A stretch of 64,000 nucleotides of DNA from Romanomermis culicivorax (taxonomy: Eukaryota > Nematoda > Enoplea > Mermithida > Mermithidae), in assembly GCA_963922205.1 (NCBI GenBank), contig CAWUHX010000544.1:1-64000 (forward strand). Direction: 5' to 3'. Made by a program: the position numbers and the translations under genes. Positions 1 through 64,000 of this stretch are shown piece after piece. The notes under the pieces were generated by a model. That model made no database searches and was not told the origin of the DNA. It saw only the letters and a list, made by a program, of their open reading frames with translations. The number at the start of each line of letters is the position of its first letter. The first letter of the stretch is position 1.

Positions 1-339
1 ATCCTCATATGCTTCTATAGAATAATTTGAAGTAGTTGGGAAAATCTGTCAAGCCAGTGTGCAGACTTGTAATCTATCGCTAGGGTTTTTTAAAAGAATT
101 AAATATTGAGGGTTTATCCTACTTGTACGCATTCCATCAAAAAATGCGTTTTGAACTATATGTATAATTGATAGATTCCAGTGATAGGATCCTTTGGTAA
201 AAAGTTGAGTTAAACGTTGATCATTCTTCATCTCTCGCATCATATCACCCATAATTAATAGTTTAGGTGTATCTTTACTTTTTTGAAGTTCGTCCAAGTC
301 ATGTGAACCTTGAATGAATTCTGTAACGCCCAGATTCTA
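1..339 (-). pseudogene. Polinton/Maverick-type packaging ATPase, C-terminal segment (broken)
   Basis: Read on the minus strand, this part holds the Walker B half of the FtsK/HerA/A32-like DNA-packaging ATPase found in Polinton/Maverick elements and their viral relatives. Visible are a hydrophobic strand ending in an acidic residue (LLIMGDMM), a FTKGSYHWN stretch, a VQNAFF stretch and a LKNPSDR stretch, all in the family's order. In the element this enzyme would pump DNA into a capsid. An in-frame TGA lies at 49-51; family-like residues continue beyond it to the window edge, so the gene runs off the left end. The N-terminal half lies at 1203-1427, displaced by an insertion. Family assignment is from remembered motif order, not a search. 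Confidence 0.6.
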
Positions 340-1205
340 ATGGTACTTTACTTGATCTTGGAACGATCTACGATGGTTCGCAGTCCACAAGGACAGTGGT
401 AATAACGAAAGATTACGATAATATAATGACAAAATAAGAATGAACGCTAGGTCCACGATTGCTTTGTCATCGACAAAATACGATTACGCTTGCTTCACAA
501 TAAAGCACGAATCTCGCTTTAGAACACTTTCTAAAAATCTCGCATAAGAAGAACACAATTTCATAAAATCTGATGGAATCACACTTTTCTTCTCTTTAAA
601 TACTGCTTCTTTTAGCCACTCCCTTGGCTCGCCGGAGGTCTGTTTCCAAAAATCTTCTTCCGGCAATCACTGCTTCTTGCTTCTTCCGCTTTGCTTGTTT
701 AGTCACACCTTCCAATGCTTTCCTGGTACCATATGCTTTTAGGCTTCTCTTATGCTTGCTTCCTACAGTGGACTTAACCACGCCTCTGTATTTCAGTGTA
801 TGCTTCTATATCTATTTCTTCTGTGTATACATGTTTTTGTAGGAACCATCGCTACTGTTCCACTTGAGATGAGACTGGTGTCTGGTGGGGCTTCTACTTT
901 TTACTGTGTGCAGGTGTGTTTACGATTTTTATGGGGAATTAATGTAGCCGTGGAGTGTGTACTTTCGTGTAGATTTTAGGATGTGCAAATTAATTAGAGC
1001 ATCTTAATTGGGTCAATAACGGCTACTAGGGTGTGGGATGATCAAAATAAAGTACTCCCCATAAATTTATAGGAATATTTGGGTGTGAATTCGAGACACC
1101 CTTGAGACGATAGATTATGAAATGAATTTATTTTTAATAAAGGAATATCACATAGTGTACTATATGTATTTACATTAATGCGTTAGCATGTACGTTACAA
1201 TTCTA
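340..1205. mobile_element. 866-bp insertion splitting the Polinton-type ATPase
   Basis: ATTCTA occurs at 334-339 and again at 1200-1205. Removing the sequence between them rejoins the two ATPase halves in the same reading frame, with a TAG at the junction. This fits an insertion with a 6-bp target duplication. The insert has no clear terminal inverted repeats. On the minus strand (about 484-781) it has short lysine/arginine-rich reading frames in two overlapping frames that I do not recognise. An intron was considered, but the splice phases do not match. Confidence 0.4.
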
Positions 1206-1427
1206 CATAAAAAATTTTTGAACTAATCCATCGTAAGCTTCTTGCCATTCGGGATAACACCAATAAATTTTCACAGGAGCTGGGTGAATCATTTCTTTAG
1301 CAAAAATTACAAGTTTTTTAACAAATTGTGTTTTTCCTGATTTTGTTGGAGCAGAAACTATGCAGTTAAATGGATGTTTCCATATATAAAACTCATCAAG
1401 ATCTGACATCTTCCAAGAAAAAACCAA
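1203..1427 (-). pseudogene. Polinton/Maverick-type packaging ATPase, N-terminal segment (broken)
   Basis: This 74-codon minus-strand segment carries the P-loop half of the packaging ATPase. A beta strand leads into a Walker A-like IVSAPTKSGKTQFV (usual pattern GxTxSGKT, here with an Ala in place of the first Gly). A PVKIYWCYPEWQ stretch follows, which in this family precedes the segment leading to Walker B. It ends at a TAG at the edge of the 866-bp insertion. No capsid, protease or polymerase B gene of a Polinton is visible nearby, so this is a relic. Family confidence comes from the combined order of motifs across both halves. Confidence 0.6.
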
Positions 1428-1559
1428 CCACTTTTTTACTTGGGCACTTTTTCAAAATGATTTTATTCCATTGAGATGCTATTTATAATTACCAAAATTT
1501 CAATACAGTAAAACATGAATAGTTGGACAAAACAAAATACAGTGAAGCTAACTTCCATG

Positions 1560-2360
1560 AAGCATTAAACATGCATCTTTTTCCTTTTTTTCCACTACAT
1601 ATGCTCTTTTTTCTTTGTCCACCACATGTTCTCTTTAGATCGATTTTTGTTTTTCATATATTACCTTCTCAGGTCTTTTTCTTTTTTCTAGACAGCTAAC
1701 AGTTGTCCAGGGTCATGGGTTAGATAAAATTATTTTGTAATATAAGCAAAGAACACATTAGATTTTTGAAAAGTCATTCAGTAGCATTTTTCCTTTGTCA
1801 AGTACAGGTGCTTTCTTTCTTCACTGCTGTCTAATGTTCTCTTTTTAGATCAATAACATTTTTCCTGTAGGTCTTCTCTTTATTTCCATTAGGTATGCTC
1901 CTTTTCCTTTGTCCACTACACCATCTCTTTCGGATCTATGTATAATCTTTTCTGCATGTCCCTTCTCTATGCCAACTGCGTGTGCTCTTTTCCCTTGTTC
2001 ACTTTTGTTCCAAATTGATTTTGGTTTTCACCTTACCTTTTTTCTTTTGTACACTATATGCACCCTACGTCCACTTTTTCCAGATCGATTTTTGGTTTTT
2101 TTACCTTACCTTTCTTACCTTCATGCACTGCATGGGTACTGTATTTCCAGTTTTTTCCATCACCTTTGTGCACTACATGGCACTGTATTTCCAGTTTTTT
2201 CCAAATCAATTTTTTCCCTTACTTTTTTGTGCTGTACATGCATGCTGTATGTCAATTTTTTGTTCCACATCTATTTTCGTTTTCCATTTTTTGTTCCACA
2301 TCGAATTTTCATTTTCCATTTTTCATTGCACATCGATTTTCCTTTTCCACCTACAGTAAC
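1560..2360. repeat. degenerate T/C-rich minisatellite, about 70-85 bp period
   Basis: A strongly pyrimidine-rich stretch repeats a loose unit: a (G/A)ATCGATTTTTG-like block, a CTTACCTTT block and a TTTGTCCACTACATATGCTC-like block. GATC-type anchors lie near 1638, 1848, 1928, 2083 and 2192, so copies are divergent. Long open frames across it (1909-2376 and overlapping ones) are low-complexity Phe/Leu/Cys translations in several frames and are not called as genes. Confidence 0.5.
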
Positions 2361-2495
2361 AGGTCTATTACCCTAACTCCACTATTACCATAATCGAAAT
2401 ATTACCTTAATTCTACTATTACGGTAACTCTAGAACCTGTATGCTTAACCATACCACCTATAAATCGACAAAAAATCGAGCGTATATGTTTATTA

Positions 2496-2539
2496 TACCA
2501 CCTATAAATTGGCCAAAAATGACAAATTATAGGTGGTAG
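2496..2539. repeat. short inverted repeat (hairpin)
   Basis: TACCACCTATAAATT at 2496-2510 faces AATTATAGGTGGTA at 2525-2539, a 14/15 match around a 14-base loop. Further half copies of ACCATACCACC(T/C)AT lie at about 2450 and 2565, so this looks like the remains of a short inverted-repeat element. Confidence 0.55.
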
Positions 2540-2639
2540 ACAAAAGATAGTGATATGCTTAACCATACCACCCATCCGGGCTGGTGTTACTACTTAGGTG
2601 AAAGTGCTCGGGTTGCCTCTATTTAGCATTTTTTTAAAT

Positions 2640-3625
2640 TTTTGCTTCTAATTTTTGACTCTTCAAACTTTCTTGCAGAGTGTAAAATGTTTTCTTGGGA
2701 TACAATTAATACGTCAGACTATAGTCTGTTAGTTATTTGATAATTCTACAGTATAGGAAATTAATATATCACAAGGGATAGACAGGGGCCACCTGGCAAA
2801 TACAATGATTTCTATGAAATTTTCATGAGTATGCCTCTTCAGAGCTGTGCAACTCCCAAAACGGTACAAAAATTTTCATGAAAATTTAATCAATGCAGTA
2901 AAAATGCATGAGCTACAATATAAAAAAAAACAAATTCTGCTGCTTCCGATCGGAAAGTGCTCGGTAGTGCCCATAAATAAATTTTTTTCAATTTTGACAG
3001 CTCGTTTTTGACACTTTAAATTCTAATAAAAAGTGTAATATGCAATAATTTATTGTAAATGTTACATCAGAAGAGCTTATTCTCTGTTTTATAAAATGAA
3101 TATTCATTCATCAAATAAGATCATTTAACTTTGAACACGAATAGAGTTTTTCCTTCTAAAAGATCAAACCCGAAAGCTATAGTCCGTATTTCTTGAAATT
3201 TTTCTAAATAATAAAAGTGGAAAGCAAGTAGTATTTCAGATTTTCACGATTTTCTGATAAACAACATATCATATAGGACTGAAAATTTGTGAGCGTACTG
3301 GCCTAAACTTCAACAATTTTTCGAGCAAAAAATTATAGAATAAAATTACTGTAAACGATTTTGATAACAATACTCATTTGTGTCATTTTTCTATTTGGAA
3401 GCATTTTATAAAAAACAGACTATATTACAAAGTTTTATATTTTTGCAATTTTCTACTGAACCCCAAGTCATATGCTGAACTAACTTCAGAACGAATCCAA
3501 CAAACCTCATCAAATAATTTTTGTGCCAAGAATGGCACAATAAAAGTAGTGCTAACGACTTTTAATACCGTCGTATTTTTTTGTTATTTTTAAATTTAGA
3601 AGCATTTCCAAGAACACTACAATAT
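2640..3625. repeat. dispersed repeat with roughly 30-bp AGTCTGTTTTTCTTGAAATGCTT modules
   Basis: Modules related to ATAGTCTGTTTTTCTTGAAA, or their reverse complement, occur near 3178-3225, 3386-3425 and 3597-3615. They are followed by an A/T-rich stretch containing GTGGAAAGCAAGTA and GGACTGAAAATTTGTGAGC. The same modules recur near 39900-40080, 40575-40615, 40919-40975, 41015-41170 and 59697-59750, in both orientations. No coding potential. Confidence 0.5.
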
Positions 3626-3678
3626 GCATACGCTTTATATGATCATGCACTTGCAAAAATCCTTTTACAGTTTTCTGC

Positions 3679-3849
3679 TGTAACGTTAGTCACCGGGTGG
3701 TAGCGGTGCGCTACCACCACCTGAATCACCTGTGCGGGTGCAGCAGTGCCCGTCACATATCCAAGTGTAGGGCCGTGACTTGTGCGTGAAACATCGAGTC
3801 TGGGGGTTCAGAGGAAAACGCACGATGGCAGCGTGTGCGCATTGTGACG
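3679..3849 (-). mobile_element. solo LTR of the miniature (TRIM-like) LTR family
   Basis: About 171 bp beginning TGTAACGTTAGTCAC match, in reverse complement, the two LTRs of the miniature element at 40099-40556. Shared blocks include the GGTGGTAGCG/CTACCACC hairpin, GTGACTTGTGCGTGAAAC and CGATGGCAGCGTGTGCGCA. The flanks CTGC (3675-3678) and CTAC (3850-3853) are a plausible worn 4-bp duplication. Confidence 0.6.
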
Positions 3850-4369
3850 CTACCGTGATCGCATAGAAGTTTAATAATTAGTTAACTATAAAGCCGTATG
3901 ATACTGTAATATTCTTCAGAGCTTGTTGTTCAGTATTCATCTTCTTCCTATTCCTGCACATCATTCCTATTTTTTTTAGTTATTTCGAGATTTTTTCAAG
4001 CTATTTCCGATTTTAATGTCAGGAATCTACATTCTCAGCAGAAAGTCGAAATTGACATGCACTTTCAGAACTTCGCTTTAGACACGCATAATAAATTTAT
4101 TGATCAAGGAACAGAAGAGGGAGCTTTTTATGTTGCAGTATAATGGTGTCAGAGTATTGCCCTAGCTATTTGTACTTTAGGAATTTGGTGTGCATAATGC
4201 TCCGTGTGTAGATAAAAATTGAGCGATATACTTTTTTACTGTATTCGAAGCTCTGGATTTATCGTATTAATTCACAAAATTAAGGGACCACGACCAACCA
4301 TCATTCAAACCATCAAACCAACAGTTTCTGGCTGCGCGGTGCGGCAAAACATCAATCTCCCGTTCCGCC

Positions 4370-4393
4370 GACCCTGTTTCAGAGGAATCAAAA
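4370..4393 (+). promoter_or_regulatory. probable trans-splice (or 5'UTR intron) acceptor before DNAJC21
   Basis: A pyrimidine-containing tract ending CTGTTTCAG (AG at 4381-4382) lies 11 bases before the ATG at 4394. In nematodes such a site so close to the start is typical of spliced-leader addition. An ordinary 5'UTR intron would look the same. No upstream exon is recognisable. Confidence 0.4.
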
Positions 4394-7300
4394 ATGCGTT
4401 GTCATTACGAAGTTTTAGAGATTGAAAGGACTGCCACTGATGATGAAATAAAGAAGGCGTACAGGAAATTGGCGCTAAAATGGCATCCAGGTATGCGCTA
4501 TTCTTTTCGTACGGTCTTTTTCGCCATTTGAGGAAAACATTTCCAATTCAAATAATCGATGGTTCTGGTAACTAATATATATACACCCAGGCCTGTACAG
4601 CCATACCTGTGCACCGTTTCCTCGAAGATTTTTTCACATGAGAACCGGACCCAAAATTTTTTTTCTCATTTTCCAAAAATTTTCCTCGTTTTTAAAAACG
4701 CTTTTTTATGCGTTTTAGCAGCATACCTAAGCATTTTATTGTGTTAGGAGTCAGAAACCTGCAAAAATGAGAAAAAATTGAGAAAATTCTAGTTATATTA
4801 GCCAAAATGTGCTCATGAAGAATATATTGGTGTTACAGGAGCGGGTGAAGCATGTTAACGAATAACGATAGAGTTCTCAGGAATTTATCCGCTATTAACA
4901 TTTATATGGCTCTCATTAGAATCATCTAATTTTATTTAGTTCTTGGTCCGGCGCGTAGCGCCGAAAAATTTTTGGATTTTCACTTTCTAAAACGCTGGAA
5001 ATTGAACCTTCACAACGTTGGGAAATAAATTAAAATCCGGCTGATGAAGTATAATTTGTTTCCCATTCCGGCGCGCAGCGCCGGAAAAATTTTTCAGTTT
5101 TATATTCTAAAACGCTGGAAAATAAATCTCTCCAACAGATATTCGTAAACAGAAGTCTAAAATCGCAGTATAGAATGATGTCTTCAATTTCCATCTTCAA
5201 TAAACGCAAAAGTTCAGGTTGCAGACGTTTAAAAAATTCCAAACATCGAGAGAAAAAATTGAGAGAATTGATGAAAAATCTCAATTTTGGGCGACATAAT
5301 GGACTGTTGACGATTTGAAAATGAAACGAGCCAACTTGATTGATAGAAACTGTTGAGCATTAAATAGTAAGTCGAAGTAGATATTCTAACGGCCGCGCCT
5401 GATAGAAAATAGTTATTATTATACCCATGACCGGCGCGAAGCGCCGGAAAATTTTGGGATTTACCTTTTCAAGTCCACCAAAACGCATCTTTTCGGTTTT
5501 GAATTCCCCAAAATTTTTTCCACAATGAGAACCATTCCCAAAATTTATTTCCACTTCGAAATTTTTTTCCTCGAACGACCACATTTGAGGAAAAAAACCG
5601 TGCCTGTAAGACCTCCGACCAGTTGGGAGGGGGAGGGAGTAAATCCGAAATTTGGGGGGAGAAGTCGAAAAAGTCGAAATTTTTTTAAAAAAGACCAAAA
5701 AACATACACTTTTTTGCAAATTTTTTTAATTTTTTCCAAACTGGGGGGGGGGTTGGATATATGGTTGGCCAAGTTGGGGGGGGGGGTCCCCCAACCCCCC
5801 AAGTACAGGTATGTGTAGAGCATACCTGTAAGAGGTCCGACCAGTTGGGGGGGGGGTAAATCCGAAATTTGGGAGGAGGGGGTCGAAAAAAGTCGAAAAT
5901 TTTTCTCAAAAAGGCCAAAAGGCATACACTTTTTTGTAAATTTTTTTTATTTTTTCCAAACTTGGGGGGGGGGTGGGGGGTTGGGTATATGGTTGGTCAA
6001 GTTGGAGGGATCCCCCCTAACCCCCCCCCCCCAATTACAGGTATGCTGTACAGGGTTTTTTTGCACACAGCAACCATTCGGGCTGTGCAACCAAATTTTT
6101 TCGGCCAAGTTGCACAGTGCTACTTGAGGCCTGACTACTCTTTTGATTAGGTGATTGGGTTTTCTGTCCGGAGATGCATTTTCATGCGTTCTAAAATGGG
6201 AAGAAGTGAAAACTTTCCGATTCATTTATGATTTTTTGTATTATTCTAGTGCGCGATTATAAAAGGTCACTCTAGTTAGTGCTTATAGGTTCTAATTATC
6301 AACATATTATGGACGAACGTTCGATCCTGTAGTGTTTATCACACCTTCCGCGACCGAATAGGTGACCCCAAAAGTTCGGGGCCCCATAACTTAGGATATG
6401 TAAGGTATCAAAGTAAAACTTTGGCATTATTCGTTCCAGACCTATATGGGAGCATCTGGTGAAAATTTCATGCATTTTTGAGATGGTCGAGTGGGGACCA
6501 TTAAACTACTTGACATGGAATTACCCAATTAGAAAATGAAACGAGCTGACTCGATTGATAGAAACTGTTGAACATTTATTATTAAGTAGAGGTAGATATG
6601 CTAACGGTGGCGCCTGATAGAAAATAGTGATAATTACCTATGACCGGCGCGAAGCGCCTGAAAATTTTGAGATTTCGACCTTTGAAAGTCCACCGGAACG
6701 CATCTTTTGGGCTTTGCATTCCCCAAAATTTTTTCCACAATGAGAATCACCCTCAAAATTTCTTTCGTCATTTTCAATTTTTTTTACTCAAAAGACCCTA
6801 TTTGAGGAAAAAACGGTGAGGCACACATTTTTTGCCTTCAGGCCATACCCGTATTCAGGATTAAAAAAGGGGAAGATTTTCCTAAATTTTTTTAGAATTT
6901 ACTGAATAAAAAGAAAATCATTCTTGCTGTAAAGACGACTAATTTTCAGTTAGTTTATGTGTGCTTAGATTAGTGGCTAAATTCTATGTTTGACGAAAAG
7001 AATGTAAATATAATAGTTTAATTTCGAAATTGTGATGTATAAGTAGAATGATATTGCTGAAAGTTTTAATCTAAAAAAATTTAGGATGAAATTTCCCCCT
7101 AAATTTTTTACGGTATATACACGAGCCTGCTTCAGGCCTGCATACACTGATGAGTGTCCAGAAGATCGACTTATGTGAAAAAACGATTTTGGAAAAGAAC
7201 CAAAAAACGAGAAATTTCCATTTTTTTCAAACCGAAAAACCAAAATCTTGCCAACCTTGATAATATCTGTGTTAAAGTCTTTGACAATATTCAAACAGAA

Positions 7301-10300
7301 AATATTTTCAGCGTATTTAAAAGTCCTTTTTACTATTTGCCTCGAAGATTTTCTCCACATGAGAACCTTATCCAATTTCTTTCCGCATTTTCCGAAAATA
7401 TTTGACATCTAAAAAATGTTTCTATCATGGCCACAACTCACAACTATACATTTTAGGAACTCAGTCAATTGTAATAATGCTCCTAAAGTCAACAATTCAT
7501 AAAAATAAGGAGAAAACAGAAAATTTTTGTCATGACAGCCAAATTGTGCTCTTAAAAGACAATCGACGCTATACAATAGTTGATCATCATAATTATAAAG
7601 AGAAATCTTATCTGAACATATTCCCAGAAATTATTATCCGGCGCAGAAAAGTTTTTAGTAATTTCTGCACGATGCAGACAGAAACCCTGTCTGATACAGG
7701 GTTCTTATCCGCATAGTGCAGTTTTTTTTCAGCCGTGCGGAACATTTTTTGGGCGTTTATACTGTTGGCGTAATGAGAAAACGCATTTTGGTGCAATTTA
7801 GGAGGCCAAAATTTCAATTTTTTGGCGTTGCGCGCTGGTCTTGACTATAATCGTCATTGTTTTCTATCAGGCGCGGCCGTTAACATACCTATTAACTTAC
7901 TAATTTCAACAGTTTCTATGAAATGGATTATCTCACCTTTTTTCATTCGTTAAAAGTCGCTATTTTGCCGAAAATTGAGATTATTCATCAATCCATTTTG
8001 GCTCCTTAAATTTTGATTTATATATTTATAGTTTAGTGGATTATAGTTATTTTTCATTCAATTTTAGATTCAAAGTCATAGGAAATTCAGAATTTTCCGG
8101 CGCATCGCTCCGGATTTCATCCTGTAATTCTTTGGATCACCGTTTTTTTCCTCGGAGATTTTTTTCACATTTTTCTCACCAGACCCAAAATTTTTTCCTC
8201 ATTTTCCAAAAAATTTCCACATTTTTAAAAACGTTTGTAATGTAGCTACGGATGCTTTTTTATGCATTTTAGGAGCATACCTAAGCATTTTTATGTTTTT
8301 GAAGCAATGTTTTTTTTTGCACCGGGCTTTCTGCACAGTGCAGAAAAGCCAAAAAAAAGTTTCTGCGGTTTTCTCCTGTTACCACTGACTTTTCCCCAGG
8401 TCTTTTCCCCAAATAGGGGAAGGGGTCAAAATTTGTTCCCCATTTTTCCGAAATCGTTTCTCGCTTAAAATGCTCATTACACGCTTTATTTATGTATTTT
8501 TGAGCTTTTTCCAACCTTTTGCTGTTTTTTAGAGCCGTTAATTCATCAAAATTGAGGAAACATTTAAAATTTTTGGTTTGATCGAAGTCTAATCTATAAG
8601 AATTGCGGAACAAATTTTCCTGCAAACTATCCAAGAGCATAATGACTTTGAATTACATGAGAAATCGACGGTTAAGTCCTCTATGATGACAAGTGAGAGC
8701 CCAAAAAAGATACTAATGTTTCCGGCGCGAAGCGCCGGCAAAATTTTTTGGGTATTGAAATTTTGCGACGCTAGAAAATTAATTTTCCGAACATTTTTTT
8801 CAAGAATTAGATTCGAATTTTCTGTTCAAAAGTCGTAATTTCTAGAATTTTATATTTGAAAAATTTAAAAACCGGTAATTTATTAGCAACTCTCACGAAC
8901 TTGACCGAAAAGATATGAGTAAGAAGAGTAAAAATTTCAGAAAACTATTTACATGAAGCTTTTAGATTGATTTTACGTTAAGAAAGGAATGATCGCTTCA
9001 AAAGTTTAGAGACTTGACGTATTGATCTTTCTCAAAAATGTGTCAAGGAAAAAATGCGAATCTTAATTAGATATCAAAATTAAATATTGAAGATTACCAA
9101 TTAAAACATGAGATAATATGTTTAAGATCTATTAAAGATTAAATGATAGGTGAAGGTAGACATGTTACTGTTAGAAGCCGCGCATGAGCTAGGAAATAAA
9201 TAATAATGATTATCAAAGTTATAACCGGCGCGAATCGCCGGATAATTTTGAGGTTATGACCTTCGATTCGAAAATGCACCAAAATGCATCTTCTCTGTAT
9301 CCGATGTGAGCAAACACATGAATCAAAAAATTCTGCACCAGTGCAGAAAAAAACACTGTTTTGGAGTCAGAAACCTGCAAAAATGAGAAAATTCTCGTTA
9401 GGTTAGTCAAAATGAGCTGATGAAGAATATATTAGTGTTCTACAAGAGCAGAGAAAGCTTGTTAACGATGGAGTTCTCATGAATTTATCTGCTATTAACA
9501 TTTCTGTGGTTCCGATTAAAATTATCCAATTTTATTTAGTTCTTAGTCCGGTGCGGAGCGCCGAAATTTTTTTTTGATTTTCACTTTCTAAAACGCTGGA
9601 AAATGAATCTTCTTACCGTTGAGAAATAAATGAAAATCAAACTGATGAAGTATCATTTGTCCCCCATTCCGGCGCCGAGCGCCGGAAAAATTTTCGAGTT
9701 TTTACATTCCAAAACCGTGGAAAAATAAACGCAAAAGTTCATGTTGCAAATGCTTGAAAAATTTTAAGCATCGAGAGAAACAAATGAGAGAAATGATGAA
9801 AAATCTATATTTTCGGCGAAATACTGACTGTAAGCGATTAGAAAATGAAACGAGCTAAGTCGATTGATAGAAACAGTTGAACATTAATTAGTGGAAGTAG
9901 ATATGCTAACGGAGGCGACTAATAGAAAAAAGTGATTATCAGAGGTCCTCAAGGTCAGATTTTTCAGGTAGGGGTAAAGTTGAAAATTTGCGTGGGTAGT
10001 GTAGCTACTAAACAGTTTATTTTGCTTGGAAAGAAGAATCACTAAACATTTCATTTTGTCTGGAAAGAAGGCAACCAGTGATCAATTTTTAGGACTTGAG
10101 GTAGGGGTAATACCCCCCTCATACCCCTCCCTATGGGGCGGTATGGTGATTATTATACCGATGATCGGCGCGAAGCGCCAGAAAATTTTGAGATTTTGAC
10201 TGTTTAAAGTCCACTAAAACGCATTTTTCGGTTTTGAATTCCACAGAACAAAATTTTTTCCACAATAAGGACACCACCCAAAATTATTTTCCCCGTATCC

Positions 10301-13300
10301 AAATTTTTTTTCTCAAAAGACCTCGTTTGAGAGAAAAACGGTGCTTCGGAATAATTCCGAAGTTAGGATTTATCTATCCACTCTTTTTCTTCAAATAAAG
10401 CTTTTTGGGGGAAAAAGTTTTCGAAAGTGGGAAAAAATGTGGGGGTTCGACAAGAGAAAGATTAAGTTTGGTTTATTCAAAAGGTCAAAATCTCAATTTT
10501 TCCATTTTTTTTGTAGCCATAATTTTAACCATGGAGTCGAGTTTGAATTCATAATCATCATGGGGAGATTTCCAGAAATTTTAAGTTTAATTTGAATTTT
10601 TTCAAATTCATGAAAGTATGAACATTATGTCTTAATATGTAGAAGAATAAAGACATGTTCTCGAACCTATGTTTATTGAATAATTCTTTGAATATTGAAT
10701 AATTATTGAATAATATTCATAAATTTATTTTCCAGCGTTTTAGAAGGACAGAATCTTAGAAAATTTTTTTAGGAACAACAGAAGAATAAGAGCAGAAGGT
10801 GCATTTTCAATACCCTACACTTTTGTGCCAGAAGGACATTAATAAAGTGCTATCTTGGAAGCAGATTTGTGCAAAAATACACGAAAAATCGTTGTTTCGC
10901 ATACAAAAAAGCTTTCTTGGCCGATGTAGAAAGAGGCCTGTACCCGAAAAACTCCTGATTAGAAATAAAATTTGGACATGTACATCAACTGAATGAGTAG
11001 CCATATAATTTAATTATATACATTCCAAAGTATCTTACAAGCCTGTTTTTCGATATTCTTCAATTAAAAATGTTTGGCTCCTAAAAATTAGGCTTTGGAG
11101 GCACTTGGCCCATGATTTTCAAAATGAAAAAAAACTTGTTCTGACGACAAAATATCCTTAGAGCAAATGTTTTGTTTGCTGTAATAATCTCCAATCTCAC
11201 TTTGAAAAGTAATGACTTAACTTAAAACTTCCTGCATGTTACAAATCCTGAGCTTCAAAGATGATAAAGGGCGCTAGCCTGATACCCAAAATGTGTATAA
11301 CAGAAGTCATATCTTTTGATTCAAGCAAATATTCATTACGTATTATGCATTCAAAGCTGAAATTACATTGTAAATCGACCTTGCTATCTAATCGAAAACA
11401 CTTGTTTCGAGTAGTTTTGCGCCAATGCCGTGCAAGCCTAGCACCGGGCTGGATCGGCTGAGGGCGACCCTATTCATTATGTATAGGAACATCTTTTTTA
11501 TGCACAGACACTTGTGCCAATTGGCCCAGAAGGTCGAGAAATTTGCGCAAATGGCGCAAAAAAGTTTTTACCGTCTAAAAAACACTGAAAAGTTTCTGGC
11601 CAAAATAGTGTTATGCATTGTCTGTTCATTTTCAAATGAGTCTTGGAAGAACAAAATAATCCACGGAAATCGATGAGCAGACACTGAGCTTGCATCGTAG
11701 GCTGAAATCTTTTTTACTCAATATGTTCGCCTAACTGCTAGAGCCAACTTGAGAAAAAAGGTGTCCGTATACGTAGGTTGTTGGTCATTTGCATGAAAAT
11801 TTTTCTGCGCTCCGAGGCTCTTCATTAGAAAAGAATTGACTGCAGTAAGGCTGGTGTGAACACTCGTCTTTAACTACGTGAGTGTAATGAAGTCTGTAGC
11901 CAGGAATTTTTTTTGGAAGGAAGTCACATATTTTTTTCGCTTAATTTACTGAACAATTGGAATTTTTGACTGGACTTTTTCTTGGAGAAAAACCCAGAGG
12001 GACCCGGAGAGCTCAGCTCAAAGTACTTTAGGCGGGCGTAAAAGAACCGTTCCAATAACCCAAGTTGTAAATGCTTGCGTTTAAATGCAAGGTTTCTGCC
12101 AGACCTACTATACTCCATTCATTTGAGAGTGATCAATGCAGTGATCTTATTAAAGTAAGTTCAACACGGAAAAACCGGTGAAGACTGTAATAAATGAAGA
12201 AAATTTTTCATTCATGAGCGTCTAACAGAACAGCTGAAAATATCGTCCCGTAACATCGCTAAATGGTCCAAAAGTTTTCGTGTAACACTCTGACGTCGAG
12301 CATAGTCCTATCCAAATTGAATTAGCGTCTAGGTTTCTCGATGATGTTAGCCTTCGCATCAGACATGCACGGCAAGAATTTTCCAGGGGGAGGGTCCTTG
12401 GACTTCTCATCGAGGGGATGTGGGGGTGGGTGAGCAAAAAAAATAGAAAAAAGTTCCACAAGCATGCTTTTCATACAAAATATGCATCAAAAATATGGAA
12501 AAAACTGTCTTCGAAAAAGTTCGGGGAGGGTGTTTGACGATTTTTTTCAGGCCAGGTAGGCGTGTTCCAGGTCTCAGGTAGGAAAGTTTACCTACCCCCT
12601 AATGTGCATGTATGCTGCACATTGTCATTGAGAAATTGAGCGTTTTTCTGTAGTAAAAAGTTTTTTTTTGTATAAAACTGAACATACCTTTCCGGTTATC
12701 ACTGCGTTTATCATCCTAAACTAAATGGACTATAGTGCCAATTGTAATTATGTTTGTAAAACTATATTACTTTGCACTAAATATACGCAAAAGTCGCGCC
12801 TACTCAATTTGCCATCCATTAATACCAGTGCGGTAAGAAAAACTGTTCTAGAAAGGGGTTTTCAATCCGCAAAGGAATGGAATGTTACGAGAATGCTATG
12901 ATCTTTAGAGCATTGTTCGTCAAGTTTGTATTTTCCTTTTATTTCTGATCTGAATTTTTTTCTAACAAAGATCAAAAAAGATGTTCATAATTAATAACTT
13001 GCGAGGTTTTCTTCACTATCCCAACTTTGTTTCCTCAAAATATCCCATCTAAGAAAACGGCGGTGGCAAGCTCAGCAATTCAAAATCAAATACGATTTGG
13101 ATAGTTATATAGTTCTTGATTTCGAAGAGCTTAATTAAATGTAATGTCGTCAGAACAGTTCGTCAGAGCGGCAACGTCCAGCATTAAATTTTCTGAATTT
13201 AGCTAAAATGCTGTAAGTGTGAGATGAATAGGAAGAAATTGTCGGGTGCCCTGGAATCTTATCTACACGAATGTTCAAAAAATGATCGTTTAATCAATTT

Positions 13301-16300
13301 ATGAGTTTACGAGATTAGAACATTTTTATATGCGTTTTGTCGTCTTCATCACTATGAAAACCCACTGTGAACTCCAAACTGGAAAAATTTGATTTCTGTC
13401 TAATTTCTTCAAATGTATGACAGAATTTTTCTGTCGAGTCGATTACGTCAATATGCGACAAAATACAGGAAAATATTTTTCCATCAAATTCTCTTATTTT
13501 TCTCCATGAATTTCATTCTTCGACAATTCGATGATGTCAGGTCAATCGACCATGTTCTAAACAGCAAAAAGCTGAAGAGCTCTGTTTCATTCAATCATTC
13601 ACAGGTGTTATTTGACGATATCTCGAACCAGTCTACTTTTTAGATAAAAATCCTGACCGATTAGAAGAATGTACAAAGTATTTCTCCACGATTCAGCAAG
13701 CTTATGAGGTTTTAATCGATTCTCAAGAAAGGGCGTGGTACGATCGTCACCGCGAGGCCATTTTGAAAGGAGGTAACTAGGGCAAGACGAGTTGCTCATT
13801 TCTCTACTGATAAAATGACAGTTATTAGACATTATTTGATTTTTTAGGTCTCGATGAACATTATAAAGATAACAGTCTTAATTTATTTGCATATTTTTCG
13901 AGTGCCTGCTATTCTGGTTATGGCGACGATGAAAAAGTACGAATGTGCATTTTTAGATTTTGCAGACAACCCGAAATCTGGTAAAAACGTTGCGTACTTT
14001 CCTGTTGTGACAGAATATTATTTTCTTGGAGAGACCCGTCATGCGAAAATCCCAAAATCTTCTCCGTTAAGGTCTTCTTTATACTAGCAACATTTATTTG
14101 TAGTCTACGTAGACTATATATTATTTCAGTCATTTTATTGTGTTTATCAACACGTTTTCGATACCATTGCTCAAGAGGATGCAGATTTTATGGAAAATCA
14201 AACCATCACTGATATCCCGCGATTTGGCAACGCTGATAGCTCTTATAGTGATGTAAGTTGTTTGATTTGTTTTCCTTGTTCTTCCTAGTTCTTTTTGATA
14301 GCGTTTATTCAGCACACACGTGATGAAGCCCCGAAGTCTGGGGGGGGTGGGGTCGCACGACTTTTTGGGGCCGGCGGTCACTAATTCCCCAAAATTTTGG
14401 GGGAGGGGTCTTTGAAGGGAAAAAATTCGATTTTTTTCACCGGAAAAGTTCGAAAAACGGTTCAAAACATATCAACTTTTGTGTTAAAAAAGGGTAAAAA
14501 ATGTATTAATAACGCGAAGCGCCAAGAAAATTGACGTTCTGACCATTTTTTGTTGAAAAATTGACATTTTTTTCTCAAGAGATTGACATTTTTCATTTTT
14601 TCCAACCAAAAGTATGGCAATTCCTATGACTACCATATGGCTGGCCATAGGATTGGAAAATAACGGGGTGGGGGTCGCCTAATGGCTAGGTCGCCTAATA
14701 ATTTCTGGGTGGGGGGTTCTATAGCACTTCCTCCCAATTACATGTATGTTATGCAGTATATTTTTGAGATTCGACAGAAAATCGTCGCTGTGAAAAACGA
14801 ACTGTTCCTGAAATTTTAAACTGCTGATATCCGAATTATACAGCCGAGCATTTTTTATTTCGTAATATTATTCTGGTTTTCTTAGGTTGTTGGACCGTTC
14901 TACGCTTTTTGGCAAAGTTACTCAACGTCTAAGCCTTATACTTGGTTGGATAAATATGATATTCTACAGGCGCCGAATAGGAGGGTCGTTAGGTTAATGG
15001 AAAAAGATAATGCCAAAATTAGAACAGCAGCCAAAAAAGAACGAAACGACGAAGTTCGGGTAAGATATGTTTGTATCATTCCGAGTAATTTGATTCCATT
15101 TTTTATATTGTAGGCTCTCGTCGATTTTGTCCGTAAACGTGATCGACGTGTAGCTGCTTATAGAAGATTATTGGACGATCAAAGATTAGAGCAGAAGGCA
15201 AAGGTTGAAACCCAAAGAATAACACAGAAACTTAAAAATCTAAAGTGATGGTTTTTTAGAGTTTAGATTTGTCTGATTTTGTTAGTGAATTTTTTCTATA
15301 TGATCAACTGATCAAAAATTATGTTCTTTTTCTTTAAGAGCGGCTGGCGAGTATAAGGATGCCGAATGGCACGACGCTGATGCTAGAGAGGACGATCTAA
15401 AAGAAATAGAATCACATTTTGGTGAGTGTTGATTAATGTATGTAAGGCTTATTTAAGTTGAATTGATCTATATGAGCTCTAAAATTCCTCCTAAATTCCT
15501 CCTAAAAGAAGTGTAGATCCTGTTTTTCAGCGGAAGATAGCCAATTTCTTGTTGAAAGTTGACCTGGTTGAAGCGTTTTAGTGTGTCGACTGTCGAGTTG
15601 ACTTTTTACAGTTGTGCAAGTTTTATGCAAAATTTGGATCCTCATTTATCCGAAACTAAAAGCAATTTAATCAATAAAAAGTTTAAAAAATTGTAATCTT
15701 CAGTCGACCTTTGTTGAAAATTGCTAATTTGCAGCTCCGAACGTGCACTGCAAGAATTTTCCAGGGCGGAGGATCCTCGCACTTTCTATCGAGAGGGGTG
15801 GGGGTGGGCAAGCAAAAAAAAGTTCCGCAAGCATGTTTTTCATATAAAATATACTTAAAAATCATCGAAAAAGTCTTGGAAAAAAGTTTAGGGAGGGTGT
15901 TTGACGATTTTTGTGGGCCAGTTAGTATTTGAGGGTTCATGTAAGGAGAGTTTATCCCTACCCCCTATGTGCATGTATGTGCGGCTGACTTTGCACAATA
16001 TTGACCAACTTTGCCGAGAATGATATATTTTAGAATTTTTTTACTATTGAATGTATTTCTGCAGACGATTTTGGTCCGCGCATTAACCAGGTTAGATCAA
16101 ATCCAAATCAGGACGATAGTGACCGTGATAATATAGCGGAGCCGGGTGATTACGCGCGTCTAAGTGACGATGAGAACGATTTGGATGACTTAGACATTGA
16201 CTTATACTGCGTAGCATGTGAAAAAATGTTCAAAACAAAAAAGTCGTACGAAAATCACGAGCGATCAAGACGACACAAAGAAAACGTCGAACTATTGAAA

Positions 16301-16694
16301 AGCGTGATGGCGGAAGAAGAAATTCAATTATTAGGCATTGATAAGAAAATTCAGAAATCGAACGACCTCGACGATAAATTAGTACAGGAAGATGCTTCTG
16401 ATATGCACTTGTTAAAAAAATCCAGTCGATATTGTGTCTTTCACACAAACTGTGCAACAGAATATTGAGGATTTAACATTAGATTATGGTATGGATGTTA
16501 AAATTAAAGTCAAAACAAAAAAATTGACTGGAAACGGGCCGAAAAACGATGAATCGAAACAAAACCGGTGTCAAACTTGTGGCGAAACGTTCCAGACTCG
16601 AAATAAATTATTTTCGCATTTGGAAGATAGTGGTCATGCCGCCTTGAAAATGCCTTCATCCAAACAAATGAAGAAAAAGAAGCAGAAATATTGA
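4394..16694 (+). CDS. DNAJC21: DNAJC21/Jjj1-type J-domain co-chaperone, eight exons
   Basis: Exons I read: 4394-4490, 13644-13772, 13848-13936, 14130-14252, 14886-15059, 15114-15244, 15339-15421 and 16065-16694, all with GT-AG introns and consistent phases. The family (yeast Jjj1) works with Hsp70 in cytoplasmic 60S ribosome maturation, helping recycle export factors. The J domain (about residues 1-65) includes [13 protein letters not shown]. The catalytic HPD is completed across the exon 1/2 junction. Family hallmarks follow: [26 protein letters not shown], a basic coiled-coil middle with FVRKRDRRV, an acidic stretch, a C2H2 finger ([23 protein letters not shown]) and a second finger ([23 protein letters not shown]) before a lysine-rich end. 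One base appears missing in an A7 run at 16414-16420 of the last exon, so the second finger sits one frame away. Stop TGA at 16692. Confidence 0.9.
4602..5813 (+). mobile_element. poly-G MITE, copy 1, interrupted by a larger transposon
   Basis: The left terminus CATACCTGTG is at 4602-4611 and the body resumes at 5603 with CCTGTAAGACCTCCGACC, ending at TACAGGTATG (5804-5813). Between them lies the 991-bp CACCG-type element. Flanks TGTACAGC (4594-4601) and TGTAGAGC (5814-5821) match 7 of 8. The body has long G runs (9-10 Gs) and AAATTTTTTT tracts and no coding content. Confidence 0.6.
4612..5602 (+). mobile_element. CACCG-type non-autonomous DNA transposon, copy B1
   Basis: Begins CACCGTTTCCTCG and ends GAGGAAAAAAACCGTG, imperfect terminal inverted repeats. 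CCTGTAAG follows it and a worn CCTGTG precedes it, suggesting a target duplication inside the left end of a poly-G MITE. Internally it has three near-perfect GC hairpins of the CCGGCGCGAAGCGCCGG type (4948-4963, 5068-5084, 5431-5447). No transposase frame. The 8-bp duplication seen in relatives suggests a hAT-like superfamily, but termini alone cannot settle this. Confidence 0.55.
5821..6045 (+). mobile_element. poly-G MITE, copy 2 (tandem with copy 1)
   Basis: A 225-bp element with perfect 10-bp ends CATACCTGTA and TACAGGTATG, starting seven bases after copy 1. The body has G runs of 8-9, a TATATGGTTGGTCAAGTTGG segment and a terminal C14 run. Flanks GTGTAGAG and CTGTACAG agree at 6 of 8 positions. 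Confidence 0.65.
6340..6530 (+). repeat. dispersed repeat, partner of 17160-17345
   Basis: Contains CCCCATAACTTAGGATATGTA, AGTAAAACTTTGGCATTATTC and TTTTGAGATGGTCGAGTGGG, all found again in the same order and orientation at 17160-17345 downstream of DNAJC21. No coding content. It directly abuts a truncated CACCG-type element at 6531. Confidence 0.55.
6531..6818 (+). mobile_element. CACCG-type transposon, right-half fragment B3
   Basis: Matches the right halves of the copies at 4612-5602 and 8138-10343: AAAATGAAACGAG, GATAGAAACTGTTGA, a GC hairpin at 6644-6660, CCCCAAAATTTTTTCCACAA and the end GAGGAAAAAACGGTG. The left half is missing. Confidence 0.5.
6819..8137. repeat. rearranged fragments of CACCG-type elements
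   Basis: A left-end-like block (CCTCGAAGATTTTCTCCACATG near 7338-7365) and an inverted right-half block (TTTTCTATCAGGCGCGGCCG near 7860-7880, reverse complement of a stretch found at 5370-5410) show that this region is built of broken copies of the same family. No gene seen. Confidence 0.35.
8138..10343 (+). mobile_element. CACCG-type transposon, copy B2, hosting a nested element
   Basis: Begins CACCGTTTTTTTCCTCGG and ends GAGAGAAAAACGGTG. Flanks CTTTGGAT (8130-8137) and CTTCGGAA (10344-10351) match 6 of 8, a worn 8-bp duplication. It is cut at 8304/9359 by a nested 1054-bp element. Without the insert it is about 1.1 kb and aligns with copy B1, including hairpins at 9548-9563, 9669-9685 and 10165-10180. 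Non-coding. Confidence 0.55.
8305..9358 (+). mobile_element. CAGTG-ended hAT-like non-autonomous transposon, copy A1
   Basis: Begins CAATGTTTTTTTTTGCACC and ends CTGCACCAGTGCAGAAAAAAACACTG, whose reverse complement matches the start. Flanks TTTTGAAG (8297-8304) and TTTTGGAG (9359-9366) match 7 of 8. The uninserted version of the target can be read in copy B1 near 4720-4760, where GCATACCTAAGCATTTT leads into GGAGTCAGAAACCTGC. Internal hairpins at 8722-8738 and 9225-9241. Closely related to the copy at 55177-56422. CA-ended terminal repeats with 8-bp duplications fit hAT. Confidence 0.7.
12360..12614 (+). mobile_element. CATGCAC-ended MITE, copy 1
   Basis: Ends CAGACATGCAC and GTGCATGTATG, with conserved body blocks CAAGAATTTTCCAGG, GGGGTGGG, GAGGGTGTTTGACGATTTTT and CTACCCCCTA. 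Flanks CTTCGCAT and CTGCACAT match 6 of 8. Two more copies lie at 15738-15979 and 62172-62412. Confidence 0.65.
14330..14760. repeat. G-run-containing repeat in DNAJC21 intron 4
   Basis: Between exons 4 and 5. Contains G8 and other G runs, a CCCCAAAATTTT block, a degraded ACGCGAAGCGCC hairpin half (about 14511) and ends CCCAATTACATGTATG, like the right end of the poly-G MITEs. Boundaries cannot be fixed; probably an older relative. Confidence 0.35.
15738..15979 (+). mobile_element. CATGCAC-ended MITE, copy 2, in the last DNAJC21 intron
   Basis: Same order of blocks as the copy at 12360-12614, ending GTGCATGTATG. Flanks TGCAGCTC (15730-15737) and TGCGGCTG (15980-15987) match 6 of 8. It sits between exons 7 and 8, some 85 bases before the exon 8 acceptor. 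Confidence 0.6.
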
Positions 16695-17632
16695 CTTTCG
16701 TGAATACGTGACGTTTTGCTGTCTATTTCTCTTCATAGGGTCGCTTGCAGATGTCAATTTGTACCAGTGGAAGTTCATTTTCTTGTAAATGGTCCGTGAT
16801 TTCATCGGATTATCGAGTCGCCCATCTGTCGGACTTCCGACGCACAGCCTATGAAAAATTTTTCTGACCATCAGAGCTCCGAATGTAGAAAATCAAGGAT
16901 GTTGAATTCTAATGAGATCATCTGCTGCGGTTGTTGTAGTTTTTCTACTCAAAGAATTTGCGTGAAATAGAATTACGTTATAAATGGTCGTCGTTTGTCT
17001 CACTTCAGGCTGTTAGAGGCAGTCTTGTAAGGCTCCAAAAAAGGATTGCAATGGTTGCAAGTAAAATAGTTGGAATAAGCGCAGAAAGTTGTGTTAGGGT
17101 AAAGTTTGAGCCTGATTGATCAAATATTGTATCAGCAATCACAAGCCAAACTTGAGCTTTTGTCACGCCTTCCCTGACCCAGTAGATGGCCCCATAACTG
17201 AGGAAGTATGTAAGGCATCGAAGTAAAACTTTGGCATTATTCATTCCAGACCTAGGGGAGCGCCCGGTAAAAATTTCATGAATTTTTGAGATGGTCGAGT
17301 GGGGCAGTTTTTCAAATTTGAATTATTCAACGTGAAATTACCCTAGTGCAAAAAAGTTCCGAGTAGCCCGGATGTCCCAAGTAAACCAGCATGTCTTGCA
17401 GTCCCCATGTGTGCAAGTCTTGCAGAGCTACTTGGGACATAAGAAATTTTCTACAGTAAACTTAAAATGAACATCTTTAAACTTGTACGGTATGTTGGAG
17501 CGGTCCATAAGCTACAAAAAAGTATTTACACGTGGCACTAAAAAATAATAGCATAAGCACTACATAGAAGTTTGCAGATAACGAAATCGACCAATCATGA
17601 TGCAGTTTGCACCGTGCTATCTGCCACCAGGC
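16695..17632. other. region downstream of DNAJC21, repeats only
   Basis: No gene seen. 17160-17345 repeats the block at 6340-6530. At 17372-17383 ATGTCCCAAGTA faces TACTTGGGACAT at 17429-17440, a perfect 12-base inverted repeat. No convincing polyadenylation signal close to the DNAJC21 stop. Confidence 0.5.
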
Positions 17633-18571
17633 TGTCACGATAAGTGAATTTGTAAATTATGTAAATTAAGTTAAGCTTAAGTTTACTGTATAATTTCGTC
17701 CAAATTAGTTTCGTGTACAGTAATCCATTTTTATTTTACTCGGAAACCATTAGGAAAAATGTAGGTTAAGTAGCCTATTGTTTTGTACATTTTTGACGAT
17801 AATTTGCCAAAACCATTAATGCATTTTCGTTCTATTATTTACTCGGAAATCGTAAAATATGTATGGAAAGGATTACAGTAGGAAAATAAGAGCCCAAAAA
17901 ACAGAGAACTACTTTGGTCCACTTACCAATTCCCACCCTACAGGTGGACAACTTCAAGGAACCCGTCATAAGCAAGTTCAACCAATCAGGTTCAAACGTT
18001 TTCCTCCCATTCCCAATAAACAATTCTAGCAAATGAGATTCCCCTCACCAAAACCCCTTCTCTTTTTCCGGATCCTCGGAAAAAAAACGGAAAACAGTCA
18101 GTTCGTTCTTCGGATCTTTCGAAAATCGGCAGCGTCTCAGTTTACCGACTACGTGAGTTCCCTACCTCTTCGTGCATTTTTCTTGGATGACGTTCATCCG
18201 TCCAGTAGTTTGTATTTTTCTTGGATGACGTTCATCCGTCCAATAGTTTGTATTTTTCTTGGACGACGTTCATCCGTCCAGTAGTTTGTATTTTTGAGGA
18301 CGACGTTCATCCGTCCAGTTGTATGTGTTTATTGGCGACGTTTATCCACCAATATTTTATCTTCGGGACGACACCTATCCCTCCCTAGAATCTCACCTCC
18401 CCCCATATTTAGTAGTTTCTCAGATTCCTTTTCACTCAGTTGCTCTTATTCTCCTGCCCGTGTCCCCTGCCTTATCCACATTATTGTAATTTAGCCTGTT
18501 GATATTCAATTCTAATAAACGAATATTTTAGAGGTGTTTACGTAACCAGAAAAATTACCCATTACGTAACA
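17633..18571 (+). mobile_element. 939-bp solo LTR
   Basis: Begins TGTCACGATAAG and ends ATTACGTAACA, with AGGC directly before (17629-17632) and after (18572-18575). An AATAAA polyadenylation signal is at 18514-18519, 52 bases from the end, and a tandem array lies inside. No coding region or partner LTR is visible, so it would be a solo LTR. The 4-bp duplication could be chance, hence moderate confidence. Confidence 0.5.
18175..18355 (+). repeat. 38-bp tandem repeat, about five copies
   Basis: The unit runs roughly CTTGGATGACGTTCATCCGTC followed by CAGTAGTTTGTATTTTT. GACGTTCATCCGTCCA recurs at about 38-bp steps; the last copies are divergent. GGATGACGTTCATCC is itself nearly palindromic. Open frames here reflect the repeat. 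Confidence 0.8.
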
Positions 18572-18575
18572 AGGC

Positions 18576-20100
18576 CAAGATGTGAATTTTTTTCAACTTT
18601 TTAAACAACAGGGCCAGATTTTCTTCTGCGCTTAAAACAAATTACAGCCATCGCGATGATATTACGCCTTCTACAATACCGCAAATCTTTTTTCCACATT
18701 TGTCCAAAGTCCCGCAGTCCCAAGTAACCCTTTTTTTAGTGCTCTTTATTGAAGGTCGCTAACTCTTGTTATATAAGCCCCTCCTTGTTTTCAACCAACT
18801 GGGCAGCTGTGAAAACGAATTGATGGATGCTTTTTACGAGGTTCTAGTTTAACATTTCAAACTTTAAAACTTTGACATTTTAAGCTTTAAACTTTAAAAC
18901 TTTGGCTTTGAAGAAAAAATGGATTTCTATCCAATTTTAGGTTTTGTAGTTGCGACCCTTCTGGTCTTGGAACTGACTCTGTGCCTACTTTCAGGTTGGC
19001 CTCATTTGTCTCAGGGGTGCATGGAATCCCGTTCACGCCATCCGCTTCCCCGCATTACCACGGCGGAATGACTTTTTTGAAAGTTTGACTGCAGCAGGTG
19101 GGATGGCCGAACCTCCCGTTGACAATTACCGTTTATTTCACAAAAAAATTTCTGTGAATTTTCCTAATCCACTACACAGTTTACAGTGTATGCAGTCCCG
19201 ACACACTACACAGTAAGCATGCATATTCATTGAGAGTGGAGTATCAATGTTGCCAACCCAAAATGCAAAGTTTTTTCGAGGTAAGGTTTTGAGGTAAGGT
19301 CTGGTGCGTACTTTTGGTCAGGGTTTTCATTTTCCTTTGAGGTTTTTGATGATTTTTAAAATGTTTATTGATGTTGAAGTCATGTGGTTCTTGCAATTTC
19401 GGCCAACAGCGCCGCTAGTGAAAGATGCTTTAGCATGGTAAGCCACCTGATTACAGATTTGTGAAGCAGTTTAAATCCAAAAACTACGAATGATGCTCTT
19501 TTGTTCAATAGTCCCAGCAAACAGTTGTGGTGAGGATTTAATTTTGAATGCCTATATTGAGAAAATAAATTTGTTTATAGCTTGTAATCAATGAAACTTA
19601 CGAAGCAGCTTCAATGGAACATGTTATATAGAAAAACTGAATACATTATCTCGCAGGATTCCCCCGGAATGGGAAGACAAGGTCAGCAGCGAGATTGGTT
19701 TAAAGTAATGCTGGCGGGAAGCAGGCCAGATTTTTAATCACGCGCAGAGCCGTTCTAAGGAGGGGGGGGCGAGCTGGATGGCCATCCAGGGCCGCTAAAA
19801 ATCTTTTAGCCCATGCTTGAAGAATGCCTTTTTTAGTGCCCGTGAATAAAATTTCTTATTTTTGTATGCAACTCTACAAACATAATTTTGTTGTCAGTTT
19901 ATTAAATTATTTTGCTGTTAGCAGGGTGTCCAGCAACCTAGAAAATCTGAAAAAGTCAGAGAATTTTGATTCGGATTGTTATGATGTAGTTATTATCTAT
20001 ACCAAGATGAGCCCTAATTGGGCCAACTTAAAATTCGTACTTGTGCTTGAAAGAAGTGGTGTTTTTAAAAATACCATTAATGCATTTCAGATATAGATAG
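18576..20100. other. non-coding stretch
   Basis: No gene seen. Short repeats of CTTTAAACTTTAAAACTTTG lie at 18856-18910. GGAGGGGGGGGCGAGCTGGATGGCCATCC at 19759-19787 contains a GGATGGCCATCC palindrome. Otherwise unassigned. Confidence 0.5.
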
Positions 20101-20445
20101 TATTTCTGGTATTTTTTAGTGTTTTTGGTATTTTATGGTGTTTTTGGCATTTTTGGTTATTTATGGTGCTTTTGGTACTTTTTGGTATTTTATGGTGCTT
20201 TCGGTACTTTTTGGTATTTTATGGTGTTTTTGGTACTTTATGATATTTCTAGTAATGTTGCATATTTCATTGGTATTTTGTCATTCGAATTTTTTGAGTA
20301 GTTTTATGATAAAAAAAATTTATAAAAAAATATACTTGAGAGGATGTACAAACCCTCATAATCTGTATACTTTCCACTGTAATGGAACAAGATTGTACAG
20401 AACATTACAACATATAAGCATATAGACATTTACTACAAAAATTGT

Positions 20446-20967
20446 TCAACTTTTCCACCAATCGGGCATGCTTTTGGCAAAGCTCAGCCAGGCTTTCCAT
20501 ATACTCCCTTCAGAGCTTTTGTGATTCTGACGAAAAGAAAATTCTTCTAGATGAGCTGATAAGCATTCACAATTTTTAAGTCCATGCATGGATCCTATAT
20601 TTTGGTGTATCAATCCCCACAAACCCTCAATATTATTTGTATGTGTGCCAGACTCTGCAACAAATTCACGATTATGGAAGACAACATCATGCGTATAGCC
20701 TAAATTGTGAAGTTTCGTGTATGTTGCCAAGTCATCATGATAGATTTTTGCACTAGTTAGTATGTGTTTCTCGATCAAAGGCAATAAATTTTCCTTTGAA
20801 GCACTGTTGATGAGGTACAAGACACATTTTCGACCCAATTTTTGAACTATACCAAACACTAGGTGTGTTTGCTTTGATGTACCTCGTTCGTTCTTTGCTT
20901 TTTTGCCCATGAGGCTTTCATCCAATTCAACACAGTTCTTCAGTACTGCGAAAACAAGCATCATCAA
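20446..20967 (-). pseudogene. Merlin/IS1595 (ISXO2-like) DDE transposase, 3' part
   Basis: About 170 codons covering most of the DDE_Tnp_IS1595 catalytic core that cuts and joins DNA in Merlin transposons. Visible are VELDES (first Asp), HLVFGIVQ, a YHDDLATY stretch (second Asp) and GTHTNNIEGLWG (the Glu, with the family's HTN-IE context), ending in HLEEFSFRQN. The N-terminal zinc-binding part is absent. A GTTTTCGCAG acceptor lies just before the conserved region, so an upstream exon is possible but I could not find one. It stands between the inverted minisatellite arms and is the likely transposase of that region. Confidence 0.7.
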
Positions 20968-21079
20968 AAGAGTTGCACTTCACATGTAACTCTTGAAAAC
21001 TGTAGTTATTTGCTACTGAACTTTGAGAATGATTTCACATAGACAATTAGACCAAATCTCAAGGATTCATTCAATTCTG

Positions 21080-22345
21080 ATACCTTTATGTATTGACAGG
21101 AATTCACTTCATCCGGCCTAATGAGAGCAATAAAAGATGCTGGCCAGCATCTAATTTGGGCCAGTGATGAATTTTGTGCTGGCCTAACTCATGCTCTGAA
21201 TCCAAAAGACAAGGAGTGGTGCAGATTTTGGGCCACGTTGAACAGCTTTTATTCTGGAACTGGTATGAGTAAAGCTTACACACAAAAAGCAGCAACATCT
21301 GATTCTGTATTTTTTTGATTTGTGGAGCTACACAACCTCAGCCATTCTGTTCGATTCTGGAAAAGCTCATTTCCACTGACGATGGTTTGATTGATCGATT
21401 TCTTCAGCTTTCTATTCCTTTGAAAATATGCAAATTTCTCTCAGCTTTACAACGATCAGTGGCCACTATTCATCCTGACTGGCCTTTCAAATTATTATCC
21501 TATATATAAGACTACCACCAAATGGTAGAGCCAATAGGCTACCAATTATCACCAGGTGCCGTGGAGGAGCTTCACACCTTTTGATTAGCTGAAAAAGAGC
21601 AAACAGATATGGTTGTTACTGATGCCCTAGAGGCATTGGCAGGATCTTCAGATGATATCAACATTTCTTTTGATTTTGGCCACAGTAAGGACATTGACAA
21701 TGGTCTTCGATTGGCAACATTATTAAATGTTCTTTGATCTGGATTTCAATATATTCTTTGTGACAATCCTGAACAAGAAATTTCTCGACAAATTTGGCCT
21801 GAATGCTTTTTACTCACATTTGAATTAATATCCATCAAGAAAGGTCAATTGAAAATTTATTGTAATATAATTTTCCAAGATCCTGATAAATTTTCGAAAC
21901 AAAAACTGATTGGATCTGCAAATCAATCAGCAAATTCAAAATCACCCAACATATGCAAAATGATCCTAAAGTTTTCTGGCCCAATTGTTACATCATCAAT
22001 GTTGATCAGAAAAGCACTTGTTAACGCAAATAACTGTGTGACAATTATGAAAAATTTGGGCGGAATTAAGCAAGACGATCATGCCTATATAGGTATTTAC
22101 AAAGAGATACTTGTTGGTGACACACGAGCAACATCTTGTTTTTTCAAAGCATGACCCGAAAAGATATCTACTGACTACCTTGAAGAAAATGATGCGACCA
22201 TTGCTGAACACACTCGAATTTTCCAAGAAAATATTGCCCCCCCCCCCCATCAGCCGTCATCTGGATGTTCGTCTTTTGTCAGTGATTGGACAAAGTACTA
22301 TGACAAAATTTCGCATGTGTATGAATGCAAAAAAGAATCAATGTG
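21080..22345 (+). pseudogene. decayed coding region, possibly DUF3987-like
   Basis: Broken frames at 21121-21318, 21315-21509 and 21849-22154 read as parts of one protein. Features are an ASDEFCAGL stretch, a LNSFYSG stretch, SFFDLWSYTTSA in a neighbouring frame and GLIDRFLQLSIP. This order recalls the DUF3987 (primase/helicase-linked) family, a weak assignment from memory. At least five stops or frameshifts interrupt it, and a C10 run lies at 22239-22248. Opposite strand to the Merlin fragment. Confidence 0.3.
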
Positions 22346-22769
22346 AAAACATTTGAATTTTGTTCTCAGTTTGCAGTGAAAATTTACCGCAGATGTGAAA
22401 TTAAATATCTTTTGTTTCTAAATCAGATGCTATAATACAACATGATTAATCTGGGCAGTCACAACTCATTATGTGTAAATATGTACAACTTCAGTGGATA
22501 AGAATAGTGTAGAATTTCCTGTACGTAATTGAAAGTGACAGGAAAAACCAGAAAATATTAAAAGTGAAAAACCACAAACTTAAAATGGAGAAACACAAAG
22601 AAAACAAAAACAAAAAATAAGCAGAGAGTAAAAAATTCCGAAAAATAGCATAGAATATTAAAAAACACAATAAAACACCATAAAATACCATAAAATACCA
22701 AAAATACCATAAAATACCAAAAAATATCATAGGATACCAAAAATACCATGAAATACCAAAAGTACCATG

Positions 22770-24204
22770 TGTCACATGCCGACGAATTTCGTCTAATGTC
22801 ACGTGATTCAAATCACAATTTTTCATTGTTTTTCGTTACATTTTGTGTTACAGTAATTTACATTAATTTTGTGTTTCGTTTTTATAATTCTTACATGCAA
22901 TTTATGTGTGTACTTTTATGTTTCATTTCTGTTTCATTTGCGCACATTTTAGTTCCGTTTGGATTTATTATTTTCCATCCCACACTTAGACTATGGTATG
23001 TACCCGCTAGTCAAGAATTTCCGTTAGAGATAAGCTCTCCAAGCTCATCACTGTAATTGGAGCACAACATGCACCTCTTATCAGTAAAAACTAGTGACGT
23101 TTTGCAACGTGAAGCGACTAGTTTGAAATTCTCACTAGTTGACGTTCCTATGTTAAGCATGGAGAGTGAAAACTCGCCCCAATGCTTAACGTTGTGAACT
23201 GGAAAATGTCTATGTAACCATAGGCATCTTCTGCAGCAATTTCTGCTGCAGAAAATAGCTTGGGGGAGTGTTAACTCTGCCCAAGGCATACTGTAGTTTA
23301 TGGAGCCCTTTAAAAGGGCATGTTTCGTTAGTTTGTCACTCTTTTCTGGACCTAATTCGTTGTTGCATCTTTTTAGCCTGCATCTTGCATTTGCCGTTCA
23401 TCGTTATTATTATATTTTTTACATTGTCAACTGCGTTCGCCGCACGTGGAATAAATTTGCATATTTTCGCCTCTGGCCTTCTTTTATGTTGCCTGCTACA
23501 GTAACCCAACTGTTGGAGTTCACCACCCATACCTGTTGATTGAGAACCCCCGTCGCCCTCCCTGAGGAAACGCTTGATACCGCCACCTGCCGACCTGCAG
23601 CCCCATTACCGCCTATGCCCGATCACTCCGGATTCCCGTACCCGCTCACCGCCATCCGTAGGACCCCGCTTTGACCCTAGAACTCATCGCCCAGCGCCGA
23701 GTAATATGAGAAGAGGATTTAGTGAGTCTTCTCAGGGGTTATTATTGTTGAGGGTATATTTGTGGGAATCTCCCCTAGGCTAGTTTCCCTTGGAAGTACC
23801 CTCAGTTAAGAAAGCCCACAGACCCTTAAGGTCAGGGCCAATAAGGGGATTTAGGTTAACGATCGGGTCCCCTACAGTACGCCATTCTGCGAATGGCACC
23901 ATCCCTCATTCTCAGTGAATGAGGACTAGGGATTGGCACCCCTGACCCGGCCGCGTTGTCCATTATTCTACAGCATAACCCAAGGACAAGGCCCAGGTAC
24001 ACCACAGGTTTACCTGTGGTAGTACCAGCTGGGTTAGGTTCCCGATGTAGATAACCTCACGGAGCCACCCAATAGGGTCACAGCATGCCACTTCCAGTGA
24101 CATGACCATATTTCCTATGGGATATGGTATGGGTTTCCCATCAATGTGACTGATCACTAATTCAGTTAATGTGACATGGCTCCCAATTTCTACTTAATGT
24201 GACA
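22770..24204 (+). repeat. 5' LTR of the 16.3-kb element
   Basis: 1435 bp, TGTCACATG to AATGTGACA. A TATA-like TTTAAAAG at 23309-23316 is centred in a CCCTTTAAAAGGG near-palindrome (23306-23318), and AATAAA is at 23450-23455. This places U3 before about 23330 and a short R region to about 23470. Confidence 0.9.
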
Positions 24205-24222
24205 TGGTGAGGCTGGAAAATC
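24205..24222 (+). other. primer binding site
   Basis: TGGTGAGGCTGGAAAATC directly follows the 5' LTR and starts with TGG, as expected for pairing with the CCA end of a tRNA. The miniature element at 40282 has the similar TGGCGAGGCTG, suggesting the same primer tRNA. Which tRNA is not determined. Confidence 0.6.
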
Positions 24223-27200
24223 GACCTTTAAGCCTGACTTCACTGTCCTTAGGAACGAACCTTTACCCTTTTGAGTGGAGATATCTCTTTCAATTAGGTA
24301 AAATTTCGGTTTGAGTGGGGAAACCTCTCTCAGATCATGAGAATCGCCACTTGAGTGGGGAAACCTCTCTCAGGTCAGCGGATTCGCATTCAAAATGGGA
24401 TTACTGACCCTTAGGATAAAATTTATGCTCTCATGTAAGCGGATACGCCCATAAGAAGGTACACTGCCCCTTAGGTCTGAATAGGGCCTTATATTCGAGT
24501 TTAACGCCAACTCAGATAGCACCGCATTTGAGTAAGAATTTAATTACTGTAGGTCGGGATTTGCCCCAGAGTAATCAAATTAATGATTCTTGCGTGTAAA
24601 TTATCGCCTTATGAGTACAGTAACACCCGTAAGCTTTAATTAATCCCCTGGAATCAGATTTTTCTGGAGAGTCGATCCCCAAGAGTCATAAATTCCCAGA
24701 GTCAAGTAAATAGAGTATTCTGCCTTAAATCTCCTTTGAGCTTCTTTTTTTCCATTTTTCTCTTCTTTCGGGCTCCATCCACTGCGTGTGATCGGATAGG
24801 TTACTGTACCACCATATGGCTATTTGGTTACAGTATGACTGCAATTTGCATGTACTCTAACTACAGTATACCTAGGTATGGGTACTTGAGTATCACAGCC
24901 CATGAGGTTTTAACAGCCCCTGAGGGTTTCGGGATCTCCGATCATGAGATACAGTACACCTTCCGCTCTTGATTCTGGACGTCAAGTGTGATCGTGATTT
25001 GTTATCTGTGTCCCGTACGTGTGTCAACACACTTTTTCAAAATTTTTCTTATCTTCACTGAGCACTAGCTAAGTTGCTCATTTTTCTGGCCAAACAAGCC
25101 AAAATTTTACTGTTGACACATATAACACCGTACTTAGAAGATCACATAGCTTATCTCTTGGGCCTCAAATTTTATTTTATTTACTTTACTTTATATTTTT
25201 TCTCAGTCTTCTATGCCTAAAGTGTGACCCAATTATAATAACTTTTTCACCCAATCAATTTTCTTATCTCAAACATCAACTCAAAGAAAAACTAATAACC
25301 CATTTTCTTCTCTCTCTCTTTCTAAACAAACAAATTAAAATTTTATCTCCTTTCCTTCCTACCAAAAATAATAAAAACATTCTCTTTTCACTTCTATTCA
25401 AATTTATCAACAAAAAAAACATTTTCTTCTACGGGTCACACATAGGTCATAGTTGGCAACCGTTCAGTAGGTCATTTTTATTATTTTTTTCACTACTGTA
25501 CGGTCTCCTTCTTTTCTCTCTCTCTCTAGGTGGTTGCATGTGGTGACGACCTTACCAATCATGACTGCTGACGTCAGCAACAACTACTTATTGTGTTGTT
25601 GTTATGAGGTGATGTGTCTTGGCGACCCTACCTCTGACGTCTGCAACTACCTCAAATGCTGCTGTTGCACTGAGGTGTGACTAGCGGGGTCAAGCCTCTG
25701 ACATCAGCAATGGCTGCATAGCATGTGGCCATTAAGGGGTTGATGGTTCTCTGTGTCCTCCCCCTGTGTGTGCAGCAGCTGCATCCTTTGCTGTTGCTTT
25801 GGGGTGGGTGGCCCTCTGGCTCTACCTCTGAGGTCAGCAATGGCAATGTAACAGGTTGTTATTGCGGGATGGTGACCATATGGCACTGTCTTTTCTGACG
25901 TCTGCAACAGCAGAGGCTCGCGCTGTTGCACTAGGACTGGTCGGTTATTCCGGCTTCAGTCCTTGACGTCAGCAACAGCAATGCACCATATTGTTGTTCA
26001 GAGATGTGAGGCCTTACAAACCACACATCTGGCGTCTGCAACAACTGCATCTCATATCATTGTTGTAGGATAACTGAGACTCAGCTATTACCTTATGACA
26101 TCAGCAACGGCGATGCTCTGTGTTGTCGTAGCAGGGTTGCTGGCCTTAGGGCCACATCTACTGATGTCCACAATGATGATGTCTCTATTCCAGTATCGGA
26201 ATTAAGACTTTACAGTCTTACTCTGGGGTCTGCAGCGGCGATGCCCTGTATTGCCGTAAGAAGTCTGTAGCCGTAGGCTCTTACTTTTTGGCGTACATAC
26301 TGCAATATGAGACTATGGCACCTACATCCCAGTTACCTGAGGTCAGCACCGAGTGTGTGGTGGTGTATATCACATCTCTTGATGTCAGCACCGGGTTAAT
26401 GTGGGTTTCCAAGATGCCACTTGAGTCATAGGTGATGATTGGGGTATTACCTTCTCACCTACGGCTCTTGTTTAAGGGTTGTGTCTGTGTGTCACTGGTG
26501 CCTGGGAAACATCAGTATACATGCTCACTCAACCTGAGATGCACTCGGTCCGTGATACTAATCAAGTTATCCGCAAGGGTAGCGGCACTGATGGATCAGC
26601 ACACGACTACCTTTCTGAGCTTTAACTGCAGGTTCGAACGGGTTTACACTCGGCCTCAGCTGGGTTGGTTGTTCGACATAGGCAACAGTTAGGCATTTGC
26701 AGTCGGTACTGCCTATGTCTAACAACCGCAATGGTTGACAACCTTCTTGTAAATTTCTTATCTAAATTCTCGCATTTCTTTCTCATCTATGATCTTCTTT
26801 AGTGTCCCCACCAGAATAATTCCTCAGGAAATACGGCACAGCCACTGGTTGGGCCTAAAGTGTAAAAGGCCCCTCTGTAATCATTCTCTACACTCAAACT
26901 CCTTCGTTAGCTGGCCTAATAATGTCCGCACTAGAGTCGCCCTTAATCCTGAGTCCACCTCCGTTGGTTTGTCCCTATAGCATAATATGCCGCTAGTCGG
27001 CCTAAGCGAAGGTGTTCGAGCCTGCCTAAACATATTACAACTAAGTCCGCCTTAGCCCCTCACTTTACACTCATTTATTCGAGACAGACTGTACCCCTGA
27101 TCTCAAGATGGGTTGAGCCTAGCCTCGATTCATAGGAGGAAGCCTGCATTTCCCCACCTCCATTTAGGCACAGCTGGGCCAAGGACCCCCATGCCACCCA

Positions 27201-28074
27201 TTTACTGACTGAGTGTGTCAGAATAGCACCTCGGTACCTGGTGCTCTTATTCTCCAACTGGTGACCTGCGATCCCCACTTCATCTCAGTGACTGGAAACC
27301 CGGCCCCCAGCTGTATATAATACTCCTGGAGAGTTCTTGTTCTGTTCAAGATGCGCACTCCCGTTTTGGGCACGGTTGTAGAATATATGCGAATGTCGTC
27401 CCCTTGGGAACCTCCTGTCTAGTCATCACACTTTTCAGAGTTCGCAATTGCTCCTAGTGAGTGAGGCTGATTGCATAATAGCGCATCCCCTTTGTGTAGT
27501 CTGGTGTGTAAACTAATTTTGTCCTTATCTATTTATTCCCATTAAGTTTTCTTTAAGTTGTCCCCTTTACTTATTAATTCTTAAGCTACTTCACGCGCTA
27601 CTCCTGGTGAGTAGGACTTTGTCAGTTATGAGCCCTCCTATATCCAAACTTTGTAAACAGCACAACAGACTTAACCTCCAAATAAAATTCCCTTTTGGGG
27701 TGGTTTATCCATACGTCCTCACGTCATCCTTTCTTTTACGGTTGGGAAACCACCATTTCATTTTAAATTTATTTACTTTCGGTTCCAATAACCAGGGTCA
27801 AGCCCCATTAATTTCTAAAGTTTGGGTATAACTTTCCCTCCCTTTACACATGGGTTATCCCCTCTCTAAATACATAGGTGACCAGATAAATTCCCTTCTG
27901 AGTCAACTTATCTTTCCTTCTGGCCGTTCTGAGGGTTAAACCTTGTTCTTTTCTAGTCCCATCGTTGAGTGGTCACTAGTTATTGTAAAGAACAAGAACT
28001 AAAGCCTCAAAAATGCCATCGTGTAAACTGTCTCGTAATTCCCGCGCCTCTTTGCCAGGTGACTACAAAAGTAA
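24223..28074 (+). other. long non-coding leader of the 16.3-kb element
   Basis: About 3.9 kb between primer binding site and gag with no convincing ORF; small frames are all below about 90 codons and unlike any gene. TTGAGTGGGGAAACCTCTCTC recurs near 24311 and 24352, with a looser copy near 24270. A 66-bp tandem array occupies 25560-26400. Confidence 0.6.
25560..26400 (+). repeat. about 66-bp tandem array built on TGACGTCAGCAAC
   Basis: CTGACGTCAGCAACAACTAC-like cores occur near 25568, 25634, 25692, 25828, 25897, 25963, 26030, 26096, 26162 and 26225, with two weaker copies near 26338 and 26380. Most steps are 63-69 bases. Each core is usually followed by a self-complementary trinucleotide-rich block (GCAACAG then TGTTGTTG). 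TGACGTCA is the cAMP-response/bZIP palindrome. Confidence 0.75.
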
Positions 28075-28236
28075 CACTTACTTCACTTTCACAAAATAGA
28101 GACAGCCAGATGTTCCTGTCACCTTAGTACTAAGCTTAAGCAGACAAGTGAGCCCCTCTCTATTCAGTTTGATCGAATAGCTTCACAGGCACGATTATCA
28201 GTCTTAGATACCTTACAGGAAGACGAATTCTCATCT

Positions 28237-29625
28237 ATGAAGTCAGAAGTTGATTTACCTTCACAGATTGAAAATAAGGTCCAAGCTGCATTTGAGAGTG
28301 CCCTTGGGCCACTCAACCAAAAGCTGGAGGCTATGAATGGCAGAAGGCACCCTCCAGTGTCCAGCTTCATGGCCCCTCCTGCCTTTTCAGGTGCTTTTGG
28401 TGAGTCCATAACGGATTTTATATCTCACTTGACCCGTTTCTTTACACTTCAAGGGGTAACAGAAGTGGATCATGCATATAAAATTGCGTTTTTGGAGTCT
28501 TGATTCACAGGTCCTGCTCTCGCATCCTACCGGGACTTTAGCAGTGGTACTCTGCAGCCTACCCGCTATGAAGAGTTCACAGCTTTTCTAAGGAGAGACT
28601 TTCCAGTAGGGCGTGACTCAGATCTGCATCAGCAGTCGATCCAGGATCGCCTGCAGAAGCTGACTGAGTCCGCGATACTCTACCTTGAGCACCTTAAGAG
28701 ACTGTCCAGGGTGGCTTATCCGGATCTCGCGACTGACGTTAGGGATTCAATTGTAAAACCTATCTTTCTGAGAGGGTTGAAACCAGTCCTTCCAGATAGT
28801 ATTAAGTTCAGGGAGTTCACAACTCTTGAAGAGACTCTCAAAGCAGCCTGTTACGCGGAATCGCAAATTTTTCGGGATGAGATTAGGTATACTACCCCAT
28901 CTAATGCTATTTTCTCTTCAAAACAAAGGACCGCTGACAACGTCAGGTCAATGTCGAATCAAAGGGGCACCGCTCAACGTCCGTCGGCAACACCATCCGA
29001 CGAAATTTGACGCTTACAATCGGAGATGGCCCGGCCTACGGCCCACGTTGCCCGACTTACGGCTCAGCAAATGGCTCCGCCTCCGAGAAATTCGACGCCG
29101 TCAACAACGCCATCGACACCTGTCCAGACTGCTGGCGATCGCCCGTCAGGGGCACATTTACAGATGTGCTCCTACCATGGACACTGCACCCACAACGACG
29201 CTAATTGCTGGGCCCAACATCCCGATAGCACCAGCCCTAGCACCGCTACTGCCACTGGCGCCAGCTGTTGCTATTTTTGTCAAACAAGGGCGCATCCGAC
29301 CAACTGATGCGACAGACCCTGCCCACATTGCTGAAAGTTACGAGTGCACAGGGCTTCGGCGTGCCCAAATCCGATTTCGACATTGCCTGGTGAGACTAAC
29401 TTTGGTAATTCTGATTACTCTCCTCAGGGGGCAAGTGGAAATTTTCGGCGTTATGCTAATCCAACTCCTCATGGGACAGGGAACCAATATCGGTCACCCC
29501 CACGGCAAAATAATGCTGTAGGCGCTACCGATGGTCTTCTTCATCCAAATCTGTTTGATCGGATGATGAAGTTCTGGCTAAACATCTGGGGGATCACTCA
29601 CAACTGTGTTATCCTGTCTGTGTAA
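28237..29625 (+). pseudogene. gag: gag of the 16.3-kb element (capsid and CCHC nucleocapsid), with TGA stops
   Basis: One frame runs from the ATG at 28237 with interruptions only by TGA at 28501, 29008, 29305 and 29332. The first part reads as a retrotransposon capsid (APPAFSG, HLTRFF, FLRRDFP, LQKLTES, ESQIFRDE). The Pro/Thr-rich second part has a CSYHGHCTHNDANC cluster, then a CX2CX4HX4C zinc knuckle starting CYFCQTRAHP whose last Cys follows one of the TGAs. Gag would form the particle and bind RNA. A frameshift near 29575 moves the reading into a Pro-rich frame that stays open to 29840. No stop-free upstream ATG before 28237; the frame is open from 28075. Confidence 0.8.
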
Positions 29626-30007
29626 TCAGTATTGGGTTTTCAGCTGCTGCAGTGGTTTCGGGATCGACTCCGTCGCCAGCCTTTCCCCTGCCGCCACCGA
29701 AATATGCAACGCCGGTCAACGTAAACCCGTCAACGACACTGAAAATGACTGGCAACATCAGCGTAATCGCGTCATATCGACCGACGGAAGGTACATTGGC
29801 GCCCCCAGCACATGCTATCGCCCAAGGACTGCCGCCCTGAATTCCTATGGACTCCGCGTTGGAGGTCGTGGGTCAATTGGAATGGATGAATCTGATAGGT
29901 AAACTACCTTCTTTTTCTGACATTTCAGGTCTGAAAATCAGATATCCTTATAAGTTACCGGCTTTAATGATTTCTCGTTTACAGATTCCTCATCCGTCAC
30001 CGACACA

Positions 30008-30580
30008 ATGCGGGCTGTGTGGTCAACGGATTTGGCCAAGAAATATCGGCAACTCCCATGGGCACTACTCAATGAGCCGTTGGAGGTTGAGGCACTTATG
30101 GCCGCCAATGTGGTGCTATTGGCGCCAGCAGCGTTGCGGATATTGGGACCCGACGTCGCTCGACAGGCGCTTGAGTTTATCGCTGACAGAACTATTTGCG
30201 CCACCCCAGTGGACAAGATCCTGTTAGACGGTGAACCGTCATTGCCGGCAGTGGACGCCGTCGGCTGCTCTGTGGAGGAAGCCAGTCACAATGTGTGGCC
30301 CACAGCAGTTGTTGCCATGCCACTGACTACTAGGACAACGGGAGCCCAAACACTGGCGGCAATTGCTCAACAGCAACTGGTCGCCAACCCCTTTGGAGAA
30401 CCGTTGCGCGCTGTCAGCAATGGTGTCAGCATCACCGAGGCGTCGCCATTTCCGGCGGCAACCACCCCGCGGTCCCCGAAGATTGGCGTTCTTTGCGAAG
30501 TCCACCTGTGCGGAGGCTTGGTCATCGATTTCCCTGGAGAGGACCCGATATCGTCCGACGACGATGACGACGAAGAATGA
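30008..30580 (+). CDS. acidic-tailed ORF of unknown function in the 16.3-kb element
   Basis: 190 codons, intact, beginning MRAVWSTDLAKKYRQLP and ending in a run of nine Asp/Glu residues after PISS. The middle is Ala/Leu/Val-rich (VVLLAPAALRILGPD) and Thr/Pro-rich. The frame stays open upstream of the ATG, where a GTTTACAG acceptor-like site sits near 29982, so it may be the end of the gag protein after a frameshift or a separately spliced product. I have seen similar proteins in nematode retroelements but cannot assign a function. Confidence 0.5.
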   Translation: MRAVWSTDLAKKYRQLPWALLNEPLEVEALMAANVVLLAPAALRILGPDVARQALEFIADRTICATPVDKILLDGEPSLPAVDAVGCSVEEASHNVWPTAVVAMPLTTRTTGAQTLAAIAQQQLVANPFGEPLRAVSNGVSITEASPFPAATTPRSPKIGVLCEVHLCGGLVIDFPGEDPISSDDDDDEE

Positions 30581-30659
30581 AGCCGCCCGACGGGTGAAAA
30601 CTGTACATTTTGGTGTATATTTACGAGCACTGTTTGTAAATATTTTGCATATAATAAAT

Positions 30660-30742
30660 CGGGCCTTTGTGACACTACTGTTCTTAGGAATGAGCTAATT
30701 AATTGGGCCTTTGTGACACTACTGTTGTTATGAATGAGCTCC
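30660..30742 (+). repeat. 44-bp direct duplication between the acidic ORF and env-like gene
   Basis: GGGCCTTTGTGACACTACTG with its following GAATGAGCT block occurs twice in a row. An AATAAA lies just upstream at about 30654. The duplicated copy contributes the ATG at 30734 that opens the env-like frame. Confidence 0.7.
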
Positions 30743-32510
30743 GCAACACATGCTACTCAATACCAATTTTGTGGTCTTTTAAGAAGCGGTCATCCACTTG
30801 AGTTACCTCAAAAAGTTGAATGCAAACCACCAAAATCTTCATGGAGTCCGTGACGCATGAATGTTACAGTATATGTACCTATTTCTGATCCAATCACTAC
30901 TTTAGCATGGAAATGTACTTTGCAAAACTGTAAGGTATGTACTAACACTGGTTTTTCTGGATCTAGGGGCATTACTGCAGACGTCATTACCACTCAGCAT
31001 CTAGTGCCTGCAGTGTGTACACTGGCGCATCACACGAAGGTGTTTGGTTTACAAAAGCTTGTGGAGATACGTCCTGGCTTTTATAGCACTAACCAAACAC
31101 TGGAGGTGATGTATTCATGGTGCTGCAATGACATCTGCAAGACAGCAACTAACCTCTTCATCGAGGAGGGACAGGTCGCTTCGTGGGATGGCACTACAGC
31201 TCTAAGTACCTTAGGAGATGTAGGTGGATGCAGTCCCACTGCAGGTCAATGCACTACTCTTGACGGGGTAATTGTTTGGCCTGCCACAAACTTTACAGCA
31301 CAGTGTCATTATTGCCCTCAGGGTAATTATACTGCGTCTGTATCAGGGAACCATATCATCATCAATGATTTGCTGGTTGCCCTGAAGATCCTGGGAAACT
31401 CTCGTGTGTTTCAGTTGTGTCCTGACCTCCGGTTGAACACAGTGCGAATGGATCAGGGTCTTCTTCTCGCATCCATTGAAGATTTAATTTGACCCAGACG
31501 TTGTTCGGATTGGCGAAGGACTCTGTCCCTGACCCCGTCAATGCCAAACTGAACTACCTGGCTCAGCAGATCAAAGAATCGGAAACTAACAATTTTCGAT
31601 TTATGTGGCTTGAGTTGTGTTCTCACGCTCAATGCTACCTTGATCTGACTTGGCAGTTGCTTTGTTTTGACCCTACATTAGGAGCCTGGGCAATCCTGCA
31701 AAGGAATGATCTGACGGCAGAATTTACGGGTGAAGCACTGATGATATGGCCGTGTCAAAAGGTCAACGCCACTTATGTCTACCATTCATACCAGGTGGGG
31801 GCACCTGTTACAAGGATCTACCCATACAGGTTGGCGGTACCATTTATTTTGCCACCCCCGGTGGCCCAGGTCTCACTAAATTCAGCCCAAAAGTGCCGTG
31901 TGACCATCACTTTACGGGGGTTTTCCAAAATTGCTCCGGCTGGTTTACTGAGTCTGGCACGCTCCATGTGAGCCACATTCCGCTTGAACTGTTCTGGAAA
32001 CAGCGCTTCAACGTCACTCACTTTGATGCTCCTGCACTCTTTCACGATCAGTTGGCGATGACCCCTTCAAGCTTTGCTTTCTTTAAACAATACGTTTACA
32101 AGACTGAGCAAATTGAAGCAGTCTTAAACTGGTTGGTCAATTATACTGCTGGTCTATCCCTCCAACCAGATACTATTTATCAAGTGGTTGCAGGGGTGGA
32201 AGCTGACATCAAAGCCTCACTGGAAGGTGTTGGTCTGGCCGCAAACCACGTGATTACTGGTCAGCAGCACAACCTCATACAGGACTTACAGTCTCTTTTG
32301 AGTGGGCCAGTGCAGTTGATCTTTAACACACTCATCACGCTGGCAGTGCCGGCCGGTACAGGATTTCTCATCTATGTTGGGGTCTCCTATTACCTCAGTC
32401 ACCGCCTGTGGAGAAGACAGGTTCGGTTTGTTAGCCAATACTCTCCGTTGAACCTCCTTCCGAAAGTTCAGCATTGGGTAGGTTTTCATTACGTACAGAA
32501 TGACGTGCCA
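30734..32510 (+). pseudogene. env-like: envelope-like membrane glycoprotein gene (broken)
   Basis: Spread over three frames: 30734-31492 (with a TGA at 30851), 31489-31800 and 31746 onward. Frameshifts lie near 31487 and in a G5 run near 31797. The product is Cys-rich with many N-glycosylation sequons (NFTAQ, NYTAS, NATYV, NCSGW, NVTHF, NYTAG). An amphipathic region then precedes one strong hydrophobic segment (about 32313-32396, LIFNTLITLAVPAG) and a short basic tail (HRLWRRQ). This is the plan of a type I viral fusion glycoprotein. The Cys spacing and GTCYKDLPIQ context recall glycoproteins of negative-strand RNA viruses captured by invertebrate retroelements, a weak assignment. It lies upstream of protease, not in the usual env position. 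Confidence 0.6.
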
Positions 32511-33450
32511 ACTCAGTTAGACAGGATCACTCCATGTTTTGTTGTACTGGTTGACCACAAGGAGACTCCTGCTTTCCATGATACTGGTTATCCACGGACC
32601 ATCATTAGTCAACGCCTTCACAAAGCCTTGATTAAAGAAAGTCCAAAGGCGGCGATGGCTTTCCAGCAACATCACGACTTTAACCCATTGATGAGTATGG
32701 GGAAGCTGTCCATACCCTCCTATCGGGACCGTATGAGATCATGTTGCCTGGAACCTGTCAGCCCCACACAAGAGTGGATATACATCTCCATGTGTGTAAG
32801 ACTACGTCTCCTTTCTGGGCACCGGTCGATCTGATTCTCGGATTGGACTTTCTAGATCAATTCCAGAATATCACATTTGATTACCAACAACAAGTCTGTC
32901 GATTGAATGTGGTAGAACTGCCACTTCTTTCGACAGCGGCTGAGATTGAGCAGGTCGAACCCTGGTGGGAGAACACACGTTCCCTATCAAGGGCCTCCCA
33001 CAGGTCTGGGTCCCGATCCAGATCAAGGACTTTGTCCATCTCTCGGCCACCCTCGTGAGCTTCCTCGGTTGCCTCATCACGTGGATCAACCAGAGGTAGC
33101 CGGACCTCTTCTAGACGGGCCAGTAGTCATTTTATGGCTAGGTCAGGGTCAAACTGTCCTCGACCCCCACCTGGAAATTCTCCAGTTACACTAGAGAAAG
33201 GTCATTTTCGTGAGCCTAGTGATTCTGATGCACCTGCATCCCCTGTACTAGAGGTGCCACCACTCTCTGATGTTGAGGTCGAATCACTAGGAGCTACTCA
33301 GAGCTCAGGAGAGCGATCGGATCATGTACTTACTGTTCAGGTTCATCCCACTCCTCGGACCAATCCGGAAGCCTCGGTTGGTTATGCTCTGGTAGGATTA
33401 CTCCGACGCACTGGTTTACCAATACCGAGGCGAACCAATGCGTGGAGTTG
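32511..33450 (+). pseudogene. first retropepsin-like domain and Ser/Arg-Pro-rich linker
   Basis: In frame with the env-like tail, CFVVLVDHKETPAFHDTGYP (DTG at 32580-32588, followed by TIIS) reads as an aspartic protease active site, though with Tyr where Ala/Ser is usual. After a frameshift near 32730 the C-terminal family motif LILGLDFLDQF appears at about 32828. A low-complexity linker rich in SRS/RSR follows, then Pro-rich sequence to about 33450. It is distinct in sequence from the second retropepsin that follows. Confidence 0.55.
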
Positions 33451-34214
33451 AGTTTTGATGATTCCGTACCTGACCCAGGTCATGTAGTGTCAGCCTTCTA
33501 CCCCACTGAAATGAGGACCCCTCATATCAGGGTTCTACTGAACAATTGGGTGGAAGCCAAAGCTCTAATTGATACAGGAGCAGTTTTCTCGCTCCTGGAT
33601 CACAAGTTGGCAGTTCAGTTACCGGACTTGGTACTCACAGAGACTAGGGCCGGCCCCATAGCAGCCAATGGGTCTCCGATTCTACAGCTAGGCGCTGCCT
33701 ATGTCATGGTGACAGTGGCTGATGTCTCTGAACGGATTCAGGTCCAAGTTCAAGAGAACTGTTCCGCTGAACTAGTCTTGGGGACGAACTTCCTCGGACG
33801 GTTCAATTGCCTCAGCTTGAACTGGGAGAAATCCTTTCTTCAGTTCAAGGAACTTCGGGTTCTGTGTGAGGGCCTTGTTCACAATCCTCCTTCCGCTCGT
33901 GGGGCACTACCCTTGCAGGAGTTGATTGTCCTTGAGCCTCGCTCACTGACACAATTTACTGCGCCTGTACCTGCATTATACACAACTGTACCCGAAGTAG
34001 CTTTCTTTCCTAAGCCTCTTTTGGGACAACAATGCGGTGTGTATTTTGCTGGTACTGTGAGCACGTGACTAATAGTCACATACCCCTACAGGTAGTTAAC
34101 CCTAGTACACACCCAGTGGTTCTCTACCCACACATGATCATTGGTCATGTGCAGATGCACACTGATTCCTCACAGGCATTGGCCGTCAAGTCTGATACCA
34201 TTCTTGACCCGTAA
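33442..34214 (+). pseudogene. PR: second retropepsin (protease) of the 16.3-kb element
   Basis: Contains the canonical ALIDTGAVFSLL (DTGA at 33571), a VQVQENCSAELVLGTNFLGRF flap-to-C-terminal stretch and a hydrophobic tail leading toward RT. The frame stops at TGA 34066 and continues one frame away to 34214, then RT resumes in the first frame, so a pair of compensating indels lies between protease and RT. It would mature Gag and Pol. Confidence 0.75.
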
Positions 34215-36243
34215 GTGGGTTGAAGCAAATGCTGTGATATCCTCAGATATCTCCTCACAGGATAAAATGGCGTTGCTCGATCTACTGGTTGCATTCATGG
34301 GCCTCTATGCTAATAATGAAAAGGACACAGGTTCCACTGACCTCCTGCACCATGAGATCAGCACGGGTGACGCTCGTCCAGTCCGCGGTTTCCCTTACCG
34401 CACCACGCCCAAGGATAAGGATCTCATCATACAAGAAGTCAAAGCGCTCCAGGAAAAAGGTATTATTCGGCCTAGCACTTCTCCCTGGGCTACTAACACC
34501 GTTCTGGTTCGCAAGAAAAATGGGTCACACCAGATGTGTGTGGACTTTCGTGATCTTAAGGAGGTCACAAAAAAGGATGTTTATCCTCTCCCACGGATTG
34601 ATGATATCCTCGATACACTCAAGGGTATGAAATACTTTACTACTCTTGATCAGGCTAATGCCTACTGGTCTATACCTATTGCTGAGGCAGACAAGGAGAA
34701 AACGGCGTTTAACACGCCTATCGGACTTTACAAGTTCAACTATCTGCCTTTTGGTCTTTGCAATGCACCTGGGACGTTTCAACATCTCATGGACCTGCTT
34801 CTCACAGGATTGCAGTGGCGCACGGCACTGACCTATCTCGATGACATCTTGGTGTTTGGGAACTCTCACACCCAGATGCTTGAGCGCCTGACGGATGTGT
34901 TTACACGTCTCCATCAGGGTGGAATGAAGCTCAGACTGAGCAAGTTCAAATTTTTGCACTCTGAGGTAGAATATCTAGGATACCGCATCTCGCAGAACAG
35001 CCTAGAGCTGGATAAAGTCAAATTGGCTGCAGTCCAGGATCTACCCTTTCCACAGAAGGCCAAAGACATCAAGTCTTTTCTTGGTCTTGTGTCTTATTAT
35101 AGGCATTTCATCCCTGGTTGCGCCCGGCTCAGTGAGCTGCTGACTAAGCTCTTATGGAAGGAAGTCACCTTCCTGTGGTCAAAACCTCAGCAAGCGGCAT
35201 TTGACGAACTCCGAAGGCTGTTGATGAACCCTCCTGTTCTGCGCCATCCGGACCTTATGAAATCCTTCATACTTCAAACTGATGCAAGTATTTCAGGGAT
35301 AGGAGCAGGTCTGAGCCAGTTAGATGATAATGGATACGACCATCCTGTTGCATACGCCAGTAGAGGGTTAACGGCAGCTGAGAAGAACTACACTATTACG
35401 GAGTTAGAGACTCTCACTGTTGTCCATTTTGTTAAGCACTTTCGGCCTTACCTCTTTCAACATGAGGTGGTCGTTCAGACTGATCATACTGCTGTTAAGG
35501 CTGTGTTGGAGAAACCCAACCCTTCAGCCCGGATGGCTCGGTGGGGCCTCACATTAGCTGAATTCAAACTGACAATTCAGCCGCAAAAAGGTCGGTCTAA
35601 TAGTAATGCTGACGCATTATCACGCCTCCCTGATCCTAATTCCCTTGTCGGGGACAGTATCGATGATACTCCCCTATACAGACCCGAGGGAGAGATTATG
35701 ATGATCTCCCATGGTGCTCAGCGCCTGGCCAGAACATCTCAAATGATCTCCGATGGTGCGCAGCGCCTGGCGAGATCATCCCAAACGACCACCAATGGTG
35801 CGCAGCACCTGGCGAGGTCTGAGTCTTATGCAGAGATATCACAGGATGGGCAGCACCATGACCTTCTTGCAGCTCAATTTGAGGATCCGGAACTAGCCTC
35901 CATTCTCAGGTCACTAAAACCCTACAGTGATCAGAATGATGTTAATGGCTACCACCTGTTGGATAACATCCTTCAGAAGTGGACAGGCGAGTCCAACAAG
36001 ATTGTCGTCCCTCGCTCAATGGTTACTACAATTATTGAGGCTCACCATAACGACATTCTTGCTGGGCACTTTGGTGCAAAAGGTACGGCGAGGCTTATAG
36101 CCCGCAGGTACCACTGGCCTTCCCTCAGTGCGGACGTCAAGTCCTTTTGTCAGTGGTGTGATCTTTGCCAACGGAATAAACGAGCAAGACAAAAGTACTG
36201 TGCAATGCTGAAACTGATCACCATTACTGGGCCGTTTCATTGA
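34215..36243 (+). CDS. pol: reverse transcriptase-RNase H and integrase N-terminus (Ty3/gypsy)
   Basis: Uninterrupted frame to a TGA at 36241. RT (about 34380-34970) shows GIIRPSTSPWATNTVLVRKK, MCVDFRDL, FTTLDQANAYWSIPI, LPFGLCNAPGTFQ and the catalytic YLDD (34834-34845). RNase H (about 35265-35640) shows LQTDASISGIGAGL, ELETLTVV, TDHTAVK and NADALSRL. A spacer with a triplicated 14-residue unit follows, then the integrase zinc module with its two His and two Cys (HHNDILAGHFG to CQWCDLCQR). Confidence 0.9.
35701..35823 (+). repeat. in-frame 42-bp triplication between RNase H and integrase
   Basis: Three consecutive copies (35701-35742, 35743-35784, 35785-35823) encode MISHGAQRLARTSQ-type 14-residue units. 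Copies differ at several positions, so the triplication is not fresh. The frame is kept. Confidence 0.8.
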
Positions 36244-37199
36244 GTCTGTGTTGACTGTATGGGACCAATGACCACTAGTGAAAGTGGAAACCATTTTATT
36301 GTAGTTTTTATAGACTACTTTACCAAATGGGTTGATGCTTTCGCTACTCGGGACATTACTGCTCAAACCACAGCACGACTTTTTGTTACACAAATTGTCT
36401 GCAGACATGGGGCACCACGGATTCTTCAGTCTGATCGTGGTACTGATTTCACGTCCAAATTGATGACTGAAATCACTGCCATTTGTTCAACTAAGAAACT
36501 CCACTCCACTGCTTATCACCTGATGACAAACGGAGAAGTGGAACGAGCTAATCAAACGCTAGCTACACGGCTATGTGTGTATGTCCACATTCGGATGAAC
36601 ACCTGCCGTATTCTGTGTTCGCCTTCAACATTAGCATGAATGAGTCCACAGGATATTCACCCTTTGAGCTCATTTATGGTCGCACGCCCATGCTACCTGT
36701 TGATGAGGCGCTCCCATTCAACCCTCCGGCCCATATCATAGATGTTTCTACTTATGATATGGAGGTCAAACAGATTTTTACGAATGCCTTGACCTTGATC
36801 CAGAGCCGAATTGAGAGATCACAGGCGGCTTATGCCAGGTCATACGATCACATGGCATGAGATGTCTCATACAAAGTTGGTGATCAGGTGCTCAAACTGT
36901 GCACTGTAAGCAAACGTGGTCTGACGCCTAAATTGTTGCCCATTTATGATGGGCCGTACTTTGTGAAGAGTGTGGCATATCCCAATGTCACCATTCGACT
37001 TGAGACAGATCAAGAAGACACTGTGCATGTCAATCAGCTTAGACGCTACGTGTCACCTGATCAGCCTATTGAAGCAGAGGAGGTACCTTCCACTTCACAG
37101 GCCATCGAGACAGCACCCTTGTTGATTCCATCAACAAATCGAGATTTTACACAAGATCTCATTGACCCACATCTTCATGCAGAGGTCTCCGACCCATAA
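36244..37199 (+). pseudogene. INT: integrase core and C-terminus (broken)
   Basis: Continues from RT in the same frame after the TGA at 36241. Catalytic residues are visible: the Asp in VCVDCMGPM, the Asp in QSDRGTDF and the Glu in GEVERANQTL. A one-base frameshift near 36570 moves the rest (FAFNISMNESTGYSPFELIYGR) to another frame, which has a TGA at 36858 and then a basic C-terminal domain with KVGDQVLKL, ending at TAA 37197. Integrase would insert the cDNA; this copy is inactive as written. Confidence 0.85.
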
Positions 37200-37671
37200 T
37201 CAACGGCTCTTCTCTTCTTTACTTACGGATGGGGTCCTCCTCTTTCGAAGGACCGCCGTGCCCCTCACAGAATACCCACTCCTGCTCCATGCTGGAACAG
37301 CAGTGTAAAGAAGAGAATGAGCAGCGACCAATGCATCTAAACTAGGGTATTGCCTCACATCACAGGCGCATCCATGCGATAGCCTATATCTCGCCCCCAA
37401 AATTTTTCTTTTAGTCTCGTTACAGATTTCACAAATCAATCGACAATTGGCTCCTTCACCAAATCGATCAATTGACATCAGCAACTCTATGCATTTTTAA
37501 TTGACGTCAGCAACTCCACGCACCACCAACATAACTCCACGAGCCAAAACGCACCGAAAAACCACTGGACCATCGAGGGCCCGCCGTCACCCTCACCTGA
37601 ACATTTGACCTCCACGGACATGCCACATCCCGTATACAAGAACGAGGACGCCCTTTTTCGAAGGACCACCG

Positions 37672-39102
37672 TGTCATGTGCGGACGAATTTTGTCGAATG
37701 TCACGTGATTCAAATCACAATTTTTCATTGTTTTTCATCACGTTTTGTGTTACAGTAATTTACATTAATTTTGAGTTTCGTTTTTATAATTCTTACATGC
37801 AATTTATGTGTGTACTTTTATGTTTCATTTCTGTTTCATTTGCGCACATTTTATTTCCATTTCGATATATTATTTTCCATCGCACACGTAGACTATGGTA
37901 TGTACCTGCTAGTCAAGAATTTCAGTTGGAGATAAGCTCTCCGAGCTCATCACTGTAATTGGAGCACAACGTGCACCTCTTATCAGTAAAACTAGTGACG
38001 TTTCGCAATGTGAAACGACTAGTTTGAAATTCTCACTAGTTGATGTTCCTATGTTAAGCATGGAGAGTGAAAACTCGCCCCAATGCTTAACGTTGTGAAC
38101 TGGAAAATGTCTCTGTGACCACAGGCATCTTCTGCAGCGATTTCCGCCGAAGAAGTTAGCTTGGGGGAGTGTTAACTCCCCCCAAGGCATACTGTAGTTT
38201 ATGGAGCCCTTTAAAAGGGCATGTTTTGTTAGTTTGTCACTCTTTTCTTGGGCTAATTCATTGTTGCGTCTTTTTAGCCTGCGTCTTGCATTTGCCATTT
38301 GTCGTTATTATTATATTTTTTATATTGTCAACTGTGTTCGCCGCTCATCGAATAAATTTGCATATTTTCGCTTCCGACCTTCTTTTACGTTGCCTGCTAC
38401 AGTAACCCAACCTTTGGAGTTCACCACCCGTCGCGGTTGATCGAGAACCCCCGTCGCCCTCCCCAAGGAAATGCTTGATACCGCCTGCCTAAGGGCAGTC
38501 GCATTACCGCCTACGCCGAATCACTCTGGATTCCCATACCCGCTCACCACCGTCCGTAGGACCCTGCTTTGACCCTAGAACCGGTCGCCCAGCACCGAGT
38601 AATTTGAGAAGAGGATTTAGTGAGTCTTCTCATGGGTTATTATTGTTCAGGGTATATTTGTGGGTATCTCCCCTAAGCTAGTTTCCCTTGGAAGTACTCT
38701 CAGTTAAGAAAGCCCTCAGACCCTTAAGGTCAGGGCTAATAAGGGGATTTAGGTTAACAATGGGGTCCCCTACAGTACGCCATTCTGCAAATGGCACCAT
38801 CCCTCTTTCTCAGTGAATGAGGACTAGGGATTGGCACCCCTGACCCGTCCGCATTGTCCATTATTCTACAGCATAACCCAAGGACAAGGCCGAGGTACAT
38901 CATAGGTTTACCTGTGGTAGTACCAGCTGGGTTGGGTTCCGGAAGTAGATAACCTCAGGGAGCCACCCAACGGGGTCACAGCATGCCACTTCCAGTGACA
39001 TGACCATATTTCCTATTGGATATGGTATGGGTTTCCCATCAATGTGACTGATCACCAATTCAGTTAATGTGACATGGCTCCCAATTTCTACTTAATGTGA
39101 CA
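37672..39102 (+). repeat. 3' LTR of the 16.3-kb element
   Basis: 1431 bp, TGTCATGTGCGG to AATGTGACA, colinear with the 5' LTR, with TTTAAAAG near 38210 and AATAAA at 38351. The bases just upstream (CGAAGGACCACCG) are a poor polypurine tract. Confidence 0.9.
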
Positions 39103-39150
39103 CATGGAATACCAAAAATACCAAAAAAGCCAGAAAATACCAAAACCATC

Positions 39151-40094
39151 AAACATACTGATATGTATGATTTATATATGAGTATAAATAAATTATTCTT
39201 TGAGTTACACGACGCTACTGACTGAGACAGCCTGTTCCATATGTTTTCTATGGTGCTATGCTTAACCATACAAGTAGGAATTTTAAGTTGGGCCCCCTAA
39301 TTATTGCATGATAATCCAAATTTGCATTTTAGAAGCTCACAACATCAAAATTTCTCATGTGCTTTGCACCGGTTGGGTTTAAGCATTAGTATCATTTTTT
39401 ATCTGGCTTTAGCTAAGGTGCACATAAGAAGTCTAGAATCATTACTCAATTAAAATTTTTAGTGCATCTTTATCTATTTCGCCTCTTATTAGAATTTAAC
39501 GCTTTTTTGAAGAGTAATTAGGATTTCAGCATTTCTGCTAATATTATTAACGTTATCATTATTGAATATTAAGCAACATTTTGGAAGCTTACTTTTAGTT
39601 ACAATGTCCCGATACTGAGAGCTATAGTAAAGCAACGAGATTTACTGTTCTGATCGAAGAACAACTGAAGCATAATACTCCTATGAGAGACGCTGTGTAA
39701 TGACATTAATTATTTTGTACATGATGAAATTAAAACGAATTTTGGGAAATTCTATTTTTCTTGGTTTTGAAAATTTTCCATGTTATATTCCGTTCATTTT
39801 GAAAAGATCGATGCAGCAAAGTTGCAGCCAAACTTTTAATCAAAATTATGGAAGGCTCGTTTTCTCTATTCAATAAATTTTTCTTTCATGATATAGACAC
39901 TCATAGTCTGTTTTTCTTGAAATGCTTGTAAATTAGAGAGTGGAAAGCAAGTACCATTTAATTTTTTGTCATTTCCTGCTAATCCATATGTCGCATAGGA
40001 CTAAAAATTTGTGAGCCTGCACAACTGACCATCACCATTTTTTGAGTGAAAGATAATCCAGTAAAAGTTTTGTGTAAACAAGTTTGAGAGTTGT
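39151..40094. other. A/T-rich flank with repeat modules
   Basis: No gene seen. TCATAGTCTGTTTTTCTTGAAA with GTGGAAAGCAAGTA (39899-39957) and GGACTAAAAATTTGTGAGC (about 39997) match the repeat described at 2640-3625. Confidence 0.4.
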
Positions 40095-40098
40095 ACAT

Positions 40099-40556
40099 TG
40101 TCACGATGCGCACACGCTGCCATCGTGCATTTTCCTCTGAACCCGTAGTCTTGATGTTTCACACACAAGTCACAGTCCCAAACCTGCATATTTGTGACGG
40201 CTACTGCTGCACTCGCTCAGGCAATGCAGGGCTGTGCAGTCAGTGGTAGTGCACTGCTACCACCCAGTGACTAACGTTACATGGCGAGGCTGACAGGACG
40301 CCCCTTGCATGCCTCAGCAAGGGGAGAGATGATGTGACAGGGACCTCACTTTTCTCAAGGGGGGAATGTCATAATGTGCGCATACTGCCATCGTGCATTC
40401 TCCTCTGAAGTCTGAACCCGTAGTCTTGTTGTTTGACGCACAAGTCACAGTCCAAAACCTGCACATTTGTTACAGGCACTGCTGCACTCGCTCAGGCGAT
40501 GCAGGGCTGTGCAGTTGGTGGTAGTGCACTACTATCACCCAGTGACTAACATTACA
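40099..40556 (+). mobile_element. TRIM-like miniature LTR element
   Basis: Two LTRs, 40099-40281 (183 bp) and 40367-40556 (190 bp), both TGTCA...TTACA, flank only 85 bp. The inner part starts with TGGCGAGGCTG (primer-binding-like) and ends with AAGGGGGGAA (40357-40366), a polypurine tract directly before the second LTR. ACAT directly precedes (40095-40098) and follows (40557-40560) the element. It has all cis signals of an LTR retrotransposon and no coding capacity, so it would depend on another element's proteins. A solo LTR of the family is at 3679-3849. Confidence 0.8.
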
Positions 40557-40560
40557 ACAT

Positions 40561-41175
40561 ATTCCATTCATTTTTCCATTTACAAGCATTCTATAAAAAA
40601 CAGACTATAGTTGACTGTTCTTTTCAATTTTTGGGTATCACTTTTAGTTTTAAGTTGTTTCCTGATCTGGCGGTCAACTGCATGATAGCGTAGAAGTCTT
40701 CCATGACTTCAAACCAGTTTTTTTAAGAAGAAATTTGAATAGCATGACAATATAATTCAGGACTCTCTTTTTTCAAAGGTATCGCATTTCAAAATAGCAA
40801 TCTCCCAGGATAACAATAATCCGGAAAGTTTATGATACACTTGGAGAAAAATTTTTGTTCTTTGTCAACCATTAGGTAATGACAGATTTAATTAACATTC
40901 TGATGACCATTTAGCCACTATAGTCTGTTTTTTATAAAATGTTTCCAAATCGAAAAGTGACACAAATCAGTATTGTCGTCAGAATCATTTACATAGAGCT
41001 CTTACTGTAAAATTTTTAACTTGAAAAATTGTTGAAGGTTAGGTCAGTATGCCGACAAATTTCCACCCCTATATGATATATTGTTTATCAGCAAATCATG
41101 AAAATCCGAAATAATACTTGCTTTTCACTTTCAGTATTTAGAAGCATTTCAAGAAAAACAGATTATAGATTCAGA
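40561..41175. repeat. inverted copies of the AGTCTGTTTTT modules
   Basis: Modules at 40575-40615 (reverse), 40919-40975 (forward) and 41130-41170 (reverse), with ACTTGCTTTTCACTTTC (reverse complement of the GTGGAAAGCAAGT block) at 41117-41145. The 40919 and 41130 modules form a 200-bp inverted-repeat arrangement. Confidence 0.5.
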
Positions 41176-41609
41176 TTAAATTATGATTTAGATACATAAA
41201 ATATATAACAAGTAGTGATAAAACAGGTACTAGAACCCTCCTCGATTTTAAAACAAATTTCATAGAATTTTTTATTATCATGTCTGCTTTATGATGTTAT
41301 GTCAAAATGGGACTCGGTGTAGATGAAGAAATATATGAGAATTGAAAAGGACCTAATCAGCTACTTGCTAATTCCCCTAATCAGGCTGAAACCTTAGGTA
41401 GAAATAGTTCACAACAGTTTGGCCAATTTCAACAAAATGATCAGCTGCTTTTGTTCCAAAGAACTGCAGATGATCCGATAACACTCTGAGCACAAGTAAC
41501 TTCCAATCACTGGACAAAACCGAGAAGTCAGGTCGAGAATTGAGTTGTAAATGTAGAATTGCATGCAGGGGTGGTGCTCCTGAGATCGGAGGTCTAACCT
41601 GCATTCCCT

Positions 41610-43040
41610 TGTCACATTAACTGACTTTGGAGCCATGTCACATTAACTGAATAGGTGATCAGTCACATTGATCGGAAAACCTATACCATATCCCGTAGGA
41701 AATAGGGCCATGACACTGTAAGTGACATGCTGTGACCCCATTGGGTGGCTCCCTTGGGCAGTCAGTGCAGGAACCTAACCCAGCTGGTACTACCACAGGA
41801 AAACCTATGGTGTACCTCGGCCTTGTCCTAGGGTTTAGCTGTAGAATAATGGACAAGGCGGCCGGGTCAGGGGTGGCAATCCCTAGTCCCCATTCACTGA
41901 GAATGAGGGATGGTGCCATTTGTCAAATGGCTTACTGTAGGGGATCCGATTGTCAACCTAAATCCCCTAATTGGCCCTGACCTTAAGGGTTCGAGGGCTG
42001 TCTCAACTGAGGGTACTCTCAAGGGAAAACTGGCTTAAGGAGGATTCCCACAAATATACCCTCAACAATAATAACCCCTGAGAAGACTCACTAAATCCTC
42101 TTCTCAAAGTACTCGGCACTGGGTGAGGGGTTCAAGGGTCCAATGTGGGTCTTATGGACGTCGGGGGAAACAGGTTCAGTAATCCAAAAGCGATTCGGCG
42201 TGGAGGTTAGGCGAATGCGAGTCACTGGGCGATGGTATCAAAACGATCCTCGGGGAGGCGACGGGGGTTCTTGATCAACAGATGACGGGGTAAACTCCTA
42301 AGGTTGGGTTACTGTAACTGGCAATGCAAGGGAGACCCAATGCGAATATGTAAATTTATCATAGAGGTGGTGGATGCAGGCACAATATGCAAATTTATAA
42401 TAAAAACGATGCAGGCAAATGCAGGAACACAGGCTGTAAAAATGCAAAGATGATTAGGCCCAAAAATGAGTGCAAAATTAACGAAACAAGTCCTTTTAAG
42501 GGGCTCTGTAATCTTCAGTATCCCTTGGGCGAAGCTAAGACACACCCAAGCTAACTTCTGCAGTAGAAATTGCTGCAGAAGATGCCTATGGTCACATAGA
42601 CATTTTCCAGTTCACTACGTTAAGCATTGGGGCGAGTTTCACTCTCCATGCTAAACATATGAACATCATCTAGTGAGAACTTCCAACTAGGCGTTTCAGG
42701 TTGGGAAATGTCGCTAGTTTTTACTGATAAGAGGTGCACCTTGTGCTCCAATTACAGCGATGAGCTTGGAGAGCTTATCTTTAATGGAAATTCTGACTAG
42801 CGGATTTTATACAGTAGTCTACGTGCGCATCAAAAAATAACAAATCGTAACAGAAATAAAGGCGGGAAAGTAAAACAGAAATGAAACACAAAAAATACAC
42901 ACAGAAAATGCATGTAGAAATTATAAAAATGGGACGCAGAATTAATGCAAGTTACTGTAGAACAAAACGTGGCGAAAAACATAATGGAAAAATATGATGG
43001 GAATCAAGTGACGCTGGGCGAAATTTGTCGGCACGTGACA
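41610..43040 (-). mobile_element. solo LTR of the 16.3-kb element family, inverted
   Basis: 1431 bp matching the LTRs at 22770 and 37672 in reverse complement, with TGTCA/TGACA ends. CCCT directly precedes (41606-41609) and follows (43041-43044) it, a perfect 4-bp duplication. No internal region remains, as expected after LTR-LTR recombination. Confidence 0.85.
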
Positions 43041-44001
43041 CCCTCTGCTGCAAGATCGATCAATAACGTCCAGGTGGGGATGTTGTATTTGGGCGAATTC
43101 TCCACAAATAGGATAACCAATAAATAAAATATAATATGGCCAGTCAGGCCGCCGATTTTCTTTCACAAAATAAAAATTAAAACACAATGACCAAAGACAT
43201 AAATGTTCGGGCCTTTTATGTGTGACGTCTATGCAAATTGGCATCAATATAAAATGTGTTGGCTTTGGCTATTTCTTCAGAACCATGAGATAGACTATGT
43301 CCATTCCATCCCAACAGTTATATATGTTTACAGCTTTTGGTTAGTATTGAGCAATGACAAAAGTTCTTGCTGGTCAAAGAATCTCTCCTTTTTGGTGGTT
43401 ATCTGATTTCGGAATTTAACTTGGATTTTTCAGTCCAAAACGGTTTTGATTTCTGTTGTTTCGACCTAATTTATCAAAAATGTTTGATTTCCAGTTGATG
43501 TTTTTGGTTTTTTTGTTTGTCGGCAGTAATTGAAATATTACCACATTGCTCAGGTTCCTGGATGATATACACATTTATACCAGTCTATTTAACAATAATT
43601 GAATTTTTCTCTGAAAAAAACTTGGTATATTATGGAAAAAAATCTGAAAAACCTGCATTTGAAAAAACTGCTGTACACCCTGTCCCTGGCCTCTTATAAA
43701 GGTGTGTGCAGACGTTGCATTACAATAGAAGTTATATACTGTGTAATGTCATTTACAATGCATGAATATACACAGAGTTGGAAGACTGTGGTCATTCAAC
43801 CAGTTCACGAATGTGTTATTTTTAGTGAGTAAAGTCCTGCAATGGAATTATGTGTTGTCTTGAAATATTGTAAGATATGTAAGGTAGTGAATCATCTATA
43901 CTACCAAAAATGGTGCGGTGTATAATAATTATAGGTAAAAATGAGGGCCACTAAACCTAAGTTTACCCAGAGTTGCTAAAACCCTAAGAAGGGCCCTGAT
44001 C
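43041..44001. other. non-coding stretch between LTR elements
   Basis: A/T-rich, no ORF above 80 codons, no repeat recognised. Nothing further can be supported. Confidence 0.4.
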
Positions 44002-44005
44002 CTGC

Positions 44006-44612
44006 TGTTATGTTTACTTCTCTGCTTAGATCCGAAGATGTCAGCAATATGACCCAAGTCCTATTGGCTTGTACTCAATCGACTACTGTAGGTCACTCAA
44101 AGGAGCTTCCTATTGGCAATCAACTGAACACAGTGCAACAGTCCTTAAGCAGAAATAAACACAACCTTCAGTCACTAATAAGTAACTGGAAACTCTAACT
44201 CTTGCAATCGAAGGGCACTCAGGGTCCCCCCAGATGCCTCCTAAAGGTTTACACAAATACACAAAAACTCACTATGATAATATCCAAAGAAGCTGGGGCT
44301 TTACCTTGGCTTGGCTCCCGTGTAATGCGACTCCCTCCTTCCGCTTAATGCGCAAGTAATAATAAAATAAATAGTAAATAATAATATTACTATCAATATG
44401 CAAATTTGGGTGTCGGGCTGTCGACGTTGCCTTTATTGGGCGAAACAGAACAATACAATTTTATAACGGACGCGACTCGCCCACGACACACCAAAATTGC
44501 GAAAGTAAACACGAATGAATATTTCTTCCTTTTTTGGTGGAATCGTAACTTTGTCGATTCACCAATTTTGCATAGATGTGGGATTGCTACTGCCGTAAGC
44601 ACATCCCCAACA
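44006..44612 (-). repeat. 3' LTR of the 15.2-kb element
   Basis: 607 bp, in element orientation TGTTGGGGATGTG to CATAACA. Retains more CpG sites than the 5' LTR. Confidence 0.9.
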
Positions 44613-45517
44613 TCCCTCGGGCCTTGAAACTGACCAACGGGAGGTGAAGAAGGAAACCGTGAGCAGGACTTTTACCTTTTACGGTGTGACCTACTACTGG
44701 ATCCCAACTTAATAAAAAGATTATGATCCGACCCCGAAGGGTGTACGGGTCATAATCGTCCTGACCTGACCCCGAAGGGTGTACGGGTCAAGACCACCTC
44801 CAACGTCAAGTCTTTTTACAAGGTTACCTAGGTCTGTCCACTGAGATGCCGCGGCATGATAGATCACTGATCCAGCACCTGAGGGATCGACGACTCTGCG
44901 TCGGCTTGACTTTTCCCTGGCTTCACCAGCGTGCCTTGAGGCTCCTAGGTACCTTCCTCCACCGTTGATCACTTCGTCCCATTGAGTGATGTGGAGTGTC
45001 TTTGACAGCAGCATCCCAATCCTTGCAGTAATCGGCTACTTTCGTCCGCTCCATCGCCCCTTTCGGTTCGCCGTTGATTTTTCGTACGAAAAATTTAAAA
45101 TACGATATGACGAACAAGTATTTACAAAACTAGTAGGGCAAAAAAAATATTGAGCAAAAAATTTTAAAATACGAGGCACAAATGACAAAAATAATTTACA
45201 AGGCACCGAAAAAACGACAAGAAAAAATACGAGGCAAAAAATGACGAGATTAAAATACGAGAAAAAATAAGAAATGCAAAAATAAGTGAAAGAAATTTAA
45301 ACCAAAAAGTGGACTCAAGCGATGAGCTTGGCCAAAAATGAGATTTTTTGAAAGGCAACAACACAACCAAAAGTTTAAATAATATTTTTGTATTTTGTGT
45401 TTTATAATGTTTTTGGATTTTTGTAATTTTTTATGTTTTTGTGTTTTTATGTTTTTTGAATAAATGGAATGAATTCAAGAATGGAGGATTTTTGACCAAA
45501 ATTTTGGTGGCTAAAAT
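44613..45517 (-). other. 3' untranslated part of the 15.2-kb element
   Basis: No convincing ORF. A 23-bp unit, GACCCCGAAGGGTGTACGGG plus TCA, occurs at 44730-44752 and 44768-44790. Confidence 0.5.
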
Positions 45518-45870
45518 TTATTGTTGCTGCCCGCCGCCTTGCTGCTGGCCTTGTTGATGACCTCCGCGACCTCGGAATGCACCACGAGGGTGTTGTCCTC
45601 GGTATATACCTCAGCCACCAACATAACCAGCTCTGCCCCTGTTCGGATTGTTAAAATGAAACTGGCCTGGTTGGGCACCCCTTCCCCGTCCTCCACGAGC
45701 TCCCCTAGCACCTTGTGGATGCTGTATAGGTTGCTGTTGTTTCGGAATGGTTCCGGAGGCTTGCCCAGTGCCAGTACTGGGGCCAGCGAAGACCTGGTTG
45801 GCTATACCAACTGTGGCTCCTTGACCACCAGTTTGACTAATTGCGAGTCCGGGTGCCCAAAAGTCTGTCC
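45518..45870 (-). pseudogene. Arg/Gly-rich tail belonging to the exonuclease ORF, out of frame
   Basis: One frame downstream of the long ORF reads as Gln/Pro-rich then RGG-box sequence (ARGARGGRGRG, then FRGRGGHQQG) and ends QQQ at TAA 45518-45520, broken only by a TGA at 45611-45613. RGG tails bind RNA. The gag of the same element has a similar Gly/Arg-rich end with YVGG. A frameshift near 45860 probably separated this tail from the main ORF. Confidence 0.5.
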
Positions 45871-48800
45871 CGCATCGTTCTGAACTTTGCTAAATTTAGC
45901 AGTAGTCGGAGGACTTGGGCTACCTGACCTTTTGACATCCATCTCCGCCACTTGTTGACTGTAATTATACATCACCAAGCGATAGGCAGTCTTAAAAACA
46001 TCCGAAGCAGTGGCACTCCGATATTCCTGTAACAGCATGATGTTTGCAAACACTTTGGCTGAGACTGATCGTTTACCGATCTGCTCAGCCGTAAGTGGGG
46101 CATAGTCAAGCATAAGGAATATCATCATACACAAGTATCTGACTGCTGCAAATACAACACTCGCTCGATATTCCGTGAGCCATTCAAGAACAATTTCACG
46201 AATGATCCTATCCCATAGTGGCTCTGGAATATTTCGCGAGTCGTATAAAAATCCTCCTTGGACATCAAACTGTGGCTGATACAGTTTGTATATAGTCCTG
46301 ACCGCTTTATTGACCATCAGCCAAATCTCCGGATCTTCAAACTGCTCGTCGCAGAAATAATTAGCCAATTCCGGTGTAGCAAAAGAAATTGGACCTCTGG
46401 CTCTACTTTTATCTTTGGTAACTTGCCAAAAATCCAACAATACATCCCGGAATAATTCCACCGTCATTTCTGGTGTTTGTTGATTTGGGTCAACAGTAAC
46501 CAGAGTTAACAGCTTTATTTTTCCTGGTGTAAAGATTTGAACTTTTTGTCCTGCAACCTGTGGCTTGCTAGGAGCTCCCTGCACCTTAGGCTGACGCCGT
46601 CCGGAAGCAGAGGTGTCCGTAGCCTGCGACACAAATTGCGTGGACTGACTCGTTGCCATAGATAAAGTACCTGTAGAGACAGTCTGCGACACAGGAGTAG
46701 TTGAAGATACGGTGGTCACGGATACCGTTGCTGAAGCCGGAGCAGAAGTTTTGGCAGGTTTCGGCTGCGTAACCTTTGCAGGCTGCGCAATTGCCTTTTC
46801 TACCTTTTTCTTCTCCTGAGGGGCTTTTGTTTTTCGTTTCTTTTTCAAGTTAACGAAAATTTGCCTATCATTCAAACCTTTTATTTTCATATTTTTTATT
46901 GCCTCAGCAGTATAGTATCCGGGAACACCTTCTTTATCCCAGGTCAAGGCTAAGACTTGAATTTCCTTATCTTCTTCAGCCAGCCGGGCCGCTAGCTCTT
47001 GTGGTGTTTCCACCACAGTATGGCTAGGTGTCCCTGCTGTCTGTTCCTCCTCCTTTTTCTTTACACCTTTGGCATCCATGTATTCGCTAATATAAGCTTG
47101 CTCATACACGTTCTGCTCATCCTGGGCAATCAGAATTTCTTCCAACTGCGCTTGACTTTCTACGCTGGACAAGTACTGACTCGCATCCATAGATGTTTGT
47201 ATCACTTGTGGCGTAGGTAAGCCAGGCGGCGGTGGCAGCATTTCCGTCTGCAGCTGCGTCACAACTTGTGGTTGCGGTTGCAACTGCGTGACAGAAGGTG
47301 CTGTCATCGCAGATTCGGCTACTTGGGGGTCGGCGATCGAAATATACAATAATGCGTCTTCATCATCAACCTCCTTGCAGCTTTCCTCTCCCAGGAGTGC
47401 GGAATTATCCTCATCCTCACTCTCCAATTCCATGACGTCCTCGTCCACTAGACCCGTCTGAACTGTGGGTTCATTATCAGGGTCCAGTATATCAGATTTC
47501 GTCCTGAAATCGGATTGTTTGGTTTGATTACCGTATGAATAGGTAACCATAGGTAATTCCGACGGCAGAGGCCTCCGGTGAATACATTTTTCAGGAAATT
47601 CAATAGTATACAACGGATAATCAGCCGGTATACATCTAATCTGACCCGTTTGAAGAGTAGGCGTGTCTGGTGATAGGCCATATCGCAGCGACGGGGTTTT
47701 ACTACCGAATTCGGCATAGTAGAATCTGACATAGAAAAAGCAGTTGGCCCAATAATCCTTGTTATGGGTTATATTGTCCTTTGCTTTTTCTGTCAAAATT
47801 GGAGAGCCTATTTTGTCGCGCAAGCGCAACCGAATAGGCATAAAGCCAAACCTATTTTGCCAGGTCGTAACCCTTTTGCCTTTTACAGCATGTTCAGGTT
47901 CCGTTGGCGGTAAAGATGCTACTAGGTCGTAATTCTGTAAAACCCTGTCGTCGGTCTTCCATGCCATCTTCTTTATTAACTCTGAATCCTCCTTCGAGTA
48001 GGATTTGAGGAAATTATAATTCAATAATTCCCTCAGTATGTAATCGTACTCGGCACGGCTATGAGGCCAGAAAACAAAGAATGGTAGAGGAATTAGGTTG
48101 CATGCCTTTTCCAACGCAGGAAACTTTGTTGAGTCCATGACATGCTCGTAATTCCTCAAGTCCGCCATCCAGTGATCTCTGTCATACTTAGCCATACCGG
48201 TGTCGATTTCCACTGGTTCGTAGCAGTCCATTCCGAGTTGAAACGATTGAAGCTGCTTCGACCAGTCCTGTCGAGGAGTTTTATTCATGGCAAGACCGGC
48301 TGTGATATACCACACAACATCTACAGGATCCGTCAATTTGAAAAACGAAACCCCTTGCAACATTTCTGTATGCAGTCGGTTTATCACCTCGTTTGTTCTA
48401 TTGACCTGTTGCTCCATCGTATCCATGTCCTCCGGATCACTTACGTCTTCCCACTGATTCACCTTCTTTTTGCTTGGACCAGCTTTTAGCGCCTTGGGAT
48501 AAACCCCAGACAGTAAAGTGTGGTCCGTAGCTTTAGCGGGATTTTTTATATCCGCAGGACATGAATATTCCGGCAAGTCATTATGAAATTGTGTAGCCCA
48601 CCTGGCCATTACCTCTTGCCGCATCATGTGGTAAACCTTGAACAACTGCCTTTTTACGATGTCCTTCTCATCTACGAAGTTTCGATCCTCGAACCCCGTT
48701 AGGTCTTGAGAGTACACCGTATAAAAGCGGAAGGCCAAGGTTTTCACTTGGGCCGGCGATAAAATATCATGGGGGTACGTTGCCGTAACCCCACTTAATT

Positions 48801-49580
48801 CACCGCAAAACCCGTAGTGAAAGAACCCCAAAAATACGGCAATTGAATAATAGGCGTCTAGGCCAGCATACACAATTTCTGTGTCTTGAATCTTGGGGGC
48901 CAAGAACTTTTCTCGAATCTTTTTGTCACCGAAGTCGCATTGATATTTGCCGACATCAGCCAAGTAAAATTCGGTGAAAAGTCCTTTTAACCCAAGGTTT
49001 TCAGGACACAATCCTAAATCACGAGCGTGATTGGCCATGGGCCCCGTCATCAATCTGACGCAAATTTCACAGTCCCAATATTTTCCAAATCCTTGGAGTA
49101 TACGGGCCTGTATAATTTTCGTCTTATCATGAGCCGAGGCCCCTGACCCGGATCCGTAGACGTTCAAAATTGCAACCAGATCGTCCACAACTTTGAAACC
49201 GACCAGGAAACGATCCACCGATGAAAGGAATGAAATCAAAAGATCCCATTCCTGCGGCTTCAATGTTGTAAGGTCGATAACAAAGCTGGAACCATCTATG
49301 TGTGCAAATGACACCAGCCTAGCGAACTCTTTCCCTTCCGGGTTCTGGATCGCTACCTTATAAGGTATAATACATACCTCGGTCTTCTTGACCTTTTCTA
49401 CGTCGAATCCGACAACGCCTAGCCCCCGAAACTGGCTTGTGGCCAATTGCTTCAGGATTGGTTCGACGTTGCTGCTGTGGACCCGTTCGGGTTCCATTGG
49501 TCGCTGCGGCCAATAACCCATCGCGCCGGCGAACCATTGTTCGATCTCTCCGACGCGGACCAGACGCTTGATGTTATAGT
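45802..49580 (-). CDS. long accessory ORF with DEDDy 3'-5' exonuclease domain
   Basis: 1239 codons from ATG 49521 without a stop; the frame stays open upstream to a TTTTTGATTTTTAG splice-acceptor-like site (AG at 49582-49581), suggesting expression from a spliced subgenomic RNA. Residues 33-230 read as an RNase D/WRN-type exonuclease: GFDVEK (D40, E42), LVGFKVVDDL (D114), the NLGLKGLFTEFYL helix and IVYAGLDAYY (Y218, D222), all the catalytic residues of the DEDDy class. Beyond lie an unrecognised globular region, an acidic stretch (DEDVMELESEDED), Gln/Pro-rich sequence, a KKKRK basic cluster near residue 890, Ser/Thr-rich sequence and a helical C-terminal domain. It lies between integrase and 3' LTR, where env is found in other elements. 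It is far better preserved than the gag-pol next to it. Enzymatic activity is inferred. Confidence 0.8.
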
Positions 49581-49582
49581 CT

Positions 49583-50713
49583 AAAAATCAAAAAGAATTT
49601 GCCCCTTGACCCTTTACAAATCAGGCATTAGGCCACCACCACCAAATAAATAATCAACTTTGACCGGCACCAAATTAAGAAAAGATTTAGCGTGGGGAAA
49701 AATAAATTAATAAGTGAGGTTAGGTGTCAAAGTCATAAAGTAAGCAGGCCCAGTGGTTAACGCAAATGCTACACCAATTTTTCAGGAACCTCACATCTGC
49801 ACCACTTTTCGCTTCTCGACGTCGGCCGCCGTCAATTTACCACTTACCCTAGCCATAACTTCACGCCTCGGTACCAAAATTAAATAGTGAATAAATAACC
49901 AATTAAGGTTTTAATTAATCCAAGAAATAAATTTAGTAAACCAGGGGCTTTAATAAAACCAAAAAGTAAATGCTTCGGAATCGGATCCAAGGTAAAAACC
50001 ATTAGATTTTGGCTTTTTAGGGCCGTAAATCCATTAGGTTTTTTCTTTTCACCTATCCTAACATTTTTAGAAACTTTTCTTCGAACTCGTTTTCCCCTTG
50101 GTTGGCCCATTCAGAAAATTGAGCATGAAGAAATCATTCCTAAGACACCTAAATGGGCGAATTCGTCCCACATACCAAGAAATAATTAAATAAAAACTTA
50201 CCGTCGGTCAAAAAATAGCGATTGTTTTGGCGGCCTTGTGGTTGGCCCGCCTTAACGTGGTCGGCGTGCGCGCAATAATTTCGCGCGAAAGGCGCGATGC
50301 CTAATTTCGACATTTAAAAATTTTTTCTTAAATTCGGCGTTGTATCTTCTAAAGTAAACAAAATGTTAAAGAACATTTATCGTTACTTCAATATCAATAC
50401 AATATACGAAATTACCAAAAATAATTTTATCGGGTCCTTGGGCTGGACGAAAAAATTTGTTCCGAAAGATTTGTGCGATGCGGAGCACAAGAAAAACACG
50501 ACTTTTGAAATTGAGAATGAAAATTGGTCGTAAACCTCCCCAAATGTAATCCCAAAATTTTAGCGTCGGGTGTACAAATTAACAATATTATTCTGAAAAT
50601 TTGACCCTTCGCTACACAAATTTAAGAAAGGTATCAAACGAATATAAATCGGTTAAATAACACAAAAAATAAAAATTTTATTCACATAAAATACATGTAT
50701 ACGGCATTTTCCG
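49583..50713 (-). other. spacer between integrase and accessory ORF
   Basis: About 1.1 kb without a convincing gene. A 76-codon frame (49880-50110) has a basic start and hydrophobic end but no recognisable features. A CGCGCAATAATTTCGCGCG near-palindrome lies near 50269. Confidence 0.4.
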
Positions 50714-52722
50714 CTAAAAATTTTTAGACACAGAAATAACGACCGGATGATCTTCGGTCTCCGCGAGATTTCCAGTTGCGTTAACTGGAGTATCCCGGAA
50801 GACATGCGACATTTCGTGTCGAGACCATCTGGTACCTTCGTATCGAAAGTGTTTTAGCCTACTTGCCGATACGACCTGCTTTTTAAGCGGGTTATTCCAA
50901 TGCGCTATTGTGAGCACATTGTCTTTCAATCTTTTGTCATCGATGATGATATATGGTCCTTGCCAAGGTAACCCCAATTTTTTCTGTCTGTCTACTTTCA
51001 ACAGAACCCAATCTTGATTTTTAAAACCAGAAGTTTTAATTTTGTTATCAAAATATTTCTTGCTGTCCTTAGCGGCTTTTTGTATGTTTTCGGCAATACT
51101 TTCGTACAAATTTGTAAGATGGGTAGCCAAAACATACTTATAAGCCTCATAGTCATTAGGCATGACTATTCTAAGAGCAGCAGTGAAATTGATACCAAAA
51201 TTTGCTTCATGCCCCCGCAGCAGTGAAAATGGCGAGCATTTCATTGCTGCGTGAGGTGTGGCATTATATGCAAATACCACTGCGCTGAGGTACCTTGGCC
51301 ATTTATTGTTATCCTCAATTGCAACTTTTCTCAGCTGCTTTATTAGAGTTTGGTTAAATCTCTCAACCATACCATTACCCTGTGGGTGGTATGCTGTTGT
51401 GAAAATTTTTCTGCACTCTAACAGTTTACAGACTGCTTTCATAAGATCTGAATTAAATCCAGATCCATTATCACTAAGAAGTTTTCTTGGGGTACCGTGC
51501 CTAAATATCACATGCTCTAAGAATGCATCCACTATGGTTTCAGCCGTCTGATCAGGAATCAATATAGCTTCAACCCATTTAGTGAAATAATCCTGAAAGA
51601 CAATGACATATGGGCGACGTTCCCTCAAGGGAGCAATCCCTACTATGTCCACAGACACAATATCGAAGGGACCCTCCGGTATAATGGGTATCAATGGGGA
51701 TATGGAGCTTTTACCGGGAGTAGCCACTTGGCAGACAGGGCAAAACTTCAACCAATTTCTGACATCTTTTTCAATGCCAGGCCACCAGAACCGCTGTTTG
51801 ACAATACCCAGAGTTCTTTTGAACCCTTGGTGTGTCATTATAACGGCTCCGTGATATTGGTGAAGAATGCTGTCTCTGAGGGAATTCGGGACCGCGATCT
51901 GATCATGGCCACGTCCCTCAGTTTCCCTATAAAGAACTCCGTTATCCTCATAGAATCCACTATGATACTTCGTAGTGCTTTTGACCCCTAATCTTTCCCA
52001 AATTGGGGTAAGATTAGTGTCTTCTTTTTGCAATTGAGCGATAACCTTTAGATCAATTGGATAATTGATCTTATCATCATCCTTCTCTTCACTTTCTCCT
52101 TCCTTCACCTCTTCAAACTCCTTTTCTCTATTCGGGAAAAGCCAAGCAATGTTTTCAGGATCATTTGGTACAGATGTACCCTGTTCTTGATTTTGTGCAC
52201 TCTGATCCTGAAGTTTTGCTTGTCTTCTAGTTGTGACTGCATCAACTACCGTAAGCTTCTGCATTTCATTTCTGCTCTGCAATATATCTTTGGTAGTTGG
52301 TGCAATATTGTCCTTTGTTACCGTCAATTCCTGGATATCCGTCAATTCCTTGGTCTGCTTGGGGACAATTTTTTCGTCTCTACTTTCAACTTCTTCGTCC
52401 CTCATCCTCTGAAATTGTTGTACCAATATTTGGGTTTCAATTTCATTGGTTTGAGTTCCGAAATTACGAAATTGAATTTTGAAGACATATTCCCATTTTG
52501 GTGGGTTTTTGTCCTTAGCGTCTTCGGGTTCATCTTTCCTTGAGAGAAAATCAGCCATTGCGTTTTGTCTACCGGGCACATACTCCAATCTATGATTAAA
52601 TTGATTTATAATGGAATACCATCTTTTCAATTTATCATTGGTTTGAGTATTAACTTTCATAGATAAAAGAGGTTTATGATCAGTTTTGATCAATACTTTT
52701 TGTCCAAACAGTGCAGGTAAAT
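50714..52722 (-). CDS. pol: RNase H C-terminus and integrase of the 15.2-kb element
   Basis: Frame of 659 codons beginning within RNase H (IKTDHKPLL, then GRQNAMADFLSR) after a frameshift from the RT frame near 52715. A charged spacer follows. Integrase shows the zinc module (HQYHGAVIMTHQG to FCPVC) and the catalytic core: Asp in VSVDIVG, Asp in SDNGSGF, Glu in GMVERFNQTL. A C-terminal domain with VLLKVDRQKKLGLPWQGP and a basic tail ends at 50714. Integrase itself is intact. Confidence 0.9.
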
Positions 52723-54204
52723 TTTAAGACCATAGATGACCGCTAGGCATTCTCGCTCTGTAGCACACCACTTCCTCTCGTCTTCCTTAAGGATTCGGCT
52801 GCTATAGGCTATTACCCATTGGTCATCTTTAGTCTTCTGATAAAGTACTGCTCCCAGTGCGGTTCCACTGGCATCTGTTTGGAGAATGAACTCCACAGTT
52901 CCATCCAAAACAGGATACCGTAGAAATGGCACTGAGGTGAGTGCTTTTTTCAGTTCCTCAAACGCTTGGCGATGTTCGTCTGTCGCTCGGAACTTCTTCT
53001 TTCCCGTAGTGGTAAGCTTATACAACGGTTCTGCAAGATTTGCAAGGTTTGGGATAAATTTCTTACACCATTGCAGTATCCCCAGAAATCGTTGCATACG
53101 CTTAACGCTATTGGGAAATTCGAATTCCGTAATAGCCTTCACTTTTTTCGGATCTGGTGAGATTCCATTTTCGTCCAGTATGTGTCCAAGAAAATGAACA
53201 CTTTTTGGAAGAAATTCGCACTTCTCCGGTTTAAGTGTTAGCTTTGCTTTCCGAAGAGCTTGCAAGACCAATTCTAAATTCTCCAAATGTTCTTCATAAG
53301 TCTTGGAGAACACAATGATATCATCAATATAAACCAGGCAGACTCTCAAGACTAGACCATGCAACACTCTCTCCATCATTCTCTGAAACTCTGCAGGTGC
53401 ATTTTTAAGTCCGAAAGGCATAACTTTAAACTGATATAGGCCTTCCTGACATATAAATGCAGTTTTCTCCTTGCTACTTTCCTCAAGTGGGACTTGCCAA
53501 TATCGAGACTTTAGATCCAAAGTGGTATAAAATTTGGCATTACCTAGACAATCCAAATAATCATCCATTCTAGGTATAGGATACCTGTCGTCCTTAGTAA
53601 CCTCATTTATACCTCTGAAATCCACGACTGGTCTCATGGAACCGTCCTTTTTCCCAACTAGGAAAAGTGGAGCAGCCCACGGTGACCGGCTGGGTTCAAT
53701 AACTCCTTTATCTAACATGTCTTGGACTTGAGCTCTAATCCCTGATCTTTGGTTAATGGGAGCTCTGTAATAATGTTTTGCCACTGGCATTGCATTACCA
53801 GTATCAATTTTGCACGTAAGATACGGTGTTGTGGTTAAGGGATCATTGGGTAAGCTGAAAACATCCCTATATTTAGACAGTTTTGCCACAGCTTTTTCCT
53901 TTAATTCCTCATCAATATCAGCCTTGGAGATCATTTTATATAGCGCTTCCCTAAATGCCAATGCATCATGCATGGACATTCTGGGAGTGGCATTAAAATT
54001 ATCTTTCACACTAAATATCCCACAACTCGTACTCTGTACTTCTGATACTCCTGAATTTTCTTGTAATATTGAGTCACAGTAGCCTACAACCTGATTAGGT
54101 TGCAATTGGCATCCGGAACCCGTATTATTCGAAATCATCAGAACCCCGTTTACCATCAACCAGTGTGCTATCAACTCTGAATTTCTTTTCTTCTTTATTT
54201 CCAT
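52690..54204 (-). CDS. pol: reverse transcriptase and RNase H N-terminus of the 15.2-kb element
   Basis: 504 codons. RT shows VIEPSRSPWAAPLFLVGKKD, RPVVDFRGIN, FYTTLDLKSRYWQVP, MPFGLKNAPAEFQ and the catalytic YIDD (53320-53331), then FLGHILDENG. RNase H begins with LQTDASGTALGAVLYQ and ECLAVIYGLK before the frameshift. It overlaps the protease frame upstream by about 80 bases in a +1 relation; no clear slippery heptamer is seen, so mutation and programmed shift cannot be separated. Confidence 0.9.
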   Translation of the reverse strand: MEIKKKRNSELIAHWLMVNGVLMISNNTGSGCQLQPNQVVGYCDSILQENSGVSEVQSTSCGIFSVKDNFNATPRMSMHDALAFREALYKMISKADIDEELKEKAVAKLSKYRDVFSLPNDPLTTTPYLTCKIDTGNAMPVAKHYYRAPINQRSGIRAQVQDMLDKGVIEPSRSPWAAPLFLVGKKDGSMRPVVDFRGINEVTKDDRYPIPRMDDYLDCLGNAKFYTTLDLKSRYWQVPLEESSKEKTAFICQEGLYQFKVMPFGLKNAPAEFQRMMERVLHGLVLRVCLVYIDDIIVFSKTYEEHLENLELVLQALRKAKLTLKPEKCEFLPKSVHFLGHILDENGISPDPKKVKAITEFEFPNSVKRMQRFLGILQWCKKFIPNLANLAEPLYKLTTTGKKKFRATDEHRQAFEELKKALTSVPFLRYPVLDGTVEFILQTDASGTALGAVLYQKTKDDQWVIAYSSRILKEDERKWCATERECLAVIYGLKIYLHCLDKKY

Positions 54205-55168
54205 CTATGACCAAACAATTGAGATCTGTTTTAGACGATCGTTCCCATAATCTTGCCTTAATAAGCACATCAGTTCCGTGTGGTATGTATACTTTCGTAC
54301 ATGATACCACTGGAACCATTATACCTAATTGGCAGATCCTGGGGTATTGATCGTCTTCAGGACTTGAATGTACTATAGGTGCTTCCCCTATACAATCAAT
54401 AGCTTGTATATGACTCGCGTGATCTTTAGGTACAACACTTATAGCTTTCTCAACTCCATTAAGTTTCATGATACCTTTACCAAAATCTATCATCGCTCCA
54501 ACATCTGGATGTGCTAAGAAATCCGTTCCAATTATGAGATTTTCCTCCGCATTAGGAATGATTATGGCTTTCACCAAGAAAATTCCAAATTCACAATGCA
54601 TTTTGAATTGTATGTTACCATGTGCATGTACTACTGCACCGTCAGCAACAGTGACTTTTAGTATCTCAGGATATCCGGTATATTCTTCATCAAAAGCTTC
54701 CTTAAGAAACCATGAAGACATCACCGAACACTGAGCACCAGTATCCACTAAAGCCTTGGTGTTAGTATTACATACGGTCACATTAATGTGAAATGGGAGA
54801 GTTCGAGGGAATTTAGAAAACCTTAATCGTTCCTCCTGATTAGGAATTATCCCATGCTTGAACGCTTTTGTAACTTTTGAATAATCCTCTTTCATCATGG
54901 CACACTTCAATACTCCAGGCCATTTCATCTCACTAACACCTTGACCCGTAGTGGCAATGCTATTAACACTTCCAGCAGATCCCAACTCTGTCTGACTGGA
55001 CATGGATGGTTGACTACTGGAAATGGCTTGCACACTTGGGCTAGGGTTACTGATTTGAACCTGACCTTGAGGGGGAGCTGTGATCATCAGCTGTTGGCTA
55101 GGGGCTGGCAGTTGTGGTGCCATATAGAGTTGCTCATTCCGCAATCTATTCTGGTAATCAATGAATTG
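54125..55168 (-). CDS. PR: protease region of the 15.2-kb element
   Basis: Intact frame from the edge of the hAT-like insertion to TAA 54125. Pro/Gln-rich linker, then retropepsin with ALVDTGAQCSVMS and LIIGTDFLAHPD. It would cleave Gag-Pol. Its N-terminal linker is continuous in sense with the gag end on the far side of the insertion. Confidence 0.85.
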   Translation of the reverse strand, partial: QFIDYQNRLRNEQLYMAPQLPAPSQQLMITAPPQGQVQISNPSPSVQAISSSQPSMSSQTELGSAGSVNSIATTGQGVSEMKWPGVLKCAMMKEDYSKVTKAFKHGIIPNQEERLRFSKFPRTLPFHINVTVCNTNTKALVDTGAQCSVMSSWFLKEAFDEEYTGYPEILKVTVADGAVVHAHGNIQFKMHCEFGIFLVKAIIIPNAEENLIIGTDFLAHPDVGAMIDFGKGIMKLNGVEKAISVVPKDHASHIQAIDCIGEAPIVHSSPEDDQYPRICQLGIMVPVVSCTKVYIPHGTDVLIKARLWERSSKTDLNCLVIDGNKEEKKFRVDSTLVDGKRGSDDFE

Positions 55169-55176
55169 TTGATAAG

Positions 55177-56422
55177 CAGTGTTTTTTTTTGTACAACACC
55201 CCTTTGTACTTGTACAAAGATTGGAGTCAAAAGTCTTTGTACATTTTAATTTTTCTTTGTACAAAAAAATTTTCGTTTTGTAAATACTTTTTAGTAATCC
55301 TGAACCCAGTGATAATGTTGGTTTGAAATTCTTGAGCACTGAAAGGACAGGGAGGAAATCAAAACCACTGTTTTTTTCCACGAACTTTTTTTCACAAATG
55401 TGGAAAGGGGTCAAATTTTTTTTTCCACATGTGGAAAAAAAATTTTTTCGTCTTAAAATCCTCGTTTTTTTGGCTTAAAAATGCTCCCAGATGCTTTATC
55501 GCATTGTTTTTTAGCTTTTTCAAGCCTTCCAGTGTTTTTAGAGATTCATTAAAATTGAAGAAAAAATTGAAATGTTCGCCCTTAAAGCCTAATCTACAAG
55601 CATTGTGGAACAAATTTTCTAGCAAACTATCCAAGAGCATAATTGACTTTGAATTACATGAGAAATCGATGGTCGAGTCCCCTATGATGACAAGTGAAAG
55701 CCCAAAAAAGATGGTAATGTTTCCGGCGCCAAGCGCCGGAAATTTTTTTGGGTATGTTGACATTCTGGGATGCTGGAAAATCAATTTTCCGAACATTTAT
55801 TTCAAGAATTATATAGATTCCAATTTAATGTTCAAGAGTCGTAATTTCTAGAATTTTACTTGAAAAATTTTAAAATCTGTAATTTATTTGTAAACTCTCA
55901 TGAACTTGGTCGAAAATTATATGAGTAAGAAGAAGAGTATAAATTTCCGAAAGATATTTCCATGAAGCTTTTGAATTGATTTTATGTTAGCAAAGAAATA
56001 ATCGCATCATAAAGCATAGAGACTTGACGATTGATCTTTCTCAAAAGGAAAAAATGTGAATCTTCATTAAATATTATGATAAAATGTTGAAGATGACCAA
56101 TTAAAACATGAGATACTAAGTTTAAGATGATGAAAACTATTATAGATTAAGTGATAATTAAAAGTAGACATGATAAAAGCCGCGCCTCAGCTACTTAATG
56201 AATAATGATGATTATTAAAGTTATAACCGGCGCGAAGCGCCGGAAAATTTTGAGATTTGGACCTCCTAAAATGCACTAAAATGCATCTTTTCAATATGAA
56301 AACCCCAAATTTTCAATATGAAAACCCCCAAGAAAAAAATCTTTGTACATGTACAAAGATTGTCAAAATTTTTCTTTGTACAAGGGAAAAAATCTTTGTA
56401 GAGTACAAAAAAAAAAACACTG
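55177..56422 (+). mobile_element. CAGTG-ended hAT-like non-autonomous transposon, copy A2
   Basis: 1246 bp with ends CAGTGTTTTTTTTTTGTAC and GTACAAAAAAAAAAACACTG. The 8-bp target duplication TTGATAAG is perfect (55169-55176 and 56423-56430). It interrupts the 15.2-kb element between gag and protease, so it is the younger insertion. Subterminal repeats of CTTTGTAC/GTACAAAG occur at both ends, and GC hairpins at 55723-55739 and 56227-56243. 55380-55830 is closely similar to 8395-8830 in copy A1. No transposase. Confidence 0.85.
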
Positions 56423-56430
56423 TTGATAAG

Positions 56431-57361
56431 TATCATAATCCATAGTATCACCATAATAACCTATGGCATGAGCACCTCTACTGCTCCCGCCAACATATCC
56501 TCCTCTAAAGCCTCCAAACTGTTGCCTGAAACCTCTGTTTCCACCATATCGATTATCCCAATTACGTCCTTGTGCATTTTTCCATTGAAGGGTTTTACAT
56601 TCGGACGTGTCATGAGAGTTATTTCTTTTCCTGAACTCGTTTCCACCAGGTTTTTGGGGTTTACCCTTATTAACTTTGGCAGAAATTTCATTCAATTTAG
56701 CATCAGTCTTTTGGCTTATCTCCTGATAACACTGAGCCAACTTCGCAATCTCCTGTGATAACTTTGCTAGAACAGAATCACTGCTAGGTTCCTCAGGCTC
56801 TTTTCCTTTTTGGGGAGTAGTAGCCATTTGAGTCCCCTGTGAGTTATTCTCTTCTACAGAAGTATCGGAATCCTTCTTTTCTGACACTAGGATCGGGGCT
56901 TGCTTCTCTCTCCTTGCTTGCTGTCGCATAGCTTTATTTTGAAACTGCCTTTGTGGGGCATTGCCAAATTTATTTCTACCGACATAAGCCACTTCAGCTT
57001 GCCCTTCACCCATCGTCACCTCATTTATCACAATTGGAGATTCCGCAGTTCCTCTCTTTTTATAAGCAGCTGCATTCCGCTTATCAATCTTGTGCACATC
57101 CTCTGCTAGATCATGCCATGTTTCATACTTCTCTCTTTGATCTAGCAACTCCATCAGATACTCTTCAGATGCTTTATACAAAAAGGTATCAATTATGAAA
57201 CCATCTCTGAACTCTTTGGTCTTATTAGGATATAATCTATCTACTAGCACACTAATTCTCTTGAGGAATTTCACTGGAGCTTGATCAAATTCCTGCTTTA
57301 TGTTCATCAGCTCCCTTGTTTGCATACCGACATTTGAATCTGGAGCTTGCACTTTGAGCAA
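56431..57361 (-). pseudogene. gag: gag capsid/nucleocapsid of the 15.2-kb element, 3' part
   Basis: Capsid-like helical sequence (VKFLKRISVLVDRLYPNK, FIIDTFLYKASEEYL), a charged linker, a partial zinc-knuckle remnant (HDTSECKTLQ) and a Gly/Arg-rich end (GGNRGFRQQFGGFRGGYVGG). The frame runs into the hAT-like insertion at 56430. A frameshift near 57340 separates it from the upstream gag frame. Confidence 0.75.
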
Positions 57362-58643
57362 CTTCCTTCGGGCTTTTTCGTAACTTTTGAACCTTTTGGG
57401 AGTAGCTTTTGGTACACCCCCTTAGAAAGCGCTTGTAAGGCAGCCAGCTTCATTTTATCAGTAGTCTCTGAAGTAAATTCTGCCTCTAAATCATTTAGGA
57501 AGCTGAGAACTTGTGTCTCAGTCATGTCATCGAGGAGTAGCTTTGGCTTTATGGCCTTCACTATATCTGACACAGTAGGCTCCAATCCATCCACTGAGGA
57601 GTCATCAGAATCTGATGAATTTCCTCGTGTGGACTTTTTGGATCGTTTGTGCTTCGACGTAGTACGTTTGCTTTCCTTATGACTACCTGCTGCTTCCTCA
57701 TCAGCTTCTTGGAAAAATTGAGCAGCTATATCACTTGCTTGTTCTCAAACAGCAAGCGGTTCAGTTACCCGTTTTTCCGTAGAAACCTTTGATTTCACAG
57801 CAGGTTTGACTGTGAACTTTTGCTCTGACTCATCTGCTATCATCTGCCGTAACCTTTGGTCATTGGCAATACAGGTTGCAGACGTCGTTGGCAAAGTTCT
57901 ACACATATCCTGAGTTTGCAATGGTCTGTCTGTAATCCTACTCACCCGGATATCCCTTTCCTTTTGATCCAGGACGAATCTTTCCAATAGTCCTTGGACT
58001 CCGACCATCGAATCGGCCATTTTGTCAATTTTGACGTTTAGCCGTCGAATTTCGTCGTCCTTTTGACTCATTTCGAATCGTAAGTCGTCCAATGTATTGC
58101 GACGGTACTCATCCCAAATATTATCCATATTTTTGTTGACGTATTCGCGATGATACGTATCAAATCATTGTCGAGGTCGTCGAAAACATTCCTCTCTAAC
58201 TTGATCAAAGGGATCAATATGATCCTCGGCCAATTTCGGCCTTCTATCAATAGGCGCCAATAATTGAGCAAATAATTGAGATCTTCGGCAGTCAATAGTT
58301 CCTTTGCCGTGGCCATATTATTGATATTATTAGTGGCCATTATGGGCGCTATGGAAGTGGGAGCGCTTACTGGGTCCAATTTTACTTCAGCCCGCTGGCT
58401 TATGGCACTTGAGTCGGAGCCTTTCCGCTTGCTCATAGTATTAGATACCACGGGCAGTGGGAAAGATTTATCCGACTCACCATGCCTTACACCAGGCGGA
58501 GTCCTCGGTAAAGTCGTACCAGAGGCTAAATCCTCAGCATTTTTGGACATTTTGAGCCCTAAGTCTTTGTAAAAACCTTTAGGTTTTGTGACACCTCGGG
58601 TGACTCTGCGCTCTTCCGTATTGCAAGTGTCAGAAGCCACCAC
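57307..58643 (-). pseudogene. gag: gag N-terminal part of the 15.2-kb element (frameshifted)
   Basis: Three frames join in order: 58643-58068 (likely ATG at 58550), 58128-57745 and 57742-57307. Breaks are a frameshift in an A5 run near 58125, a TGA at 57745-57747 and a frameshift near 57340. The second part is a predicted coiled coil (MSQKDDEIRRLNVKIDKMAD), the third starts the capsid. The first frame begins inside the primer-binding region next to the 5' LTR. Confidence 0.65.
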
Positions 58644-58644
58644 T

Positions 58645-59252
58645 TGTTATGTTTACTTCTCTGCTTAGATCCGAAGATGTCAGCAATATGACCCAAGTCC
58701 TATTGGCTTGTACTCAATCGACTACTGTAGGTCACTCAAAGGAGCTTCCTATTGGCAATCAACTGAACACAGTGCAAACAGTCCTTAAGCAGAAATAAAC
58801 ACAACCTTCAGTCACTGATAAGTAACTGGAAACTCTAACTCTTGCAATTGAAGGGCACTCAGGGTCTCCCCAGATGCCTCCTAAAGGTTTACACAAATAC
58901 ACAAAAACTCACTATGATAATATCCAAAGAAGCTGGGGCTTTACCTTGGCTTGGCTCCCGTGTAATGCGACTCCCTCCTTCCGCTTAATGCGCAAGCAAT
59001 AATAAAATAAATAGTAAATAATAATATTACTATCAATATGCAAATTTGGGTGTTGGGCTGTCGATGTTGCCTTTATTGGGTGAAACAGAACAATACAATT
59101 TTATAACGGATGCGACTCGCCCACGACACACCAAAATTGTGAAAGTAAACATGAATGAATATTTCTTCCTTTTTTGGTGGAATCGTAACTTTGTCGATTC
59201 ACCAATTTTGCATAGATGTGAGATTGCTACTGCCGTAAGCACATCCCCAACA
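58645..59252 (-). repeat. 5' LTR of the 15.2-kb element
   Basis: 608 bp. On the minus strand, TGGTGGCTTCTGACACTTGC follows two bases after its end, a plausible primer binding site. Compared with the 3' LTR, at least six of about eleven substitutions are CG in the 3' LTR and TG or CA here. Confidence 0.9.
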
Positions 59253-59256
59253 CTGC

Positions 59257-60036
59257 ACACAACTCAGATTCATTTTGGATTAGTATTGCATTTTTTTAAT
59301 TTTTAGATTATGGATTCAGGTTTTGAACCCAGCGAAAAGAATGTTGTGTAGATCGGAAATTTGGTCAACTTTTTCAAACGTCATATGAATAAATTTTTGT
59401 TGTTCAAAAGAGGGAATTACCTATTTGTCAAAGTCAGATGAGGTTGGGTTTGATAGTAGTTATCGGCAAATTTAATTACTTCTTTAGAAGCACTTCCAAA
59501 TTACCCTCTGAACTTCTGCTTTTTCTACTTGATAGGTTCATCGAATTGAAATATTTCTAAAATTATTTGTGATTGATTGTGATTTGCAATGGTTGTGTCA
59601 CGGATAGCTGCTCATGTGATACTACAGTATACCTTGAATCTCATACAGTATGCTTGTTTGTTATTGTATTTGCACACTTATCAGAAATCTGAGATACTGC
59701 TGCTTTCCACTTTCATTTTTTAGAAGCATTTTAAGAAAAGCAGGCTATACATCTACTTTGATTATCAAGCGATATTTCTTTTGTAACATCTGTACAATCA
59801 GCTGAAGAAAAAATGATGCGACGGGGAAATTGTTATTTTTGAACTGTGATAATCAAGATACGTGATACTTATCTCATGAATATCGTTTACTGTAGTGTTA
59901 ATATATCTATGACCTCGTCGTGTCAATTACACACATTATCTGCAGGTTTTAAAGTTTGTACATCGCTTATTGCAGTTTACTGTATATATCCGCAGGCGAA
60001 ACACAGCCGGCTGTGGCTATACTGACTGCAGTCTGT
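59257..60036. other. non-coding flank
   Basis: No gene seen. An AGTCTGTTTTT-type module (reverse) with CTGCTTTCCACTTTC is at 59697-59750. Confidence 0.4.
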
Positions 60037-60044
60037 ATAGTACG

Positions 60045-60284
60045 CATACCTGTACTTGTGGGGGGGGGGGGGGGTTGGGGGGGCCCCCCCCAACTCGGCC
60101 ACCCCTATACCCAAAATCATTTCCCCCCCCAACCCCCCCCCCAGTTTGGAAAAAAAGATTTTTTTTTTCAAAAAAGTGTATGTTTTTTGGCCTTTTTTGG
60201 GAAAAATTTCGACTTTTTCCTACCCCCCCCAAAATTTCGGATTTACCCCCCCCCCCCCAACTGGTCGGAGGTCTTACAGGTATG
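60045..60284 (-). mobile_element. poly-G MITE, copy 3, with perfect 8-bp duplication
   Basis: 240 bp, ends CATACCTGTA and TACAGGTATG, inverted relative to the copies at 4602-6045. ATAGTACG lies directly before (60037-60044) and after (60285-60292). Contains G14 and several C runs of 8-13. Confidence 0.85.
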
Positions 60285-60292
60285 ATAGTACG

Positions 60293-62163
60293 GAATGCGA
60301 CAAGGGCCATTTGATTTTCCAAAAAAATATTTCGAAAAAACCGATATCACGGGCGAACATTCGATTTTCAACTAAATTTTTTTGAAAACCCCGGTACAGT
60401 TTTCCGTAAATCATCTAATTTTTCAAAATTTTATCGAATTTTTCAAAAAATTATCAAGTTTTTCAAAATATTTATCGGTTTTTTCAAATACTGTACGTAA
60501 ATTCTATCGGTTTTTTCAAAGTGAAAACGTATCGGTTTTTTCAATTTGTTGATTTGATTGGCTGCAAATCCTAGTCACGTGATGACTTTCGATTGGCCGT
60601 CGGGCGGTCTTTTGTGTTTTCCGATTGGTTGAACGCATTTTTGTGCGCCTTCGGACCCAAATTTCCATTTACATCTTGTTTTTAGCAGCAGTGCGCTGTT
60701 CTAATGTTTTGGTTTTTTCGGTTCTTAAAAGGCAGAAAAATAGCATTTTTCTGTGATCACATCGATAATTTTTCGTTGATATTTGACAAGATCTCGTCGA
60801 TTTTTTAAGAATATTGGTGAGGCAGTTCAATCACAGAATTTTTTAGGCTTAATTTGACGTCGTGGATCGAATATCGGGAGGATTATCGGTTTTTTCGCGA
60901 TGCTTTAGAACATTTTTTTACACTGCTCTTCTAGTGAGTTTTGAATCATGTGAGATAATCAAATGTTTAAGATAAGAATTTATTGACGTCGGTAAATCCA
61001 TAATCAAGTTTTTAAATAGGTTGCTATGCTAGAACTATTTCGTCGAGCATACATGTAACAACTACATGACGGTAGGGGCTTTAGCACGTTTTTTTGGTGC
61101 GGGATAAGCTAATGCGGTTCATTAATGGGAGAGGCGAACCGGACGCAGCCCAAAAACACGAATTTTGACCTCCAATAGAAAGAAAATCGAATATGCATTC
61201 CTTAGTGTAAAAAAGTCCACAAATAACACTTTATGGTACGAAGCATCAAATAAATCAACTTTTTCAAATCTTTTAATAAAAATCAGCATATTTAGCCTTG
61301 AGTTTGCTATTTTTAACAGGTCTGACTGAGGTTGGGTTCTTGCTTAGATATTAATGTGTTTTTTGACAAAAATTTTTGCATTTTTTTGATTCAATATTTC
61401 ATTAGAGTTCTATCGCCAACCTAAAAAGCTCAAAAATAACCCACAATTCAAGAGCCGTTTCACATTCGAAGTGATTTTCCTGAGATATTTATTTGCCAGA
61501 AATTAAAAATTCTTTCCTCGTCGCTCTGTACGATTTTACGAATCACGAATGTTTTTCTATATAAATTGTTCATTTAAAAAATATTCTAATATTATATATA
61601 ATGTCAATTTTGGTACTCATTTTACGTTCCTGGCCACTTTTTTATTAAACATACGTGCCCTGTTGAAAAAATTTTTGATATGGGCCTCACTATCGAATGC
61701 CACAGATTGTTACATAATTCAAAACGTTTTCTGAGCGCATTTCTTTCGCCAAGTTGATGTCACGAAAGGTATTCTGCAATGTAAATAAACTGGGGGCTAC
61801 CGCTACATGATGAAAAAAAATTTTAGGATTTCTAAATCGAAAGGACTTCATTTTAACTTTATTTTAGAAGGTCAAAACCCCAAAAGTTTCTGGCGTGAAG
61901 TGCTGGTTATGTTTATAGTAATATTTGTATATTTCTGTAATCCAGCTCAGCATTAGCATATAAGTCTAAAGATTTTTTATTTCGATTAGTTCTAAACTTA
62001 CAAACTGGCACATTGAAGGTTTTATTAAAGCCCTCAAATTATTGATTCAAATGCCAACTCATCTGACCGAAAAACCATCAGAAACCCGAAGTTCAGAATT
62101 CCGAGAAGTATGTCTTCGCCAGCTCTGTTTTTTTGCTGGTTTATGGTGTGATGGGAGTGTGGG
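60293..62163. other. non-coding stretch with ATCGGTTTTTTCAA repeats
   Basis: TATCGGTTTTTTCAAA-like units recur at about 60340-60550. The rest, to 62163, has no ORF above 61 codons and no repeat I can match, apart from a decayed GGCGTGAAGTGCTGG hairpin at 61892. Confidence 0.4.
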
Positions 62164-62171
62164 ATTTGGAC

Positions 62172-62412
62172 CATACATGCACATAGGGGGTAGGGGGTAA
62201 ACTCTCCCACCCGAGACCCTGGACAACCCCCCCCGGCCTGAACAAAATCATCAAACACCCTCCCTTAGGTTTTTGAAGATAGTATTTTTGATGATTTTTA
62301 TGCATATTTTGTTTGGAAAAGACGATTGTGGTGCTTTTTTGCTCGCCCACTACCCCCTCAATAAAAAGTCCAATCACCCTTCCCCCTGGAAAATTCTTGC
62401 TGTGCATGTCTG
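62172..62412 (-). mobile_element. CATGCAC-ended MITE, copy 3, with perfect 8-bp duplication
   Basis: 241 bp, ends CATACATGCACA and TGTGCATGTCTG (one mismatch), inverted relative to the copies at 12360 and 15738. ATTTGGAC directly precedes (62164-62171) and follows (62413-62420). Confidence 0.85.
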
Positions 62413-62894
62413 ATTTGGACGACTGTTGTTCCAAATTTATCTAAACACCGGATTGACATATTTCGAGTGAGTTTTTTTATTTTTTGACTAGTCGAAGACA
62501 ATAGCATAATCGAAATTGACCTGTATATAAACTTGCACATTTCAGGAATGTTCAGCTTGCATCAACTTGTCTCCATAAATGCGACAAAACTACAATGACG
62601 TGGATATGAAGCTTATGATAAGTTTATGTTCTATTTTTGCGTCATTATTACTGGGCGATCAACTCTTTCATCTGTGTATTGAAAAATCGTTACTGCTGTA
62701 ATCGAATCAACGGCAGGAGTATATTATGTGAAAAATTTCATGGATTCGGCAAAAATGCTTGAAGTAAGATAATGCTTTGAAATTTTTCAGCCCGAATTTG
62801 ACATGGTTGCTTCTCTCAGACAATTGGAATTTCCCCTGTCTCATTTATTCTCAATTATTGAATTTCATTTCATGCAATTCAGGCGCACTAATCA

Positions 62895-63150
62895 TGTATC
62901 GAGTCCAAAATTTTGAAAGTATCGGGTCTGGGTCCTAAATTTCAAGAATATCGGGTCTGGGTCCACAATTTTAAAAATATTGGCTCCGGGTTTGTGTCCA
63001 GGACCGGTCCGAATCCATTAAGTTTTCCAAAACGCTAATCTGTGTACTTTTGTGTACATCGTCATATAATAGAGAATAGGACATATATCAGATCCAAAAA
63101 TTTTGATAAATATCGGTTCTGGGTCCAACAAAATAGTCGAGTGATTTCGG
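62895..63150. repeat. short tandem repeat of TATCGGGTCTGGGTCC
   Basis: About four to five degenerate 33-bp units of the form ATATCGGGTCTGGGTCCAAA plus TTTT-rich filler, with a GGACCGGTCC palindrome at 63001-63010. Non-coding. Confidence 0.6.
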
Positions 63151-64000
63151 GTCTCATATCAGGTCCGGCTCCGCAATACATCTCTAGTTTCTATAAATCA
63201 AATTCTCACCACATTTGTCATGAAATATTGAAGACTCGAACTGTGAATACATTTTTTTCATCAGATAGATTAAATTTGAACAAGAAAAGTAGTTCCCATA
63301 AATTCTAATTTTATGAAATAAGTAAATAATGGTGCATGATTGTTCTTATAATTCTTGCAGCTAGAGCATTATTTAGGTTTAAAACTTCTGCAATCAGTCT
63401 CAGTTGACAATAATTGATTGTAAATGAAATCTTCAAAAATTTAAGATCAAATATCCCTATTAATTCCAAACTTTTTCAATTTATTTCCGCAGGAAGATAA
63501 ATTTTTTACATTTTTTTACATCTAGAGTTCTGATTTTTAGATAAATTCGGTGAGCACTTCATTGAATGCCAGCGGCAAAAGCTCCACCACTAGGTCAATC
63601 GGCCGCCCAAAAAATGAAAACTCCGCTGTCACGTTTTTGGCAATAGCAGAAAGAAGTTAGGTGCTGCCAGTGACGAAAATTTTTATGATGACAATCAGAG
63701 GAAAACGCCACTAGTAAAAAAAGTCATCAGCGCATCGACGAAAAATTTCGAGAAAAAATGAAAATATTCTAGCTTTAATTTTTAAATCTATTCGAATTAT
63801 TCACTATGTAGATCGTTTTTACTCGGTTTTTTGCTTTGAGTTCGTCAAATTTTGTATTTTTAACACAATTATCGCATATTTTACAGGACTCTTCCTTTGT
63901 TGTGAAAGCTTTTATTGCTTATTAAAGCTTTTGTATTACTGCAAAATGTAGAGTTGAATTCTGCTTTCATGAAATGATTAAGAACTGCAAAATGACAAGT
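63151..64000. other. right end, no confident gene
   Basis: A short reading frame starting MPAAKAPPLGQSAAQKMK at about 63567, and a lysine-rich frame one base away ending near 63760, could be a small exon with a frameshift. I do not recognise the product. Nothing else seen. Confidence 0.25.

What the first reader, a model, noticed from the sequence alone, without database searches (positions are those of the whole stretch)
45518..49580. A Ty3/gypsy element carrying an intact DEDDy 3'-5' exonuclease ORF in the env position
Seen: a 1239-codon uninterrupted ORF inside an LTR pair with a clean CTGC duplication, same strand as gag-pol, after integrase. Its first 230 residues contain D40/E42, D114 and Y218/D222 in RNase D/WRN-type context. 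Established: this fold trims 3' ends of RNA or DNA; animal members include WRN, Mut-7/Nibbler and Egalitarian, and C. elegans MUT-7 takes part in transposon silencing. Inference: the element captured a host exonuclease that may process its RNA or counter small-RNA silencing. The ORF stays open while neighbouring gag is frameshifted.
Basis: partly seen in the sequence, partly recalled or inferred. Interest (0 to 1): 0.88.

Follow-up and report, generated by a model that had tools for sequence, protein, structure and literature searches.

The report
Worm jumping gene carrying an RNA-trimming enzyme
A virus-like jumping gene with many copies in the mosquito-killing roundworm Romanomermis carries, where relatives may carry an envelope gene, a large protein with a domain predicted to trim RNA or DNA ends, and selection has preserved that protein; a similar arrangement has been reported from bdelloid rotifers.

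Summary
A minus-strand Ty3/gypsy element (LTRs 44006-44612 and 58645-59252, 98% identical, CTGC duplication) has a third ORF after integrase (45802-49521). The host is the mermithid nematode Romanomermis culicivorax. ORF3 alone gives no meaningful Pfam, PDB or protein-database match. Intermediates from the same genome make the link: ORF3 matches a diverged genomic sequence (L099) over residues 29-231 (60.8 bits; best of 2000 shuffles 26.6), and L099 passes the curated PF01612 cut-off (E=7.7e-8). D40, E42, D114, Y218 and D222 are invariant across five aligned A, B and D sequences. The window ORF is not intact: 14 of 37 copies run to 1334 codons with an RGG/Gln-rich tail that a frameshift removed here. 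63 of 66 checkable integrase copies have the domain in place. In integrase-selected copies, private variants are neutral while widely shared ones show purifying selection. Family B, 36% identical in ORF3, has the same architecture; another integrase lineage (C) carries a different DEDDy ORF. DEDDy ORF3s are known from bdelloid LTR elements, so this is a new variant of a known kind. The likeliest role is RNA 3'-end trimming, plausibly against host siRNAs. The role is inferred; no activity was shown.

The parts
58645..59252 (-). 5' LTR (608 bp)
   Evidence: 98.03% identical to 44006-44612; TG...CA
44006..44612 (-). 3' LTR (607 bp)
44002..44005 (.). CTGC target-site duplication, left copy
59253..59256 (.). 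CTGC target-site duplication, right copy
58629..58642 (-). putative primer-binding site TGGTGGCTTCTGAC, 2 nt inside the 5' LTR; the same letters in the one family B copy seen (L092)
   Evidence: tRNA not identified
56363..58646 (-). gag region, broken into several frames in this copy; no Pfam match for the frame tested
   Evidence: a number of other copies have one open frame of about 2233 codons through integrase
55544..56289 (.). repeat lying inside the element between gag and protease; 81.5% identical to 8541-9292
54125..55474 (-). frame holding the aspartic protease
   Evidence: PF13975 E=2.6e-7
52690..54204 (-). reverse transcriptase / RNase H
   Evidence: PF00078 E=1.8e-40, PF17919 E=4.2e-25
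50714..52693 (-). integrase, with a GPY motif
   Evidence: PF17921 E=4.7e-19, PF00665 E=4e-13; motif seen by eye in the translation
49581..49597 (-). 3'-splice-site-like TTCTTTTTGATTTTTAG; the frame is open and conserved from here, upstream of the first ATG
   Evidence: kept in 12 of 12 printed A copies (one with an extra T), a similar site in 6 of 6 printed B copies
45802..49521 (-). ORF3 from first ATG to the premature stop (1239 codons; 1334 in 14 of 37 copies)
48772..49464 (-). DEDDy (PF01612-type) exonuclease domain, residues 20-250; D40, E42, D114, Y218, D222
45922..46551 (-). conserved C-terminal region, residues 991-1200, the most constrained of the four parts tested; holds a hydrophobic stretch at 1120-1138
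   Evidence: shared-variant omega-like 0.023; 36-56% identity A to B in blocks of 50; hydropathy 2.16
45518..45830 (-). relic of the RGG/Gln-rich tail, out of frame in this copy and holding a stop

Best explanation
ORF3 is an element-encoded accessory protein of a multicopy Ty3/gypsy retrotransposon in Romanomermis culicivorax. It has an N-terminal 3'-5' exonuclease domain of the DEDDy (RNase D/WRN/Mut-7) type, a large middle region, a conserved C-terminal region and an RGG/Gln-rich tail of the kind that binds RNA. SHOWN: family membership through intermediates, invariant catalytic residues in the A, B and D sequences aligned, presence in nearly all copies checked, purifying selection, and inheritance together with pol since before the A/B split. 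INFERRED: it is made from a separate, probably spliced, mRNA, as env would be; it binds RNA through the tail and removes nucleotides from RNA 3' ends by two-metal-ion hydrolysis (the mechanism of the family, recalled). My preferred role is protection of the element's RNA from silencing by trimming host siRNAs, whose 3' ends may be unprotected in this species because HENN-1 and PRG-1 were reported lost outside clade V (about 40%). Next comes 3'-end maturation or turnover of the element's own RNA or cDNA (about 30%).
For: Homology chain: A to L099 BLASTP 60.8 bits over residues 29-231, against a best of 26.6 bits for 2000 shuffles of L099; E=3e-14 in a comparison with a handful of sequences, 5e-9 if scaled to a database of 1e9 residues. 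L099 to PF01612: E=7.7e-8, 32.8 bits against a cut-off of 23.6. Family B: PF01612 is the only Pfam match at E<=1 in 2 of 2 members scanned, E 0.0049 and 0.014. Profile A/B/D against C/E: hhalign E=2.1e-5 for one pair, probability 76.7%, across the whole domain with all motifs in register. Catalytic residues invariant in 5 of 5 aligned sequences, 2 A, 2 B, 1 D. Selection: in 37 ORF3-selected copies, variants in 4 or more copies show 24 nonsynonymous or stop of 139, 95.8 expected (omega-like 0.094; exonuclease 0.065; C-terminal region 0.023). In 33 IN-selected copies, codons 21-268, private variants are neutral (0.98) and variants in 4 or more copies give 0.283. RGG tail shared by A and B. No PRG-1 or piRNAs in R. 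culicivorax, HENN-1 with the same pattern of loss outside clade V (PMC4323106, passages).
Against: ORF3 alone matches nothing meaningful. Profiles of A/B and A/B/D do not find DEDDy structures significantly in the PDB: Psb28, unrelated, scores better than EXD2 for A/B (E 0.011 against 0.35); for A/B/D a transcription regulator (0.48) is ahead of EXD2 (0.73). Against a profile of six cellular DEDDy proteins, D scores only 2.0-4.0 bits, below A and B at 10.3-10.8. The structure model is useless (pLDDT 35). No activity, transcript, splice donor or substrate was shown; the one good donor in the window is absent from the 5 other A copies checked. Nothing in the sequence singles out siRNAs as the substrate.
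Confidence: 0.6

Rival explanations
1. The exonuclease matures or recycles the element's own nucleic acids: it trims 3' ends of genomic or subgenomic RNA, the primer tRNA, or mis-paired cDNA ends (proofreading), inside the particle or RNP.
For: DEDDy enzymes trim structured RNA and ssDNA, and Rodriguez et al. 2017 suggest processing of retrotransposon RNA 3' ends (PMC5408684, passages). The tail looks RNA-binding. Selection on the catalytic domain.
Against: Most LTR elements do without it (recalled). Proofreading would be expected inside pol rather than in a separate ORF (inference).
Confidence: 0.3
2. ORF3 is a catalytically dead RNA-binding or RNA-localising protein, as EXD1 and Maelstrom are among DEDD relatives.
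For: Large non-catalytic regions; the C-terminal region is the most constrained; RGG tail. Inactive DEDD relatives are noted in PMC5408684 (passages).
Against: All five metal-binding/catalytic residues are kept: each in 31-33 of 33 IN-selected copies and in 35-37 of 37 ORF3-selected copies, and invariant in the 5 A, B and D sequences aligned.
Confidence: 0.15
3. ORF3 is an unusual envelope/structural protein and the exonuclease resemblance is accidental.
For: It sits in the env position. No Pfam match for the ORF alone. One hydrophobic stretch near the C-terminus (residues 1120-1138 in A, mean hydropathy 2.16; 1.79 at the like place in B) could be a membrane segment; no dedicated predictor was run.
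Against: The significant homology chain to PF01612 and the conserved catalytic residues. A membrane segment would not exclude an exonuclease.
Confidence: 0.03
4. A host gene with introns was captured recently or the element inserted beside it, so ORF3 is not part of the element.
For: Some of the short PF01612 matches may be host exons (not resolved; the six places fetched and compared all resembled A, C or each other).
Against: 63 of 66 checkable integrase copies carry the domain at the same place (30 by coincidence, 33 of 36 probed). Family B carries the same ORF architecture at 35-36% identity (7 of 7 fetched) and has a 61-67% identical integrase (2 copies).
Confidence: 0.03

Closest known systems
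DEDDy ORF3 of bdelloid rotifer LTR retrotransposons (Juno1/2, Vesta2/5; Rodriguez, Kenefick and Arkhipova 2017, PMC5408684; abstract, section 3.1 and passages seen)
   Same: LTR element with a DEDDy RNase D-like exonuclease ORF downstream of pol in the env position; acquired at least twice in that group; recognised by remote homology.
   Different: Nematode host. Pfam shows no dUTPase in the PR and RT frames here; the bdelloid Juno, Vesta and TelKA families have one. ORF3 here has 1334 codons (B: open frames of up to 1398) with an RGG/Gln-rich tail; the size of the bdelloid ORF was not looked up. Clear purifying selection here; [quoted passage not shown] Sequences were not compared: the bdelloid ORFs were not available here.
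Terminons / Athena Penelope-like retroelements (PMC5408684, PMC6431247; passages seen)
   Same: Retroelement carrying a DEDDy exonuclease ORF.
   Different: Different RT class, endonuclease-deficient, telomeric; not LTR elements.
Cellular DEDDy exonucleases WRN, EXD2, RNase D, Mut-7/Nibbler, Rrp6 (PF01612)
   Same: Exo I-III motifs with Y-x(3)-D, in the same order.
   Different: Very divergent, with a longer Exo II-III spacing and no direct significant match; TE families A-E lie apart from the six references used in the tree.
Egalitarian, EXD1, Maelstrom
   Same: DEDD domain joined to RNA-binding functions in RNA transport or small-RNA pathways (recalled; EXD1 and Maelstrom also in PMC5408684 passages).
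   Different: EXD1 and Maelstrom have lost catalysis; ORF3 keeps the catalytic residues.

Membership tests
Ty3/gypsy LTR retrotransposon | LTR pair, short target-site duplication, PR-RT-RNase H-IN order | tested here: met
Ty3/gypsy LTR retrotransposon | RT tree placement within Metaviridae | not tested
   order of domains and Pfam matches only
PF01612 / DEDDy exonuclease | Direct match of ORF3 over Pfam's curated cut-off | tested here: not met
   no PF01612 match at E<=1 for the whole ORF or E<=10 for its pieces
PF01612 / DEDDy exonuclease | Significant homology to a sequence that passes the cut-off, over the whole domain | tested here: met
   A to L099 60.8 bits, residues 29-231, best of 2000 shuffles 26.6; L099 PF01612 E=7.7e-8
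PF01612 / DEDDy exonuclease | Catalytic D-x-E, D, Y-x(3)-D in order | tested here: met
PF01612 / DEDDy exonuclease | RNase H-like DEDD fold | tested here: inconclusive
   single-sequence model pLDDT 35; genome loci are not on that tool's list of allowed inputs, so no alignment was sent
PF01612 / DEDDy exonuclease | Metal-dependent 3'-5' exonuclease activity | not testable with these tools
   -
Bdelloid-type DEDDy ORF3 (Juno/Vesta) | DEDDy ORF after integrase in an LTR element | tested here: met
Bdelloid-type DEDDy ORF3 (Juno/Vesta) | Sequence homology to bdelloid ORF3 beyond the exonuclease domain | not testable with these tools
   no bdelloid sequence was found in what I could search; protein searches with ORF3 gave none
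Retroviral-type env expression | Splice donor and acceptor joined in a subgenomic mRNA | tested here: inconclusive
   acceptor-like site conserved in A and B; the window donor is absent in 5 of 5 other A copies; no other strong donor in 3 A copies and 1 B copy scanned

The most novel reading that the evidence does not exclude
Gypsy elements of an early-branching nematode that lacks piRNAs, in a part of the phylum reported to lack the small-RNA-protecting methylase HENN-1, encode and maintain under strong selection an RNA-binding 3'-5' exonuclease that trims host siRNAs: a transposon-encoded silencing suppressor. Two or more element lineages (A/B, C) carry such ORFs in the same genome.
Probability: 0.3. 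Interest if true: 0.85.

Novelty: new variant of a known kind. Interest (0 to 1): 0.62.

Why it matters
Among the papers found here, DEDDy exonuclease ORFs in the env position of LTR elements are described only from bdelloid rotifers. Here the same kind of arrangement occurs in another phylum, in dozens of copies, in two related families and with a further exonuclease ORF behind the integrase of a distant lineage, with clear purifying selection on the catalytic domain. That makes the question of what an exonuclease does for a retrotransposon testable in a worm whose small-RNA system is reduced. It also shows that profile searches of a single ORF can miss such an enzyme unless relatives from the same genome serve as stepping stones.

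Tried and rejected
Direct searches of ORF3 gave nothing meaningful: Pfam, NCBIfam, PHROGs, PDB sequences (best an alcohol dehydrogenase at E=0.75), 5.8 billion proteins twice (9, 26), viral contigs (12). A single-sequence AlphaFold model of residues 1-260 was useless (pLDDT 35), so no fold search was run. A 6-sequence DEDDy profile gave 7.5 bits for ORF3 residues 1-260 (2.1 for the full ORF) against 4.8 for the best of 2000 shuffles; 1035 of the 2002 sequences, the two ORF3 entries included, got a score. Supportive but weak.

A strong splice donor in the window's gag start (CATG|GTGAGT, right phase) looked like an env-style donor. It is absent in 5 of 5 other A copies fetched for that region and was rejected. 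Of the two B pieces fetched for the same purpose, L092 shows the gag start and L093 gave no match to the leader. A consensus scan printed no donor above its limit near the gag start in three A copies, and one weak one in B.

Selection measured on copies chosen by ORF3 score is biased (private variants 0.60); it was therefore repeated on copies chosen by integrase (private variants 0.98). L052, L053 and L057 were dropped from that count because the domain is absent, interrupted or displaced there.

A count of family B copies and a search for further families with a B protein did not complete by the genome search tool. A tree of the domain rests on 13 short, very divergent sequences and does not settle the origin of ORF3.
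Full report
WHERE IT IS. The window lies in an assembly of 359,112,060 bases in 595 contigs. The published version 2 assembly of Romanomermis culicivorax has 359.1 Mb in 595 scaffolds (PMC10879605, passages). A UniRef protein of that species matches a family from this genome at 86% identity in the aligned part (21% of the query), and its last 100 or more residues read, by eye, the same as locus L076. The host is therefore R. culicivorax, a mermithid nematode that parasitises mosquito larvae.

THE ELEMENT. On the minus strand, LTRs at 58645-59252 and 44006-44612 (98.03% identical, 11 mismatches and 1 gap) enclose gag (broken), a protease frame, RT/RNase H, integrase and ORF3. The ends are TG...CA, flanked by CTGC on both sides. 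The element is 15.2 kb here, including a repeat at 55544-56289 that also occurs at 8541-9292. A number of the listed integrase copies lie in one open frame of about 2233 codons; here gag-pol is in pieces.

ORF3 IS A PART OF THE ELEMENT. The genome search listed 37 ORF3 copies (37 of 4436 first-look candidates were scored, so this is a lower bound and a selection of the best), at 96-100% identity to the window ORF, the window itself included; 23 of 37 have no stop inside the match. It listed 67 integrase copies (67 of 8801 candidates scored). Of these 67, 30 coincide in place with the ORF3 list; 36 others were probed with 751-base pieces and one runs off its contig. Of the 36 probed, 33 have the exonuclease region in place, one has a later part of ORF3 there (L057), one is interrupted (L053) and one has none (L052). 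So 63 of 66 checkable copies carry the domain in place; of the 33, 14 have a stop or a broken codon within it.

THE WINDOW COPY IS TRUNCATED. Of 37 copies, 14 have an ORF3 of exactly 1334 codons from the ATG, ending in a tail rich in Gly, Gln and Arg (RGG type). In the window a frameshift near codon 1222 ends the ORF at 1239 codons, and the out-of-frame tail relic also holds a stop.

IS IT AN EXONUCLEASE? ORF3 alone finds nothing meaningful in Pfam, NCBIfam, PHROGs, PDB sequences or protein databases. A PF01612 search of the whole genome gave 116 matches at E<=1 out of 119 candidates. Seven of the weak ones (E 0.04-0.63) lie in open frames of 1232-1398 codons. All seven were fetched and are family B: their ORFs match ORF3 over nearly its whole length (one is shorter) at 35-36% identity, E 0.0, and PF01612 is the only Pfam match of the 2 members scanned, at E 0.0049 and 0.014, below the curated cut-off. 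Family D closes the gap: of six further PF01612 places fetched, L099, L100 and L104 match ORF3. L099 does so over residues 29-231 with 60.8 bits, where the best of 2000 shuffles reaches 26.6; the E-value is 3e-14 in that small comparison and 5e-9 when scaled to 1e9 residues. L099 passes the PF01612 cut-off with E=7.7e-8. In an alignment of 2 A, 2 B and L099, 33 columns are invariant, and the five catalytic positions D40, E42, D114, Y218 and D222 are among them. Family C, with PF01612 at E=1.7e-13 and 5.1e-11 for the two members scanned, aligns with E (C/E profile) to A/B/D over the whole domain, hhalign E=2.1e-5 for one pair and probability 76.7% (A/B against C alone gave 4.8e-4 and 32%). The C profile finds WRN (E=5.3e-6) and Mut-7 homologues in the PDB. 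Against this, profiles of A/B and A/B/D did not find a DEDDy structure significantly (best: Psb28, E=0.011, and a transcription regulator, E=0.48; EXD2 at E=0.35 and 0.73), D scores poorly against a profile of six cellular DEDDy proteins (2.0-4.0 bits), and no usable model was obtained.

SELECTION. In the 37 ORF3-selected copies, variants carried by at least 4 copies comprise 24 nonsynonymous or stop changes of 139, where 95.8 are expected if the same kinds of change fall at random on matching bases (lowest of 1000 simulations 73; omega-like 0.094; 0.065 in the exonuclease domain, 0.085 in the middle, 0.187 in the linker, 0.023 in the C-terminal region). Those copies were chosen by protein score, which biases the test: private variants gave 0.60. 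In the 33 integrase-selected copies, codons 21-268, private variants are neutral (105 nonsynonymous or stop of 147 against 105.5 expected, 0.98), variants in 2-3 copies give 0.54, and variants in 4 or more copies 0.28 (16 of 46 against 30.1; 0 of 2000 simulations as low). Copies therefore decay freely after insertion, while the lineages that go on jumping keep ORF3. Shared variants count sequences and not independent events, so these are not tree-based estimates. Catalytic residues in the 33 copies: D40 31, E42 32, D114 33, Y218 33, D222 32.

ARCHITECTURE AND HISTORY. A and B share the N-terminal exonuclease (38-50% identity in blocks of 50), a middle region, a fast linker, a C-terminal region (up to 56%) and an RGG tail (32-53% in its blocks). 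The C-terminal region holds one hydrophobic stretch (residues 1120-1138 in A, mean hydropathy 2.16; 1.79 at the like place in B), so membrane contact is not excluded. The B integrase is 61% (L090) and 67% (L089, C-terminal part) identical to that of A, so ORF3 has travelled with pol since before A and B split and has evolved faster. Family C is an ORF of about 600 codons; in the three copies examined for it (L075, L079, L081) it follows an integrase 28-35% identical to that of A. LTRs and RT of C were not examined. In a small tree (13 sequences) A, B and D group together (UFBoot 100), A with B (90), C with E (93), and the six cellular references form their own side (89; FastTree 0.896); long branches make this a lead only.

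EXPRESSION. Conserved coding sequence begins upstream of the first ATG, directly after a 3'-splice-site-like TTCTTTTTGATTTTTAG (49581-49597), and the 6 B copies printed have the same layout without that ATG. In the 36 of 37 A copies found by pattern, the two commonest variants of the 20 codons before the ATG (in 17 and 16 copies) are synonymous; of the five rarer variants in 2-3 copies three are synonymous and two are not. A spliced mRNA is likely, but the only good donor seen is private to the window copy among the 6 compared.

HOW IT MAY WORK. The best reading is an accessory RNA-binding 3'-5' exonuclease. Two features favour RNA as substrate: the RGG tail and a place outside pol. Sarkies et al. 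2015 report no piRNAs and no PRG-1 in R. culicivorax, only an RRF-3-type RdRP in clade I, and for HENN-1, which methylates small-RNA 3' ends, the same pattern of loss outside clade V (PMC4323106, passages; the passages do not name R. culicivorax for HENN-1). In such a host, siRNA 3' ends may be open to trimming, so a silencing-suppressor role is attractive, but it is an inference. Own-RNA processing is the main rival.

WHAT IS KNOWN. Rodriguez et al. 2017 described DEDDy ORF3s in the env position of bdelloid LTR retrotransposons and in Athena/Terminon elements, and discussed RNA 3'-end processing and a silencing link (PMC5408684: abstract, section 3.1 and passages; PMC6431247 passages). My searches of the held open-access library listed no paper that reports this from nematodes (listings, of which one search showed 15 of 33; passages of PMC6338049 and PMC3985635). 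The library lacks most subscription papers, so this is not proof of absence.

VERDICT. A real, selected exonuclease ORF3 in nematode gypsy elements: a new variant of a known kind, with the copy in hand truncated and the function open.

Noticed in passing
window 28075-36639, + strand: Another Ty3/gypsy-type element has, between gag-like frames (28075-29010; no Pfam match for the one tested) and protease/RT/integrase, ORFs resembling a viral fusion glycoprotein (PF24664 Monjiviricetes_fusion, E=2.3e-8 at 31480-31971, over the cut-off; 4e-4 at 31734-32834, under it). An env-like gene upstream of pol would be an unusual order; copies were not examined.
   Followed up: partly
whole genome; L074-L081, L101, L103: Family C: many of the 116 PF01612 matches look alike (profile positions 34-169, open frames of about 600 codons); three copies examined follow an integrase of a distant lineage. 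A second population of DEDDy ORFs.
   Followed up: partly
L099, L100, L104 (family D) and L102 (family E): Further DEDDy families, 21-30% identical to A and about 33% identical to C respectively; whether they are ORF3s of elements is unknown.
   Followed up: partly
window 22760-24207, 37661-39110, 41603-43041: Three related repeats of about 1.45 kb (81-92% identical); the third is inverted relative to the other two.
   Followed up: no
window 20446-20979, - strand: A frame with an ISXO2-like (DDE_Tnp_IS1595, E=1.9e-19) transposase domain.
   Followed up: no
P0001 (UniRef, R. culicivorax): A deposited gene model with PF00929 and PF01612 domains appears to fuse another exonuclease gene with pieces of a family C ORF; it looks like transposon sequence annotated as a host gene.
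   Followed up: no
window 58629-58642 and L092: The putative primer-binding site TGGTGGCTTCTGAC is the same in the window copy and in one family B copy, two bases inside the LTR, and does not match a tRNA I could name.
   Followed up: no
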